Below are positions 1-43,600 of a DNA stretch of 43,600 nt, in pieces. The notes beneath the pieces are model-generated. The model saw nothing but the letters and a program-made list of their open reading frames with translations. It had not been told where the DNA came from and did no database searches. The stretch comes from Clostridia bacterium (GTDB lineage Bacteria > Bacillota > Clostridia > Oscillospirales > Acutalibacteraceae), in contig JAFUQS010000064.1 of assembly GCA_017472225.1 (NCBI GenBank), positions 1 through 43,600 on the forward strand. Direction: 5' to 3'. The position numbers and the translations under genes are program-made. Numbering within the stretch: the stretch's first letter is position 1; every line of letters begins with the position of its first letter.

Positions 1-80
1 ATTTTTTCTTTTTGCATTGTTTCTACCACTTGTTGCTTGAATTCTCCGGTATATCTTTTGTTTGGTATTCCTTTAGGCAT
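1..80 (-). CDS. IS3-family transposase OrfA, N-terminal part (cut by window edge)
   Basis: Reading leftward from an ATG at 78-80, the minus strand encodes a 26-residue open stretch beginning MPKGIPNKRYTGEFKQQVVE. This matches the start of the helix-turn-helix OrfA protein of IS3/IS150-type transposases, in which a YTxEFKxxVV motif opens the DNA-binding domain. A good ribosome binding site (AAGGGGTG) sits about nine bases upstream of the ATG. The gene continues past base 1, so whether OrfA and OrfB are intact cannot be seen. The terminal inverted repeat found just upstream supports the assignment. The family is recognised from memory of conserved motifs, not from a search. Confidence 0.75.
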   Translation of the reverse strand, partial: MPKGIPNKRYTGEFKQQVVETMQKEK

Positions 81-136
81 AAAAAATCACCCCTTATGTT
101 AAACATTATATCACAATGTCTAACATTTGGGGTGCA
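1..136 (-). mobile_element. End of an IS3-family insertion sequence
   Basis: Read on the minus strand from base 136, the sequence starts TGCACCCCAAATGTTAGACA. This closely resembles the TGnACCCCnAAAnGTTAGACA terminal inverted repeats of IS150-group IS3 elements. Some 50 bases further in comes the orfA start codon, the usual layout for this family. The outer boundary is therefore placed at 136; the rest of the element lies left of the window. Target duplication cannot be checked because the other end is missing. Confidence 0.72.
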
Positions 137-233
137 TTTCACATTCAGCTTCTACAATGGTTTTTGTGTGTTTAACTATTCGATTTATCGGGCATTCAAA
201 GGGATTTTCTTTTTTTACATCCCTTGTTTTTTG
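137..233. repeat. Dispersed ~85-bp intergenic repeat, copy 1, truncated by the IS element
   Basis: From about 145 to 226 the sequence is a diverged copy (roughly 80% by eye) of 28,018-28,098. Shared blocks include ACAATGGTTTT, TGTTTAA, a TTCAAAGG segment and TTTTTACATCCC. In the second copy the repeat begins with an inverted repeat (AACCATTGTA...TACAATGGTT). Here only the right arm remains, and the IS3 end sits where the left arm should be. Both copies lie immediately 3' of a minus-strand gene, so a terminator or 3'-UTR role is plausible. Confidence 0.7.
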
Positions 234-235
234 AA

Positions 236-1609
236 TTATGCGCCCCAGATGAGCCAGATAAGAAGATATCCGGTAATAACAGCCGAAAGTGTAAAGGGTA
301 CACCGTATTTCATGAAGGTTGTAGCCTTCACTTCATAGCCCTCTTTTCTGAGAATACCGATTCCGGTAATATTTGCGGAAGCACCGATGGGTGTAAGATT
401 ACCGCCGAGAGTGGCACCGCAGAGAAGTCCGTAATAAAGCACTGTGGGATTCATTCCCACTCCTGCTGCAATAACAGGAACAATTGAAAGCATTGTTGCA
501 GTGTAAGGAATGTTATCAATAAATGCAGAAAGGATAACACTCATCCACACAATTATTGTGTAAACAAGGAAGGGCGAACCGGCTCCGAGGGAGGCAATTG
601 CATCACCGATAACATCAATAACACCTGCACTCTTGATACCGCCGATAACCACAAAAAGACCTGTAAGAAGTACGATTGTGTAATAGTCAATTTCCTTGAA
701 AGCGTTTTTAACTATATCCTTGTTTTTCTTTATCAAGAGCTCACGGATAATACCCACAAGGAAGAAGGCAATACAGATGATACCATTTGTGATGTCAGGC
801 TTGTAGAAGCCACCGTTTGCAGCATCCTTATAAGGAATGAAGGAAACTGCAATAAGTGAAAGCACGGTACCGACAAGAAGGAAGGTGGGGAATTTATCCT
901 CAACCTTTGTTCTGCCGCTGAATTCAATCTTTTCTTTATCCTTGCGGAACATGAAAAGAATAATCATGGCACTTACAATTGCACCTGCCTGAACAACCCA
1001 GAACATACCAACATGACCGTCGTGAACAAAGAAGTCCGAGAAGTCGAGGTTTGCAGCCTTTGCAAGAAGAATTGAGGTTGTGTCACCAACCAATGTTGCC
1101 GCACCCTGAAGGTTTGAAGAAACTGCAATGCATATGATTGACGGCACAGGTGAAATGCCGAGCTTTTTGCAAAAAGCAAGAGCAACAGGGGCAATCATAA
1201 GCACGGTTGCAACATTGTCAACAAATGCCGAAACAATACCTGCAAAAAGTGAAAGAGCAACCACCACCCATTTTACATTGGGCATTTTTGAAATAAGAAC
1301 ATCAGACATAAGCTGAGGCATTTTTGATTCGATGAACAGATATACAGTACCCATTGTGCCTGCAATCATCATAATAACATTCCAGTCAATTTCCGAAAGA
1401 GCACTTGCAATTGAATACTCAAAGGTGCCTGAGCCGACAGTGAAAAAGCCTTCACCGAAAAGCGTGGGATTTACCGTTGCGATTATTCCCAATGCAACAA
1501 AGATAAGGGCTGAACCGACGGTAACATAGGGTCTGATTTTCTGAAACGCCAACATAAGAATGTATGTAATGGCAAAGATAATCAGCGCTGTGATTGTAAT
1601 GGGACTCAT
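236..1609 (-). CDS. SLC13/ArsB/NhaD-type ion or dicarboxylate permease
   Basis: This 457-residue polytopic membrane protein has about 10-12 hydrophobic segments and belongs to the ion transporter superfamily that includes CitMHS, ArsB and NhaD. Two pseudo-symmetric hairpin motifs are visible: FVDNVATVLMIAP in the first half and FIDNIPYTATML in the second. Each is followed by a glycine-rich re-entrant stretch (GAATLVGDTTS and GGNLTPIGASANI). These resemble arsenite-permease/P-protein and NhaD sequences more than classical citrate carriers, so Na+/H+ exchange is as likely as organic-acid transport. The start is supported by AAAAGGAGATG upstream. The gene lies downstream of a fumarase / fumarate reductase operon but has its own promoter (1,813-1,841) and a structured leader with a terminator. 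Succinate, fumarate or malate exchange is an attractive guess from context only. Confidence 0.85.
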   Translation of the reverse strand: MSPITITALIIFAITYILMLAFQKIRPYVTVGSALIFVALGIIATVNPTLFGEGFFTVGSGTFEYSIASALSEIDWNVIMMIAGTMGTVYLFIESKMPQLMSDVLISKMPNVKWVVVALSLFAGIVSAFVDNVATVLMIAPVALAFCKKLGISPVPSIICIAVSSNLQGAATLVGDTTSILLAKAANLDFSDFFVHDGHVGMFWVVQAGAIVSAMIILFMFRKDKEKIEFSGRTKVEDKFPTFLLVGTVLSLIAVSFIPYKDAANGGFYKPDITNGIICIAFFLVGIIRELLIKKNKDIVKNAFKEIDYYTIVLLTGLFVVIGGIKSAGVIDVIGDAIASLGAGSPFLVYTIIVWMSVILSAFIDNIPYTATMLSIVPVIAAGVGMNPTVLYYGLLCGATLGGNLTPIGASANITGIGILRKEGYEVKATTFMKYGVPFTLSAVITGYLLIWLIWGA

Positions 1610-1649
1610 TTTTACATCTCCTTTTAATATACTGCGGTGTGAGTAAAAA

Positions 1650-1683
1650 AATAAAAAAAATCCGCCTTTAACTCAAGCAGATT
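1650..1683 (-). terminator. Intrinsic terminator inside the permease leader
   Basis: On the minus strand a 7-bp stem (AATCTGC / GCGGATT with one G-U pair) encloses an 11-nt loop and runs straight into a run of eight Ts followed by further T-rich sequence. It lies about 120 nt after the predicted start site and 50 nt before the coding sequence, the position expected of an attenuator. Confidence 0.65.
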
Positions 1684-1806
1684 CCGTCACAAATTAAGAT
1701 AAAGCACCGACGAACGATTTTTTAGTGCAAAATCAAAATTTCAATCCGCAACAAATAGAATACATTACATATTCTATGACAGACTCCACCACTTATTTCG
1801 GATCGC
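1650..1806 (-). promoter_or_regulatory. Structured mRNA leader with attenuator; candidate riboswitch of unknown ligand
   Basis: Between the promoter (-10 at 1,813-1,818) and the permease start codon the transcript has a leader of about 197 nt. On the minus strand, bases 1,777-1,783 (TCTGTCA) can pair with 1,683-1,689 (TGACGGA), closing a three-way junction. One arm is 1,755-1,777 with an 8-bp stem; the other is 1,704-1,728 with a 5-bp stem. Immediately 3' lies a terminator: AATCTGC (1,677-1,683), loop, GCGGATT (1,659-1,665), then a T-rich run. An identical GCGGATT occurs upstream at 1,743-1,749 and could capture the same AATCTGC, giving an antiterminator. The pairings are seen in the sequence; ligand control is inferred. 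Confidence 0.6.
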
Positions 1807-1812
1807 TATAAA

Positions 1813-1841
1813 ATTATACTTCCTTAACAGATAAATGTCAA
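1813..1841 (-). promoter_or_regulatory. Sigma-A promoter of the permease gene
   Basis: The minus strand carries TTGACA (1,836-1,841), a 17-base spacer and TATAAT (1,813-1,818): a perfect consensus housekeeping promoter. It separates the permease from the upstream hdr-frd-fum operon. Confidence 0.85.
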
Positions 1842-1873
1842 CAGTTTTAAAGAAAATGATACATAACAAAAGC

Positions 1874-1905
1874 CACAGTCCGCATTCACTGAAATACGGA
1901 CTGTG
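1874..1905 (-). terminator. Terminator of the hdr-flx-frd-fum operon
   Basis: A 9-bp perfect stem, CACAGTCCG paired with CGGACTGTG, with a 14-nt loop lies nine bases beyond the stop of the PQ-loop gene. It is followed on the minus strand by GCTTTTGTT. It marks the 3' end of the long minus-strand operon. Confidence 0.75.
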
Positions 1906-1913
1906 TAATACTT

Positions 1914-2228
1914 TTATTTTTCTTCTGCTTCTCTTTGCTTGTCAAGTCTTGAGTTTCTGACATAAAGAATCATATCAATTGAAATTTCAACTATGTTGAG
2001 CACATAGAATGCCCATGCAAGATAGAAAAGCCATTCCTGATCCGGATTTGCCGTAACCTGAATAATTTTTCTTACGATACCGAAAACATAGCCTATCCAG
2101 ATAAACACCTCAAAAAAGACACTCTTGCCCTTTGCAGTTCTGGATTTATAGGATTTCATAATTGAAATTGGCCATGAAAGACCGAAGCAAAGAATCATCA
2201 GTGCTTCAAGAAGATCTGTAATCTGCAT
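1914..2228 (-). CDS. Small PQ-loop / SemiSWEET-like membrane protein
   Basis: A 104-residue protein with three predicted membrane helices and a charged C-terminal tail (LDKQREAEEK). The end of the first helix and the following loop (LSWPISIMKSYKSRTAKGKS) resemble the PQ-loop signature of SWEET/SemiSWEET and MtN3-type carriers, where a PQ-x-x-K-N-Y-K-x-K-S pattern is usual; here the PQ is PI. Length and topology fit a SemiSWEET half-transporter that works as a dimer. It sits 20 bp downstream of the fumarase beta subunit and is the last gene of the hdr-flx-frd-fum operon, with RBS AAGGAAG. Its substrate is unknown. Carriage of a C4-dicarboxylate or a stabilising role is possible but is context inference. 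Membership of the family is likely, not certain. Confidence 0.7.
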   Translation of the reverse strand: MQITDLLEALMILCFGLSWPISIMKSYKSRTAKGKSVFFEVFIWIGYVFGIVRKIIQVTANPDQEWLFYLAWAFYVLNIVEISIDMILYVRNSRLDKQREAEEK

Positions 2229-2248
2229 TTTAAAACACTTCCTTTTTA

Positions 2249-2806
2249 TTATTTTTTGCTGTTAAGATATTCTGCTCTGCCTTTTTCGTAAAGGTTGTTG
2301 CCTTCCGAATCGATGATAACCATCAAGGGCATATCCTCAACATAAAGCTTTCTGAGAGCTTCTGCACCAAGGTCCTCATAAGCGATAAGCTCTGCTGACT
2401 TGATGCATTTTGCAAGAAGTGCACCTGCACCGCCGATAGCACCGAAATATACACCTGTGTATTTCTTCATAGCTTCAACAACCTCAGGAAGTCTTGCGCC
2501 CTTGCCTATCATACCTCTTGCACCTACGCTCATCATTGTGGGTGCATAAGCGTCCATGCGTCCGCTTGTTGTGGGGCCTGCCGAGCCGATAACAGCTCCG
2601 GGCTTTGCGGGAGTGGGACCCACATAATAAATTGTTGCATTCATCGGGTCAATGGGAAGATCCTCACCACGGGCAAGTGCTTCGCACATTCTTTTGTGAC
2701 CGGCATCTCTTGAGGTGTAGATATAACCTGTGAGTAAAACTCTGTCGCCTGCTTTGAGAGTTTTTGCAATTTCCTCTGTAAGAGGTAATGTTATTTTCTT
2801 TTCCAT
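2249..2806 (-). CDS. Class I Fe-S fumarate hydratase, beta (C-terminal) subunit
   Basis: This 185-residue protein corresponds to the C-terminal domain of class I [4Fe-4S] fumarases and L(+)-tartrate dehydratase beta subunits. Characteristic stretches are GDRVLLTGYIYTSRDAGHKR near residue 20, the GPTPAKPGAVIGSAGPTTSGRMD region around 64-84, and GMIGKG at about 98-103. With the alpha subunit it interconverts malate and fumarate in the cytoplasm. The start codon follows the alpha stop (TAA) by one base, and its GGAGG lies within the last alpha codons, so the two are translationally coupled. Being next to fumarate reductase argues for fumarase rather than tartrate dehydratase. Confidence 0.92.
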   Translation of the reverse strand: MEKKITLPLTEEIAKTLKAGDRVLLTGYIYTSRDAGHKRMCEALARGEDLPIDPMNATIYYVGPTPAKPGAVIGSAGPTTSGRMDAYAPTMMSVGARGMIGKGARLPEVVEAMKKYTGVYFGAIGGAGALLAKCIKSAELIAYEDLGAEALRKLYVEDMPLMVIIDSEGNNLYEKGRAEYLNSKK

Positions 2807-2807
2807 T

Positions 2808-3650
2808 TTATATTACCTCCGACTTATGGCGTGTTACATGGCAGTTGATGTTGATTGCACAAGGCATACCTGCAATGTGTGTGGGCAGAGTTTCAATATT
2901 GAGACCGATTGCAGTTGTTTTGCCGCCGAAGCCCTGAGGACCAATGCCCAACTCGTTAATCTTCTGGAGCATTTCCTTTTCAAGGTCAGCATAATAGGGG
3001 TCAGGATTTTCCGAATCAACAGGTCTCATAAGTGCCTTCTTTGCAAGAAGAGCAGCCTTATCAAAGGTGCCGCCGATGCCCACACCCACAACCATGGGAG
3101 GACAAGGATTGGGGCCTGCTGTTTCAACAGTTTCAATGATAAAATCCTTAATACCCTGAAGACCTGCTGAAGGCTTGAACATACGGATTGCACTCATATT
3201 TTCACTGCCGAAGCCCTTAGGGCCAACAGTAATTTTAATGTTTTCACCGGGTACGATTTCTGTATAAATCATAGCGGGAGTGTTGTCACCTGTGTTACCT
3301 CTTCTTATCGGGTCCTTAACAACACTCTTTCTGAGATAACCGTTGGTGTAGCCTCTGCGGACACCCTCGTTTACGGCATCTGTAAGATTACCGCCGACAA
3401 TATGCACATCCTGACCGATTTCAAGGAAGACACAAGCCATACCTGTATCCTGACAGATGGGCACATTTTCATTGTCTGCAATTTCATAATTTTCAATGAT
3501 ATCGTCAAGAATACCCTTTGCAATTGCACCGTCTTCACAAGCACGGCAATTCTTAATTGCACACTTGACATCACCGGGAAGGTGACAGTTTGCATCAATG
3601 CAAAGCTTTTCAATCACCTCGGTAATAAGGTCTGTTTTAATTTCACGCAT
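2808..3650 (-). CDS. Class I Fe-S fumarate hydratase, alpha (N-terminal) subunit
   Basis: A 280-residue protein matching the N-terminal, cluster-binding part of class I fumarases. Candidate cluster ligands are visible in PICQDTGMACVF (about residues 63-74), in NPCPPMVVGVGIGGTFDKA near residue 180, and in the C-terminal CHVTRHKS. The conserved RRGNTGDNTPAMI stretch is also present. Together with the beta subunit it makes the oxygen-sensitive malate/fumarate hydro-lyase typical of strict anaerobes. It follows the FrdA gene by 14 bp in the same operon, which suggests malate is dehydrated to feed fumarate reductase. Confidence 0.93.
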   Translation of the reverse strand: MREIKTDLITEVIEKLCIDANCHLPGDVKCAIKNCRACEDGAIAKGILDDIIENYEIADNENVPICQDTGMACVFLEIGQDVHIVGGNLTDAVNEGVRRGYTNGYLRKSVVKDPIRRGNTGDNTPAMIYTEIVPGENIKITVGPKGFGSENMSAIRMFKPSAGLQGIKDFIIETVETAGPNPCPPMVVGVGIGGTFDKAALLAKKALMRPVDSENPDPYYADLEKEMLQKINELGIGPQGFGGKTTAIGLNIETLPTHIAGMPCAININCHVTRHKSEVI

Positions 3651-3664
3651 TCTCTTTTCACTCC

Positions 3665-5263
3665 TTATCTTTCGTGTCTTGCATATTTGGGAAGAAGCAT
3701 CGGTGAAGTTTTTCCCGTATCAATACCTGCCTTCTTCAATTCATCAGCATATGCAGAAATATGGTCAAGATTCATTGTGCCGATTTCAACCGTTCTGCTT
3801 TTTGCGGCTGCAGCCTTACCTGCATTACGGCCGAAAACGATAATATCAAGAAGTGAGTTACCCATAAGACGGTTTCTGCCGTGGATACCACCGACTGCTT
3901 CACCGGCAACAAGAAGATTTGAGATAGCCTTTGTAAAGCCGTCTCCACCGATTTCAAGGCCACCGTTCTGATAGTGAAGTGTGGGATAAACAAGAATGGG
4001 TTCTTTTCTCATATCAATGCCGTAGTTGAGATACATACGAAGCATTGCAGGAATTCTCTTTTCAATTGTACCTTCACCGCCAAGGATTTCAATCATCGGG
4101 GTGTCAAGCCATACGCCCTTGCCCTGAGGAGTGTCTACACCCTTACCTTCAGCACATTCACGGATAATTGCAGATGCGGAAACGTCTCTTGTTTCGAGGG
4201 GATGAGCATAAGCTTCGCCATCCTTGTTAACAAGCATGGCACCGAGTGAACGCACCTTTTCGGTTACGAGAGCACCAAAAAGCTGAGGAGGATAAGCAAC
4301 ACCCGTGGGATGATACTGAATTGTATCCTGATAAAGAAGGGGTGCGCCGAGTCTGTAGCCTAAAACAAGTCCGTCGGCTGTAGCACCGTAATGATTTGAT
4401 GTGGGGAAGTTCTGATAGTGAAGTCTGCCTGCACCGCCTGTTGCAATAACAACAGTCTTTGCTTTTGCCACAAGGTAATCCCCTGTTTCCATGTTAAGAA
4501 GCACTGCGCCTGCTACCTGACCCTTATCATCCTTGATAAGCTCAACGGCAGAGGTGAATTCAACAACGGGAATATTTCTGTTAAGCACCTCGTCACGAAG
4601 GTTACGCATGATTTCAGCACCTGAGTAGTCCTTACAGGCGTGCATTCTTTTTCTTGAAGTGCCGCCACCGTGAGTTGTGACCATTCTGCCATCCTCGTCT
4701 TTATCGAACATTACACCCAACTCATTGAGCCACTTGATAGCATCGGGGGCTTCCATAACAAGTCTTTTGAGAAGCTCAGGTCTTGCGGCAAAGTGTCCGC
4801 CGCCGAAAGCATCAAGATAATGCTGAACGGGAGAATCGTTTTCCTTGTCGGCAGCCTGAATACCGCCTTCTGCCATCATTGTGTTGGCATCGCCGATACG
4901 AAGCTTTGTGACCATAACGACCTTTGCACCTGCTTCATCAGCCTCAATAGCTGCAGAAGCACCTGCGCCGCCGCCACCGATAACAAGCACATCACAGTCA
5001 TAGTCAATTTTTGAAAGGTCAATATTTTCAGAAAGAAGAATCGAATTTGAATGAAGAAGCTCTGTCAGCTCCTTGGGAGCCTTCTGACCCTTATTGGGAC
5101 CTACCTTGATTTCTGCAAATCCGTCTGCTCTGTAATCAGGATGGAAGGCCTTGAGAAGGGCATCCTTTTCTTCTGCCGTCATTCTTTCAGGCTCTGTTTT
5201 CATTCTTTCTGCTCTTGTTTGTTCAACCTTTTTGATTGATTCACGCATTTCTGAAGTAAACAT
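3665..5263 (-). CDS. Soluble fumarate reductase flavoprotein subunit (FrdA/TfrA-like)
   Basis: The 532-residue protein has an N-terminal helical extension, then the FAD-binding GGGGAGASAA motif near residue 96. Fumarate-reductase active-site elements follow: HPTG at about 318-321, the arginine of ETRDVSASAI near 359, histidine in YPTLHYQNGG near 430, and GIHGRNRLMGNSLLD around 460. These match the catalytic Arg/His residues of the FrdA/SdhA family, so fumarate-to-succinate chemistry is well supported. Similarity is strongest in feel to the soluble TfrA-type enzymes, since no membrane anchor gene is present. I start it at 5,263 because AAGGAGGG lies seven bases upstream; an in-frame ATG at 5,287 would remove that site and overlap frdB. 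The acceptor is assigned by motif and the donor by context (adjacent FrdB and Flx-Hdr). Confidence 0.9.
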   Translation of the reverse strand: MFTSEMRESIKKVEQTRAERMKTEPERMTAEEKDALLKAFHPDYRADGFAEIKVGPNKGQKAPKELTELLHSNSILLSENIDLSKIDYDCDVLVIGGGGAGASAAIEADEAGAKVVMVTKLRIGDANTMMAEGGIQAADKENDSPVQHYLDAFGGGHFAARPELLKRLVMEAPDAIKWLNELGVMFDKDEDGRMVTTHGGGTSRKRMHACKDYSGAEIMRNLRDEVLNRNIPVVEFTSAVELIKDDKGQVAGAVLLNMETGDYLVAKAKTVVIATGGAGRLHYQNFPTSNHYGATADGLVLGYRLGAPLLYQDTIQYHPTGVAYPPQLFGALVTEKVRSLGAMLVNKDGEAYAHPLETRDVSASAIIRECAEGKGVDTPQGKGVWLDTPMIEILGGEGTIEKRIPAMLRMYLNYGIDMRKEPILVYPTLHYQNGGLEIGGDGFTKAISNLLVAGEAVGGIHGRNRLMGNSLLDIIVFGRNAGKAAAAKSRTVEIGTMNLDHISAYADELKKAGIDTGKTSPMLLPKYARHER

Positions 5264-5276
5264 ATGAATACCCTCC

Positions 5277-5951
5277 TTATTTCTCAATTTCTCTTGTGTT
5301 GTAGAGTTCTTTCATTTCCGTAATGGGCTTTTGCATAATCTTTTCAATCATATCATCATATGCGCCCTTGCGGATTTCTTCAACCCTTGCTTTAAGATGC
5401 TCTGTTTCGGGAGCGATATATTTGCCCACAAGACGCCTTGCGAGAAGACCTACCATGGGATGTGAAATTTCTGCGGGACATCTTACACTGCAGCAGCCAC
5501 AGGCTACACAGTCGAAGGATTCCTCTGCACACTTTTCAAACTCCCCTCTTTGTGCATATGCAATATACTGCATAACATTGAGGTCCTGTGTGCAAGCCTT
5601 TGTGCAGGCATTACAGCCGATACAACTGTAAATTTCGGGATAAAGCTCCATCATAATCTGCTGTGTTGGCTTGATATCATTGATGGAGTAGGTTCTCTTA
5701 TCTGTGGGGAAGAAGGGAATTGATGCAACATACATTCCGTCTTCAACCTGTTTCTGACAAGCAAGGCAGGTTTTGAGTGTGTTGTCTCCCTTGATTCTGT
5801 AAATTGTGGCACAAGCACCGCAGAAGCCATGACGGCAGCCACAGCCTCTTGAAAGGGTGTAGCCTGCATATTCCATAGCGGTCATAATTGTCATATCACC
5901 GGGTACTGAGTACTTTTTGCCGTAAAAATATACATTAACCATATTACTCAT
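5277..5951 (-). CDS. Fumarate reductase iron-sulfur subunit (FrdB-like)
   Basis: A 224-residue two-domain ferredoxin protein. An N-terminal [2Fe-2S] domain has cysteines at about 39, 44, 47 and 62. The C-terminal helical domain has CxxCxxCxxxC at 110-120 and a second CxxCxxCxxxCP at 148-159. This is the layout of FrdB/SdhB, although the second motif of canonical SdhB is usually a [3Fe-4S] site with quinone contacts; here both motifs look like full [4Fe-4S] binders. TfrB of methanogens has the same core plus a CCG domain, which is absent here. The gene lies between flxA and frdA, so it probably wires the Flx-Hdr complex to FrdA. No FrdC/FrdD anchor follows. Confidence 0.88.
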   Translation of the reverse strand: MSNMVNVYFYGKKYSVPGDMTIMTAMEYAGYTLSRGCGCRHGFCGACATIYRIKGDNTLKTCLACQKQVEDGMYVASIPFFPTDKRTYSINDIKPTQQIMMELYPEIYSCIGCNACTKACTQDLNVMQYIAYAQRGEFEKCAEESFDCVACGCCSVRCPAEISHPMVGLLARRLVGKYIAPETEHLKARVEEIRKGAYDDMIEKIMQKPITEMKELYNTREIEK

Positions 5952-5970
5952 TTTCTGTCAGTCCTTTCTC

Positions 5971-6825
5971 TTAATATTCATCGGGAAGTTCGTCAACTTC
6001 GTCGCAGCGGAAAACCGGGCCGTCCTTGCAGACATATTTTGAGCCGATATTGCAGCGTCCGCATTTACCCACGCCGCATTTCATACGAAGCTCAAGAGTT
6101 GTATATGCCTGAGTTTTGGTAAAGCCCATTTCCGTAAGCGCTCCGAGAACGAACTTTATCATAATCGGAGGACCGCAGACGAGTACGGTTTTGTCTGTTT
6201 TCATATTGAGCTCCTTCAGGTAAGACGGAACAAAGCCAACATGACCGTCCCAACCGTCCTGAGGTCTGTCAATTGTGAGATATACGTTTGTATCTCTGGC
6301 TTTCATCCATACCTCCTGAATTTCCTTGAGCTGAACAAGGTCATCAGCTGAACGTGAGCCGTAAAGAATATCAATTGTTCCGTAATCATCACGGTTATCA
6401 AGAACATAGTTGATAACGCTGCGAAGGGGTGCAAGGCCGATACCGCCGGCAACAAAAAGAAGATTTTTGCCTTTAAGCTCGGTATCAACGGGAAAGTTAT
6501 TTCCGTAAGGACCTCTTACCATAATTTCATCACCAACCTGAAGGTCGTGAAGATAATCTGTAAGAACGCCGCACTTTTTGATTGAAAACTCCTGAAAAAG
6601 CTTATTTGTGGGTGAAGATGTGATTGAGAACATCGCTTCACCGACACCGGGAACACAAAGCATTGCACATTGACCCGGCATATGCTCAAAAAGCTTGCCA
6701 CCCTCGGGAGCTTCAACTCTGAAGGTTTTGACATCGGGAGTTTCCTTACGGATATCTGTAATTACACCGACCATAGGAACAAGTGTATCTAATTTGTAAT
6801 TCTGATGGCAGGTACATTCGCTCAT
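5971..6825 (-). CDS. FlxA-like FAD/NAD(P)H oxidoreductase subunit
   Basis: The 284-residue protein belongs to the ferredoxin-NADP+ reductase / PyrK / AsrB group. It has a beta-barrel FAD domain (MFSITSSPTN in place of RxYS), an NAD(P) domain with GGIGLAPLRSVI near 128, and GPPIMIKFV near 219. A C-terminal [2Fe-2S] site follows (C-x4-C-x2-C-x8-C, starting CGVGKCGRC). In flxABCD-hdrABC clusters of sulfate reducers this subunit takes electrons from NADH. Here it overlaps flxB by four bases (ATGA) and precedes frdB, so the same job is likely. Hydrogenase or sulfite reductase association is unlikely because their catalytic genes are missing. Confidence 0.87.
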   Translation of the reverse strand: MSECTCHQNYKLDTLVPMVGVITDIRKETPDVKTFRVEAPEGGKLFEHMPGQCAMLCVPGVGEAMFSITSSPTNKLFQEFSIKKCGVLTDYLHDLQVGDEIMVRGPYGNNFPVDTELKGKNLLFVAGGIGLAPLRSVINYVLDNRDDYGTIDILYGSRSADDLVQLKEIQEVWMKARDTNVYLTIDRPQDGWDGHVGFVPSYLKELNMKTDKTVLVCGPPIMIKFVLGALTEMGFTKTQAYTTLELRMKCGVGKCGRCNIGSKYVCKDGPVFRCDEVDELPDEY

Positions 6826-7853
6826 TTTGAATTAACCTCCTTACTGAAAGCCTTAATAACCTTGACAATGTTGGTTGATGCGGGGCACTTGTCAACACAT
6901 CTGCCACAGCCTACGCAGGAATACATACCGTCGTTGTTGGCAGGGAAATAAACAAGCTTATGCATAAATCTCTGACGGAAGCGCTGCATCTGACTTGTTC
7001 TGTTATTACCGTGAGCCATCATTGTGAAGTCGGAATACATACATGAGTCCCAGCAGCGATATCTCTGAACGCCTGAGCCTGTATCATAGTCCTTAAGGTC
7101 ATAGCATTGGCAGGTGGGACAAACGAAGGTACAGGTACCGCAAGCAAGGCAGGGCTTATAAAGCTCCTTCCAAAGCTCTGAGCCGAACTTTTCGTTTGTT
7201 GCATCTCCGTGCCAGGATTCAAGTGAAAGGTCTGCATAGGGAAGACGTGAGAGAATGGCTTTGATGCTTTCCTTTTCTTCTTCAACTGCAGCTTCATCTG
7301 CATCGGTGAGAAGCTCTGAGCAGAGTGCTGTGAGCCTTTCGCCTTTTTCTGTGTTAGCTTTCCAATAAAGATATTCACCCTTGAACCAGGTTGTTACATC
7401 ACCCTCCGGCTCTGTGGGGTCAACGCCGAAGGTGGTACAAAAGCAGCTTTCCTCCGGCTCCGAGCAAGCAAGAGCAACGATGATACCATGATTTCTTCTT
7501 GCTTCATAAAAGGAGTCAACGGGAGAAGAAAGAAATACTCTGTCAAGAACCTGTGCACCCTTGATGTCACAGCCTCTGACACCGAAAAGGACAAAGTCTT
7601 CACCTTCAAGCTCCTGCTGTGTGATTTTGATTTTTCTGTTTTCTTTTGTAACGGTATAAAGTGTTTCGCTCTGAGGGAAAAAGGCTTCCTTTGAACTTTT
7701 CACCGTTTTAAGTGTATCAAGGTCAACTCTGCTGTCGGCAGCATAAATGCCGTAATTGGTCTGACCCGCTTTTTTTATGGGGATATATAATCTTTGACCG
7801 GAGGAAATAAGGTCAAAAAGCTGTTTAAGATTCTCTCTTTTAATCTTCTTCAT
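6822..7853 (-). CDS. FlxB-like (AsrA/HydB-like) 4Fe-4S dicluster protein
   Basis: A 343-residue protein of the anaerobic sulfite reductase A / hydrogenase beta-like family. The N-terminal part has the family's GVRGCDIKGAQVLDRVF segment near residue 92. The C-terminal part has two ferredoxin motifs: CLACGTCTFVCPTCQC around 235 and CVGCGRCVDKCPAS around 315. It should pass electrons between the FAD subunit (FlxA) and the FlxC/FlxD-Hdr branch. The stop overlaps the flxA start, so the subunits are translated together. The FlxB naming rests on gene order and family resemblance. Confidence 0.85.
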   Translation of the reverse strand: MKKIKRENLKQLFDLISSGQRLYIPIKKAGQTNYGIYAADSRVDLDTLKTVKSSKEAFFPQSETLYTVTKENRKIKITQQELEGEDFVLFGVRGCDIKGAQVLDRVFLSSPVDSFYEARRNHGIIVALACSEPEESCFCTTFGVDPTEPEGDVTTWFKGEYLYWKANTEKGERLTALCSELLTDADEAAVEEEKESIKAILSRLPYADLSLESWHGDATNEKFGSELWKELYKPCLACGTCTFVCPTCQCYDLKDYDTGSGVQRYRCWDSCMYSDFTMMAHGNNRTSQMQRFRQRFMHKLVYFPANNDGMYSCVGCGRCVDKCPASTNIVKVIKAFSKEVNSK

Positions 7854-7859
7854 TTTGTC

Positions 7860-8825
7860 TTATCTCCTTTCTTCGGCTTCCATATCGTCAAGTGTATAAT
7901 CAGTCAGAGGACTCGTCTGTCCGATATCCTCACCCGCCTGAAATACACCGTAATATTCGTTGATATCCTTGATGAACTTCCGGTTGAACAGGTGAAGAGG
8001 AATTCCCTGGGGACATACTCTTGAACATTCACCGCAGTCTGTGCATCTGCCTGCAACGTGGAAGGCACGGATAATATGGAACATGCTTTCATGGAAGGGG
8101 TCAACATTTGCCTTCTGCTCGCTGTCAAACTTTGTTGAATCGAACACACACTTTCTGCATGAGCAAGCGGGACAGACATTTCTGCAGGCATTACATCTGA
8201 TGCATTTTGAAAGCTCTCTCTGGAAATAAGTGAATTTATCCTCTGAAGTGAGATTTTCAATAATTTCAACATCTGTAAAGCGGTCTGCATCAAGTGTATC
8301 TGCACTTTCGAGCATGAGCTCATCATAAATCATATGCTCCTTGCCCTTGCAGACGTGACATCTTTCAAGCATTGAATCTTTATAGGATACTGTCTTTTCG
8401 CCGTAAAGTGTTTCAACCTTAAGCTCGTTACAGTCGCCGTCAATTTCAGCACCCTTGATATCTGTGATACCCTTGACACCCTGTGCCTTGATTGCATCAA
8501 GTGAAAGCTTACCCTTGCAGCCTATACCGATGATATAAGCCTTTTCACGGATAACTCTGTGCTCTTTTATAAGCTGATTGAAGGAATATGTGTCGCAGGG
8601 CTTGAGAAGAACTGCTGTCACGCCCTCAAGATTTGATGCCTTAATCATATATTTTGAAAGGTTTGCACCGCAGAAGCCGTCATAAACGAATTCGCTGAGT
8701 TCTTCTGCGCTGTTGAAATAAGCGGGCTCGGGATTAAAGGTGAAATCGCCTTTTTTCCAGCCGAGTACACGCTGAACGCTTCCGCTTTCCAAAAGCTCTT
8801 TTAAACGGGAAATCAGTTCTTGCAT
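7860..8825 (-). CDS. FlxC-like 4Fe-4S protein
   Basis: A 321-residue protein whose first 200 residues lack recognisable cofactor motifs but resemble the F420-hydrogenase beta-like fold (FVYDGFCGANLSKY, LLKPCDTYSFNQL). The C-terminal third has two ferredoxin motifs, CIRCNACRNVCPACSCRKC and CTDCGECSRVCPQGIP. The order MvhD-like, this gene, FlxB, FlxA is that of Flx clusters read in reverse from hdrA. It overlaps flxD by 13 bases and is six bases from flxB. Its role is most simply an electron conduit within the complex. Confidence 0.82.
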   Translation of the reverse strand: MQELISRLKELLESGSVQRVLGWKKGDFTFNPEPAYFNSAEELSEFVYDGFCGANLSKYMIKASNLEGVTAVLLKPCDTYSFNQLIKEHRVIREKAYIIGIGCKGKLSLDAIKAQGVKGITDIKGAEIDGDCNELKVETLYGEKTVSYKDSMLERCHVCKGKEHMIYDELMLESADTLDADRFTDVEIIENLTSEDKFTYFQRELSKCIRCNACRNVCPACSCRKCVFDSTKFDSEQKANVDPFHESMFHIIRAFHVAGRCTDCGECSRVCPQGIPLHLFNRKFIKDINEYYGVFQAGEDIGQTSPLTDYTLDDMEAEERR

Positions 8826-9253
8826 CTCAAATCCCCCAATCTTACGTTTTTACCAAGTGAGCGTACGGTTTCAACAAACTCGTTCATTGTCTGTGAGAAT
8901 TTCACGCCCTCAGCTGCGCTGACCCATTCAACACGGGTTCTGCCTCTTTCAATGCCCACATAGTCAAGCATTGAGAAAAGAAGTGTCATTCTTCTTCTTG
9001 CATAATAGTTACCTGTGCTGTAATGGCAGTCACCGGGGTGACAGCCACAGATGATAACACCGTCTGCACCCTTTTCAAAGGCACGGAGAATAAACATCGG
9101 GTTAACTCTGCATGAGCAAGGCACACGGATAATTTTTACGTCGGCAGGATAAGAAAGTCGGCTGCTGCCCGCAAGGTCAGCACCTGCATATGAACACCAG
9201 TTGCAACAAAAAGCCACAATTTTAGGTCTGAATTCTTCATTTGTTAACGACAT
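8813..9253 (-). CDS. MvhD/FlxD-like iron-sulfur subunit
   Basis: A 146-residue protein of the MvhD family, which docks an electron-input module onto HdrA. The family hallmarks are present: FCCNWCSYAGADLAG near the N-terminus, IRVPCSCRVNP, and GCHPGDCHYSTGNYYARRR near the middle. These cysteines hold one [2Fe-2S] cluster in studied homologues. I start at 9,253 because a GGAGGTGG site lies just upstream; the longer open frame to 9,352 reads through the end of hdrA. The ten-base overlap with hdrA suggests translational coupling. Without MvhA/G it is expected to bridge Flx rather than a hydrogenase. Confidence 0.9.
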   Translation of the reverse strand: MSLTNEEFRPKIVAFCCNWCSYAGADLAGSSRLSYPADVKIIRVPCSCRVNPMFILRAFEKGADGVIICGCHPGDCHYSTGNYYARRRMTLLFSMLDYVGIERGRTRVEWVSAAEGVKFSQTMNEFVETVRSLGKNVRLGDLRCKN

Positions 9254-11232
9254 ATAGCATCCACCTCCGCAATAATCTGTCTGTTTGAGAAGCCCTGAAG
9301 GTCCATAACACCTGAGGGACAAGCAACGGTACAAGCACCGCAGCCCTGACAAAGTGCACTGTTGACAACGGCAACTCTGTGAGTTTTTCTGATACCGTGG
9401 TCATTGATGAGCTTATCCTCATAGGAGATTGCACCGTAAGGACATACATTCGCACAAGCTGAGCAGCCGTTACAAAGAAGCTCGTCTGCCTTTGCCGTGC
9501 AGGGATTGGTCATAAGCTTATCTTTGGCAAGAAGTCCCACAACCTTAATTGCGGCGGCACCTGCCTGTGAAACAGTTTCGGGGATATCCTTCGGTCCCTG
9601 GCATACACCTGAAAGGAATACACCTGCTGTGGGAGATTCAACGGGACGAAGCTTCGGGTGAGCCTCTGTGAGGAAGTTGTTTGTGTCAATACTTGCCGTA
9701 AGCATTGTTGCAATATTTCTTACCGTAGGATTAGGTTCAATTGCCGCAGCAAGAACGACCATATCTGCGCTGATTTTAAGCTGCTTTCCGTCAATAAGGT
9801 CAACGCCGTGAACAAGAAGTGAGCCGTCAGCCTGAGGAGCAACCTTACCCACCTGACCTTTGACGTAATTTACGCCGTATTCCTCAACAGCTCTTCTGTA
9901 AAACTCGTCAAAGTTCTTACCGGGAGTACGGACATCAATATAGAAAACAGTAACATTTACATCGGGATACTTATCTCTTATAAGCATTGCGTGCTTTGCT
10001 GTGTACATACAGCAAATTTTTGAGCAATAGCTCTTACCCTTATTTTCAGCACAGCGTGAGCCGACACATTGAATGAACACGATGTTCTTCGGGGGTTTGC
10101 CGTCGGAAAGACGTTCAAGGTGTCCCTTTGTGGGGCCTGCCGCATTCATAATTCTTTCAAGCTCGAGGGAAGTGATAACGTCCTTGCTCTGTGAATAGGC
10201 ATATTCATCATAGTTATCAAGCTTAATAACCTCAAAGCCGGTTGCAACAACAATTGCACCGTATTTCTGAGTGATAACCTCATCCTTCTGCTTATAGTCA
10301 ATTGCACCTGCCTGGCAGAATTTTTCGCAGACACCGCATTTGCCTGTTTTAAGCTTAATGCATTGTGTGGGGTCAATAACGGGTACATTGGGAATTGCCT
10401 GTGCAAAGGGAGTGTAGATAGCCGGGCGGTTACTCAGTCCGCTGTTGAATTCACTTTTTGCCTTTTTGCTGGGGCATTTCTCCATACACACACCGCAGCC
10501 GGTGCATTTATCCATATTGACATATCTTGCTTTTTTTCTTATTTCAACGGTGAAATCACCGACAAAGCCGGAAACCTTTTCAACCTCACTGTAGGTATAA
10601 AGGTTAATCTTCTCATGAGCTGCCGCATCAACCATTTTCGGTGTAAGAATACATGCAGAGCAGTCAAGAGTGGGGAAGGTTTTGTCAAGCTGAGCCATTT
10701 TACCGCCGATTGAAGGTGTTTTTTCAACAATATCCACTTCATAGCCTGCATCGGCAATGTCAAGAGCAGTCTGGATACCTGCAATACCGCCACCGATAAC
10801 AAGGGCACGCTTTATAACTCCGCTTTCCCCTGCTTCAAGAGAGGTGTTAAGGTTAACCTTAGCAATTGCAGCTCTTGTGAGAATAACTGCCTTCTCGGTA
10901 CCTTCCTCAATGTCCTTATGAATCCATGAGCATTGCTCACGAAGGTTTGCAATTTCAACCATATAGGGGTTGAGACCTGCTTTTTCGGCACATTTTCTGA
11001 AGGTTGCCTCATGCATTCTCGGTGAGCAGGAGCAGACAACGATACCGGAAAGATTCTTTTCCTTGATTGCCTGTGCAATCTTTTCCTGACCGGCTTCTGA
11101 GCACATATACTGATAATCTTCAGCGTGAACAACACCCGGCTCAAGCTTTGCCATTTCAACAACTTTTTTTACGTCAACCGTTGCAGCAATGTTGCTGCCG
11201 CAATGGCAGACAAATACTCCTATTCCGTGCAT
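9244..11232 (-). CDS. hdrA: Heterodisulfide reductase subunit A (flavin-bifurcating HdrA)
   Basis: A full-length 662-residue HdrA. From the N-terminus: an FVCHCG motif (7-12), CSCSPRMHE (67-75), a Rossmann FAD site GGGIAGIQTAL (147-157), LDCSACILTPKMV (189-201), an inserted ferredoxin (C243-x2-C-x2-C-x3-C and a second cysteine set near 290-310), and two C-terminal [4Fe-4S] motifs at about 587-598 and 628-638. In characterised methanogen and Flx-Hdr enzymes this flavin splits an electron pair between HdrB and ferredoxin. All domains needed for bifurcation are present, so this is not a degenerate homologue. It is in the middle of the operon between hdrC and flxD. Confidence 0.93.
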   Translation of the reverse strand: MHGIGVFVCHCGSNIAATVDVKKVVEMAKLEPGVVHAEDYQYMCSEAGQEKIAQAIKEKNLSGIVVCSCSPRMHEATFRKCAEKAGLNPYMVEIANLREQCSWIHKDIEEGTEKAVILTRAAIAKVNLNTSLEAGESGVIKRALVIGGGIAGIQTALDIADAGYEVDIVEKTPSIGGKMAQLDKTFPTLDCSACILTPKMVDAAAHEKINLYTYSEVEKVSGFVGDFTVEIRKKARYVNMDKCTGCGVCMEKCPSKKAKSEFNSGLSNRPAIYTPFAQAIPNVPVIDPTQCIKLKTGKCGVCEKFCQAGAIDYKQKDEVITQKYGAIVVATGFEVIKLDNYDEYAYSQSKDVITSLELERIMNAAGPTKGHLERLSDGKPPKNIVFIQCVGSRCAENKGKSYCSKICCMYTAKHAMLIRDKYPDVNVTVFYIDVRTPGKNFDEFYRRAVEEYGVNYVKGQVGKVAPQADGSLLVHGVDLIDGKQLKISADMVVLAAAIEPNPTVRNIATMLTASIDTNNFLTEAHPKLRPVESPTAGVFLSGVCQGPKDIPETVSQAGAAAIKVVGLLAKDKLMTNPCTAKADELLCNGCSACANVCPYGAISYEDKLINDHGIRKTHRVAVVNSALCQGCGACTVACPSGVMDLQGFSNRQIIAEVDAICR

Positions 11233-11236
11233 CTGC

Positions 11237-11629
11237 TCACCTCCTGAACTTTCTGAATGCGCTGACTAAAAGCTGCTGAGGCATATCTTCATCAATAAGC
11301 TCAGGAATTTCGTCAGGCACAAGGTAGCTGCCACCTTTTTCTCTTATAACAATCTGTCTTGCAGCGTCAACAATTTTGCCCGGCTTAACATCTCTCGGGC
11401 ATCTTTCAACACAAGCAAAGCAGGAAAGGCAAACCCAGAGAGAGTCGCACTTTGCAAGAGATTCAACATCTTCGTTAATTACATAGGACACAAACTGATG
11501 AGGCTTGATGTCCATTTTTTCATATGAAGGGCATGAAGCTGAGCATTTGCCGCACTTCATACATTTCAGAGGATTGGTTCCGCTGATTTCTTTCACCATT
11601 TCGCTGCGGCTTTTCTTAGAAGCTTCCAT
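11237..11629 (-). CDS. hdrC: Heterodisulfide reductase subunit C (HdrC)
   Basis: A 130-residue protein with two [4Fe-4S] motifs, CMKCGKCSASCP near residue 23 and CLSCFACVERCP near 66, in the helical HdrC fold. It passes electrons from HdrA to the CCG domains of HdrB. The start at 11,629 is chosen because AAGGAGGAGG lies upstream, inside the end of hdrB; a longer in-frame start at 11,668 has no such site. It overlaps hdrB by 14 bases, showing tight coupling. Confidence 0.92.
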   Translation of the reverse strand: MEASKKSRSEMVKEISGTNPLKCMKCGKCSASCPSYEKMDIKPHQFVSYVINEDVESLAKCDSLWVCLSCFACVERCPRDVKPGKIVDAARQIVIREKGGSYLVPDEIPELIDEDMPQQLLVSAFRKFRR

Positions 11630-12422
11630 TTGCGTCAACCTCCTCCTTAACACCGAGAGCCTCCGCAAGAAGCTCTGTGAAATAAATTACGGGCACATCT
11701 GACTGTGCATTCTTTGTAAGATTATACTGACAAAGAGGGCAGGCCGTGATAAGCATTTCCGCTTCAAAGCTTTCTGCGCTGTTCATAACAGTATCGCACA
11801 TATTCTTTGAAAGCTCCTTATCCTTAAGAGAGATATATCCGCCGCAGCACTCGTTACGGTAGGGATATATAACAGGCTCTGCGCCCAAGGCACGGATAAG
11901 ATTTTCCATTACGGTGGGGTTTTCAGGGTTGTCAAAACCGAGAATTTCTGAGGGGCGAAGAAGAAGGCAACCGTAATAAGCACCGATTTTTCTGCCTGTG
12001 AGCGGCTTCACAACCTTTTTCTTCACTTCGTCAAAGCCTATTCTGTCACGGAGAACTTCAAGAAAATGAAGAACCTCTGTTTCGCCAAGGTAAGGCTCGT
12101 CAAGCTTCATATAGTTGTTTGCTCTCAATCTGATGTCCTCAACATTTCTCATATCATCGTTGACTCTTTTAACAACATGATAACAAGCCGAACAGAGAGT
12201 AACAAGCTCCTGACCCTTCACCTTAGCTTCGTTGAGAGCTCTGACAGAAGAAAGCTTTGATGCGATTTCATCACCCGACAAGGGATAAACACCGCCGCAG
12301 CACTGCCAATTTTCGATTTCTTCCATTTCGAAGCCAAGTACCTTTGCCGATGCTCTTGCATAAGCATCAAGCTTTTTAGCTTTGGTTCTTAAGGTACAAC
12401 CCGGATAATAACTGTACTTCAT
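11616..12422 (-). CDS. hdrB: Heterodisulfide reductase subunit B (HdrB), two intact CCG domains
   Basis: The 268-residue protein has two complete CCG motifs: C9-x31-C41-C42-x34-C77-x2-C80 and C152-x39-C192-C193-x34-C228-x2-C231. In characterised HdrB these ten cysteines bind two non-cubane [4Fe-4S] clusters that reduce a disulfide. All are present, so the active site appears competent. It is the first gene of the operon, with RBS GAAAGGAT. The organism should not make CoM/CoB, so the acceptor is unknown: a small-molecule or protein disulfide, or electrons relayed to the neighbouring fumarate reductase. Confidence 0.93.
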   Translation of the reverse strand: MKYSYYPGCTLRTKAKKLDAYARASAKVLGFEMEEIENWQCCGGVYPLSGDEIASKLSSVRALNEAKVKGQELVTLCSACYHVVKRVNDDMRNVEDIRLRANNYMKLDEPYLGETEVLHFLEVLRDRIGFDEVKKKVVKPLTGRKIGAYYGCLLLRPSEILGFDNPENPTVMENLIRALGAEPVIYPYRNECCGGYISLKDKELSKNMCDTVMNSAESFEAEMLITACPLCQYNLTKNAQSDVPVIYFTELLAEALGVKEEVDANGSF

Positions 12423-12544
12423 ACATCTATGATCCTTTCTTTTTGATTTCTGCGGTTTTTAACCGCACCATGTTGAGCCCCGTACCTTGCGTTTCTCTGT
12501 TCTTCTCCAACTTTTTTGGTCGCAAAACACCAACATAGTTTATT

Positions 12545-12573
12545 CGTATAATTGTAACATTTTTTTATGTCAA
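12545..12573 (-). promoter_or_regulatory. Promoter of the hdr-flx-frd-fum operon
   Basis: TTGACA (12,568-12,573), a 17-base spacer and TATACG (12,545-12,550) on the minus strand. The leader is about 115 nt and includes a short hairpin GCGGTT-AAA-AACCGC near 12,452-12,466 just ahead of the hdrB ribosome binding site. The -10 differs from consensus in its last two bases. Confidence 0.65.
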
Positions 12574-12670
12574 TATCAATCGAAAAAATCGGGTTTTTTC
12601 GTGGAATTTTTACAGTTAATCGGCTTCGGTTTTGTGCATGATAACAGTGATATATAAGCCTTGATATTGT

Positions 12671-12711
12671 GTTATATCAGAGGTGATATAACAGTTAGAA
12701 AATGCTAACCG
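12671..12711. repeat. Palindrome upstream of the hdr operon promoter
   Basis: GTTATATCA-gagg-TGATATAAC is a perfect 9-bp inverted repeat (12,671-12,692). It is followed by a second small one, GTTAG-aaaatg-CTAAC (12,694-12,709). The first is centred about 110 bp upstream of the hdr -35 box. Its dyad shape is that of a dimeric regulator's operator, but no regulator gene is adjacent; it could also be part of the 3' region of the glucuronate operon. Confidence 0.5.
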
Positions 12712-12713
12712 TT

Positions 12714-12754
12714 AAATAAAAAAACAAGGCAGAGGAAAAACTTTCCCCCGCCTT
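12714..12754 (-). terminator. Terminator of the glucuronate operon
   Basis: On the minus strand, AAGGC-GGG-GGAAA pairs with TTTCC-TCT-GCCTT (interrupted stem, 12,726-12,754) and is followed by GTTTTTTTA. It lies 17 bases after the kdgK stop codon. Confidence 0.85.
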
Positions 12755-12770
12755 AAATATTAGCTGAAGC

Positions 12771-13796
12771 TTATCTCTGAACTCTGCCTGAGCCGTCGCC
12801 GCCGGCAAGCTTTTCAACCTCTGAAACACCAACACGGTTGTAGTCGCCTTCAATTGAATGCTTGAGAGCTGAAGCTGCAACTGCAAATTCAATTGCTGAC
12901 TGAGTATCCTTGCCTGAAAGAAGAGAGTAGATAAGACCGCCGCCAAAGCTGTCACCACCGCCTACACGGTCAACAATGTGAAGGTGATATTCCTTTGAGA
13001 AGCAATAGTTTTCGCCGTCGTAAAGCATACCTGCCCAATCATTGTCTGAAGCTGAAATTGATGAACGAAGTGTAATTGCAACCTTTTCAAAGCCAAAGGT
13101 ATCCTTAAGCTGCTTTGCAACTGACTTATAGCCTTCCTTATCAAGCTTGCCGCCGTAAATATCGGTGTTTTCTGCTTCAATGCCGAAAACATCCTTTGCA
13201 TCTTCTTCATTTGAAATGCAGACGTCAACATATTTGCAAAGCTCTGTCATAGCCTTTCTTGCTTCCTCTCTTGTCCAGAGCTTACCTCTGTAGTTAAGGT
13301 CACAGGAAATCTTAACTCCCTTTTCCTTAGCCTTTTTACAAGCGTCAAGGCAAATTTCAACAAGGTTGCCGCCAAGAGCCGGTGTGATACCTGTGAAATG
13401 GAACCAATCTGCACCGTCAAAAATCTTATCCCAATCGAAATCCTCTCTTGCTGCTTGCTGAATTGATGAGTGAGCTCTGTCATAAATACAAACTGAGCCA
13501 CGCTGTGAAGCACCCTTTTCAAGATAATAAATACCTACTCTGTCGCCGCCTCTTACAACATCCTTTGTGTCAACGCCGAGAGCACGAAGAGAGTTGATTG
13601 CAGCCTGACCGATTGCGTGTGAGGGAAGCTTTGTTACATAGGAAGCGTCCATACCGTAATTAGCAAGAGATACGGCAACATTTGCTTCACCGCCGCCGAA
13701 GGTAGCCTGCATCTTATCGTTCTGGAAGAAACGGTAGTAGCCTTCCGGAGCGAGGCGGAGCATAATTTCACCAAAGCATACAATTTTCTTACTCAT
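12771..13796 (-). CDS. kdgK: 2-keto-3-deoxygluconate kinase (PfkB family)
   Basis: The 341-residue protein is a ribokinase/PfkB-family sugar kinase. It has the N-terminal substrate motif GGGEANVAVSLANYG (about 34-48), SCDLNYRGKLW near 165, and the C-terminal ATP/anion-hole motif DRVGGGDSFGGGL, where Gly replaces the usual Ala of GAGD. The C-terminal NRVGVSEVE stretch is typical of KDG kinases. It phosphorylates 2-keto-3-deoxygluconate to KDPG, the step between mannonate dehydratase and the aldolase encoded next to it. RBS AGAGGTAA precedes the start. Last gene of the operon. Confidence 0.9.
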   Translation of the reverse strand: MSKKIVCFGEIMLRLAPEGYYRFFQNDKMQATFGGGEANVAVSLANYGMDASYVTKLPSHAIGQAAINSLRALGVDTKDVVRGGDRVGIYYLEKGASQRGSVCIYDRAHSSIQQAAREDFDWDKIFDGADWFHFTGITPALGGNLVEICLDACKKAKEKGVKISCDLNYRGKLWTREEARKAMTELCKYVDVCISNEEDAKDVFGIEAENTDIYGGKLDKEGYKSVAKQLKDTFGFEKVAITLRSSISASDNDWAGMLYDGENYCFSKEYHLHIVDRVGGGDSFGGGLIYSLLSGKDTQSAIEFAVAASALKHSIEGDYNRVGVSEVEKLAGGDGSGRVQR

Positions 13797-13838
13797 TTTA
13801 ATTTACCTCTTTCTAAAGCAGATTTTCTTAAGTTTAGT

Positions 13839-14786
13839 TTATTTTGTTTCAATACAGATTTCAAAGCCTGCAACTGTGTTTTTAAGACCGAAGCAGGTTA
13901 CATTGCCCTTTTTGTCATACCAGATATCCGGGTCAATTTCTGCGCCGAGTCTTTCAAGATAAGCCTTTGCACGGTTGCCGTTGAGAGTTGAAATTACAAT
14001 ACAGCCCTTTGCGCCGCAATCATCGTGCATAAAGGAAACTGCACCTGCTGATACGCCGTTTTCTGTTTCTTTATATTCAAAGCCGAAAAGAGAGCAAAGA
14101 AGCTTTGCATCTGCCTTTGAGCTTTCTTTATCGCCGTAAATAACAACAGAATCAAGCTTGAAGCCAAGCATTGTTTTAATAGCATCCTTGCAATTCTGTG
14201 TAATTACATCCCAATTACCCTCTGCAATATCTGAGCTTTTTGCAATCCAGGTTCCGCCACAGGCAAGGATACGGTCAAAGGAAAGATAATCATTGAGATT
14301 TTTTGTGTTTACACCGCCTGTGGGCATCCATTTTGCAGCCTGATAAGGACCCGCAAGAGCCTTAAGCTTGTTAACACCACCGTTTGCTTCAGCAGGGAAG
14401 AACTTGATGTTTGTAAGTCCCATACTCATCGCCTGTTCCATTTCGCCGGGTGTTGCTGCGCCGGGCATCATAGGAATACCTGTTGACTTGATATATGCAA
14501 TCATTTCGGGGTTGAAGCCGGGGGTAACAACAAACTTTGCGCCTGCCTTGATAGCTCTGTCGCACTGCTCTTTTGTCAGAACTGTACCTGCACCGACAAG
14601 AACATCAGGACATTCTTCGCTGATTCTTCTGATAGCTTCTTCAGCAGCTGCTGTTCTGAAGGTAATTTCTGCAGCAGGAAGTCCGCCGTCACGAAGTGCC
14701 TTTGCAAGGGGTACTGCCTTGTCAGCATCGTCAATAGCAACAACGGGAATAATACCTAATTCGTAAATAGTTTTAAACATATCCAT
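13839..14786 (-). CDS. eda: KDPG / 2-keto-4-hydroxyglutarate aldolase with C-terminal VOC-like domain
   Basis: The first ~210 of 315 residues are a class I KDPG aldolase: the Glu of AAEITFRT, VVTPGFN and the Schiff-base lysine in NIKFFPAE are all visible. The remaining ~105 residues (from about LDSVVIYGDKE) look like a glyoxalase/VOC-type module, an addition I recall in clostridial Eda proteins; its purpose is unclear. The enzyme splits KDPG to pyruvate and glyceraldehyde 3-phosphate. I start at 14,786, where AGGAGAT is correctly spaced; the longer frame to 14,837 is unsupported. A hairpin (ATGTGC-AGAAG-GCACAT, 14,818-14,834) lies in the 120-bp gap upstream and may be an RNA-processing site. 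Confidence 0.9.
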   Translation of the reverse strand: MDMFKTIYELGIIPVVAIDDADKAVPLAKALRDGGLPAAEITFRTAAAEEAIRRISEECPDVLVGAGTVLTKEQCDRAIKAGAKFVVTPGFNPEMIAYIKSTGIPMMPGAATPGEMEQAMSMGLTNIKFFPAEANGGVNKLKALAGPYQAAKWMPTGGVNTKNLNDYLSFDRILACGGTWIAKSSDIAEGNWDVITQNCKDAIKTMLGFKLDSVVIYGDKESSKADAKLLCSLFGFEYKETENGVSAGAVSFMHDDCGAKGCIVISTLNGNRAKAYLERLGAEIDPDIWYDKKGNVTCFGLKNTVAGFEICIETK

Positions 14787-14906
14787 TTTAAATTCATCTC
14801 CTATTGAGTAGTAAGTAATGTGCAGAAGGCACATCATTTTGTTTCCATTGGTTCAGCGGGTACATTTTACCCTTTCATCGCCCTATCGAGGACAATTTTA
14901 TATTTA

Positions 14907-15758
14907 TTAAACTCCTGAGTATGATGAGAATCCACCGTCAACAGGAAGCACTACACCGGTAATGAAGCCTGCTGCATCATTGTTGACAAGGAAAAGAAGT
15001 GCACCGTCAAGCTCCTTTGCTTCACCGAAGCGTCCCATAGGAGTTGCAGCAAGAATTTTACCTGTTCTTGCTGTGGGTGAGCCATCGGGATTCCAGAGAA
15101 GTGCAGCGTTCTGCTTTGTTGAGAAAAATCCGGGAGCAATTGCATTAACACGGATTCCTTCCTTTGAGAAGTGAACTGCAAGCCATTGTGTGAAATTTGA
15201 AACGGCAGCCTTTGCACCTGAATAGGCAGGAATTTTTGTTAAGGGAGTAAAAGCGTTCATTGATGAAACATTGATGATGTTACAGCCCTCTCTGCCGAGC
15301 ATCTGCTGAGCAAAAGCCTGTGTGGGAATAAGTGTACCCAGGAAGTTGAGGTTGAAAACAAAGCCTACTCCGTCTGCGTCAAGATTGAAGAAATTTTTGC
15401 AATCTTCATCAATATCGCCGGGGAAATAATATTCCTTATCAGTTGTGGCTCTGGGGTTGTTACCGCCTGCGCCGTTAATGAGAATATCGCATTTGCCAAG
15501 GTCTGCTTCAACTGCCGAAGCTACTGCAAGGCAGCTTTCCTTTTCAAGCACATTGCACTTATATGCCTTTGCAACACCGCCTTCAGCCGTAATTTCATCT
15601 GCATAGCTTTTTGCTGCCTCTTCATTGATATCAAGCAGAGCAACCTTAGCACCTGCTCTTGCAAGTGTTTTTGCAAAGCCTGAGCAAAGCACTCCGCCTG
15701 CACCTGTTACAACAGCAACCTTACCTGTAAGGTCTGTGCCGAGTACGTTTTTAATCAT
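14907..15758 (-). CDS. uxuB: SDR-type D-mannonate oxidoreductase (fructuronate reductase)
   Basis: A 283-residue short-chain dehydrogenase/reductase. The NAD(P) motif is TGAGGVLCSGFA (18-29), NGAGG lies near 94, and the catalytic triad is seen in INVSSMNAF and PAYSGAKAAV (Ser, Tyr, Lys). The Bacillus-type UxuB that reduces fructuronate to mannonate is an SDR of this kind, unlike the larger E. coli enzyme. Its place between uxuA and the aldolase/kinase pair makes that reaction the natural assignment. Substrate specificity is inferred from the operon. Confidence 0.86.
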   Translation of the reverse strand: MIKNVLGTDLTGKVAVVTGAGGVLCSGFAKTLARAGAKVALLDINEEAAKSYADEITAEGGVAKAYKCNVLEKESCLAVASAVEADLGKCDILINGAGGNNPRATTDKEYYFPGDIDEDCKNFFNLDADGVGFVFNLNFLGTLIPTQAFAQQMLGREGCNIINVSSMNAFTPLTKIPAYSGAKAAVSNFTQWLAVHFSKEGIRVNAIAPGFFSTKQNAALLWNPDGSPTARTGKILAATPMGRFGEAKELDGALLFLVNNDAAGFITGVVLPVDGGFSSYSGV

Positions 15759-15770
15759 TTCGCTTCCTCC

Positions 15771-16817
15771 TTATTTATTTGCTTTTTCACAAGCCTCAAA
15801 AAGGCCGTTGATATATGTTGCACCGAGAGCTCTGTCATAAAGTCCGTAGCCCGGTCTGCCTGTTTCGCCCCAGATCATTCTGCCGTGGTCGGGACGGACA
15901 TATCCGTCAAAGCCTGTTTCCACAAGAGCCTTCACCACTTCATACATATCGATGCTGCCGCAGGAAGAAAGGTGTCCGCTTTCTTCAAAAGAGCCGTCTT
16001 CCATTATAAGCACATTACGGATATGCATAAATGCGATTCTGTCCATTGCGCTGTATTTTCTTACCATTTTTACAACATCATTGCTCTTGGCACAACCGAG
16101 TGAGCCTGTGCAAAGGCAAAGTGAGTTGGCGGGTGAATCAACGATTTTGAGGAAACGGTCAATATTTTCTTCACAGGTGATAATTCTGGGAAGGCCGAAA
16201 ATGGGATACGGGGGGTCGTCGGGGTGAATTGCCATTCTTACGTCACATTCCTCAGCAACGGGGATAACCTTTTTAAGGAAATATTCAAGATTTTCCCAAA
16301 GACCGTCTTCACCGATAACTGCGTACTTTTTGAAAAGCTCCTTGATTTCGTCCTTTGTGTAGCTTGCATCCCAGCCGGGAAGATCGATATCATCCACAAG
16401 GGGATCAAGGCCTTTCATCTGATCCCAATACATAACAAGGCTTGTTGAGCCGTCGGGCGCTTGTTTGTCAAGCTGTGTTCTTGTCCAGTCGAAAACGGGC
16501 ATAAAATTATAGGTTACACACTTGACTCCGTATTTTGCACAGCGTCTGATATTTTCGCAATAAACATCAATAAGCTCATCTCTGTTATCCGAGCCGAGCT
16601 TAATATCCTCTGACACGGGGATTGATTCAACAACATCAAAAACGAGTCCGTGCTTTTCGCACTCCTCCTTCATTTTCTGAAGGCTCTCTTCCGGCCACAC
16701 CTGACCGGGCTTTACATCGTAAACTGCTGATACGATTGAGCGCATATTAGGAATCTGACTGATGTTTCTCAAGGTAACGGGGTCATCATAGCCGTACCAT
16801 CTGAATGACATTTTCAT
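15771..16817 (-). CDS. uxuA: Mannonate dehydratase
   Basis: The 348-residue protein begins MKMSFRWYGYDDPVTLRNIS, the conserved UxuA N-terminus. It contains HPDDPPYPIFGLPRI near 215, LCLCTGSLG near 250 and MHIRNV, with RPDHGRMIWGE near 312. These hold the metal-binding Cys/His/Asp residues of the TIM-barrel enzyme. It dehydrates D-mannonate to 2-keto-3-deoxygluconate. It overlaps uxaC by four bases (ATGA), so the two are co-translated. Confidence 0.95.
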   Translation of the reverse strand: MKMSFRWYGYDDPVTLRNISQIPNMRSIVSAVYDVKPGQVWPEESLQKMKEECEKHGLVFDVVESIPVSEDIKLGSDNRDELIDVYCENIRRCAKYGVKCVTYNFMPVFDWTRTQLDKQAPDGSTSLVMYWDQMKGLDPLVDDIDLPGWDASYTKDEIKELFKKYAVIGEDGLWENLEYFLKKVIPVAEECDVRMAIHPDDPPYPIFGLPRIITCEENIDRFLKIVDSPANSLCLCTGSLGCAKSNDVVKMVRKYSAMDRIAFMHIRNVLIMEDGSFEESGHLSSCGSIDMYEVVKALVETGFDGYVRPDHGRMIWGETGRPGYGLYDRALGATYINGLFEACEKANK

Positions 16818-18226
16818 ATAATTTCCTCCAAACCGAAAAATCTTTTTGCATTGCCGTAGGAGATATCCTCTACGATTTTTCCTAAAGCTTTTATATCATC
16901 GGGATATTCTCCCTTTTCCACCCATTCGCCGAACATACCGCAGAGAATACGGCGGAAATATTCGTGTCTTGTATAGCTCAGGAAACTTCTTGAGTCGGTG
17001 AGCATACCGACAAAATTACCGAGAAGTCCGAGAGAAGCAAGGCTTGTCATCTGCTCACGCATACCGTTCTTTGTATCATTGAACCACCATGCTGAGCCAT
17101 GCTGTACTGTTCCGGGATATCCCTCACGCTGGAATGCACCCATAAGTGTATCAATAAAGCTGTTATCACCGCTGTCAAGGCTGTAAAGAATGATACGGGG
17201 CATTTTTGAAGAGAGATACATTGAGTCCATAAGCTTCTGAAGAGCTGCAGAACCGTTGTAGGGACCTATGCAGTCAAAGCCTGTGTCGGGACCTAATTTT
17301 CTGAACATTGCCGTGTTGGGATTTCTCATGCAGTTATAGTGAATCTGCATTACCCAACCAAGCTCACTGTACTTTTCAGCGCAGAAAAGTATCATCTCGG
17401 TCTGCACTGCAAAAAGCTCCTTTTCGCTGACCTTTTCGCCGCCGATAGCTTTCACGAGAGCCTTATCCATTTCTTCCTCGCTCATTTTTTCAAAAACAGG
17501 GAAGTTGATACCGTGGTCGCTCGCCTTACAGCCACAGCTGTTGAAGTGATCCATTCTGTTTTTGAGAGCTTTTTTCAGGTCTGCCACAGAATTGATTTCA
17601 ACGCCCGAAGCCTCTGAAAGAGCCTTGATATAATCGGCATAGCCGTCCATATTGAGGTTAAGCGCCTTATCCGGTCTGAAGGAGGGAGCAACAACTGCCT
17701 TGAGCTTTCCTTCTTCTCTTATCTTCTGATGGTATTCAAGAGAATCAATGGGGTCATCGGTTGTTCCGATAAAAGCAACATTACTTTTTTCGATAATGCC
17801 ACGGACACTCATGCTCTCGTCCTTCAGCTTTTCTCTTGTAAGCTCCCACACCTGTTCGGCGGTCTCTGAGCTCAGAACGCCCTCATAGCCGAAATATCTT
17901 TTCAGTTCAAAATGGCACCAATGATACATCGGGTTGCCGATTGCCTTTGGAAGAAGCTCAGCAAATTTCAGGAACTTATCCTTTGCATCCTTGTCGCCTG
18001 TGATGTAATCCTCACTCACACCGTTAGAGCGCATAAGCCTCCATTTGTAATGGTCTCCCGAAAGCCAAAGCTCTGTGATGTTTTCAAACCTTTTGTCTTC
18101 GTAAATTTCCTTGGGGCTGACGTGACAATGATAGTCAATTATCGGCAGCTTTTCGCTGAAATCGTGATAAAGCTTTTTTGCCGTGTCATTATAAAGAAGG
18201 AAATCTTCTGTCATAAATGATCTCAT
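16814..18226 (-). CDS. uxaC: Glucuronate isomerase
   Basis: The 470-residue protein is a UxaC-family amidohydrolase-fold isomerase. It has PIIDYHCHVSPKEIYED near residue 30, MQIHYNCMRN near 290, LYSLDSGDNSF and the VGMLTDSRSFLSYTRHEYFRR segment near the C-terminus. It converts D-glucuronate to D-fructuronate (and galacturonate to tagaturonate). As only mannonate-branch enzymes follow, glucuronate is the likely substrate. It is the first gene of the operon and is divergent from araC; no hexuronate transporter or glycosidase is in the operon. Confidence 0.95.
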   Translation of the reverse strand: MRSFMTEDFLLYNDTAKKLYHDFSEKLPIIDYHCHVSPKEIYEDKRFENITELWLSGDHYKWRLMRSNGVSEDYITGDKDAKDKFLKFAELLPKAIGNPMYHWCHFELKRYFGYEGVLSSETAEQVWELTREKLKDESMSVRGIIEKSNVAFIGTTDDPIDSLEYHQKIREEGKLKAVVAPSFRPDKALNLNMDGYADYIKALSEASGVEINSVADLKKALKNRMDHFNSCGCKASDHGINFPVFEKMSEEEMDKALVKAIGGEKVSEKELFAVQTEMILFCAEKYSELGWVMQIHYNCMRNPNTAMFRKLGPDTGFDCIGPYNGSAALQKLMDSMYLSSKMPRIILYSLDSGDNSFIDTLMGAFQREGYPGTVQHGSAWWFNDTKNGMREQMTSLASLGLLGNFVGMLTDSRSFLSYTRHEYFRRILCGMFGEWVEKGEYPDDIKALGKIVEDISYGNAKRFFGLEEII

Positions 18227-18275
18227 TCACATTCTCCTTTTCCGGATAACTGCCGCAAAAAACACGCTGTTATCC

Positions 18276-18368
18276 ATATTGTTACATTGTTATTCTATCA
18301 CATTGTTTTAACAATAAAAATAGTGAAAATTGCTTGACTGATTGTTAATCTTGCTGTATGATTGTTTC
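18276..18368. promoter_or_regulatory. Divergent control region with repeated ATTGTT motifs
   Basis: The uxaC-araC gap contains five copies of ATTGTT between 18,279 and 18,367. One forms a palindrome with a two-base centre (ATTGTT-TT-AACAAT, 18,302-18,315). AraC-family regulators usually bind direct repeats near the promoter, so these are candidate operators for the adjacent regulator on both genes. Binding is inferred. Confidence 0.5.
18334..18362 (+). promoter_or_regulatory. Promoter of the araC-type regulator
   Basis: TTGACT (18,334-18,339), 17-base spacer, TATGAT (18,357-18,362) on the plus strand, about 30 bases ahead of the chosen start codon. It lies within the ATTGTT repeat region, so self-regulation is possible. 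Confidence 0.75.
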
Positions 18369-18391
18369 AGAGCTATAAAAGGGGTGTTTTT

Positions 18392-19288
18392 ATGCAGATT
18401 TTCGACCCGAGACAGAGTATGTCCAGCAATAAATTTGAGATTTTTCATTACCGTGATGCAAAATTTGAAGGTGTACCCGTTCATCAGCACGACTTTTACG
18501 AGGTGTACTTTTTCATCGGAGGCAATGTTGAATACAGCGTTGAGGGTCACTCCTACCATCTGAGAAAAGGGGATATTCTTCTCATCAATCCCCTTGAGCT
18601 TCATCAGCCGAGAATCGGCCCCGACCAGAGCGACTACGAAAGAATCGTTCTGTGGATTAACAAGAACTATCTTTCCCGCCTTTGCTCAAACGATGTGAGC
18701 CTTTCACGGTGCTTTGACAACACAAATCCCGACCACTCAAATCTTCTGCGCCTTTCACTTTCGCAGCAGAACTATATTTCATCAAAGCTGACAGAGCTGT
18801 TGGAAGAAAGCAAAAGCAAGGAATACGGCAGCGAGCTTGCCACACAGGCACTTCTGACACGCTTTCTTGTTGAACTGAACCGCCTCACAATGGCAAAGGA
18901 CAAAAACCCTGTCACGGAAAGCGAGCCCTCCCCTCTTATATCTTCGGTTATTGACTTTATAAACATTCACTACTGTGAAAAATTATCCCTTTCAAGAATT
19001 GCGGAGGAGTTTTTTGTCAGCAAATATTATCTTTCCCACGCCTTCAATTCCACCGTAGGCACAAGTATTCACAGATATATCACTCTTAAAAGGCTCATTC
19101 ATGCAAAGCAGATGCTGAGCAGCGGCATCCGCCCCACAACCGCCGCCGCAAACTGCGGTTTTAACGATTATGCAGGCTTTTACAGAGCGTTCACGGCAGA
19201 ATACGGCATTACACCGGCGGAGTTTATTAAATCAGGAATCCGGAATCAGGAATTCGAGATTGCGGGAACATCAATTGCAAAACAATAA
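18392..19288 (+). CDS. AraC-family transcriptional regulator of glucuronate use
   Basis: A 298-residue regulator. The N-terminal half is a cupin-type sensor (PVHQHDFYEVYFFIGGNVEY, then LRKGDILLINPLELHQP). The C-terminal ~100 residues hold two AraC helix-turn-helix motifs (LSLSRIAEEFFVSKYYLSHAF and TTAAANCGFNDYAGFYRAF). The start at 18,392 is supported by AAAGGGGTG; a longer TTG frame has none. Divergence from uxaC and the repeat-rich gap point to control of the uxaC operon by a hexuronate or a derivative. Activator versus repressor cannot be judged from sequence. Confidence 0.9.
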   Translation: MQIFDPRQSMSSNKFEIFHYRDAKFEGVPVHQHDFYEVYFFIGGNVEYSVEGHSYHLRKGDILLINPLELHQPRIGPDQSDYERIVLWINKNYLSRLCSNDVSLSRCFDNTNPDHSNLLRLSLSQQNYISSKLTELLEESKSKEYGSELATQALLTRFLVELNRLTMAKDKNPVTESEPSPLISSVIDFINIHYCEKLSLSRIAEEFFVSKYYLSHAFNSTVGTSIHRYITLKRLIHAKQMLSSGIRPTTAAANCGFNDYAGFYRAFTAEYGITPAEFIKSGIRNQEFEIAGTSIAKQ

Positions 19289-19312
19289 ATTCATCCCACC
19301 AACTTATAATAA

Positions 19313-19355
19313 GGAGCTGTAAAAACCGGGTTTTTTACAGCTCCTCTTTATTTTG
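19313..19355 (+). terminator. Terminator after araC
   Basis: GGAGCTGTAAAAAACC-type stem (19,313-19,344) with a short CCGG-containing loop followed by TCTTTATTTT. It sits between convergent genes and may also work in reverse for the gene ending at 19,426. The pheST terminator has almost the same stem. Confidence 0.85.
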
Positions 19356-19425
19356 TTTATGTGGCCTGTGCTTTTCACAGCATATCCTCATAATCCTCGG
19401 TGCGACCTTAAATTTTCTGTCACTG

Positions 19426-21606
19426 TCAGATTTTCACGTGCATCCAGGAATATCCTGCCGCAATGGCACCCTTATAGTTCGGATTTTTTATTGAATCGTA
19501 ATCAAGACCGAAGTAGGTGTAATTTGAATGATGTCTGCTCCATTCAGGGTCATATATCTTGCCGTCAATTTCAGCCCAGCCATGTCCACCGCTATTGCAA
19601 CAATAAACCTCTTTATAGCCGATTGCTTTTGCCATGTAGGCAAAAGCGGCAGCATAGCTGAAGCAGTTACCTGCGCCGTCAACAAACATATCGTTTGCAT
19701 AAATAATCGGCCAATCATCGCCCGTATAGTGAGGAATTCTGGGATTCCGTTCATCGTAGGCCTTTTTTGCATAATCGAAGCAAGCTCTGAGCTTTTGCTT
19801 TTTTGTCATCGTTGTGTCGGTGGCCTTGGCGACCTCTTTTGCGGCTCTGAATAATACCATATCCGATTTGGAAGAAGCCTTTGTTGCCTTACCGTTACTT
19901 ACAATCCAATTGTTGCCGTTGTACCTGATGCCGTTTACATAATTAAAATCAATAACTCCGTTCTTATCGGCATAATACCAGCCGTCGGCTTTTGAGCCCA
20001 CGATACCGTTTTTCTGCAAATTGCCCTTGGAATCATAATAATACTTTTTGCCGTTTACCGTCTGCAGACCGTTGCGGAAAAGTCCCTTATTGAAATAGTA
20101 TGTGTTCTTTCCGACCGTAACAGCTCCGTTGGCAGGCTTACCGTTAACATAATACCTTGTATTTTCTATATAGTAGCTGATATAGCTTCCGTTTTCGGAA
20201 AGACAACGCAGAGTGTAGCTGTACACCTTGTCGGGTTCGGCTGTGGTGTCGGTATATGAAGTGCCCGAAGTGATGTCTGCAAGCTTTGTCCATGAGCCTT
20301 CCAGGGTTTTTCTGAGTACACTGTAGCCTTCTGCACCTTCAACGGCAGACCATTTTATAAGCACTCCCCCGTTCACGGCAGATACACCTGAAATTTCGGG
20401 AGGAGCTATGAACAGATTTGACTTTTTAGTTGCAGCTCCGCTTATAAGCTTACCCTTACTGTCAAGACATCTTACAGTGTAGGTATATGTTTTTCCGTCT
20501 TTAAGATTCTTGTGCGTATAGCTTGTTGATGTTACCTCGGCAAGCTTTTTCCATTTTTTGCTGCTGTCAAGATAGCTTATTCTGTATTTTGCTGCACCGC
20601 TACACTTTGTCCATGTGATTTTTGTGCCCGTTGCTGTGTTGCTGAATTTTTTAATAGCCGGAGACTTTACATATTTAATGCTTTTGCCCGAATTGTTGCT
20701 GCTTACTAAATTTCCTTCGGAATCAAGACATCTTACGGTATATGTATATTTTTTGCCTGACACTGCATTTTTATCAATATAGGATGTGCTTTTTGTGTTT
20801 CCGATTGATGTCCATTTGGAGTCACCTGTTTTTCTGTAAACACGGTAAGCAGCAGCTCCGTTGAGCTTTCCCCATTTGATTTTAACTCCGCCGTTGACAT
20901 TTGAAACAGATGAAATCACGGGAGTTGTGATGAATACATTGCTTTCACCGTTTTTATCATAAGCACCCACAGGCTTGCCCTTATCGTCAAGGCATCTTAC
21001 GGTGTATGTATAGGTTTTGCCTGTTTTCAGGTTTTTGTGGGTATAGCTTACAGAGCTCACATCAGCAAGCTTTTTCCATTTGTTGTTGACAAGAACAAGT
21101 ATTCTGTATTTTGCTGCACCGTTACACTTTGTCCATGTGATTTTTGTACCCGTTGCTGTGTTGCTGAATTTTTTAATAACCGGAGATTTTACATATTTAA
21201 TGCTCTTTCCCGAATTGAATTCACTTACAGGATTTCCCTTTGAATCAAGGCATCTTACGGTATAGGTATGCTTTTTTCCGGATGCCGCATTTTTATCAAC
21301 ATAAGATGTACCCTGAGACGTTCCGATTTCCTTCCATGCAGAGCTTCCTGTTTTTCTGTAAACACGGTAAGCAGCCGCTCCGCTTACGTTGTTCCATTTC
21401 ACACGAACTCCGTCAACAGTACCTTTCACGGAGCTGATTACAGGTGCTTTCAGAGCTGTGGTTTCTCCGACAGACTCACTGTCTGCTTTTTGAGTGCTCT
21501 GTTCAGGAACAGACACCTCTGCTTGTGTTGCGTATGCACCAAAAAATGCTGACGAAAAAACCAATGTAACAGTCAACACAAGAACATATTTAAAAAACTT
21601 CATCAT
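19426..21606 (-). CDS. Secreted FnIII-repeat, cell-wall-binding, transglutaminase-like protein
   Basis: The 726-residue protein has a signal peptide (hydrophobic residues ~7-27, cleavage probably after AYA), a Ser/Thr-rich linker, and five fibronectin-III-like modules (about 55-480). Next come glucan/choline-binding-type repeats (NTYYFNKGLFRNGLQTVNG, KKYYYDSKGNLQKNG) at about 490-590. A C-terminal transglutaminase-like domain has its cysteine in GAGNCFSYAA, histidine in GGHGWAEI and aspartate in IYDPEW, the expected Cys-His-Asp triad. It is probably attached to the cell wall by the repeats. It could be a peptidase, a crosslinker or a binding domain; the substrate is unknown. Modules 1-2 and 3-4 are a recent 174-codon duplication. 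It has its own promoter. Confidence 0.9.
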   Translation of the reverse strand: MMKFFKYVLVLTVTLVFSSAFFGAYATQAEVSVPEQSTQKADSESVGETTALKAPVISSVKGTVDGVRVKWNNVSGAAAYRVYRKTGSSAWKEIGTSQGTSYVDKNAASGKKHTYTVRCLDSKGNPVSEFNSGKSIKYVKSPVIKKFSNTATGTKITWTKCNGAAKYRILVLVNNKWKKLADVSSVSYTHKNLKTGKTYTYTVRCLDDKGKPVGAYDKNGESNVFITTPVISSVSNVNGGVKIKWGKLNGAAAYRVYRKTGDSKWTSIGNTKSTSYIDKNAVSGKKYTYTVRCLDSEGNLVSSNNSGKSIKYVKSPAIKKFSNTATGTKITWTKCSGAAKYRISYLDSSKKWKKLAEVTSTSYTHKNLKDGKTYTYTVRCLDSKGKLISGAATKKSNLFIAPPEISGVSAVNGGVLIKWSAVEGAEGYSVLRKTLEGSWTKLADITSGTSYTDTTAEPDKVYSYTLRCLSENGSYISYYIENTRYYVNGKPANGAVTVGKNTYYFNKGLFRNGLQTVNGKKYYYDSKGNLQKNGIVGSKADGWYYADKNGVIDFNYVNGIRYNGNNWIVSNGKATKASSKSDMVLFRAAKEVAKATDTTMTKKQKLRACFDYAKKAYDERNPRIPHYTGDDWPIIYANDMFVDGAGNCFSYAAAFAYMAKAIGYKEVYCCNSGGHGWAEIDGKIYDPEWSRHHSNYTYFGLDYDSIKNPNYKGAIAAGYSWMHVKI
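20390..21440 (-). repeat. Tandem 522-bp duplication inside the FnIII region
   Basis: Blocks such as the one beginning GCTGCACCGTTACACTTTGT at 21,113 recur almost unchanged at 20,591, an offset of 522 bp (174 codons), covering two FnIII modules. The near-identity over about 90 bases at DNA level indicates a recent duplication or gene conversion. Confidence 0.8.
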
Positions 21607-21684
21607 AATAAAATCCTCCGCTTACAAACACAGGAATTTCAGCCGATGAATATCAGCCTTTCTCACCCTGATTTTTTTCAATTC

Positions 21685-21713
21685 ATTCTATCAATTTTTC
21701 ACTGCTTTGTCAA
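21685..21713 (-). promoter_or_regulatory. Promoter of the transglutaminase-like protein gene
   Basis: TTGACA (21,708-21,713), 17-base spacer, TAGAAT (21,685-21,690) on the minus strand, with about 75 nt of leader before the GGAGG ribosome binding site. Confidence 0.75.
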
Positions 21714-21758
21714 CATGGATACCATTGGCATGAATAACCCGTAGTGCCACTTAAAATG

Positions 21759-21790
21759 AGCTGCAAAAAACTTGCGTTTTTTACAGCTCA
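21759..21790 (-). terminator. Terminator of pheST
   Basis: GAGCTGcaAAAAAC and GTTTTTTacAGCTC form a stem around TTGC, directly beyond the pheT stop. On the minus strand it is followed by ATTTTAAG, so the T-tract is short and part of the U-run lies inside the stem. Confidence 0.75.
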
Positions 21791-21797
21791 TTCCTGT

Positions 21798-24158
21798 TTA
21801 TTTCTTAAGCTCAATGCCCTTTGAAGCGAGAGAATCAATAATGCCGTTTACAACATTCATAACCTCTTCCCTTGTAAGGGTCTTTTCCGGGTGGGCAAAG
21901 TAAATTCTGACGGTGATTGACTTGCCGTTTTCGTCACGGTAAAGGTCAACAACCTCTGTACCCTTGATAAGTGAACAGTTTGCATTCTTCACAGCTTCGC
22001 CGATGGGAGCAAACTTCTCCGATACAAAGGAAAGGTCAATTTCGATACCGGGGAACTTGGAGGGTTCTTCATAGATAATTGCTTCTTCCTTTGCATTTGC
22101 AAAATCCGTAACATCAATTTCAGCAAAAACAATATTAGCCTTTTTGTCAACCTTCTTTGAAACTACGGGATGAACAATACCGATTTCACCGATATTTTTG
22201 CCGTCAAGCATGATGGCATTAAGGTTCTTCGGATGCTCATAGCAATGTGCAGGTTCAACAGCTTCATAAGAAAGTGCACAGTGCTTGATGTCACCTGTTA
22301 TGGTTGCAAGAATGTCACGAAGCTCAAAATAAAGAGCTTCCATTGTCTTTGTCTTTGAGAAAAGAGTGATTGCGAGCTTCTTTCTTTCATTGCAAAGTCC
22401 GTCTTCTCTGAGACCTTCGACAACTCTGCCAACCTCAAAAATACCGAAGTCGGGTGCATATGTGTTATTAAGCTTCACCTGGCAAAGCTGTGTGGGAATA
22501 ATTGATTTTCTGATAACCTCAATGTTGGGGTTGGTAGCGTTAACCAGCTTCACATTATCTTCAATATCAATGCCCAATGCCTTGCACTCATCGTAGTACA
22601 TCCATACATAGGAATGTGCCTCATGAAGTGAGAAACGCTTAACAAGGATATCCTTAATCTTATCTTCAACCGTCTTTTCCACATCGGGACGAACAGGATA
22701 AACGGGAGTTTCCGTTGTGTGGACATCGAAGTTGTCATAGCCGTAAATTCTTGTGATTTCTTCAATGATATCAGCCTTGATTGTAACATCCTTTGTGGCT
22801 CTCCATGAAGGTACATCCACTGTGAATTCATCATTTTCAAGCTTAACACCGAAGCCGAGTGATTCAAGAGTTTTAACAATTGTTCCGTTGTCAATTTCAA
22901 TGCCGGTGTAACGGTCAACAAATGCCTTGTCAAAGCTGAGTGTTACTTTATCGTACTTGAAAGCCTCCTCATCGGTGAGTGAGGAAACGACCTCAACGCC
23001 TGAGTCAATATCTGTAAGAAGCTTGACGAAACGAGCAATTGCCGGAACCGTCATTTCCGGGTCAAGGCACTTTTCATAACGCATTGAAGCATCTGTTCTG
23101 TGTGAAAGGCGCACTGTTGATTTTCTGATTGATACCGCATTGAAGGTGGCACTCTCAAGGGTAAGTCTTGTTGTGTCGGAGACAATTTCACTGTCAAGAC
23201 CGCCCATAATACCTGCAATTGCAACAGGTGTATCACCGTTGCAGATCATAAGTGTGTTTTCGTCGATATTTCTTTCAATGCCGTCAAGAGTGGTGAAAGT
23301 GAACGGTGTATCAAAACGCTTGATACGGAGCTTTTCAACCTTTCTTGAGTCAAAAGCGTGCATAGGCTGACCCATTTCAAGCATAAGGTAGTTTGTAAGG
23401 TCAGCAAGAAGATTGATGCCTCTCATTCCGCAATAGAAAAGTCTGATTCTCATATTGACGGGGCTGACATTCTTTGTGATGTTTTCAACCTGAAGGCAGG
23501 AATATCTCTGACAAAGAGGGTCTTCAATCTTCATATCTATTTTGGGAAGGCTGTCGTATTTCTTAAGGTCAACAACATCAAGTGGCTTCAAGGGTCTGCC
23601 GGCGAGAGCTGCGAACTCTCTTGCAATACCGTAGTGACCCCAGAGGTCGGGACGGTTTGTAAGAGATTTGTTATCAACCTCAAAAATGATATCGTCAATA
23701 TCGTAAACTTCCTTGATATCTGTACCGTTTGCAACATCCTCGGTGATATCCATAATGCCGGAATTGTCATCGCTGATACCGATTTCTTTTTCTGAGCAGC
23801 ACATACCGCAGGAGGTATAGCCTGCCAATTTTCTCGGTGTGATTTCGATTTCGCCGATTTTTGCACCAACCTTTGCGAAGGCGGTTTTCATTCCTACTTT
23901 TACATTGGGAGCGCCGCAGACAACGTCTGTGAGCTCAGCGTCACCTGCATCAACCTTGAGAAGGTGGAGCTTCTTTGATTCGGGGTGGTCTGCAACTTCC
24001 TTGATTTCAGCCACTACAATGCCTGAAATGTCACTGCCCTTGAAGAAAATTTCGTTTTCAACCTCAGCCGTTGAAAGTGAAAAACGGTGGATAAGGTCAA
24101 GCTTATCGAGTCCTTCAAAATCAACAAAATCTGAAAGCCAATTCATTGATAAAAACAT
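21798..24158 (-). CDS. pheT: Phenylalanyl-tRNA synthetase beta subunit
   Basis: The 786-residue protein is of normal length for bacterial PheT. It starts MFLSMNWLSDFVDFEG and has the N-terminal EMAP/Trbp111-like tRNA-binding domain (about 40-150: GIVVAEIKEVADHPESKKLH), the central B3/B4 editing domain, the B5 domain, and a C-terminal anticodon-binding FDX-ACB domain ending near GIELKK. It forms an alpha2-beta2 enzyme with PheS and edits mischarged Tyr-tRNAPhe. It follows pheS by 18 bp and shares its T-box control. Confidence 0.97.
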   Translation of the reverse strand: MFLSMNWLSDFVDFEGLDKLDLIHRFSLSTAEVENEIFFKGSDISGIVVAEIKEVADHPESKKLHLLKVDAGDAELTDVVCGAPNVKVGMKTAFAKVGAKIGEIEITPRKLAGYTSCGMCCSEKEIGISDDNSGIMDITEDVANGTDIKEVYDIDDIIFEVDNKSLTNRPDLWGHYGIAREFAALAGRPLKPLDVVDLKKYDSLPKIDMKIEDPLCQRYSCLQVENITKNVSPVNMRIRLFYCGMRGINLLADLTNYLMLEMGQPMHAFDSRKVEKLRIKRFDTPFTFTTLDGIERNIDENTLMICNGDTPVAIAGIMGGLDSEIVSDTTRLTLESATFNAVSIRKSTVRLSHRTDASMRYEKCLDPEMTVPAIARFVKLLTDIDSGVEVVSSLTDEEAFKYDKVTLSFDKAFVDRYTGIEIDNGTIVKTLESLGFGVKLENDEFTVDVPSWRATKDVTIKADIIEEITRIYGYDNFDVHTTETPVYPVRPDVEKTVEDKIKDILVKRFSLHEAHSYVWMYYDECKALGIDIEDNVKLVNATNPNIEVIRKSIIPTQLCQVKLNNTYAPDFGIFEVGRVVEGLREDGLCNERKKLAITLFSKTKTMEALYFELRDILATITGDIKHCALSYEAVEPAHCYEHPKNLNAIMLDGKNIGEIGIVHPVVSKKVDKKANIVFAEIDVTDFANAKEEAIIYEEPSKFPGIEIDLSFVSEKFAPIGEAVKNANCSLIKGTEVVDLYRDENGKSITVRIYFAHPEKTLTREEVMNVVNGIIDSLASKGIELKK

Positions 24159-24176
24159 AACTGTGCTCCTCCTTTC

Positions 24177-25226
24177 TTATTCGTCAATAAACTGTGTGAG
24201 TGTTTTAAGGCTGCCGGAATTAAGGTCACGGATGTCTTTAATTCCGTATTTCATCATAACAAGTCTTGTAAGACCGAGACCGAAGGCAAAGCCTGTGTAT
24301 TCATCCGGGTCAATTCCGCCTGCTTTGAGAACCTCAGGGTGAATCATACCACAGGGGCAAAGCTCAAGCCAACCGCTGTGCTTACATGAGGGACAGCCCT
24401 CACCGCCGCAGATAAGACAGCTTATATCAAGCTCAAATCCGGGCTCAACAAAGGGGAAAAATCCGGGGCGAAGACGCACCTTTATGTCCTTCTGGAATAC
24501 TTCTGAAAGCATTGTTTTCATGAAGTAGATAAGGTTTGAAATTGAAATATTCTTGTCAACCATAACGCCTTCCATCTGGAAGAAGGTATTTTCATGGCAA
24601 GCGTCGGTAGCCTCGTTTCTGAAGCAACGACCGGGGAAGATTGCCTTGATGGGAACTCCGTCATTGATAAGGGCATCCTTATATTTCTTATAAATAGCGT
24701 TCTGTGCGGCTGAGGTCTGGCTCTTTAAAAGCTGACCGTTTTCAAGATAATAGGTATCCTGCATATCTCTTGCCGGGTGATGCTTGGGAATGTTGAGAGA
24801 CTCAAAGCATTCATAGTCGGAAACGACCTCTGCATAATCCTCAACGGTGAAGCCCATTGACTTGAAGATTCTTTCGCACTGACGCTGAACAAGCGTAATG
24901 GGATGATAAGAGCCTTCGGAAAGTGCAGGAGGCATTGAAATGTCAAAATCGGGCATTGAATTGATTTCCTTCTGAATTTCAAGCTCCTTCAATTCCTTTG
25001 TTCTTTCTGTAATTTTGTCGGTTACCTCGCCCTTGAGCTCATTAACCTTCTGACCGAATGCCTTTTTTTCTTCGTTTGAAAGACCCTTCATTTCCTTCAT
25101 AAGCTCGGTAACACTACCCTTTTTGCCAAGGTACTTTACTCTTATGGCTTCCAGGTCCTGAGTGTTTTCAGAGCTTTTCAATTCTTCAAGGAACTGTGCT
25201 TTGAGTTCAAGAATTTTACTGTCCAT
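24177..25226 (-). CDS. pheS: Phenylalanyl-tRNA synthetase alpha subunit
   Basis: The 349-residue catalytic subunit has an N-terminal coiled coil (about 1-85) and class II synthetase motifs: FRNEATDACHENTFFQMEGV (motif 2 region) and GFAFGLGLTRLVMMKYGI (motif 3). A cysteine cluster (CLICGGEGCPSCKHSGW) in the PheS insertion could bind zinc. I start at 25,226 because GGAGGT is seven bases upstream; the open frame extends to 25,298 but would run into the T-box terminator. Confidence 0.97.
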   Translation of the reverse strand: MDSKILELKAQFLEELKSSENTQDLEAIRVKYLGKKGSVTELMKEMKGLSNEEKKAFGQKVNELKGEVTDKITERTKELKELEIQKEINSMPDFDISMPPALSEGSYHPITLVQRQCERIFKSMGFTVEDYAEVVSDYECFESLNIPKHHPARDMQDTYYLENGQLLKSQTSAAQNAIYKKYKDALINDGVPIKAIFPGRCFRNEATDACHENTFFQMEGVMVDKNISISNLIYFMKTMLSEVFQKDIKVRLRPGFFPFVEPGFELDISCLICGGEGCPSCKHSGWLELCPCGMIHPEVLKAGGIDPDEYTGFAFGLGLTRLVMMKYGIKDIRDLNSGSLKTLTQFIDE

Positions 25227-25244
25227 ATTAAACCTCCATATAAA

Positions 25245-25490
25245 ATAAAAAAATCGTCCCATCAGAAAGATGAGACGAAATAAATTCCGTGGTACCACTC
25301 AATTTGCAAGGCTTTGTGCCCTGCCACTCTTTTTGCTTTAATGCAGCAACTACATCCTGCTTTTCACAGGCAGCTCGTGAGGCGAAATTCATCTGCGGGA
25401 ACAATAGGATTCTTTCAGCTTATGAATCCCTCTCTGAAAAGTCTTTTCCGCAAACTACTGAGTTCTCAGTCATTGCTTTTGAACGATATT
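25245..25490 (-). promoter_or_regulatory. T-box riboswitch (phenylalanine) upstream of pheST
   Basis: On the minus strand the leader has the T-box core GAGTGGTACCACGG (about 25,287-25,302), followed by a terminator with stem CGTCTCATC/GATGGGACG (25,255-25,277) and a run of Ts. The 5' part (25,370-25,470) folds as a stem I with paired GGGATTC/GAATCC and GCGG/CCGC elements. A TTC (Phe) triplet at 25,399-25,401 on the 3' side is a candidate specifier. Uncharged tRNA-Phe is expected to stabilise the antiterminator and switch on pheST. Confidence 0.93.
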
Positions 25491-25496
25491 GGATAG

Positions 25497-25525
25497 ATTA
25501 TACCCTAATATCGAAAATAAGTCAA
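25497..25525 (-). promoter_or_regulatory. Promoter of the T-box-pheST transcript
   Basis: TTGACT (25,520-25,525), 17-base spacer, TATAAT (25,497-25,502) on the minus strand, immediately upstream of stem I of the T-box. Confidence 0.88.
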
Positions 25526-25545
25526 GTGGTATTATTCAATTATAA

Positions 25546-26025
25546 TCAGGCGGGCTCCTTAATGCTTGTAACTGTCCAGACACCATCCTTGTTTTTCAGC
25601 TTCCACAAGGAAAGTATATCCCATGAGCCGGAATGAACCTCACCGGAAAAATCATATCTTGTTACGGAATATACCACCCAAAGATAGCCGTTACCCATGG
25701 TAAAGTCTCCTGCCACAGCCTCAAGGTCAAGGCTTATTCTTTCAATATCGGGAGACAATCTGTAATACCTTTCAAGCTCACCCACATCCAACGAAGGTGC
25801 CTCACCGACGCAGGTGAAAACTTCCCTTGCAACAGAAAGAACCTGCTCTGCTTTTTCCTTGTCCTTTTCGGAAAGAGAATGGTTTATTGATGAATAATCG
25901 GGGAAATAGGCATATTTATACTTTTTATACTTGCTGTAATATTCGCTTGTGGGCATGAAAGCTGAAAAAGCAATGAGCGCAATTGCAACAGCAAGAAGAA
26001 TTGCCGTAAGTCTCTTGGTTTTCAT
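25546..26025 (-). CDS. Small membrane-anchored extracytoplasmic protein of unknown function
   Basis: A 159-residue protein with a basic start (MKTKR) and one hydrophobic helix (about 7-25), so it is anchored in or exported through the membrane. The rest is soluble: a Tyr/Lys-rich segment (SEYYSKYKKYKYAYFP), a helix with many charged residues, and a beta-rich C-terminal half (GNGYLWVVYSVTRYDFSG, WKLKNKDGVWTVTSIKEP). The C-terminal half looks like an NTF2/DUF4829-type small beta domain, but I do not recognise the family. It is a single gene with its own promoter. Confidence 0.8.
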   Translation of the reverse strand: MKTKRLTAILLAVAIALIAFSAFMPTSEYYSKYKKYKYAYFPDYSSINHSLSEKDKEKAEQVLSVAREVFTCVGEAPSLDVGELERYYRLSPDIERISLDLEAVAGDFTMGNGYLWVVYSVTRYDFSGEVHSGSWDILSLWKLKNKDGVWTVTSIKEPA

Positions 26026-26058
26026 AGCATCTGCCTCCCTTTGTTTTATTACATTTTC

Positions 26059-26087
26059 AGTATAATACAGAAGGCTTAAATTGACAA
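26059..26087 (-). promoter_or_regulatory. Promoter of the small anchored protein gene
   Basis: TTGTCA (26,082-26,087), 17-base spacer, TATACT (26,059-26,064) on the minus strand, about 35 nt before the start codon. Confidence 0.65.
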
Positions 26088-26140
26088 TAAATGTTACCGC
26101 ATTGTAAGAAAAAAGTAAGAAATCAGCTGAAAAAAGCTTT

Positions 26141-26668
26141 TTATCTGCCCCTGATTTTCAAAGCACTGCAGATTTTTTCAAGGAACAGCACCATGAAAAG
26201 TATTTCAACAGCACCGACAACAAGGCACTGCACCGTTCTTGAAGCAATCAACGGCAAAAGCTCAGTACCGTAGTAATGATTAAGCCACAGACTGTTCATT
26301 ACAAGTGAGCAAACAATCTGACTTGTCACAACAGACAGAACAATTCTCACAAGTCCGCCCTTTTTCTGAAGGAACAGACCGAATATAAGCCCGGACACAG
26401 CCGCCGTAACGGTAAATCCGGGAAGATATCCGCCCGTTGTCGGAAAAGCAAAGGCACCGATAAGGTCACCTAAGCCGTACACCGTAACAGCACCAAGAAC
26501 ACCAAAGCGTCTTGCCGCAATCACAACAGGAATAAATGAAAATGATATTCTGAGCGTTGAGCTGATTGGTATGACCAGAAATCTTGCAAGTACAACCTGC
26601 ATGGCGCACAAAAGTGCAAGGCAACAAAGAGTGAAAATCTGCTCATGGGAATTTTTCTTTTTTGACAT
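26141..26668 (-). CDS. folT: Folate-specific ECF transporter S component
   Basis: A 175-residue protein with about six membrane helices. It resembles S components of energy-coupling factor transporters, including the N-terminal helix ending and the PISSTLRISFSFIPVVIAAR segment common in this fold, and GLGDLIGAFAFPTTGGYLPGF. The S component binds the vitamin and docks to shared EcfA/A'/T subunits, which are not in this window. Folate specificity is supported by the THF riboswitch directly upstream. RBS AAAGGAAG is 11 bases upstream and lies inside a sequestering hairpin. Confidence 0.9.
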   Translation of the reverse strand: MSKKKNSHEQIFTLCCLALLCAMQVVLARFLVIPISSTLRISFSFIPVVIAARRFGVLGAVTVYGLGDLIGAFAFPTTGGYLPGFTVTAAVSGLIFGLFLQKKGGLVRIVLSVVTSQIVCSLVMNSLWLNHYYGTELLPLIASRTVQCLVVGAVEILFMVLFLEKICSALKIRGR

Positions 26669-26675
26669 AATAAAA

Positions 26676-26713
26676 GCACTTCCTTTCTCTCGCTGAAAAT
26701 TAAAAGGAAATGC
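26676..26713 (-). promoter_or_regulatory. RBS-sequestering hairpin (expression platform of the THF riboswitch)
   Basis: On the minus strand GCATTTCCTTT (26,703-26,713) can pair with AAAGGAAGTGC (26,676-26,686) through 11 consecutive pairs (one G-U). The second arm is the folT ribosome binding site, so the helix would block translation. No T-run follows, so translational control is more likely than termination. Confidence 0.7.
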
Positions 26714-26736
26714 AATATTTCGGTTATCCTTTTTTC

Positions 26737-26838
26737 ACAGCGGGATGCGATTTATATACCGTAAGAAAATAATTCTTTTCGTCCCTGAGGCAACTCCCCG
26801 TCCTGAGGGCACTGAACGCATATAAATCTACTCTGTAG
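26737..26838 (-). promoter_or_regulatory. Tetrahydrofolate (THF) riboswitch
   Basis: Read on the minus strand, the segment starts ACAGAGTAGATTTATATGCG and ends GGTATATAAATCGCATCCCGCTGT-like, so P1/P2 pair AGATTTATATGCG-type bases with TATAAATCGCATC. This matches the THF consensus (GAGUAG...GCGUUaAGUG...ACGG...UGCAUCCCGCUC), including the conserved AGTG and GGGACGAA strings. It sits 68 nt upstream of a folate S-component gene, the usual target. Recognised from memory of the consensus, not from a covariance search. Confidence 0.9.
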
Positions 26839-26843
26839 ACTTG

Positions 26844-26872
26844 AATATACCACTAATGCTTTTTTTCGTCAA
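26844..26872 (-). promoter_or_regulatory. Promoter of the THF riboswitch-folT transcript
   Basis: TTGACG (26,867-26,872), 17-base spacer, TATATT (26,844-26,849) on the minus strand, just upstream of the aptamer. Confidence 0.75.
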
Positions 26873-26898
26873 TAGTATGAACAGAAAAAAACAAAAAA

Positions 26899-26927
26899 TT
26901 GCTATATTGTCTTATTTGTGATAAAAT
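26899..26927 (+). promoter_or_regulatory. Promoter of the MGMT-type gene
   Basis: TTGCTA (26,899-26,904), 17-base spacer, TAAAAT (26,922-26,927) on the plus strand, about 35 bases ahead of the start codon; divergent from the folT promoter. Confidence 0.6.
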
Positions 26928-26961
26928 AAAATCAAAAGCTCAAATGAAGTGAGGGTAAACG

Positions 26962-27282
26962 ATGAACACATTCAGAAAGATATACGAGGTCGTTAAAAAA
27001 ATACCTTTAGGCAAGGTTGCTTCTTACGGTCAGGTTGCTTTTGCGGCAGGCAATCCCCGTTGGTCCCGTGTGGTCGGCTATGCTTTGCACGTGAATCCTG
27101 AGCCGGGGGTTATTCCCTGCCACAGAGTTGTGAGAAAGGATGGCAGAGTTGCCGATTCCTTTGCCTTTGGCGGTGCAAATGTTCAAAGGGACTTGCTTTT
27201 GAGCGAGGGCGTTATTTTTATTGACGATAAAACCGTAGATTTGGAAAAATCAATGTGTGAAATGTCTGACATTTCCGACTGA
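26962..27282 (+). CDS. Minimal O6-alkylguanine-DNA alkyltransferase-type protein
   Basis: A 106-residue protein equal to just the C-terminal DNA-binding domain of Ogt/MGMT. The N-terminal IPLGKVASYGQVAFAAGNPR and the central IPCHRVVRKDG are diagnostic. Unlike alkyltransferase-like (ATL) proteins, where Trp replaces the acceptor Cys, this short protein keeps PCHR, so it could still accept an alkyl group. Function is either repair of O6-alkylguanine or damage marking for excision repair. RBS GTGAGGG precedes the ATG. Confidence 0.88.
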   Translation: MNTFRKIYEVVKKIPLGKVASYGQVAFAAGNPRWSRVVGYALHVNPEPGVIPCHRVVRKDGRVADSFAFGGANVQRDLLLSEGVIFIDDKTVDLEKSMCEMSDISD

Positions 27283-27318
27283 GATATTCACAACCGGAAA
27301 ATACAGATATCGGGGCTT

Positions 27319-27528
27319 AAAAAACGACCATTTAAAAAGCGAGAAAAACAATGTAAAAAGGAATTCTCTTTCTGAAAGCAGCCCGGGTCAGTAGACAGTA
27401 GTCAGGGGTCAGTAGCCAGGGGTCAGTAGTCAGGAAAAGATAAAACAATAAGGAGTCTGTAAAAAATAAACAGTCATTTAAAAGGCAAGAATAACAACGT
27501 AAAAAGGAATTCTCTTTCAGAAAGCAGC
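27319..27528. repeat. Two diverged copies of a ~65-bp direct repeat
   Basis: 27,319-27,382 and 27,461-27,528 share CATTTAAAA, a CAA[TC]GTAAAAAGGAATTC core and CTCTTTC-GAAAGCAGC, about 142 bp apart. The block between them contains the CAGTAGTCAGG repeats. No coding potential is evident. The sequence CTCTTTCtGAAAG is itself a small inverted repeat. Confidence 0.75.
27387..27434. repeat. CAGTAGTCAGG-type repeat cluster
   Basis: About three degenerate copies of a 14-mer, (G/A)GTCAGTAG(T/C)CAGG, beginning with AGTAGACAGTAGTCAGG. The same cluster followed by AAAAGATAAAACA occurs at 27,952-27,995; related clusters occur at 43,327-43,356, 43,454-43,485 and 43,583-43,600. Confidence 0.85.
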
Positions 27529-27599
27529 TTGTAGCGGGAGCGACTGTCGGACTACAGGCAGTGGAAAGGCACACAAATAAATCAGACAATAGCATACCT

Positions 27600-27950
27600 T
27601 ACGGAACAAATTAAACCAAGCGGCTCATTTTATTGAGCGTTGTTTTAATTAGAGCTGTTCGGCAACCGAGCCGTGGTATGGCACAACGGAGCAATCTGAA
27701 AATACCGATAAGAAGAAGCCTTGTTTCCTTATCCACGGTGAGCAGAAAAGAATACCGAGTAAAGGGTAGAATAAGCCTGACTCGGTATTTTTAGTTCTTG
27801 CGGAAGCTAATCCGCCAGCGTGCTTTTGCTTACTTTTGTCACGCTTGACAAAAGTAAGAGCCCAAGCGGCTCGAGCGAGCGGAGTTAAAGGAATAGATAA
27901 AATCTTACCATTCAGCTCCAAGGTATATAAAAGCGAAGTTAAATACATTT
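27600..27950. other. Non-coding, hairpin-rich intergenic region
   Basis: No gene is supported here. Two strong inverted repeats are present: AATACCGAGT...ACTCGGTATT (27,751-27,789), followed by a T-run on the plus strand like a terminator; and CTTACTTTTGTCA-cgct-TGACAAAAGTAAG (27,829-27,858), a perfect 13-bp stem. The second belongs to a type of hairpin I recall from intergenic repeats in clostridial genomes. A 99-codon frame on the minus strand across it looks spurious. Confidence 0.6.
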
Positions 27951-27951
27951 A

Positions 27952-27983
27952 TAGTAGACAGTAGTCAGGAGTCGGTAGTCAGG
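27952..27983. repeat. CAGTAGTCAGG-type repeat cluster, second site
   Basis: Contains TAGTAGACAGTAGTCAGG and GTCGGTAGTCAGG. It is preceded by TATAAAAGCGAAGTTAAATA, which also precedes the right-edge repeats at about 43,300 (with variation), so the repeated unit is longer than the 14-mer cluster. Confidence 0.8.
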
Positions 27984-28004
27984 AAAAGATAAAACATAAA
28001 ACCA

Positions 28005-28101
28005 TTGTATCAAGCATTCAGCTTTTACAATGGTTTTATATGTTTAATTATTTGATTTTTCGGATGTTCAAAGGAGATTTGTCTTTTTACATCCCCTGAA
28101 A
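28005..28101. repeat. Dispersed ~85-bp intergenic repeat, copy 2, with intact hairpin
   Basis: ATAAAACCATTGTA (28,006-28,019) and TACAATGGTTTTAT make an inverted repeat with a 17-nt loop, followed by the block shared with 145-226. On the minus strand it lies about 35-130 bases after the acyltransferase gene, consistent with a 3'-end hairpin. Confidence 0.75.
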
Positions 28102-28135
28102 ACACCAGAATTTTTTGTTTTATAAATATTTAACT

Positions 28136-29296
28136 TTACGCAGCTTTGCTTTTTTTGGCAATTCCTTTCACACTTTCGCACAGCTTGTCATATAGCTTCA
28201 ATATCCATCCGGTGAGAATATTGACAACAAACGAAAGCAGAAGGGAGCAAACTATACAGGCAGGAACAACAATGATGAAATAATTGAATCTGCCCGCAAT
28301 ATCAGGCACTTTTTCATTCAGAATTCCGTAAAACAGCTTATCAAAGATATTTGAAAGAAGATAAGCTCCAAGGCACAAATCCGAAACCTTGTTGCAGAAT
28401 TTTTTCAACCACTGCGGCCATGAGGTAAGGTCAAGATTTGCAATAAAAGCAAAGACCAACACAGCAATAACAACCACCGGCAATGCACCGTAATCCTGCC
28501 ACTTGCCTCTTATAAGCTTACCGCCTGCACTTCTGTAAAAACAAAAAGCACCGAAAAGAAGGGTTGTAACTGCAATAAGGATAACATTCACTATCTTGTT
28601 TATCTTTATTCCGTATTCTCTTAAATAGCAGCCAATGAAATAATAGGTTACGGGATATATTGCCGTCCACCAGGAGGGAATAATCTGACTGTATGAATCT
28701 GATATATCAGGTGATGCCCACCAGCCTTCCTTTGTGAAGTTGAAAATATTTATAATCTGAGGCAAGGCTGTGAGAAAAAGCATTGTAAAAATAAGAATTT
28801 TTTTATATTTCTTTTCCTCAATGTTATTCCATGCAAGATTCAGAAAGGGAATGAGCAGAAACAGACCGATATACATTTCTATATACCAGGAATATTTGGC
28901 TGCACGGAAATTCAGAAGCTCACCCAGAAAATCGGTTAAACCATACGGCTCATTGAAATAAGTCACCCAGAAAATATAACAGGCTACGCTTGCAAGAAAA
29001 TAAGTCACAAGGGTCTTATTGATTCCTTTATAGTATTTTCCTGATAAAGTCTTGTTCTTCAAAAGAAAGCCGGAAAGAATCATAAAAAGCGGAACACAAA
29101 TCAGGCAGAAGGAACGAACAACGGTCATAACAAAAAGTCTCGGTCCTGCAAGTTCAAGTGTATAAAACTTTGATTGAAGGAAAAAGTGTACACTCACCAC
29201 CAGGCTAAAGGCAAGAATTCTGATGATATCCATTGAGGGATTTCTTTGCGCCTGTGCCGCAGTCACTGCTCTCTGATTGATATTTTTCTTTTCCAT
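28136..29296 (-). CDS. Acyltransferase 3 family membrane protein
   Basis: A 386-residue protein with about ten membrane helices. It has the family's N-terminal signature: MDIIRILAFSLVVSVHFF (catalytic-type histidine in helix 1), then VPLFMILSGFLLKNK. Acyltransferase 3 (OatA/NodX type) enzymes move acetyl or succinyl groups onto extracytoplasmic polysaccharides or lipids. It shares one base with the upstream hydrolase gene, so the pair form an operon. Acceptor unknown; the C-terminal SGNH domain of OatA is absent. Confidence 0.9.
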   Translation of the reverse strand: MEKKNINQRAVTAAQAQRNPSMDIIRILAFSLVVSVHFFLQSKFYTLELAGPRLFVMTVVRSFCLICVPLFMILSGFLLKNKTLSGKYYKGINKTLVTYFLASVACYIFWVTYFNEPYGLTDFLGELLNFRAAKYSWYIEMYIGLFLLIPFLNLAWNNIEEKKYKKILIFTMLFLTALPQIINIFNFTKEGWWASPDISDSYSQIIPSWWTAIYPVTYYFIGCYLREYGIKINKIVNVILIAVTTLLFGAFCFYRSAGGKLIRGKWQDYGALPVVVIAVLVFAFIANLDLTSWPQWLKKFCNKVSDLCLGAYLLSNIFDKLFYGILNEKVPDIAGRFNYFIIVVPACIVCSLLLSFVVNILTGWILKLYDKLCESVKGIAKKSKAA

Positions 29297-30243
29297 TAAA
29301 ATTCCAGAACCTCTCTGCTGTCACTGATAAGTCGCAGCCAATCAAGAATGTCACCGAAAACTATTTCATTATTCTCTTCATTGAGAATCTCATGCCTGTC
29401 ACCGGGATAAAGAATAACCTTCGGCTCATGACCTGCAGCCTCAAGATTGTCGCAGACATTGATAACACCCTTACCGTTAAGTCCGATCGGGTCCTTGGCA
29501 CCTGAAATAATAAGAATAGGAAGTGTGGGCGGAATGAGATAAGCCCATTCATCTGTGCAGCAGGTATTGGCAAGAGAGAGAATATCTCTCACACCGCCAA
29601 GTGTAAGACCGTTGCCACAAAGCGGGTCATTTATATAAGCGTCAACATTCTTTTCGTTTCTTGAAAGCCAATCCTTTTCAGTTCTCGGGTCCTTCACACC
29701 AAGGTTGCCTATTTTGTCAAGAAGCATGGCGGGAACTGCAGCTCTTGCGCCCATTTTTTTGCAAAGGAACTTAATCGGCTCCTCAAGAACAACTGCAGCA
29801 GAGGGTAATTCTCCCGTTCCGCAGATTACAATGCCCGAAAGCTCACTGTGAAAAACAGTTGCATAAACTCTCACACAGAATGAGCCCATTGAGTGGCCCA
29901 GAAGATAATAGGGAAGCTCCGGATATCTTTTATGCATAATGGTGTAAAGAATGTGCATATCGTCAATCATGCGAAGGTCGCCGTCTTCTTCAGCAAAAAA
30001 GCCAAAATCCTCCTGAGCTTCAACGCTCTTTCCATGGCCGAGATGGTCGTTTCCGCAAACTATATAGCCTTCCTTTGCAAGGAACTCAGCAAGAGGTGCA
30101 TAGCGTTCAATGTGCTCGGAAACACCGTGAGCAATCTGAAAAACTCCCTTAGGCTCTTTTTCATCGTCCTGCCAGATGCAGCAGTGAATTTTATTGATAA
30201 GCGTTGATGACATATAATAGGCATCTTTTTTGATAATAGCCAT
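29296..30243 (-). CDS. Alpha/beta hydrolase (monoacylglycerol lipase / S33-like)
   Basis: The 315-residue protein has a serine aminopeptidase/lysophospholipase-type fold. It shows QIAHGVSEHIERY (oxyanion region) near residue 38, the nucleophile elbow GHSMGS near 115, the aspartate in IISGAKDPIG and the histidine in PGDRHEILNE. All triad residues are present. It is cytoplasmic, with no signal peptide. It precedes the acyltransferase and may act on a lipid or ester related to it. RBS GGAGGATT. Confidence 0.9.
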   Translation of the reverse strand: MAIIKKDAYYMSSTLINKIHCCIWQDDEKEPKGVFQIAHGVSEHIERYAPLAEFLAKEGYIVCGNDHLGHGKSVEAQEDFGFFAEEDGDLRMIDDMHILYTIMHKRYPELPYYLLGHSMGSFCVRVYATVFHSELSGIVICGTGELPSAAVVLEEPIKFLCKKMGARAAVPAMLLDKIGNLGVKDPRTEKDWLSRNEKNVDAYINDPLCGNGLTLGGVRDILSLANTCCTDEWAYLIPPTLPILIISGAKDPIGLNGKGVINVCDNLEAAGHEPKVILYPGDRHEILNEENNEIVFGDILDWLRLISDSREVLEF

Positions 30244-30274
30244 TTTTTAATCCTCCGTTGTTTTCAGTGATTCA

Positions 30275-30303
30275 ATTATAATATAATAACTTAAAATAAT
30301 CAA
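30275..30303 (-). promoter_or_regulatory. Promoter of the hydrolase-acyltransferase pair
   Basis: TTGATT (30,298-30,303), 17-base spacer, TATAAT (30,275-30,280) on the minus strand. Confidence 0.75.
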
Positions 30304-30343
30304 CTAAAACTTAATTTAAATTTAACTTGTATGAATATTATTG

Positions 30344-30372
30344 TTTACAATAGAAAAGAAATAATATATAAT
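30344..30372 (+). promoter_or_regulatory. Promoter of the DUF5685 / J-domain operon
   Basis: TTTACA (30,344-30,349), 17-base spacer, TATAAT (30,367-30,372) on the plus strand, about 36 bases before the start codon. Confidence 0.75.
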
Positions 30373-30407
30373 AGTAAGTCCAGAAACATCAAGGAAAGGT
30401 AAACACT

Positions 30408-31271
30408 ATGCTTGGCTATATCAGGGTCAATAAGCCCGAAATGAAGGTTAAAGAATATGAGCTTTACAGGGGACTTTACTGTTCGCTTTGCAGAGCCATG
30501 GGTAAATATTTCGGTGTGCTTTCACGGCTGACACTGAGCTATGACATCACCTTTCTTGTTCTCATGCGGCTAAGCTTTTCGTCTGCCGTTCCCGACTTCA
30601 AGGGTGGTCGTTGTCCCTTCAATCCCGCAAAAAAATGTAACTACTACCAAAATGAAGAAAAAGAATTCAGGTATGCCGCCGCAATTTCAATGATGATGTT
30701 TTACCAAAAGGTAAAGGATAATATCCGGGACAGCTCCTTTTTCAAGCGTATGCTGATGTACATCATTCTTCCCTACGCCCATTTAAAAAACAAAAAAGCA
30801 AAAAAGATGTTTCCTGAAATTGAAGGCGTAATCGCACAGTCGATGATAAAGCAGGCACAAACAGAAAAGGAAAATGTATCTGTCACTGACAATGCTGCCC
30901 ACGAATCAGCTCATGCTCTCGGCTCAATTATGGCTTACAACCTTGAAAACAACAAAGACCTGATTTACCGTTTCGGCTACGGTATCGGCAAGTGGGTATA
31001 TCTGACCGATGCTGCCGATGATATGGCAAAGGACCTGAAAAAGGGCAGCTTCAATGTTTATATAAATCAGTACAACATAAAAAAAGAAGATGATATAACC
31101 GAAGAAATAAAGGAGCAGATTAAAGGTGAGCTCAATATGAGCTGTGCATTAAGCTGTGAAGCTTTTCATGATATACAAAACAAAACACTCATTCCCGTTT
31201 GTGAAAATATAATATATGAGGGAATGGAAATCGTTATGAATACAATATTGAAAGGAAAAGAAGAAAAATGA
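30408..31271 (+). CDS. DUF5685-type helical protein of unknown function
   Basis: A 287-residue, mostly helical protein that I recognise as the DUF5685 type. Near the N-terminus are [17 protein letters not shown] and later [12 protein letters not shown], suggesting a metal site. Near residue 200 is [20 protein letters not shown], whose DAADD-x3-D pattern recalls the aspartate-rich motif of prenyl/phytoene synthase-fold proteins. There is no signal peptide. The next gene overlaps by four bases and encodes a J-domain protein, so the two are co-translated and probably work together. Any enzymatic role is speculation. Confidence 0.8.
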
Positions 31272-31879
31272 GAGACCCGTATGAAGTTCTCGGTGTGCCG
31301 AGAAATGCAAGTGCAGAGCAGGTAAAAAAAGCTTACCGTGAGCTTGCAAGAAAATATCATCCCGACAATTACGATAACAGCCCGCTTAAAGACAGCGCCG
31401 AAAGAAAAATGCAGGAAATCAACGAGGCCTATGATGCAATTATTTCCGGCAAAGCAGGCGGAAGCGGATATTCAGGCAATTCTTATGGCTCGGCGGCAAA
31501 TTACAGTGAGGTTGAAGCCCTTCTGAGGCAGAACAGACTAGAAGAAGCCGAAAGTATGCTTGAAAATATGCCCGAAAGCATCCGCACCTCCCGTTGGTAT
31601 TACCTTAAGGGTGAAGTGAATTACAAGCGTGGCTGGACTCAGCAGGCTTATTCTTATTATTCAATGGCTCACAATATGGAGCCTGACAATCCCGAATACA
31701 AGGGAGCCTTTGACCGGATGAATAACCGGAGAAGCGGCGGCTTCAGAACAGATAACAGAAGAACCGGTGGCGGAACAATGCGTGGCGGCTCATGTGACGG
31801 ATGTGATATATGTTCAGGGCTTATCTGTGCCGACTGCTGCTGTGAATGCTTCGGCGGCGACCTGATTCCCTGTTGCTGA
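31268..31879 (+). CDS. J-domain protein with cysteine-rich tail
   Basis: The 203-residue protein begins with a DnaJ-type J domain ([20 protein letters not shown], then KYHPDNY with the DnaK-activating HPD). A middle region (about 85-150) has two TPR-like helical segments, including [22 protein letters not shown] Gly/Arg-rich linker leads to a short tail with about ten cysteines ([19 protein letters not shown]). It is not a canonical DnaJ, having no CxxCxGxG repeats. It probably recruits DnaK to a specific client, perhaps its operon partner; the cysteine tail may bind metal. Confidence 0.87.
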
Positions 31880-31889
31880 GAGGTAGATT

Positions 31890-32447
31890 ATGAAACAAAG
31901 CGGAAAGGTTGCATTGGGTGGAATGCTCATTGCACTCAGTGTTGTTATTCTTATCCCCTCAGTGCTTGAGGTTTTTTCATATACTCTGCCGGCAATTGCC
32001 GGTATGCTCACGATGTTTGCAGTGGTTGAGCTCAACAAAAAATGGGCAGCAGGTGTTTATGCCGCAACCTCCATTCTCGGTCTGTTTCTTGTTCCCAACA
32101 AGGAGGCTGTTGTGCTTTATGCCGTATTTTTCGGCTATTATCCCATAATAAAAGCTATTCTTGAAAGTAAGCTCCCGAGGGCTGCGGAATACATTGTGAA
32201 GTTTGCAATTTTCAATGCCGCATTGGTGACAGATTTCTTTGTTATGACAAAGATTTTCGGTATGCCCTTTGATGAATTCATGGGAATTCAGGGTGAAACC
32301 GGCGGATGGGTAAAATATATTGTTCCCATAATGCTTGTGCTGGGTAATCTGGTTTTCATTGTTTTTGACATTGCCGTCACAAGAATAATCACCGTTTATC
32401 TTAATTTCTGGCAAAAAAGATTCCACAAAATGTTCAGATTCAGATGA
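31890..32447 (+). CDS. Multi-pass membrane protein, ECF S-component-like
   Basis: A 185-residue integral membrane protein with about five or six helices. The first residues (KVALGGMLIALSVVIL) and the early PAIAGMLTMFAVVEL resemble the opening of ECF transporter S components and related DUF3816/DUF2232-like proteins, but I cannot assign a substrate. It starts ten bases after the J-domain gene with RBS GAGAGGT. It ends the operon ahead of a strong bidirectional terminator. Confidence 0.75.
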   Translation: MKQSGKVALGGMLIALSVVILIPSVLEVFSYTLPAIAGMLTMFAVVELNKKWAAGVYAATSILGLFLVPNKEAVVLYAVFFGYYPIIKAILESKLPRAAEYIVKFAIFNAALVTDFFVMTKIFGMPFDEFMGIQGETGGWVKYIVPIMLVLGNLVFIVFDIAVTRIITVYLNFWQKRFHKMFRFR

Positions 32448-32452
32448 TAAAT

Positions 32453-32485
32453 AAAAAATCTACCGCATCTGCGGTAGATTTTTTA
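32453..32485. terminator. Bidirectional terminator between convergent genes
   Basis: AAAAAATCTACCGCA-TC-TGCGGTAGATTTTTT: a long perfect stem with A- and T-tracts at the two ends, serving both the plus-strand operon ending at 32,447 and the minus-strand gene ending at 32,487. Confidence 0.92.
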
Positions 32486-32486
32486 T

Positions 32487-35400
32487 TTATTGAACCATTA
32501 CGATACAAACATCAATATAATTGCCGTCCTTGGTATAAACCTTGACTTCACAGGTGCCTGAACCCACTGCAGTTACTCTGCCGTCTGAGGTAACTCTGGC
32601 AACAGAGGTGTCACTTGATTGCCAGGTAACAGCCTTGTTGGTTGCATTTGCGGGAACGACCGTTGCCTTCAGATTAAAGGTTGCGCCTTTATCTGCCGAA
32701 ACTCTTGTTTTGTCAAGTGTTACACCGAGAACTTTTATATTCTTGACTTCAACGGTGCATTTTGCAGTGTAGCCGCCATCCTTTGTGGTGCAGGTGATAA
32801 CCGCCTTACCGTTTGCTATACCCTTGACAACGCCCTTGGAGTTGACCGTTGCTACCTTGGTGTTGGAGGATTTCCAGGTTACACCCTTGTTCGTTGCAGT
32901 TGAGGGTGCTACGGTTGCCTTAAGAGTGAGTGTCTGATTCTTGCTGAGTGTGACGGAGGTCAGGCTCAGCTTGACGCTTTTCGCCTTTATGGGGTTAACC
33001 TTGACCGTACACTGAGCAATCTTTTTTCCTGAAACGGTGGTACAGGTGATAACTGCACTCTTGCCCGGCTTCATGCCTTGAACAACACCCTTGGAATTTA
33101 CATATACAATTGAAGGGTCGCTTGACTTCCATTTAAGATTTTTGTTTGTTGCGTTTGCAGGTGAAACAGTTGCCTTGAGCTGATAGGTTTTGTTATAACC
33201 CACATTAACCGTTTTCTTGTTAAGCACAACCTTGGTAGGTACAACCTTCTTGACGGTAACGGTACATTTTAAAACCTTGCTTCCGTCCTTAGATGTGCAG
33301 GTGATTATTGCCTTACCCGGCTTTATTGCAGTTATTTTACCCTTTGCGCTTACCTTCGCAACAGTAGTGTCGGAGCTTTTATATGTAAGCTTTTTGTTGC
33401 TTGCATCCGATGGGGTAATTGTTGCCTTGAGCTGGTAGGTGTTACCGTCCTTAATGGTGACGGAGGCTTTGTTGAGCTTCACTGATTGAACACTGATGAA
33501 ATCAAGAACCTTAACCTTACACCTTGCAGTGAAGCCACCCTTGACCGTTGTGCAGGTGATATACACTGTACCCGGCTTTTTGGCTGTTACAACACCCTTG
33601 GAATTAACAGTTGCAATGCTCTTATCCGATGATGACCATGTCACCTTTTTGTTTGATGCATCGGCAGGAGAAATAGTTGCAGTGAGCTGTCTTGTGTTGC
33701 CTTCGTAAACAGACACACTCTTTTTATTGAGAGTCACACCGGTGGGAAGGATATAAACCCTGAGGTTATATGAATACTTGATCATGGGATTATCCGTTGA
33801 GGCACAGGTGATAACTGCCTTACCTGCTCCCACTGCGGTGATTTTGCCGTCTTTATCAATCTTTGCAACCTTTGTGTTTGATGAAGACCACTTAACATCC
33901 TTGAAGGTTGCATTTTCAGGGCCTACAACAGCCTTGAGCTGACGGACTCTGCCCTTATACATAATGGTTGTGTTTCCGCTGACAGAAAGGGATTCAACCT
34001 CAGTCTTTCTGAGCACGGTTACAACACAAGTGGCTGTTTTGTTCATGTTTTTGGTGGTGCAGGTAATTGTTGCAGTGCCTGAGCCTACTGCTGTCACCTT
34101 ACCGTTTGAATCAACCGTTGCAACCTTTGTGTTTGAGCTTTTCCATGAAAGAGCCTTGTTGGTTGCCTCCTCGGGAAGAACGGTTGCCTTGAGTCTGATT
34201 GACTTGGTTGTGTAAATTGTTGCCTGTGTCTTGTTAAGAGAAACAGATCTTACTGCGGTGATAACCTTGACGGTACAGGTTTCAATGATTCCGCCGTCAT
34301 TGGTTTTGCAGGTGATTGTTGCAATACCGTTGGAAAGAGCTGTTACAAGACCCGTTGAGGAAACTGTTGCAACTCCCGGATTATTTGAGAACCACTTTAC
34401 CGACTTATCCTCGGCAGTGGTGGGATAAACAGTCGCCTTGAGCTGCTTTGTTTTTCCGGTATAAAGTGTTGCAGATGTACTGTCGAGAGTAACCCTATTT
34501 ACACTTTTTCCTATACCTATAAGGCTAAGCGGGAAATAGTCACCCCAGACACGCTGAAGTGAATCGGAGGGATGAACGCCGTCTATCGTATATTCGGGAA
34601 GGAAGGCATCGGGATCCTTCGGGTTTGATGAAACGGAATTGAAATCAACAAAGCCGTCATGCTCATTTGTTGATTTGAGCCATTTGTTAACATCAAGAGC
34701 AATCTGCCAATCCTGTTCAAATTCCTCGTCTGTTCTGACATATTTATCTCCGCTTCCGAAATAATTCCTTGTGGAGCCCTTCCACTGTGTAATTCCCACG
34801 GCGATAACCTTTATGCCCGCATCATGGCATTTTTTGAACACCTGACGGTAGCCTTCGATAATATCCTGAGCAGTAGGCTGAGTTGCAGTGCCGATATTAT
34901 CAACACACACGGGATGCATAATATCGTTTGCACCGATTTTAACAATTACATATTTAACTCCGGACTGCTTGAGAGCATCGGAATCGAAACGTGAAAGCAT
35001 TGAAACACCAAAAATCTGTGAGCCGAATCCGAGTCCGTCGGAAAGAAGGCTGTTGCCGATGATACCTTTGCCGACAACACCAACATTTGTTACACCCTCG
35101 TCATTGATTGCCTCGGCAAGATAAAGCGGGAATTCATTTGCAACCGTTGAGTCACCGATTACAACAACAGAATAGCCGTTATCGCTTTCGGGAAGAACAT
35201 CAAGGCTTGCAATGCAAGGAACAACCTTAACAATGCTGTAGCCAAGCTTCAGGTCAAGATCTGAGCCGAGAAGCTTTGAAATGATTCCGAGAACAGCTTC
35301 ATTATCTATAATACTCGCCATACCGAAGGTTTCTTCACTTGTCTTGTCGCCACCGAAGGTAAGATAGGAATCTGCTCCCGAAAGACCCATAGTGCTGATT

Positions 35401-35873
35401 TCGGTGAAGGATTCGGCATACATACTGATGGCGATTTTATCCTGAGTGGCTGTTACGGGGAAGACAACAGGATCGGAATAAATTTCTTCACCCGCAGCAA
35501 GGCTTATTCCCTGATAGCCCTCATTGAATGTGATAATTTTAGTTGAGGCAGTGTCAATTTTTGAGCCACCCATACTTTTTGAAACAGTAACTCTTGTGAG
35601 AACAAGAGGCTCATCTCCGTATTTATTTGAGATTTTGATTCTCAGCTTTTCACCGCTTGCGGTGGGGGTGATAACAACTCTTGCAGTAACATCGCCCATA
35701 TAAGCAGCAATGTTCTGATAACCGTCAACACCGATCTTGGTCGGAGCAGTACCCCATGCGCAGACCCATTTTTCCTCATTTTCATCTGCTGCAGAGCCGG
35801 CAAAAGAGAAGGCAATTAACATTGAAATCATTGCCACTGCAAAAGCCGTCAGCATTTTGAGAACTTTCTTCAT
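32487..35873 (-). CDS. Secreted SGNH/GDSL hydrolase with eight Big_2 domains
   Basis: The 1,128-residue protein has a signal peptide (1-28) and an N-terminal beta-sandwich (from about WVCAWGTAPTKIG). The SGNH esterase domain that follows has block I VVIGDSTVAN, a glycine-rich GKGIIGNS, KIGANDIM (block III) and DGVHPSD (block V), so Ser, Asn, Asp and His are all present. The last two-thirds are eight Ig-like Big_2 modules of about 80 residues, with repeated LNKxxxT...WxSSNxxVATV motifs. No LPxTG or wall-binding repeat is visible. It is probably a polysaccharide or glycoside esterase held away from the cell. The start is taken at 35,873 (AAAGGATTTG upstream). Confidence 0.92.
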   Translation of the reverse strand: MKKVLKMLTAFAVAMISMLIAFSFAGSAADENEEKWVCAWGTAPTKIGVDGYQNIAAYMGDVTARVVITPTASGEKLRIKISNKYGDEPLVLTRVTVSKSMGGSKIDTASTKIITFNEGYQGISLAAGEEIYSDPVVFPVTATQDKIAISMYAESFTEISTMGLSGADSYLTFGGDKTSEETFGMASIIDNEAVLGIISKLLGSDLDLKLGYSIVKVVPCIASLDVLPESDNGYSVVVIGDSTVANEFPLYLAEAINDEGVTNVGVVGKGIIGNSLLSDGLGFGSQIFGVSMLSRFDSDALKQSGVKYVIVKIGANDIMHPVCVDNIGTATQPTAQDIIEGYRQVFKKCHDAGIKVIAVGITQWKGSTRNYFGSGDKYVRTDEEFEQDWQIALDVNKWLKSTNEHDGFVDFNSVSSNPKDPDAFLPEYTIDGVHPSDSLQRVWGDYFPLSLIGIGKSVNRVTLDSTSATLYTGKTKQLKATVYPTTAEDKSVKWFSNNPGVATVSSTGLVTALSNGIATITCKTNDGGIIETCTVKVITAVRSVSLNKTQATIYTTKSIRLKATVLPEEATNKALSWKSSNTKVATVDSNGKVTAVGSGTATITCTTKNMNKTATCVVTVLRKTEVESLSVSGNTTIMYKGRVRQLKAVVGPENATFKDVKWSSSNTKVAKIDKDGKITAVGAGKAVITCASTDNPMIKYSYNLRVYILPTGVTLNKKSVSVYEGNTRQLTATISPADASNKKVTWSSSDKSIATVNSKGVVTAKKPGTVYITCTTVKGGFTARCKVKVLDFISVQSVKLNKASVTIKDGNTYQLKATITPSDASNKKLTYKSSDTTVAKVSAKGKITAIKPGKAIITCTSKDGSKVLKCTVTVKKVVPTKVVLNKKTVNVGYNKTYQLKATVSPANATNKNLKWKSSDPSIVYVNSKGVVQGMKPGKSAVITCTTVSGKKIAQCTVKVNPIKAKSVKLSLTSVTLSKNQTLTLKATVAPSTATNKGVTWKSSNTKVATVNSKGVVKGIANGKAVITCTTKDGGYTAKCTVEVKNIKVLGVTLDKTRVSADKGATFNLKATVVPANATNKAVTWQSSDTSVARVTSDGRVTAVGSGTCEVKVYTKDGNYIDVCIVMVQ

Positions 35874-35925
35874 ATTTATCAAATCCTTTCTCCGGGAATG
35901 GGAATATATATAATAATCTGATTTT

Positions 35926-35954
35926 ATAATATACAGAAAATGCCTAAAAGTCAA
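35926..35954 (-). promoter_or_regulatory. Promoter of the SGNH hydrolase gene
   Basis: TTGACT (35,949-35,954), 17-base spacer, TATTAT (35,926-35,931) on the minus strand. Confidence 0.8.
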
Positions 35955-36014
35955 GAAAATATAAGCACAGACAAAAAATGCAGTGAAAATATTTCCTTTT
36001 TATTCATAAATTCA

Positions 36015-37544
36015 TCATTTTCCCGTATCAGAGCCGTTTTTTGAATTGCTCTGATATGAAGCGAGAGTACCTCTGCCCTTCTGAGCAGACTTTGTGGAGG
36101 GAACGGCAGTTTTTTGAGAAGCCGTTTTCCTGCTTCCCGCCTGAGAACTGTTCTTCACAGTTTTCTTTGCGGTGCCCTGATTTTTATTAACCTTCTTTTC
36201 CGGGCCACCCTTTTGCTTTTTCTGATATTCAAGGAAATTGAATATAAACACAGCAACAGCAGCCACGGCAAGAATAAGAGAAATAACGAGGAAAACCGTT
36301 GAGCCGACAACTGCTCTGATTCCCGACATAACAAGTCCCACAAAGCTGAGCTTTACGTCGTTTGCCGCAACAAGGTTAATGGTTGTGAGCTCCTGTCCCG
36401 CATAATACACCTTCGCCTGAGCGATTATATCCCCCGCCTTAACGGGAGCAACGATTGTTTTGGGCATTGTGGAATCAACAACTTCAAACATGACCGAAGC
36501 CGGTGATGCTTTTGACGGAACGAGGGCAGAAACCTCTTTTTCCGGAACAAGCCTAAGGCTGTCGGTACCCTTGCCTGCCACAATGTCGGTTCTCTTTACT
36601 GTTTGTGTTGGTGAAACAATAACTCTGTATCTGATATTTTCATAAACCCAACTGAGCATTTTTTTTGCATCGGTCATGCAGGTGTTTTCATCGGAATCAT
36701 CAGAGTCAATATTCATGAGCTTTCCGCCCATAACAACAGTAAGATATGAATAGCCATCCTTATTTGAAACAACAGCGATACATTCCCCTGCCTCGTCGGT
36801 ACCTGTCTGCTTTCCGCCGGTAACGGAGCTGTGATAGTAGTCAGGAATTGCCGCATTTGTCATTCTGTTTGAAGCATTATAGGTTCTTTCTTCATTCTGC
36901 TCAGTAGCCTTCAGCGTTACGGTTTTTGCAGAAAAAGCCTCGGAGAATATGGGATAGTTGAGTGCATATTTTATGATTTTGGCTACATCACCTGCAGTGG
37001 TGTACTGTCCTTCGGCATCAAAGCCGGTAATGTTTTTAATCACTGTTGAGCTGCAGCCGATTTTTGTGCAAAGGTCCTGCATTTCTTTTATAAAGCCGTC
37101 AAGAGAGCCTGAAATTTCATGGGCAATTATGCTCACGGCATCGTTGGCACTATAAACCACAAGGCAATCAAAAAGCTCTCTTTTGGAAATGACCTCGCCT
37201 TCCTTGTAATTCGCAACTCTGACACCGTATTCATAATCAATAAGAGAAAGATTTTCCTTCGTCACCTTAACAGTGCCATCAAGATTCCCCCATTTTTCAA
37301 GGGCAACAATTGAAGCCAGAATTTTAACAAAAGCGGCTGCCGGAGTTTTCTTTTCACTGTTTTTTTCAAAAAATACAGTACCTTCATCAAGGTTTTCCAT
37401 ATAATATATATCCGATTTAAGCTGGGATGTTACAGAGCCTGAATCAAACAGAGCCGAAGAAGTAAATCCCGCACAGAGCAGTGACAGCATAATTAAACAC
37501 ACAAGAAAAACGGAAACAACTTTTTTCATCTTTATTTTAAACAC
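36015..37544 (-). CDS. D-Ala-D-Ala carboxypeptidase (S11) homologue without catalytic serine
   Basis: The 509-residue protein has a signal/anchor helix (7-30), then an S11 penicillin-binding-protein-like domain to about residue 300 and a linker domain. A second transmembrane helix lies near 410-430, and the Lys/Ser/Thr/Gln-rich tail is about 75 residues. Of the three PBP motifs, SxxK reads AFVK (codon GCT for Ala), SxN is present as SAN, and KTG is altered (GGKQTGT). The nucleophile is therefore lost, which argues for a pseudoenzyme that binds peptidoglycan stems or acts as a scaffold. The gene is otherwise open and full length, with no frameshift. It lies alone between the SGNH gene and the metallophosphoesterase. 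Confidence 0.87.
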   Translation of the reverse strand: MFKIKMKKVVSVFLVCLIMLSLLCAGFTSSALFDSGSVTSQLKSDIYYMENLDEGTVFFEKNSEKKTPAAAFVKILASIVALEKWGNLDGTVKVTKENLSLIDYEYGVRVANYKEGEVISKRELFDCLVVYSANDAVSIIAHEISGSLDGFIKEMQDLCTKIGCSSTVIKNITGFDAEGQYTTAGDVAKIIKYALNYPIFSEAFSAKTVTLKATEQNEERTYNASNRMTNAAIPDYYHSSVTGGKQTGTDEAGECIAVVSNKDGYSYLTVVMGGKLMNIDSDDSDENTCMTDAKKMLSWVYENIRYRVIVSPTQTVKRTDIVAGKGTDSLRLVPEKEVSALVPSKASPASVMFEVVDSTMPKTIVAPVKAGDIIAQAKVYYAGQELTTINLVAANDVKLSFVGLVMSGIRAVVGSTVFLVISLILAVAAVAVFIFNFLEYQKKQKGGPEKKVNKNQGTAKKTVKNSSQAGSRKTASQKTAVPSTKSAQKGRGTLASYQSNSKNGSDTGK

Positions 37545-37610
37545 TCCCGATGTAATTTTTTGAAATTCTCTTTTAATGTTTGCAATATATAAAAAGATAT
37601 GGTAAAATAC

Positions 37611-37634
37611 ATGAAAAGAAGATTATCTTTTCAT
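37611..37634. repeat. Inverted repeat in the divergent intergenic region
   Basis: ATGAAAAGA-agatta-TCTTTTCAT, perfect 9-bp arms, between the divergent carboxypeptidase-like and metallophosphoesterase genes. AAAAGTTAACTTTT (near 37,680-37,694) is a second palindrome. Either could be an operator or mRNA hairpin. Confidence 0.5.
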
Positions 37635-37704
37635 ATTATATCAATTTTAAAATGAAAAGTATAGACCTTTGAGAAAATTAAAAAGTTAACTTTTTTCTTG
37701 AAGC

Positions 37705-37753
37705 GGAGTTAAAAGAAAGGATGCGCCGGAAACGGCGTTCGGTAATGATATGA
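37705..37753 (+). promoter_or_regulatory. Leader with GNRA hairpin and possible 10-codon upstream frame
   Basis: A GGAG (37,705-37,708) / AAAGGA (37,716-37,721) element is followed by GCGCCG-GAAA-CGGCGT, a 6-bp hairpin with a GAAA loop (37,723-37,738). The gene's ATG is at 37,750, 28 bases after AAAGGA. An ATG at 37,721 opens a 10-codon frame (MRRKRRSVMI) ending in TGA that overlaps the start as ATGA. Either the hairpin brings the distant SD close, or a leader peptide is translationally coupled to the gene. Confidence 0.45.
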
Positions 37754-38445
37754 TTTATGTAACCGGTGACACCCACGGCATTGCCGCAAGATTTGATGAC
37801 CCACGGCTCAGACGGCTCAAAAGGGGCGACACTCTCATCATCTGCGGAGACTTCGGTTTTTTGTGGAACGGTTCAAAAGAAGAAATGAATGTTCTTAAAA
37901 AGCTGAGCAAAAAGAAATACAACATCTGCTTTGTTGACGGCACCCATGAAAATTTTGATATGCTCTCAAAGCTCAAAATCAAAAAATGGAACGGCGGCAA
38001 GGTTCATCATATTGCATCAAACATTTTTCACCTGATGCGTGGCCAGGTTTTCACCATTGAGGGAACAAAAATTTTCACAATGGGCGGCGGCGAAAGTCCT
38101 GACATTGATATCCGTTTTGAAATGGATACCTGGTCCGACATGGAAATTCCCACAAGGGAAGAGCTTGTTGAGGGTGTTGACAACCTTCAGAAATATGACG
38201 GCAAGGTTGATATCGTTATCACTCATGAACCACCTGCAAAAATCAAGGATTTTCTTCTTCTTGACACAGGCTCCGATGCCAGCATAACAGCAATCAACAC
38301 CTATCTTGAGGATGTCAGCAGAATCTGCACCTTCAGCCACTGGTATTTCGGCTCACTCCATCTTGACAAATTCATATCCACAACGCATATTTCGGTTTTC
38401 AACAACATCATCAACGCAAAAACCGGTGAGATTGTGAGAAGATAA
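37750..38445 (+). CDS. Calcineurin-like metallophosphoesterase
   Basis: The 231-residue protein has the binuclear metal signature of the calcineurin-like superfamily: GDTHG (6-10), CGDFG near 34, GTHENFD near 62 (in place of GNHD/E), THEPP near 158 and a later histidine in the FSHWYFGSLH stretch. All metal ligands appear present. It is a small cytoplasmic phosphatase or phosphodiesterase of unknown substrate. The start at 37,750 is the only one giving the MIYVTGDTHG N-terminus. It ends just before a strong terminator. Confidence 0.9.
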   Translation: MIYVTGDTHGIAARFDDPRLRRLKRGDTLIICGDFGFLWNGSKEEMNVLKKLSKKKYNICFVDGTHENFDMLSKLKIKKWNGGKVHHIASNIFHLMRGQVFTIEGTKIFTMGGGESPDIDIRFEMDTWSDMEIPTREELVEGVDNLQKYDGKVDIVITHEPPAKIKDFLLLDTGSDASITAINTYLEDVSRICTFSHWYFGSLHLDKFISTTHISVFNNIINAKTGEIVRR

Positions 38446-38451
38446 TAAGAT

Positions 38452-38491
38452 AACCTCCTTGTAATCGGCAATTCAAGGAGGTTTAATTTTT
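38452..38491 (+). terminator. Terminator of the metallophosphoesterase gene
   Basis: AACCTCCTTG (38,452-38,461) and CAAGGAGGTT (38,474-38,483) form a perfect 10-bp stem followed by TAATTTTT. Confidence 0.88.
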
Positions 38492-38499
38492 GTGAAATT

Positions 38500-38549
38500 T
38501 AAAAAAATGAAAATCCGAAACCGTCACCGATTGGCAAAAGTTTCGGATT
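38500..38549 (-). terminator. Terminator of ssrA
   Basis: On the minus strand AATCCGAAAC (38,540-38,549) pairs with GTTTCGGATT (38,512-38,521), followed by TTCATTTTTTT. It starts ten bases past the CCA end of tmRNA. Confidence 0.85.
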
Positions 38550-38558
38550 ATTTGCTTT

Positions 38559-38905
38559 TGGTGGAGATGGCGGTAATCGAAACCGCGTCCGAAAATCCGT
38601 CCACATAACCTTCTCCGGGTGCAGTCAGTCTTTTAACATTCCCTCACAAGCACGCCGAATGACAGGCTTACTTGTTCGGTAGACTCTTCACCGTGACATC
38701 ATACGAGCCTGCTTTGATGTTCACGTTCACTGCTAAGTCGACGCCTTTGGCTGAGCCGCAGTACTCTCAGCTTAGACGGGCCGCATTAAGCAGCCTTTAA
38801 AACTGTATTGTTGTCAGTTATTTTAAGTTTGTGACTTTTAAAGTGGTGCCACTCCACTACCCGCTTATTATGCTTCAAAACCCCCGTCGAAATCCTTTCA
38901 TCCCC
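38559..38905 (-). ncRNA. ssrA: Transfer-messenger RNA (tmRNA)
   Basis: A 347-nt RNA read on the minus strand. The 5' end is GGGGATGAAAGGATTTCGAC and the 3' end is a T-arm GGTTTCGATTACCGCC followed by CATCTCCACCA. The acceptor stem GGGGATG/CATCTCC pairs fully (one G-U), giving the tRNA-Ala-like half. The tag frame appears to be 38,818-38,786 and reads TDNNTVLKAA then TAA, giving an expected appended peptide of Ala plus these ten residues. The resume codon assignment (ACT) is inferred by position. Its partner smpB lies 0.8 kb away. Confidence 0.95.
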
Positions 38906-38977
38906 GTATAAGCAATAAAAACTTATTTGTAAATGCTACGGACTCCTTATAACGTCTTAAAACATTTTACTCTTACT

Positions 38978-39005
38978 ATTATATTGAAATTCTGAATTTT
39001 TTCAA
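38978..39005 (-). promoter_or_regulatory. Promoter of ssrA
   Basis: TTGAAA (39,000-39,005), 16-base spacer, TATAAT (38,978-38,983) on the minus strand. About 65 nt would be removed from the 5' end, presumably by RNase P. Confidence 0.65.
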
Positions 39006-39043
39006 CAGGTAAATTTAACCGTTTTTCTGATTTTATAATTCAA

Positions 39044-39598
39044 TCAACTGATTTCAATTCTGATATTTGTTCCGTCTTCACTGTCGAAGTTAAGTATCTC
39101 ACCGGTTACACCGTTTTTGACAAGCTCAAGAATCTGATTGAGCTGCAAATCATTGATAACACTGTTTCCTAAAACACCGGAAATCTTAACGCCTACATTT
39201 GCAACCTTCATAACAAATCCCATAGGAAGCGTAACATTTGTAGGCTTGCTTCTGCTGTCCGTAATATGAATTCTGAGCTTCAATTTGTTTAAATCAATCT
39301 GCTCGGCAGCTTCGGGACAGTTGATTTCTTCTTTTTTTGTTTCAGACTTAACACCCATAAGCTCATCTATGCTGACTTCAAGTATCTCTGATATTTTAGG
39401 AAGCAACATAATATCAGGACAAGAAACATCATTTTCCCATTTAGAAACTGCTTGAGCTGTAACTCCCAACAAAAGCGAAAATTCTTCCTGAGTTAAATTG
39501 TGTTTTTTTCTGTGTTCTGCAATTCTTGAACCAAGAGTTTGAGCCTGAGCTTCATTTTTTTGTGAGTGTTCCTGTTCAGGACTGTTAAATAATGTCAT
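39044..39598 (-). CDS. XRE-family transcriptional regulator
   Basis: A 184-residue protein with an N-terminal Cro/C1-type helix-turn-helix (about 25-78: HNLTQEEFSLLLGVTAQAVS, then KWENDVSCPDIMLLPKISEI). The C-terminal ~75 residues (LRIHITDSRSKPTNVTLPMG to the end) resemble the small beta domain next to SHOCT/DUF4097-type segments, a possible oligomerisation or sensor domain. I start at 39,598, where AAAAGGAGAAC is well placed; the longer frame to 39,643 is unsupported. It lies between ssrA and smpB, so it may act on either, but no operator is obvious. Confidence 0.87.
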   Translation of the reverse strand: MTLFNSPEQEHSQKNEAQAQTLGSRIAEHRKKHNLTQEEFSLLLGVTAQAVSKWENDVSCPDIMLLPKISEILEVSIDELMGVKSETKKEEINCPEAAEQIDLNKLKLRIHITDSRSKPTNVTLPMGFVMKVANVGVKISGVLGNSVINDLQLNQILELVKNGVTGEILNFDSEDGTNIRIEIS

Positions 39599-39673
39599 AT
39601 TTTGTTCTCCTTTTGACTTTCGTCTTGAATTCAGTAATTTCATTTTATCGGAGAATTTATTTTATTTGAAGCG

Positions 39674-39703
39674 ACTGCCGGTTAAACAGGGTTAACTGAC
39701 AGT
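39674..39703. repeat. Imperfect inverted repeat between smpB and the XRE gene
   Basis: ACTGCCGGTTAA and TTAACTGACAGT (arms of 12 with two non-Watson-Crick positions) around a short loop. The core GTTAA...TTAAC is symmetrical. It may be a smpB 3' hairpin or an operator for the adjacent regulator. Confidence 0.45.
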
Positions 39704-39744
39704 TGATTTTTAAGAAAAAGGACTAAACTGATGGTTTACTTTGC

Positions 39745-40212
39745 TCAATACCTCTCTTTGAAGTTCCTTTCAATCTCTCTTTGAGCATCCTTTTGGGCGG
39801 CAACCTCACGCTTATCATAATTTTTCTTACCCTTGCAAAGGCCAACCTCTATTTTGGCTCTGCCCTTGAGAAAATATACCGACAGCGGGATAAGAGTCAA
39901 GCCCTGTTGCTTTGTTGTGCCGAAAAGGCGGTTGATCTCCCTTTTATGCATAAGAAGCTTCCTCACACGCATAGGGTCACGGTTAAAGATGTTGCCCTGC
40001 TCATAGGGACTGATATGCATACCGTTGACAAAAATTTCTCCGCCGTCGATACTGCACCAGGAATCCTTAAGGTTGATTCTGCCTTTTCTGATTGATTTCA
40101 CTTCCGTACCGAAAAGCTCAATACCTGCTTCATAGGTTTCAAGAACAAAATAGTCGTGCCGTGCTTTTTTGTTCTGGGCTACAACCTGTTTTTCGTCTGC
40201 TTGTACTGCCAT
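39745..40212 (-). CDS. smpB: SsrA-binding protein
   Basis: The 155-residue protein is full-length SmpB. It shows [38 protein letters not shown] near 38-55, and the basic C-terminal tail [19 protein letters not shown]. It binds tmRNA and places it in the empty A site of stalled ribosomes. The start is at 40,212, where AAAGGAGTG is upstream, instead of the longer frame to 40,263. It follows recR by 28 bp. Confidence 0.97.
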
Positions 40213-40240
40213 AAGACGGCACTCCTTTCTTGTTAATGAT

Positions 40241-40843
40241 TTACAAAATGCGTCTTCCCTCAAGTGCCTTTGAAAGTGTTACCTCATCGGCATATTCAAG
40301 ATCTGCTCCGACAGGAACACCGTAAGCAAGGCGGCTGACCTTGATACCCATAGGCTTGAGAAGTCTTGAAATATACATAGCTGTGGCTTCTCCCTCAACG
40401 GTAGGATTGGTTGCCATAATGACTTCTTCAATTCTGCCGTCGGAAAGTCTTGCTAAAAGCTCCTTGATTGTGATATCCTCAGGGCCGATGCCGTTCATGG
40501 GTGAAATTACACCGTGAAGTACATGGTAGGTACCCTCAAATTCGTGAGTTCTTTCAAATGCCATAACATCTCTCGGGTCCTCAACAACACAAACTATGCT
40601 TTCGTCACGCCTTCCGCTTTTACAGATAGGGCAAAGCTCGTCTTCCGCAAGATTGCAGCAGCGTGAACATTGCTTGATTTTTTCGTGTGCCGTCAATATT
40701 GCCTGAGAAAATGCCTGCGCTTCTTCTTTTTTCAGATTCAGCACATAAAAAGCCAACCTTTGAGCGCTCTTGTGCCCTATTCCGGGCATACGCTCAAACT
40801 GCTCAACAAGGCGGGCAAGTGAGGCTACATTATATCCAGCCAT
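40241..40843 (-). CDS. recR: Recombination protein RecR
   Basis: The 200-residue protein has the N-terminal helix-hairpin-helix ([20 protein letters not shown]), a zinc-finger [16 protein letters not shown] near 57-72, and a TOPRIM domain ([13 protein letters not shown], later [20 protein letters not shown]). It acts with RecF/RecO to load RecA at gaps. Its start shares one base with the ybaB stop, the classic dnaX-ybaB-recR arrangement. Confidence 0.97.
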
Positions 40844-41178
40844 CAGAAGGGAAGATTAAGTCCGCCCTTAGCGGCGTTCATTGCCTGTTCCATTGCATCG
40901 TCTGCTTTTCTCATAGCTTCATTTGTTGCAGCTATAATAAGGTCAGCGAGCATATCGGCATCATCAGGGTCAATAACATCGGGCTGCATTTTGATGCTCT
41001 TTACCTCATGGGCACCGGAAACTGTAACTTCAACAGCTCCGCCGCCTGCCGATGCGGTGAATTCACTTGCTTCAATTTCAGCCTGCTTTTGCTCAATCTG
41101 AGCCTGCATTTCCTGAATTTTTTTCATCATTGCCATCTGTCCGCCACCTGCGGCCTGTCCGGGAATTCTTGCTTTCAT
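40843..41178 (-). CDS. ybaB: YbaB/EbfC-type nucleoid-associated protein
   Basis: A 111-residue protein with the alternating helix ([20 protein letters not shown]) and beta segment ([20 protein letters not shown]) of the YbaB family, then a helical C-terminus. It binds DNA as a dimer. The Gly/Gln-rich N-terminal lead ([14 protein letters not shown]) is typical of clostridial members. Located between dnaX and recR. Confidence 0.95.
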
Positions 41179-41240
41179 TTTTATGTCTCCTTTAATATAG
41201 TAAATTTCCTTTTTGATTATACATAAACTCCGATATTAAA

Positions 41241-42938
41241 TCAAGGCTTTACATCAACATTTATACCCATACTGCGGGCATTACTGATAAGATTTTCCAA
41301 GGGATCTTTTTTCACCTTCTGTGTTGCATTTGCATTTTCCGCCTGAGCACCGTTATATACACCCAAGCGGTATTTTTTACCTGTCACCCTCATAATAGCT
41401 TCCTTGACATCCTTTGCATTTCTGCCTGCCTTGATGAAGGAATTAAGGGTGGGGTTATCGCTTTTTATGAGCACAAAATCTCCTTTGATAACTGCCTGAG
41501 AGTTAACGAGAACACCCCACAGGGGCATATTGGTTTTCATAAGCTCGGACAATACCTCCGCCCATTGAATGTTCTCCTCCTGAGGTGCCGTTCCCGATAT
41601 AGGCTCTGCAGGAACAGTCTGCATCTCAGCGGGAGCAGTGTCAAACATCGGATATGCTTCCTCTGCCGTCGGTTCCGCAGGCAAATCAAAGGCTGTGCTG
41701 AAAATTGCAGCAGCTTCCTTCACCGGCTCCTCCTTTTTCGGCTCTGCAGGAGCTTCCGACTTAGTCTGAACAGTCTCCTTCACAGTAAAGCTGCCTGTTT
41801 TAAGCTTGAATTCAATGTCTGCGATACGGCTGAGGATTGAATCTGTATCCGCACTCAGACTCGGTGTTGACATTTTAATGAAGGTCATTTCCGTTTCTAT
41901 GCGGCGGTTTACTCCCCTTTTTATATTTGCCATGCATTCCTGCAAAAGTCCGATTGCAGAAAGGATACCCTCCAATGTGAAGCCTGAGCTTTGAGATTTA
42001 TAGCTTTCAAGCTCTTCATCCGTGCAAACCACAAGGCCCTCACTGCTTCTCACTGTTTTAACAATCATGAGGCTGCGGAAGTGGTTGATCATATCAGCGC
42101 AAAGACGCTCCATATCACAGGAATCCTGATACAAATCACTTATCAGCTTCAATGCGGCGGCTGAATCCTTGTTTCTCACTGCATCAGCAAGGGCAAAAAG
42201 ATGATCCTTGCCTGTCATACCTGCAACGGAAACCACAATATCAGCCGTTATGTGCTTGCCGTGGCCCGTACACTGATCAAGAAGTGAAAGTGCATCTCTC
42301 ATGCCGCCATCGGCAATTCTTGCAATGAGTGAGGCTGCCTCCTCGTCAATCGTGAAGCCCTCGCTCTGTGCAATATAGTTCATTCTTTCGCTCATGGCTT
42401 CGGGAGTGACACGCTTGAAATCAAAACGCTGACAGCGTGAAAGAATAGTGACAGGCAGCTTGTGTACCTCCGTTGTGGCAAGGATAAACTTAACATGTGC
42501 CGGCGGCTCTTCAAGGGTTTTGAGAAGAGCATTGAAAGCACCGATTGATAGCATATGTACCTCGTCTATGATGTACACCCTGTATTTACATGAAGCGGGA
42601 GTGAAGTTGATCTCCTCACGGATGTCTCTGATATTTTCAACGCCGTTGTTACTTGCAGCGTCAATTTCAACAACATCCAGAATCGCACCGGACTCAAGTC
42701 CCTTACAGATTTCACATTCGTTGCAGGGATTTCCGTCAACCGGATTAAGGCAGTTGACCGCCTTTGAGAGAATTTTGGCGCAAGTTGTTTTACCCGTACC
42801 TCTTGAGCCCGTGAAAAGATAGGCATGGGAGAGCTTACCCGTTTCAATCTCTTTTGAAAGGGTTGTTGTGATATGATTCTGACCCACGACATCGGAAAAA
42901 ACCTTGGGTCTGTATTTTCTGTATAACACCTGATACAT
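41241..42938 (-). CDS. dnaX: DNA polymerase III subunits gamma and tau
   Basis: The 565-residue protein begins with MYQVLYRKYRPKVFSDVVGQ and has a Walker A GSRGTGKTTCAK near 44, a zinc site CLNPVDGNPCNECEICKG near 64-81, and Walker B/sensor elements VYIIDEVHML and ATTEVHKLPVTILSRCQR. The clamp-loader collar domain follows. A Glu/Pro/Ala-rich linker (about 385-450) leads to a C-terminal tau-like domain. RBS TAAGGAGAG. It is preceded by SRP RNA, probably on the same transcript. Confidence 0.97.
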   Translation of the reverse strand: MYQVLYRKYRPKVFSDVVGQNHITTTLSKEIETGKLSHAYLFTGSRGTGKTTCAKILSKAVNCLNPVDGNPCNECEICKGLESGAILDVVEIDAASNNGVENIRDIREEINFTPASCKYRVYIIDEVHMLSIGAFNALLKTLEEPPAHVKFILATTEVHKLPVTILSRCQRFDFKRVTPEAMSERMNYIAQSEGFTIDEEAASLIARIADGGMRDALSLLDQCTGHGKHITADIVVSVAGMTGKDHLFALADAVRNKDSAAALKLISDLYQDSCDMERLCADMINHFRSLMIVKTVRSSEGLVVCTDEELESYKSQSSGFTLEGILSAIGLLQECMANIKRGVNRRIETEMTFIKMSTPSLSADTDSILSRIADIEFKLKTGSFTVKETVQTKSEAPAEPKKEEPVKEAAAIFSTAFDLPAEPTAEEAYPMFDTAPAEMQTVPAEPISGTAPQEENIQWAEVLSELMKTNMPLWGVLVNSQAVIKGDFVLIKSDNPTLNSFIKAGRNAKDVKEAIMRVTGKKYRLGVYNGAQAENANATQKVKKDPLENLISNARSMGINVDVKP

Positions 42939-42980
42939 ACTGACTCTCCTTACTATAAAAATAAGTAAGACACATTACCT

Positions 42981-43100
42981 TGGTCATACAGCAGCAGGCT
43001 TTGACTGTGTCGCACAGACTTTCCACTTAATGCTGCTCGGTTCCCCGCCTGACATGGTTCGCGGCGTACTGTCGCACAGGACCCACGGCTGTATGACCAA
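42981..43100 (-). ncRNA. ffs: Signal recognition particle RNA (small bacterial type)
   Basis: About 120 nt on the minus strand with the ends TTGGTCATACAGC and GCTGTATGACCAA fully paired. Helix 8 reads ATGTCAGG-CGG-GGAA-CCG-AGCAGCA: the GGAA tetraloop, the GTCAGG strand and the AGCAGC strand that bind Ffh are all conserved, with the UCC/GGA pair replaced by CGG/CCG. The location just upstream of dnaX is usual in Firmicutes. No Alu domain is evident, so it is the small 4.5S-like form. Confidence 0.94.
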
Positions 43101-43148
43101 AACAAAGTATCTTACTCTTTCATGAAGCTATTTTTATATAGCCTTGTT

Positions 43149-43177
43149 ATTATAATATAAAACAACAAGAAAATCAA
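43149..43177 (-). promoter_or_regulatory. Promoter of SRP RNA (and probably dnaX-ybaB-recR-smpB)
   Basis: TTGATT (43,172-43,177), 17-base spacer, TATAAT (43,149-43,154) on the minus strand. It implies a ~40-nt 5' extension on the SRP RNA that would be trimmed. Confidence 0.75.
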
Positions 43178-43188
43178 GAGATTTTTAA

Positions 43189-43207
43189 AAAAAGCCGTTG
43201 GCTTTTT
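43189..43207. terminator. Short bidirectional terminator-like hairpin
   Basis: AAAAAGCC-GTT-GGCTTTTT with A/T tracts on each side, upstream of the SRP promoter; probably ends a transcript coming from the right. Confidence 0.6.
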
Positions 43208-43326
43208 AAATCGGAAATACAGAACGAAGGGTCATTCCTGTTGTACCCCATTTATTTTGATATAACAAACTGCTTGCCTGCAAAGTAAAACAGTTAAAGA
43301 TAAAAGCGAAGGTAAATATATTTTGA
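43208..43326. other. Intergenic sequence without recognisable gene
   Basis: No supported frame. The last 30 bases (GATAAAAGCGAAGGTAAATA...) match the lead-in to the repeat cluster at 27,952, so they belong to the same repeated unit. Confidence 0.5.
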
Positions 43327-43600
43327 GTAGACAGTAGTCAGGGGTCAGTAGTCAGGGTGCCTTCGGCACAGGATAAGTAGCACCTTGACAGTTACAAATC
43401 AACATTCAAGGGTTGATAATATGACTTTGCCCGATAAAAAGGACGCCCCTTTTCAGTAGACAGTAGTCAGGAGTCAGTGGTCAGGGTGCCTTCGGCACAG
43501 GATAAGTAGCACCTAGACAGTTACAAATAAACATTCAAAGGTTGATAATATGACTTTGCCCGATAAAAAGGACGCCCCTTTTCAGTAGACAGTAGTCAGG
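43327..43600. repeat. 129-bp tandem repeat, two full copies plus a third cut by the window edge
   Basis: The unit starts GTAGACAGTAGTCAGG (43,327; 43,456; 43,585, exact period 129). It contains a CAGTAGTCAGG cluster, a hairpin GTGC-CTTCGG-CAC with a UUCG-type loop, then CAGGATAAGTAGCACCT, a segment with TCAAC...GTTGATAATATGAC and CGATAAAAAGGACGCCCC. The two copies differ at only about five positions. No coding frame spans them. Confidence 0.9.

Follow-up and report, generated by a model that had tools for sequence, protein, structure and literature searches.

Why are the genes of an Flx-Hdr complex strung together in a clostridial genome with those of a fumarate reductase and a fumarase, and what might take up the electrons? 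The question is raised by the window analysed here, a stretch of 43,600 nucleotides from a Clostridia bacterium (contig JAFUQS010000064.1). The closest relatives of the host bacterium are from animal guts. Open reading frames, family matches and gene junctions define 12 minus-strand genes, running from 12422 to 1914 in the order hdrB-hdrC-hdrA-flxD-flxC-flxB-flxA-frdB-frdA-fumA(alpha)-fumA(beta)-PQ-loop-like, and the gene string, order and strand given by an earlier sequence-only reading of this DNA are borne out.

12551..12579, minus strand: promoter-like site TTGATA-17-TACAAT, second hexamer preceded by TG, 10/12 match
11616..12422, minus strand: hdrB, 268 aa, two CCG sites (C9, C41, C42, C77, C80; C152, C192, C193, C228, C231)
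11237..11629, minus strand: hdrC, about 130 aa, 4Fe-4S dicluster, overlapping the hdrB end; start chosen by eye
9244..11232, minus strand: hdrA, 662 aa, FAD and 4Fe-4S motifs
8813..9253, minus strand: flxD/mvhD, 146 aa, FlpD family PF02662
7860..8825, minus strand: flxC, 321 aa, 4Fe-4S dicluster protein, named from gene order and its motifs
6822..7853, minus strand: flxB, 343 aa, Fer4_22, AsrA / sulfhydrogenase-beta-like
5971..6825, minus strand: flxA, 284 aa, FAD/NAD reductase with a 2Fe-2S domain, AsrB / sulfhydrogenase-gamma-like
5277..5951, minus strand: frdB, 224 aa, one [2Fe-2S] motif (C39, C44, C47, C65) and two [4Fe-4S] motifs (C110-C120, C148-C158)
3665..5263, minus strand: frdA, 532 aa, flavoprotein of fumarate reductase, FAD site of the non-covalent type (N127), N-terminal domain 1-88
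2808..3650, minus strand: fumA alpha, class I fumarase, 280 aa, family match
2249..2806, minus strand: fumA beta, C-terminal part of class I fumarase, 185 aa, PF05683
1914..2228, minus strand: small membrane-type protein, 104 aa, PQ-loop-like per the sequence-only reading, no Pfam match
1874..1905, minus strand: terminator-like hairpin of 14 pairs at the 3' end of the operon

Adjacent genes overlap by 4 to 14 bases or are separated by no more than 20 bases, given an internal ATG at 11629, picked by eye, as the hdrC start, and a ribosome-site-like leader precedes each of the 11 other genes. The string had been credited with one promoter and one terminator. The 14-pair hairpin upholds the terminator, but the promoter-like site at 12579-12551 is weak by itself, given that such sites are barely commoner in 14.5 kb than in shuffled sequence (28 versus 23.4, sd 4.4). 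The kdgK gene upstream of the operon has its own terminator hairpin at 12755-12725.

All seven subunit types of FlxABCD-HdrABC are present, with the FAD and Cys motifs of HdrA and both CCG sites of HdrB. The Flx subunits were named from gene order, motifs and known relatives, with no Flx family model matched, and HdrB, HdrC and HdrA fall below NCBIfam cut-offs that were built for methanogen-type subunits. Sequence motifs agree with the earlier claim that HdrA keeps its FAD and cluster motifs. HdrB had been said to keep two ten-cysteine CCG sites; both sites are there, with five cysteines each rather than ten, and the ten in total are invariant in 12 aligned sequences. Cys194 of HdrA is an in-frame TGA in some relatives.

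Alignment with complex II shows that FrdA keeps the HPTG, TE, Arg-Asp, His and Arg motifs, as had been stated for the HPTG, Arg and His residues, and these are presumably the catalytic residues that it has in common with complex II and quinol:fumarate reductase. Complex II differs in its covalent-FAD His, where FrdA has N127 at the position of that residue in E. coli SdhA, and in having one CxxCxxCxxxC cluster and a [3Fe-4S] cluster, where FrdB has two CxxCxxCxxxC clusters and no [3Fe-4S] cluster. No genes for frdC/frdD-type membrane anchors adjoin frdBA. FrdA carries an extra N-terminal domain of 88 residues, for which sequence searches gave no credible match. The predicted structure of FrdA has a mean pLDDT of 63.4, with ten-residue blocks at about 65 to 94 over residues 1-90, and the Foldseek matches to this model are Frd/Sdh folds. 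For FrdB, with 20 close homologues aligned as input, the mean pLDDT was 36.7, too low for use. FrdA has one match only in the host's 91%-complete genome. L-aspartate oxidase was rejected as an identity for FrdA, as it scores under TfrA and the HPTG and TE motifs are kept. RnfC or CO-dehydrogenase homology was rejected for FrdB, given that it covers the 4Fe-4S part alone and lies far below the 54 full-length matches in the class.

The products of the operon are probably a soluble fumarate reductase that depends on NADH and bifurcates electrons, with HdrB passing electrons to FrdB, and a fumarase that supplies its substrate. Hydride from NADH would enter at FlxA and, by way of FlxB/C and FlxD, electrons would reach the FAD in HdrA. 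There each pair would be split: ferredoxin would receive one electron, and the second would travel via HdrC to both CCG clusters in HdrB, which would hand it to the iron-sulfur subunit FrdB in place of a free disulfide or DsrC. FrdA would then reduce fumarate to succinate at its non-covalent-type FAD. The reduced ferredoxin would be reoxidized by Rnf or [FeFe] hydrogenase, so that energy would be conserved in making succinate with no reductase bound to the membrane. From sequence, we infer that the subunits may form a single physical complex, with an internal electron path, direct transfer from HdrB to FrdB, this direction of flow, and bifurcation; operon linkage alone is not proof of one complex.

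Linkage was surveyed in 393 genomes of the window's class, with at most three HdrA candidates scored per genome. FrdB of this type occurs in 54 of the 393, and the same 54 all carry this HdrA. Five class genomes have an HdrA match but lack FrdB, and just one of these matches is full-length (771 bits). In all 54 (the window and 53 further loci) frdB adjoins hdr/flx genes, in two gene orders, and the nine core genes are complete in 46 of the 53 fetched loci, the other 7 stopping at contig borders. Another class has a third gene order, in which hdrC and hdrB have changed places. Deep splits agree between quick trees of HdrA and FrdA. The class-wide adjacency of frdB and hdr/flx is more than chance. 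A Fisher value that takes no account of relatedness is given no weight here.

A malate dehydrogenase-type gene flanks the operon in 27 of the 53 class loci. All 27 proteins have R at the specificity position, which we take to be a malate dehydrogenase-type motif, and lactate dehydrogenase was rejected for this upstream gene on the basis of that residue, though two scanned proteins exceed L-LDH cut-offs. The flanking fumarase is of class II in 21 of the 53 loci and of class I in 15, with both in none. An AspT-family permease flanks 25 loci and Rex 3, and the PQ-loop-like gene is sporadic, on the same strand in 7 of the 53 and in 11 of 80 near loci. Outside the class, malic enzyme, pyruvate carboxylase and fumarase occur as neighbours. 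The absence of DsrC noted earlier holds in a genome search, with no match above cut-off in the 54 class genomes that carry FrdB and one sub-cut-off match in G117. RnfC exceeds its cut-off in 33 of these genomes and FeFe hydrogenase in 52, the window's genome included in each case; the remaining 21 have no RnfC above cut-off.

The class linkage, the C4-acid neighbour enzymes, the two alternative fumarases and the lack of DsrC above cut-off lend support to the suggestion of the sequence-only reading that Flx-Hdr may use fumarate as its high-potential acceptor, and the same proposal appears in the available text of PMC7282089. The suggestion is tempered by looser linkage in the other classes of the phylum. 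Whereas none of the 54 class genomes has frdBA unlinked from hdr-flx, an adjacent full Flx-Hdr is missing at 33 of 38 frdB loci of other classes. The sequence-only reading had named regular unlinking of frdBA and hdr-flx in homologous genomes as what would speak against it; this is absent from the class but partly seen outside it. Universal strict linkage was dropped, given that the two are together at only 5 of the 38 loci.

It is unlikely that Flx-Hdr and FrdAB are instead separate enzymes with a diffusible thiol/disulfide carrier between them, as in methanogen thiol:fumarate reductase. The CCG sites of methanogen HdrB reduce the heterodisulfide, and both sites are kept here. TfrA gives the best score for FrdA, and TfrAB also joins fumarate reduction to a CCG protein. 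However, a single chain makes up TfrB, CCG domain included, whereas in the window FrdB (224 aa) and HdrB are separate, with HdrB matching the TfrB model in the C-terminal region of that model. Neither curated cut-off is reached (31.7 of 385 bits for TfrB, 342.6 of 718 for TfrA), and HdrB is also under the cut-off for the SdhE-type anchor of the 8-methylmenaquinol:fumarate reductase SdhABE (151.5 of 500 bits). Family and profile scans found no CCG domain in FrdB; therefore, FrdAB alone should not oxidize thiol. The DsrC result also counts against a carrier, and the recurring neighbours that were annotated, a subset of all neighbours, include no carrier gene. Units of hdrC-hdrB-frdB(-frdA) without hdrA, at 5 of the 38 other-class loci, could fit a carrier, but they also point to HdrB as the partner of FrdB, and their HdrB keeps all ten CCG cysteines in 5 of 5 cases.

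Slightly less likely still is a soluble NADH:fumarate reductase without bifurcation, with Hdr-Flx as a plain wire and ferredoxin not reduced. Electron transfer from NADH to fumarate is exergonic by itself. Nevertheless, the FAD domain and Cys clusters of HdrA, which HdrA of bifurcating enzymes keeps, are invariant in 15 sequences.

Improbable, too, is co-transcription only, in which another donor feeds FrdAB and Flx-Hdr has another acceptor, both being wanted when NADH is in excess. The cytochrome-like, pyruvate carboxylase or malic enzyme genes that adjoin frdBA of other lineages would suit such an arrangement. No Hdr set lies beside frdB at 17 of the 38 other-class loci, three of which have weak HdrC-like matches. 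Among the 22 other-class genomes without HdrA at the frdB locus, 18 have HdrA elsewhere and 4 have none at all; the 13 of these 18 elsewhere-HdrA loci that were read hold hdrA with flxD, flxC and flxB. In the phylum sample (E up to 1e-200, at most three candidates scored per genome), this HdrA is present in 35 of 39 FrdB genomes and absent from 4. The 17 loci and four genomes suggest that FrdBA can take electrons elsewhere. This HdrA is also carried by 91 of 359 genomes without FrdB, so Flx-Hdr as such is not tied to fumarate reduction. Against co-transcription only, the linkage in 54 of 54 class genomes spans more than one layout, the deep tree splits agree, and an alternative acceptor was not found. 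Operation mainly in reverse, with succinate and reduced ferredoxin oxidized to yield NADH (confurcation), is very improbable. It is assumed for Flx-Hdr of fermenting Desulfovibrio in the available part of PMC10920352 but is disfavoured here by the probable non-covalent-type FAD site, the fermentative C4 context (mdh, fumarase, permease) and the unfavourable potential of fumarate.

The preferred reading, a bifurcating fumarate reductase fed by NADH, can be set beside known systems. The source cited for a "succinate operon" is reportedly a 2019 preprint by Koendjbiharie and van Kranenburg. The sequence-only reading knew of no enzyme described as having these subunits, but the set and the bifurcation idea were in print in 2019-2020 for that operon in Pseudoclostridium thermosuccinogenes (CDQ83_RS03365-RS03315), according to the accessible text of PMC7282089, which cites a 2019 preprint for the idea. 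The same text gives expression of the operon as about 4-fold up under CO2 limitation, though not significantly for every subunit. Likened by gene list in that source, the two operons have in common a fumarase, Flx-Hdr (RS03360-30), a fumarate reductase (RS03325-20) and one extra gene; its fumarase is listed as one locus tag at one operon end, whereas in the window two class I genes stand at the opposite end. No assay proving fumarate-coupled ferredoxin reduction was found in the literature searched.

The fumarate reductase of Hydrogenobacter thermophilus is reportedly soluble and NADH-dependent (Miura et al. 2008), and is said to have five subunits encoded by scattered genes. By this description it resembles the proposed enzyme in being soluble, NADH-dependent and built of subunits beyond FrdAB; to our knowledge, no Flx-Hdr is associated with it. 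The window also has every subunit type of FlxABCD-HdrABC of Desulfovibrio, reportedly described by Ramos et al. 2015. A second acceptor, most likely DsrC, is proposed for the Desulfovibrio complex in the available part of PMC10920352, whereas genomes with the window's type have FrdAB linked instead. In Thioflavicoccus and tubeworm symbionts, flxABCD-hdrABC occurs with tfrAB and korABCD, and a complex is suggested by the authors in the accessible portion of PMC6315080. Judged by the gene content given there, the likeness to the window lies in fumarate reductase genes interspersed with Flx-Hdr, and the difference in the setting of Gammaproteobacteria, the reductive TCA cycle and 2-oxoglutarate oxidoreductase genes.

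New in this analysis are the class-wide linkage census (54 of 54), the alternative fumarases, the neighbours and the DsrC count (0 of 54). A broader reading is put forward tentatively, at somewhat short of even confidence. FrdBA may serve generally as a soluble cassette for fumarate reduction, with an N-terminal domain of its own and with exchangeable inputs (Flx-Hdr, HdrCB alone, a double-HdrA set or cytochromes). In many gut Clostridia HdrB would connect it directly to a bifurcating NADH dehydrogenase, with a cluster-to-cluster link replacing the Hdr disulfide, as a main quinone-free route to succinate and reduced ferredoxin. The spread of the cassette and its exchangeable inputs offer several gene sets for asking whether electrons can go from HdrB directly to a different iron-sulfur subunit. 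Should the wiring be as proposed, flavin-based electron bifurcation would have fumarate as a terminal acceptor, and many gut Clostridia would conserve energy in forming succinate with no need of a membrane-bound reductase. This would bear on gut and rumen fluxes of succinate, hydrogen and propionate, and on clostridial succinate production.

The minus-strand gene string claimed for the window is borne out by open reading frames, family matches and gene junctions. Neighboring genes overlap by 4 to 14 bases, with the internal ATG taken as the start of hdrC, or are separated by gaps of at most 20 bases. A Pfam search with the 104-residue product of the last gene gave no match.

Features of the operon in the window
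12422-1914, minus strand: hdrB, hdrC, hdrA, flxD, flxC, flxB, flxA, frdB, frdA, fumA alpha, fumA beta and the gene for a 104-residue protein, in that order (open reading frames, families, junctions)
1905-1874, minus strand: terminator-like hairpin of 14 pairs, 3' of the operon
12579-12551, minus strand: promoter-like site, 5' of the operon

The sequence-only reading had assigned the string one promoter and one terminator. The hairpin agrees with the latter and a promoter-like site is present, but such sites are not enriched over shuffled sequence, so transcription as a single unit is supported mostly by gene spacing. Downstream, past the terminator and on the same strand, lies a CitMHS/ArsB-type transporter gene (236-1609, by family match) that could encode a C4-acid carrier, and a perfect TTGACA-17-TATAAT promoter-like site lies at 1841-1813. 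Upstream, positions 12771-18226 hold genes named by eye as those of uronate catabolism (glucuronate isomerase, mannonate dehydratase, oxidoreductase, KDPG aldolase and KDG kinase); kdgK is also upstream of the operon in loci L002, L003 and L009.

HdrB keeps both CCG sites, although with five cysteines each rather than ten; an alignment of 12 sequences shows no change at any of the ten, and the protein's matches in the PDB are HdrB subunits. As claimed, the FAD domain and cluster cysteines of HdrA are retained, judged by motifs, families and alignment. HdrA, HdrB and HdrC match NCBIfam Hdr models, each under the model cut-off. The window HdrA has Cys at residue 194, in a DCSAC motif. Many HdrA genes of the phylum sample (398 genomes) carry one in-frame TGA, which replaces this Cys in the three loci checked (L224, L225 and L226, from genomes G616, G405 and G584), a pattern as expected for selenocysteine. 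In otherwise complete operons hdrA is apparently in two pieces at L112/L019 (genome G151), L071 and L077, possibly as a pseudogene or assembly error.

FrdA aligns with complex II flavoproteins from residue 88 to about 500 and keeps their HPTG, TE, Arg-Asp, His and Arg positions, which we take to be catalytic, in accord with the residues first claimed. Asn127 stands where E. coli SdhA has the His that binds FAD covalently. The first 88 residues are a conserved region, present in all 12 loci compared across several partner types, with a predicted model of moderate confidence; searches of Pfam and of PDB sequences gave nothing credible for it. In FrdB, the four [2Fe-2S] cysteines and those of two CxxCxxCxxxC motifs do not vary among 13 sequences. 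It differs from its complex II counterpart in lacking the [3Fe-4S] pattern, and family and motif analysis found no CCG domain.

Among 393 genomes of the window's class, 54 have full-length FrdB profile matches (E <= 1e-85); the next matches, at 1e-11 and weaker, are partial and mostly RnfC-sized. An HdrA profile, with at most three candidates scored per genome, matched 59 genomes at E <= 1e-60, including all 54 with FrdB. The five others comprise a full-length HdrA in genome G019 (771 bits), where flxD alone of flxD, flxC and flxB is nearby, and four genomes with pieces of larger proteins. In the 53 class loci fetched besides the window's, frdB is never apart from hdr/flx genes, and 46 hold all nine core genes (hdrB to frdA), 45 in the window's order and one with frdBA first; the seven incomplete loci are cut off by the end of the contig where the absent genes would lie. 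The nearest named loci, including Blautia, Dorea, Mediterraneibacter, Anaeromassilibacillus and ruminant Oscillospiraceae, have all nine in 68 of 80 cases, and each of the other 12 runs out of contig within 238 bases in the direction of the absent genes. Profile searches found neither FrdB nor HdrA in any of the eight other sampled genomes of the window's own family; presence is therefore patchy.

Among the neighbors of these class loci, one or two members of each group were scanned by family and the remainder assigned by similarity. Fumarase accompanies 36 of the 53 loci, as a class II enzyme upstream (21) or a class I enzyme on the same strand within the stretch (15), never both; 30 loci lack a class I fumarase downstream where 3 kb or more of sequence is available. 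That unrelated fumarases interchange at the same operon argues strongly for fumarate as the substrate. A lactate/malate dehydrogenase-family gene is upstream in 27 loci, and in every one of them the specificity position is R, which we take to mean malate type; the two members scanned also pass L-LDH cut-offs. In 25 loci an AspT-family permease gene comes after frdA, and Rex is downstream in three.

Linkage of frdBA to hdr-flx, on which the sequence-only reading depended, is strict within the class; outside it, full Flx-Hdr is adjacent in only five of 38 loci (four frdBA-first, one with hdrC and hdrB swapped). These 38, with the window's, make up the 39 FrdB genomes of the phylum sample. In eleven, counting truncated and variant versions, hdrC-hdrB-hdrA is accompanied by a second large HdrA together with mvhD and an FeS protein; five have hdrC-hdrB-frdB(-frdA) without hdrA, all keeping the ten HdrB cysteines. 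The remaining 17 have no such Hdr set within the stretch, several being cut by contig ends, and include loci with malic enzyme, pyruvate carboxylase (three), NrfH-like cytochrome genes (at L202 and L207) or, at L206 and L209, a protein that resembles HdrC and weakly matches cytochrome b. A genome-wide search of the 22 genomes in these last two groups found HdrA elsewhere in 18 and none in four; of the 18 HdrA loci 13 were read, and in all 13 flxD, flxC and flxB lie with hdrA. HdrA occurs in 35 of the 39 FrdB genomes versus 91 of 359 others. Strict linkage is therefore limited to the window's class, and neither module requires the other everywhere. A different frdBA operon (L188, L191-L194, L198, L199, L201) has two HdrA (about 650 and 1,050-1,100 aa), mvhD, an FeS protein at least about 370 aa long, no flxA or flxB matches, and a malic enzyme-like gene in five of eight loci; it possibly encodes another bifurcating fumarate reductase.

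A quick FrdA tree has 88 rows, 11 of 99 having been left out because whole FrdA was not recovered; on it the hand-assigned Flx-Hdr label needs five changes. For 31 selected loci, quick trees of FrdA and of HdrA share their deep splits, setting apart a double-HdrA group that includes L196, an frd-first group, and a main group that takes in L162 and L163. Within the main group L127 is placed differently, suggesting recombination within that operon; in this locus (genome G037) FrdA matches the window's at 73% and HdrA at 85%. The trees fit an ancient pairing whose input module was later lost or swapped; repeated assembly is also compatible with them.

In the favored mechanism, NADH would enter at FlxA and electrons would bifurcate at HdrA, ferredoxin accepting those of low potential and HdrC-HdrB relaying the others to FrdB-FrdA. 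Methanogen TfrB is a fusion; by this analogy, and because the hdrC-hdrB-frdB units keep the HdrB cysteines, HdrB is suggested as the contact to FrdB in a putative complex. Ferredoxin has a potential of about -420 mV. This general value, with -320 mV for NADH and +33 mV for fumarate from PMC5861303, gives an estimate of roughly 68 - 19 = 49 kJ per mol released for two NADH per fumarate. DsrC is the likely Flx-Hdr acceptor in Desulfovibrio according to PMC10920352, whereas DsrC is over cut-off in none of the 54 FrdB class genomes, with one weak match (G117). RnfC exceeds its cut-off in 33 of the 54 genomes and FeFe hydrogenase in 52, the window's genome having both, so that ferredoxin can, as predicted from these genes, be reoxidized.

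Contrary to the sequence-only reading, the subunit set had been described before. PMC7282089 describes a "succinate operon" of Pseudoclostridium thermosuccinogenes made up of genes for fumarase, Flx-Hdr and fumarate reductase plus a possible transporter gene, up about 4-fold under CO2 limitation (significance not being reached for all subunits), and assumes, citing a 2019 preprint, that fumarate reduction is coupled to ferredoxin. A similar complex with tfrAB was proposed for sulfur-oxidizing bacteria in PMC6315080. Biochemical proof of Flx-Hdr-linked fumarate reduction was not found in searches of mostly open-access literature. The operon in the window therefore belongs to a kind already proposed, and what is new is the evidence on its spread, linkage and modularity.
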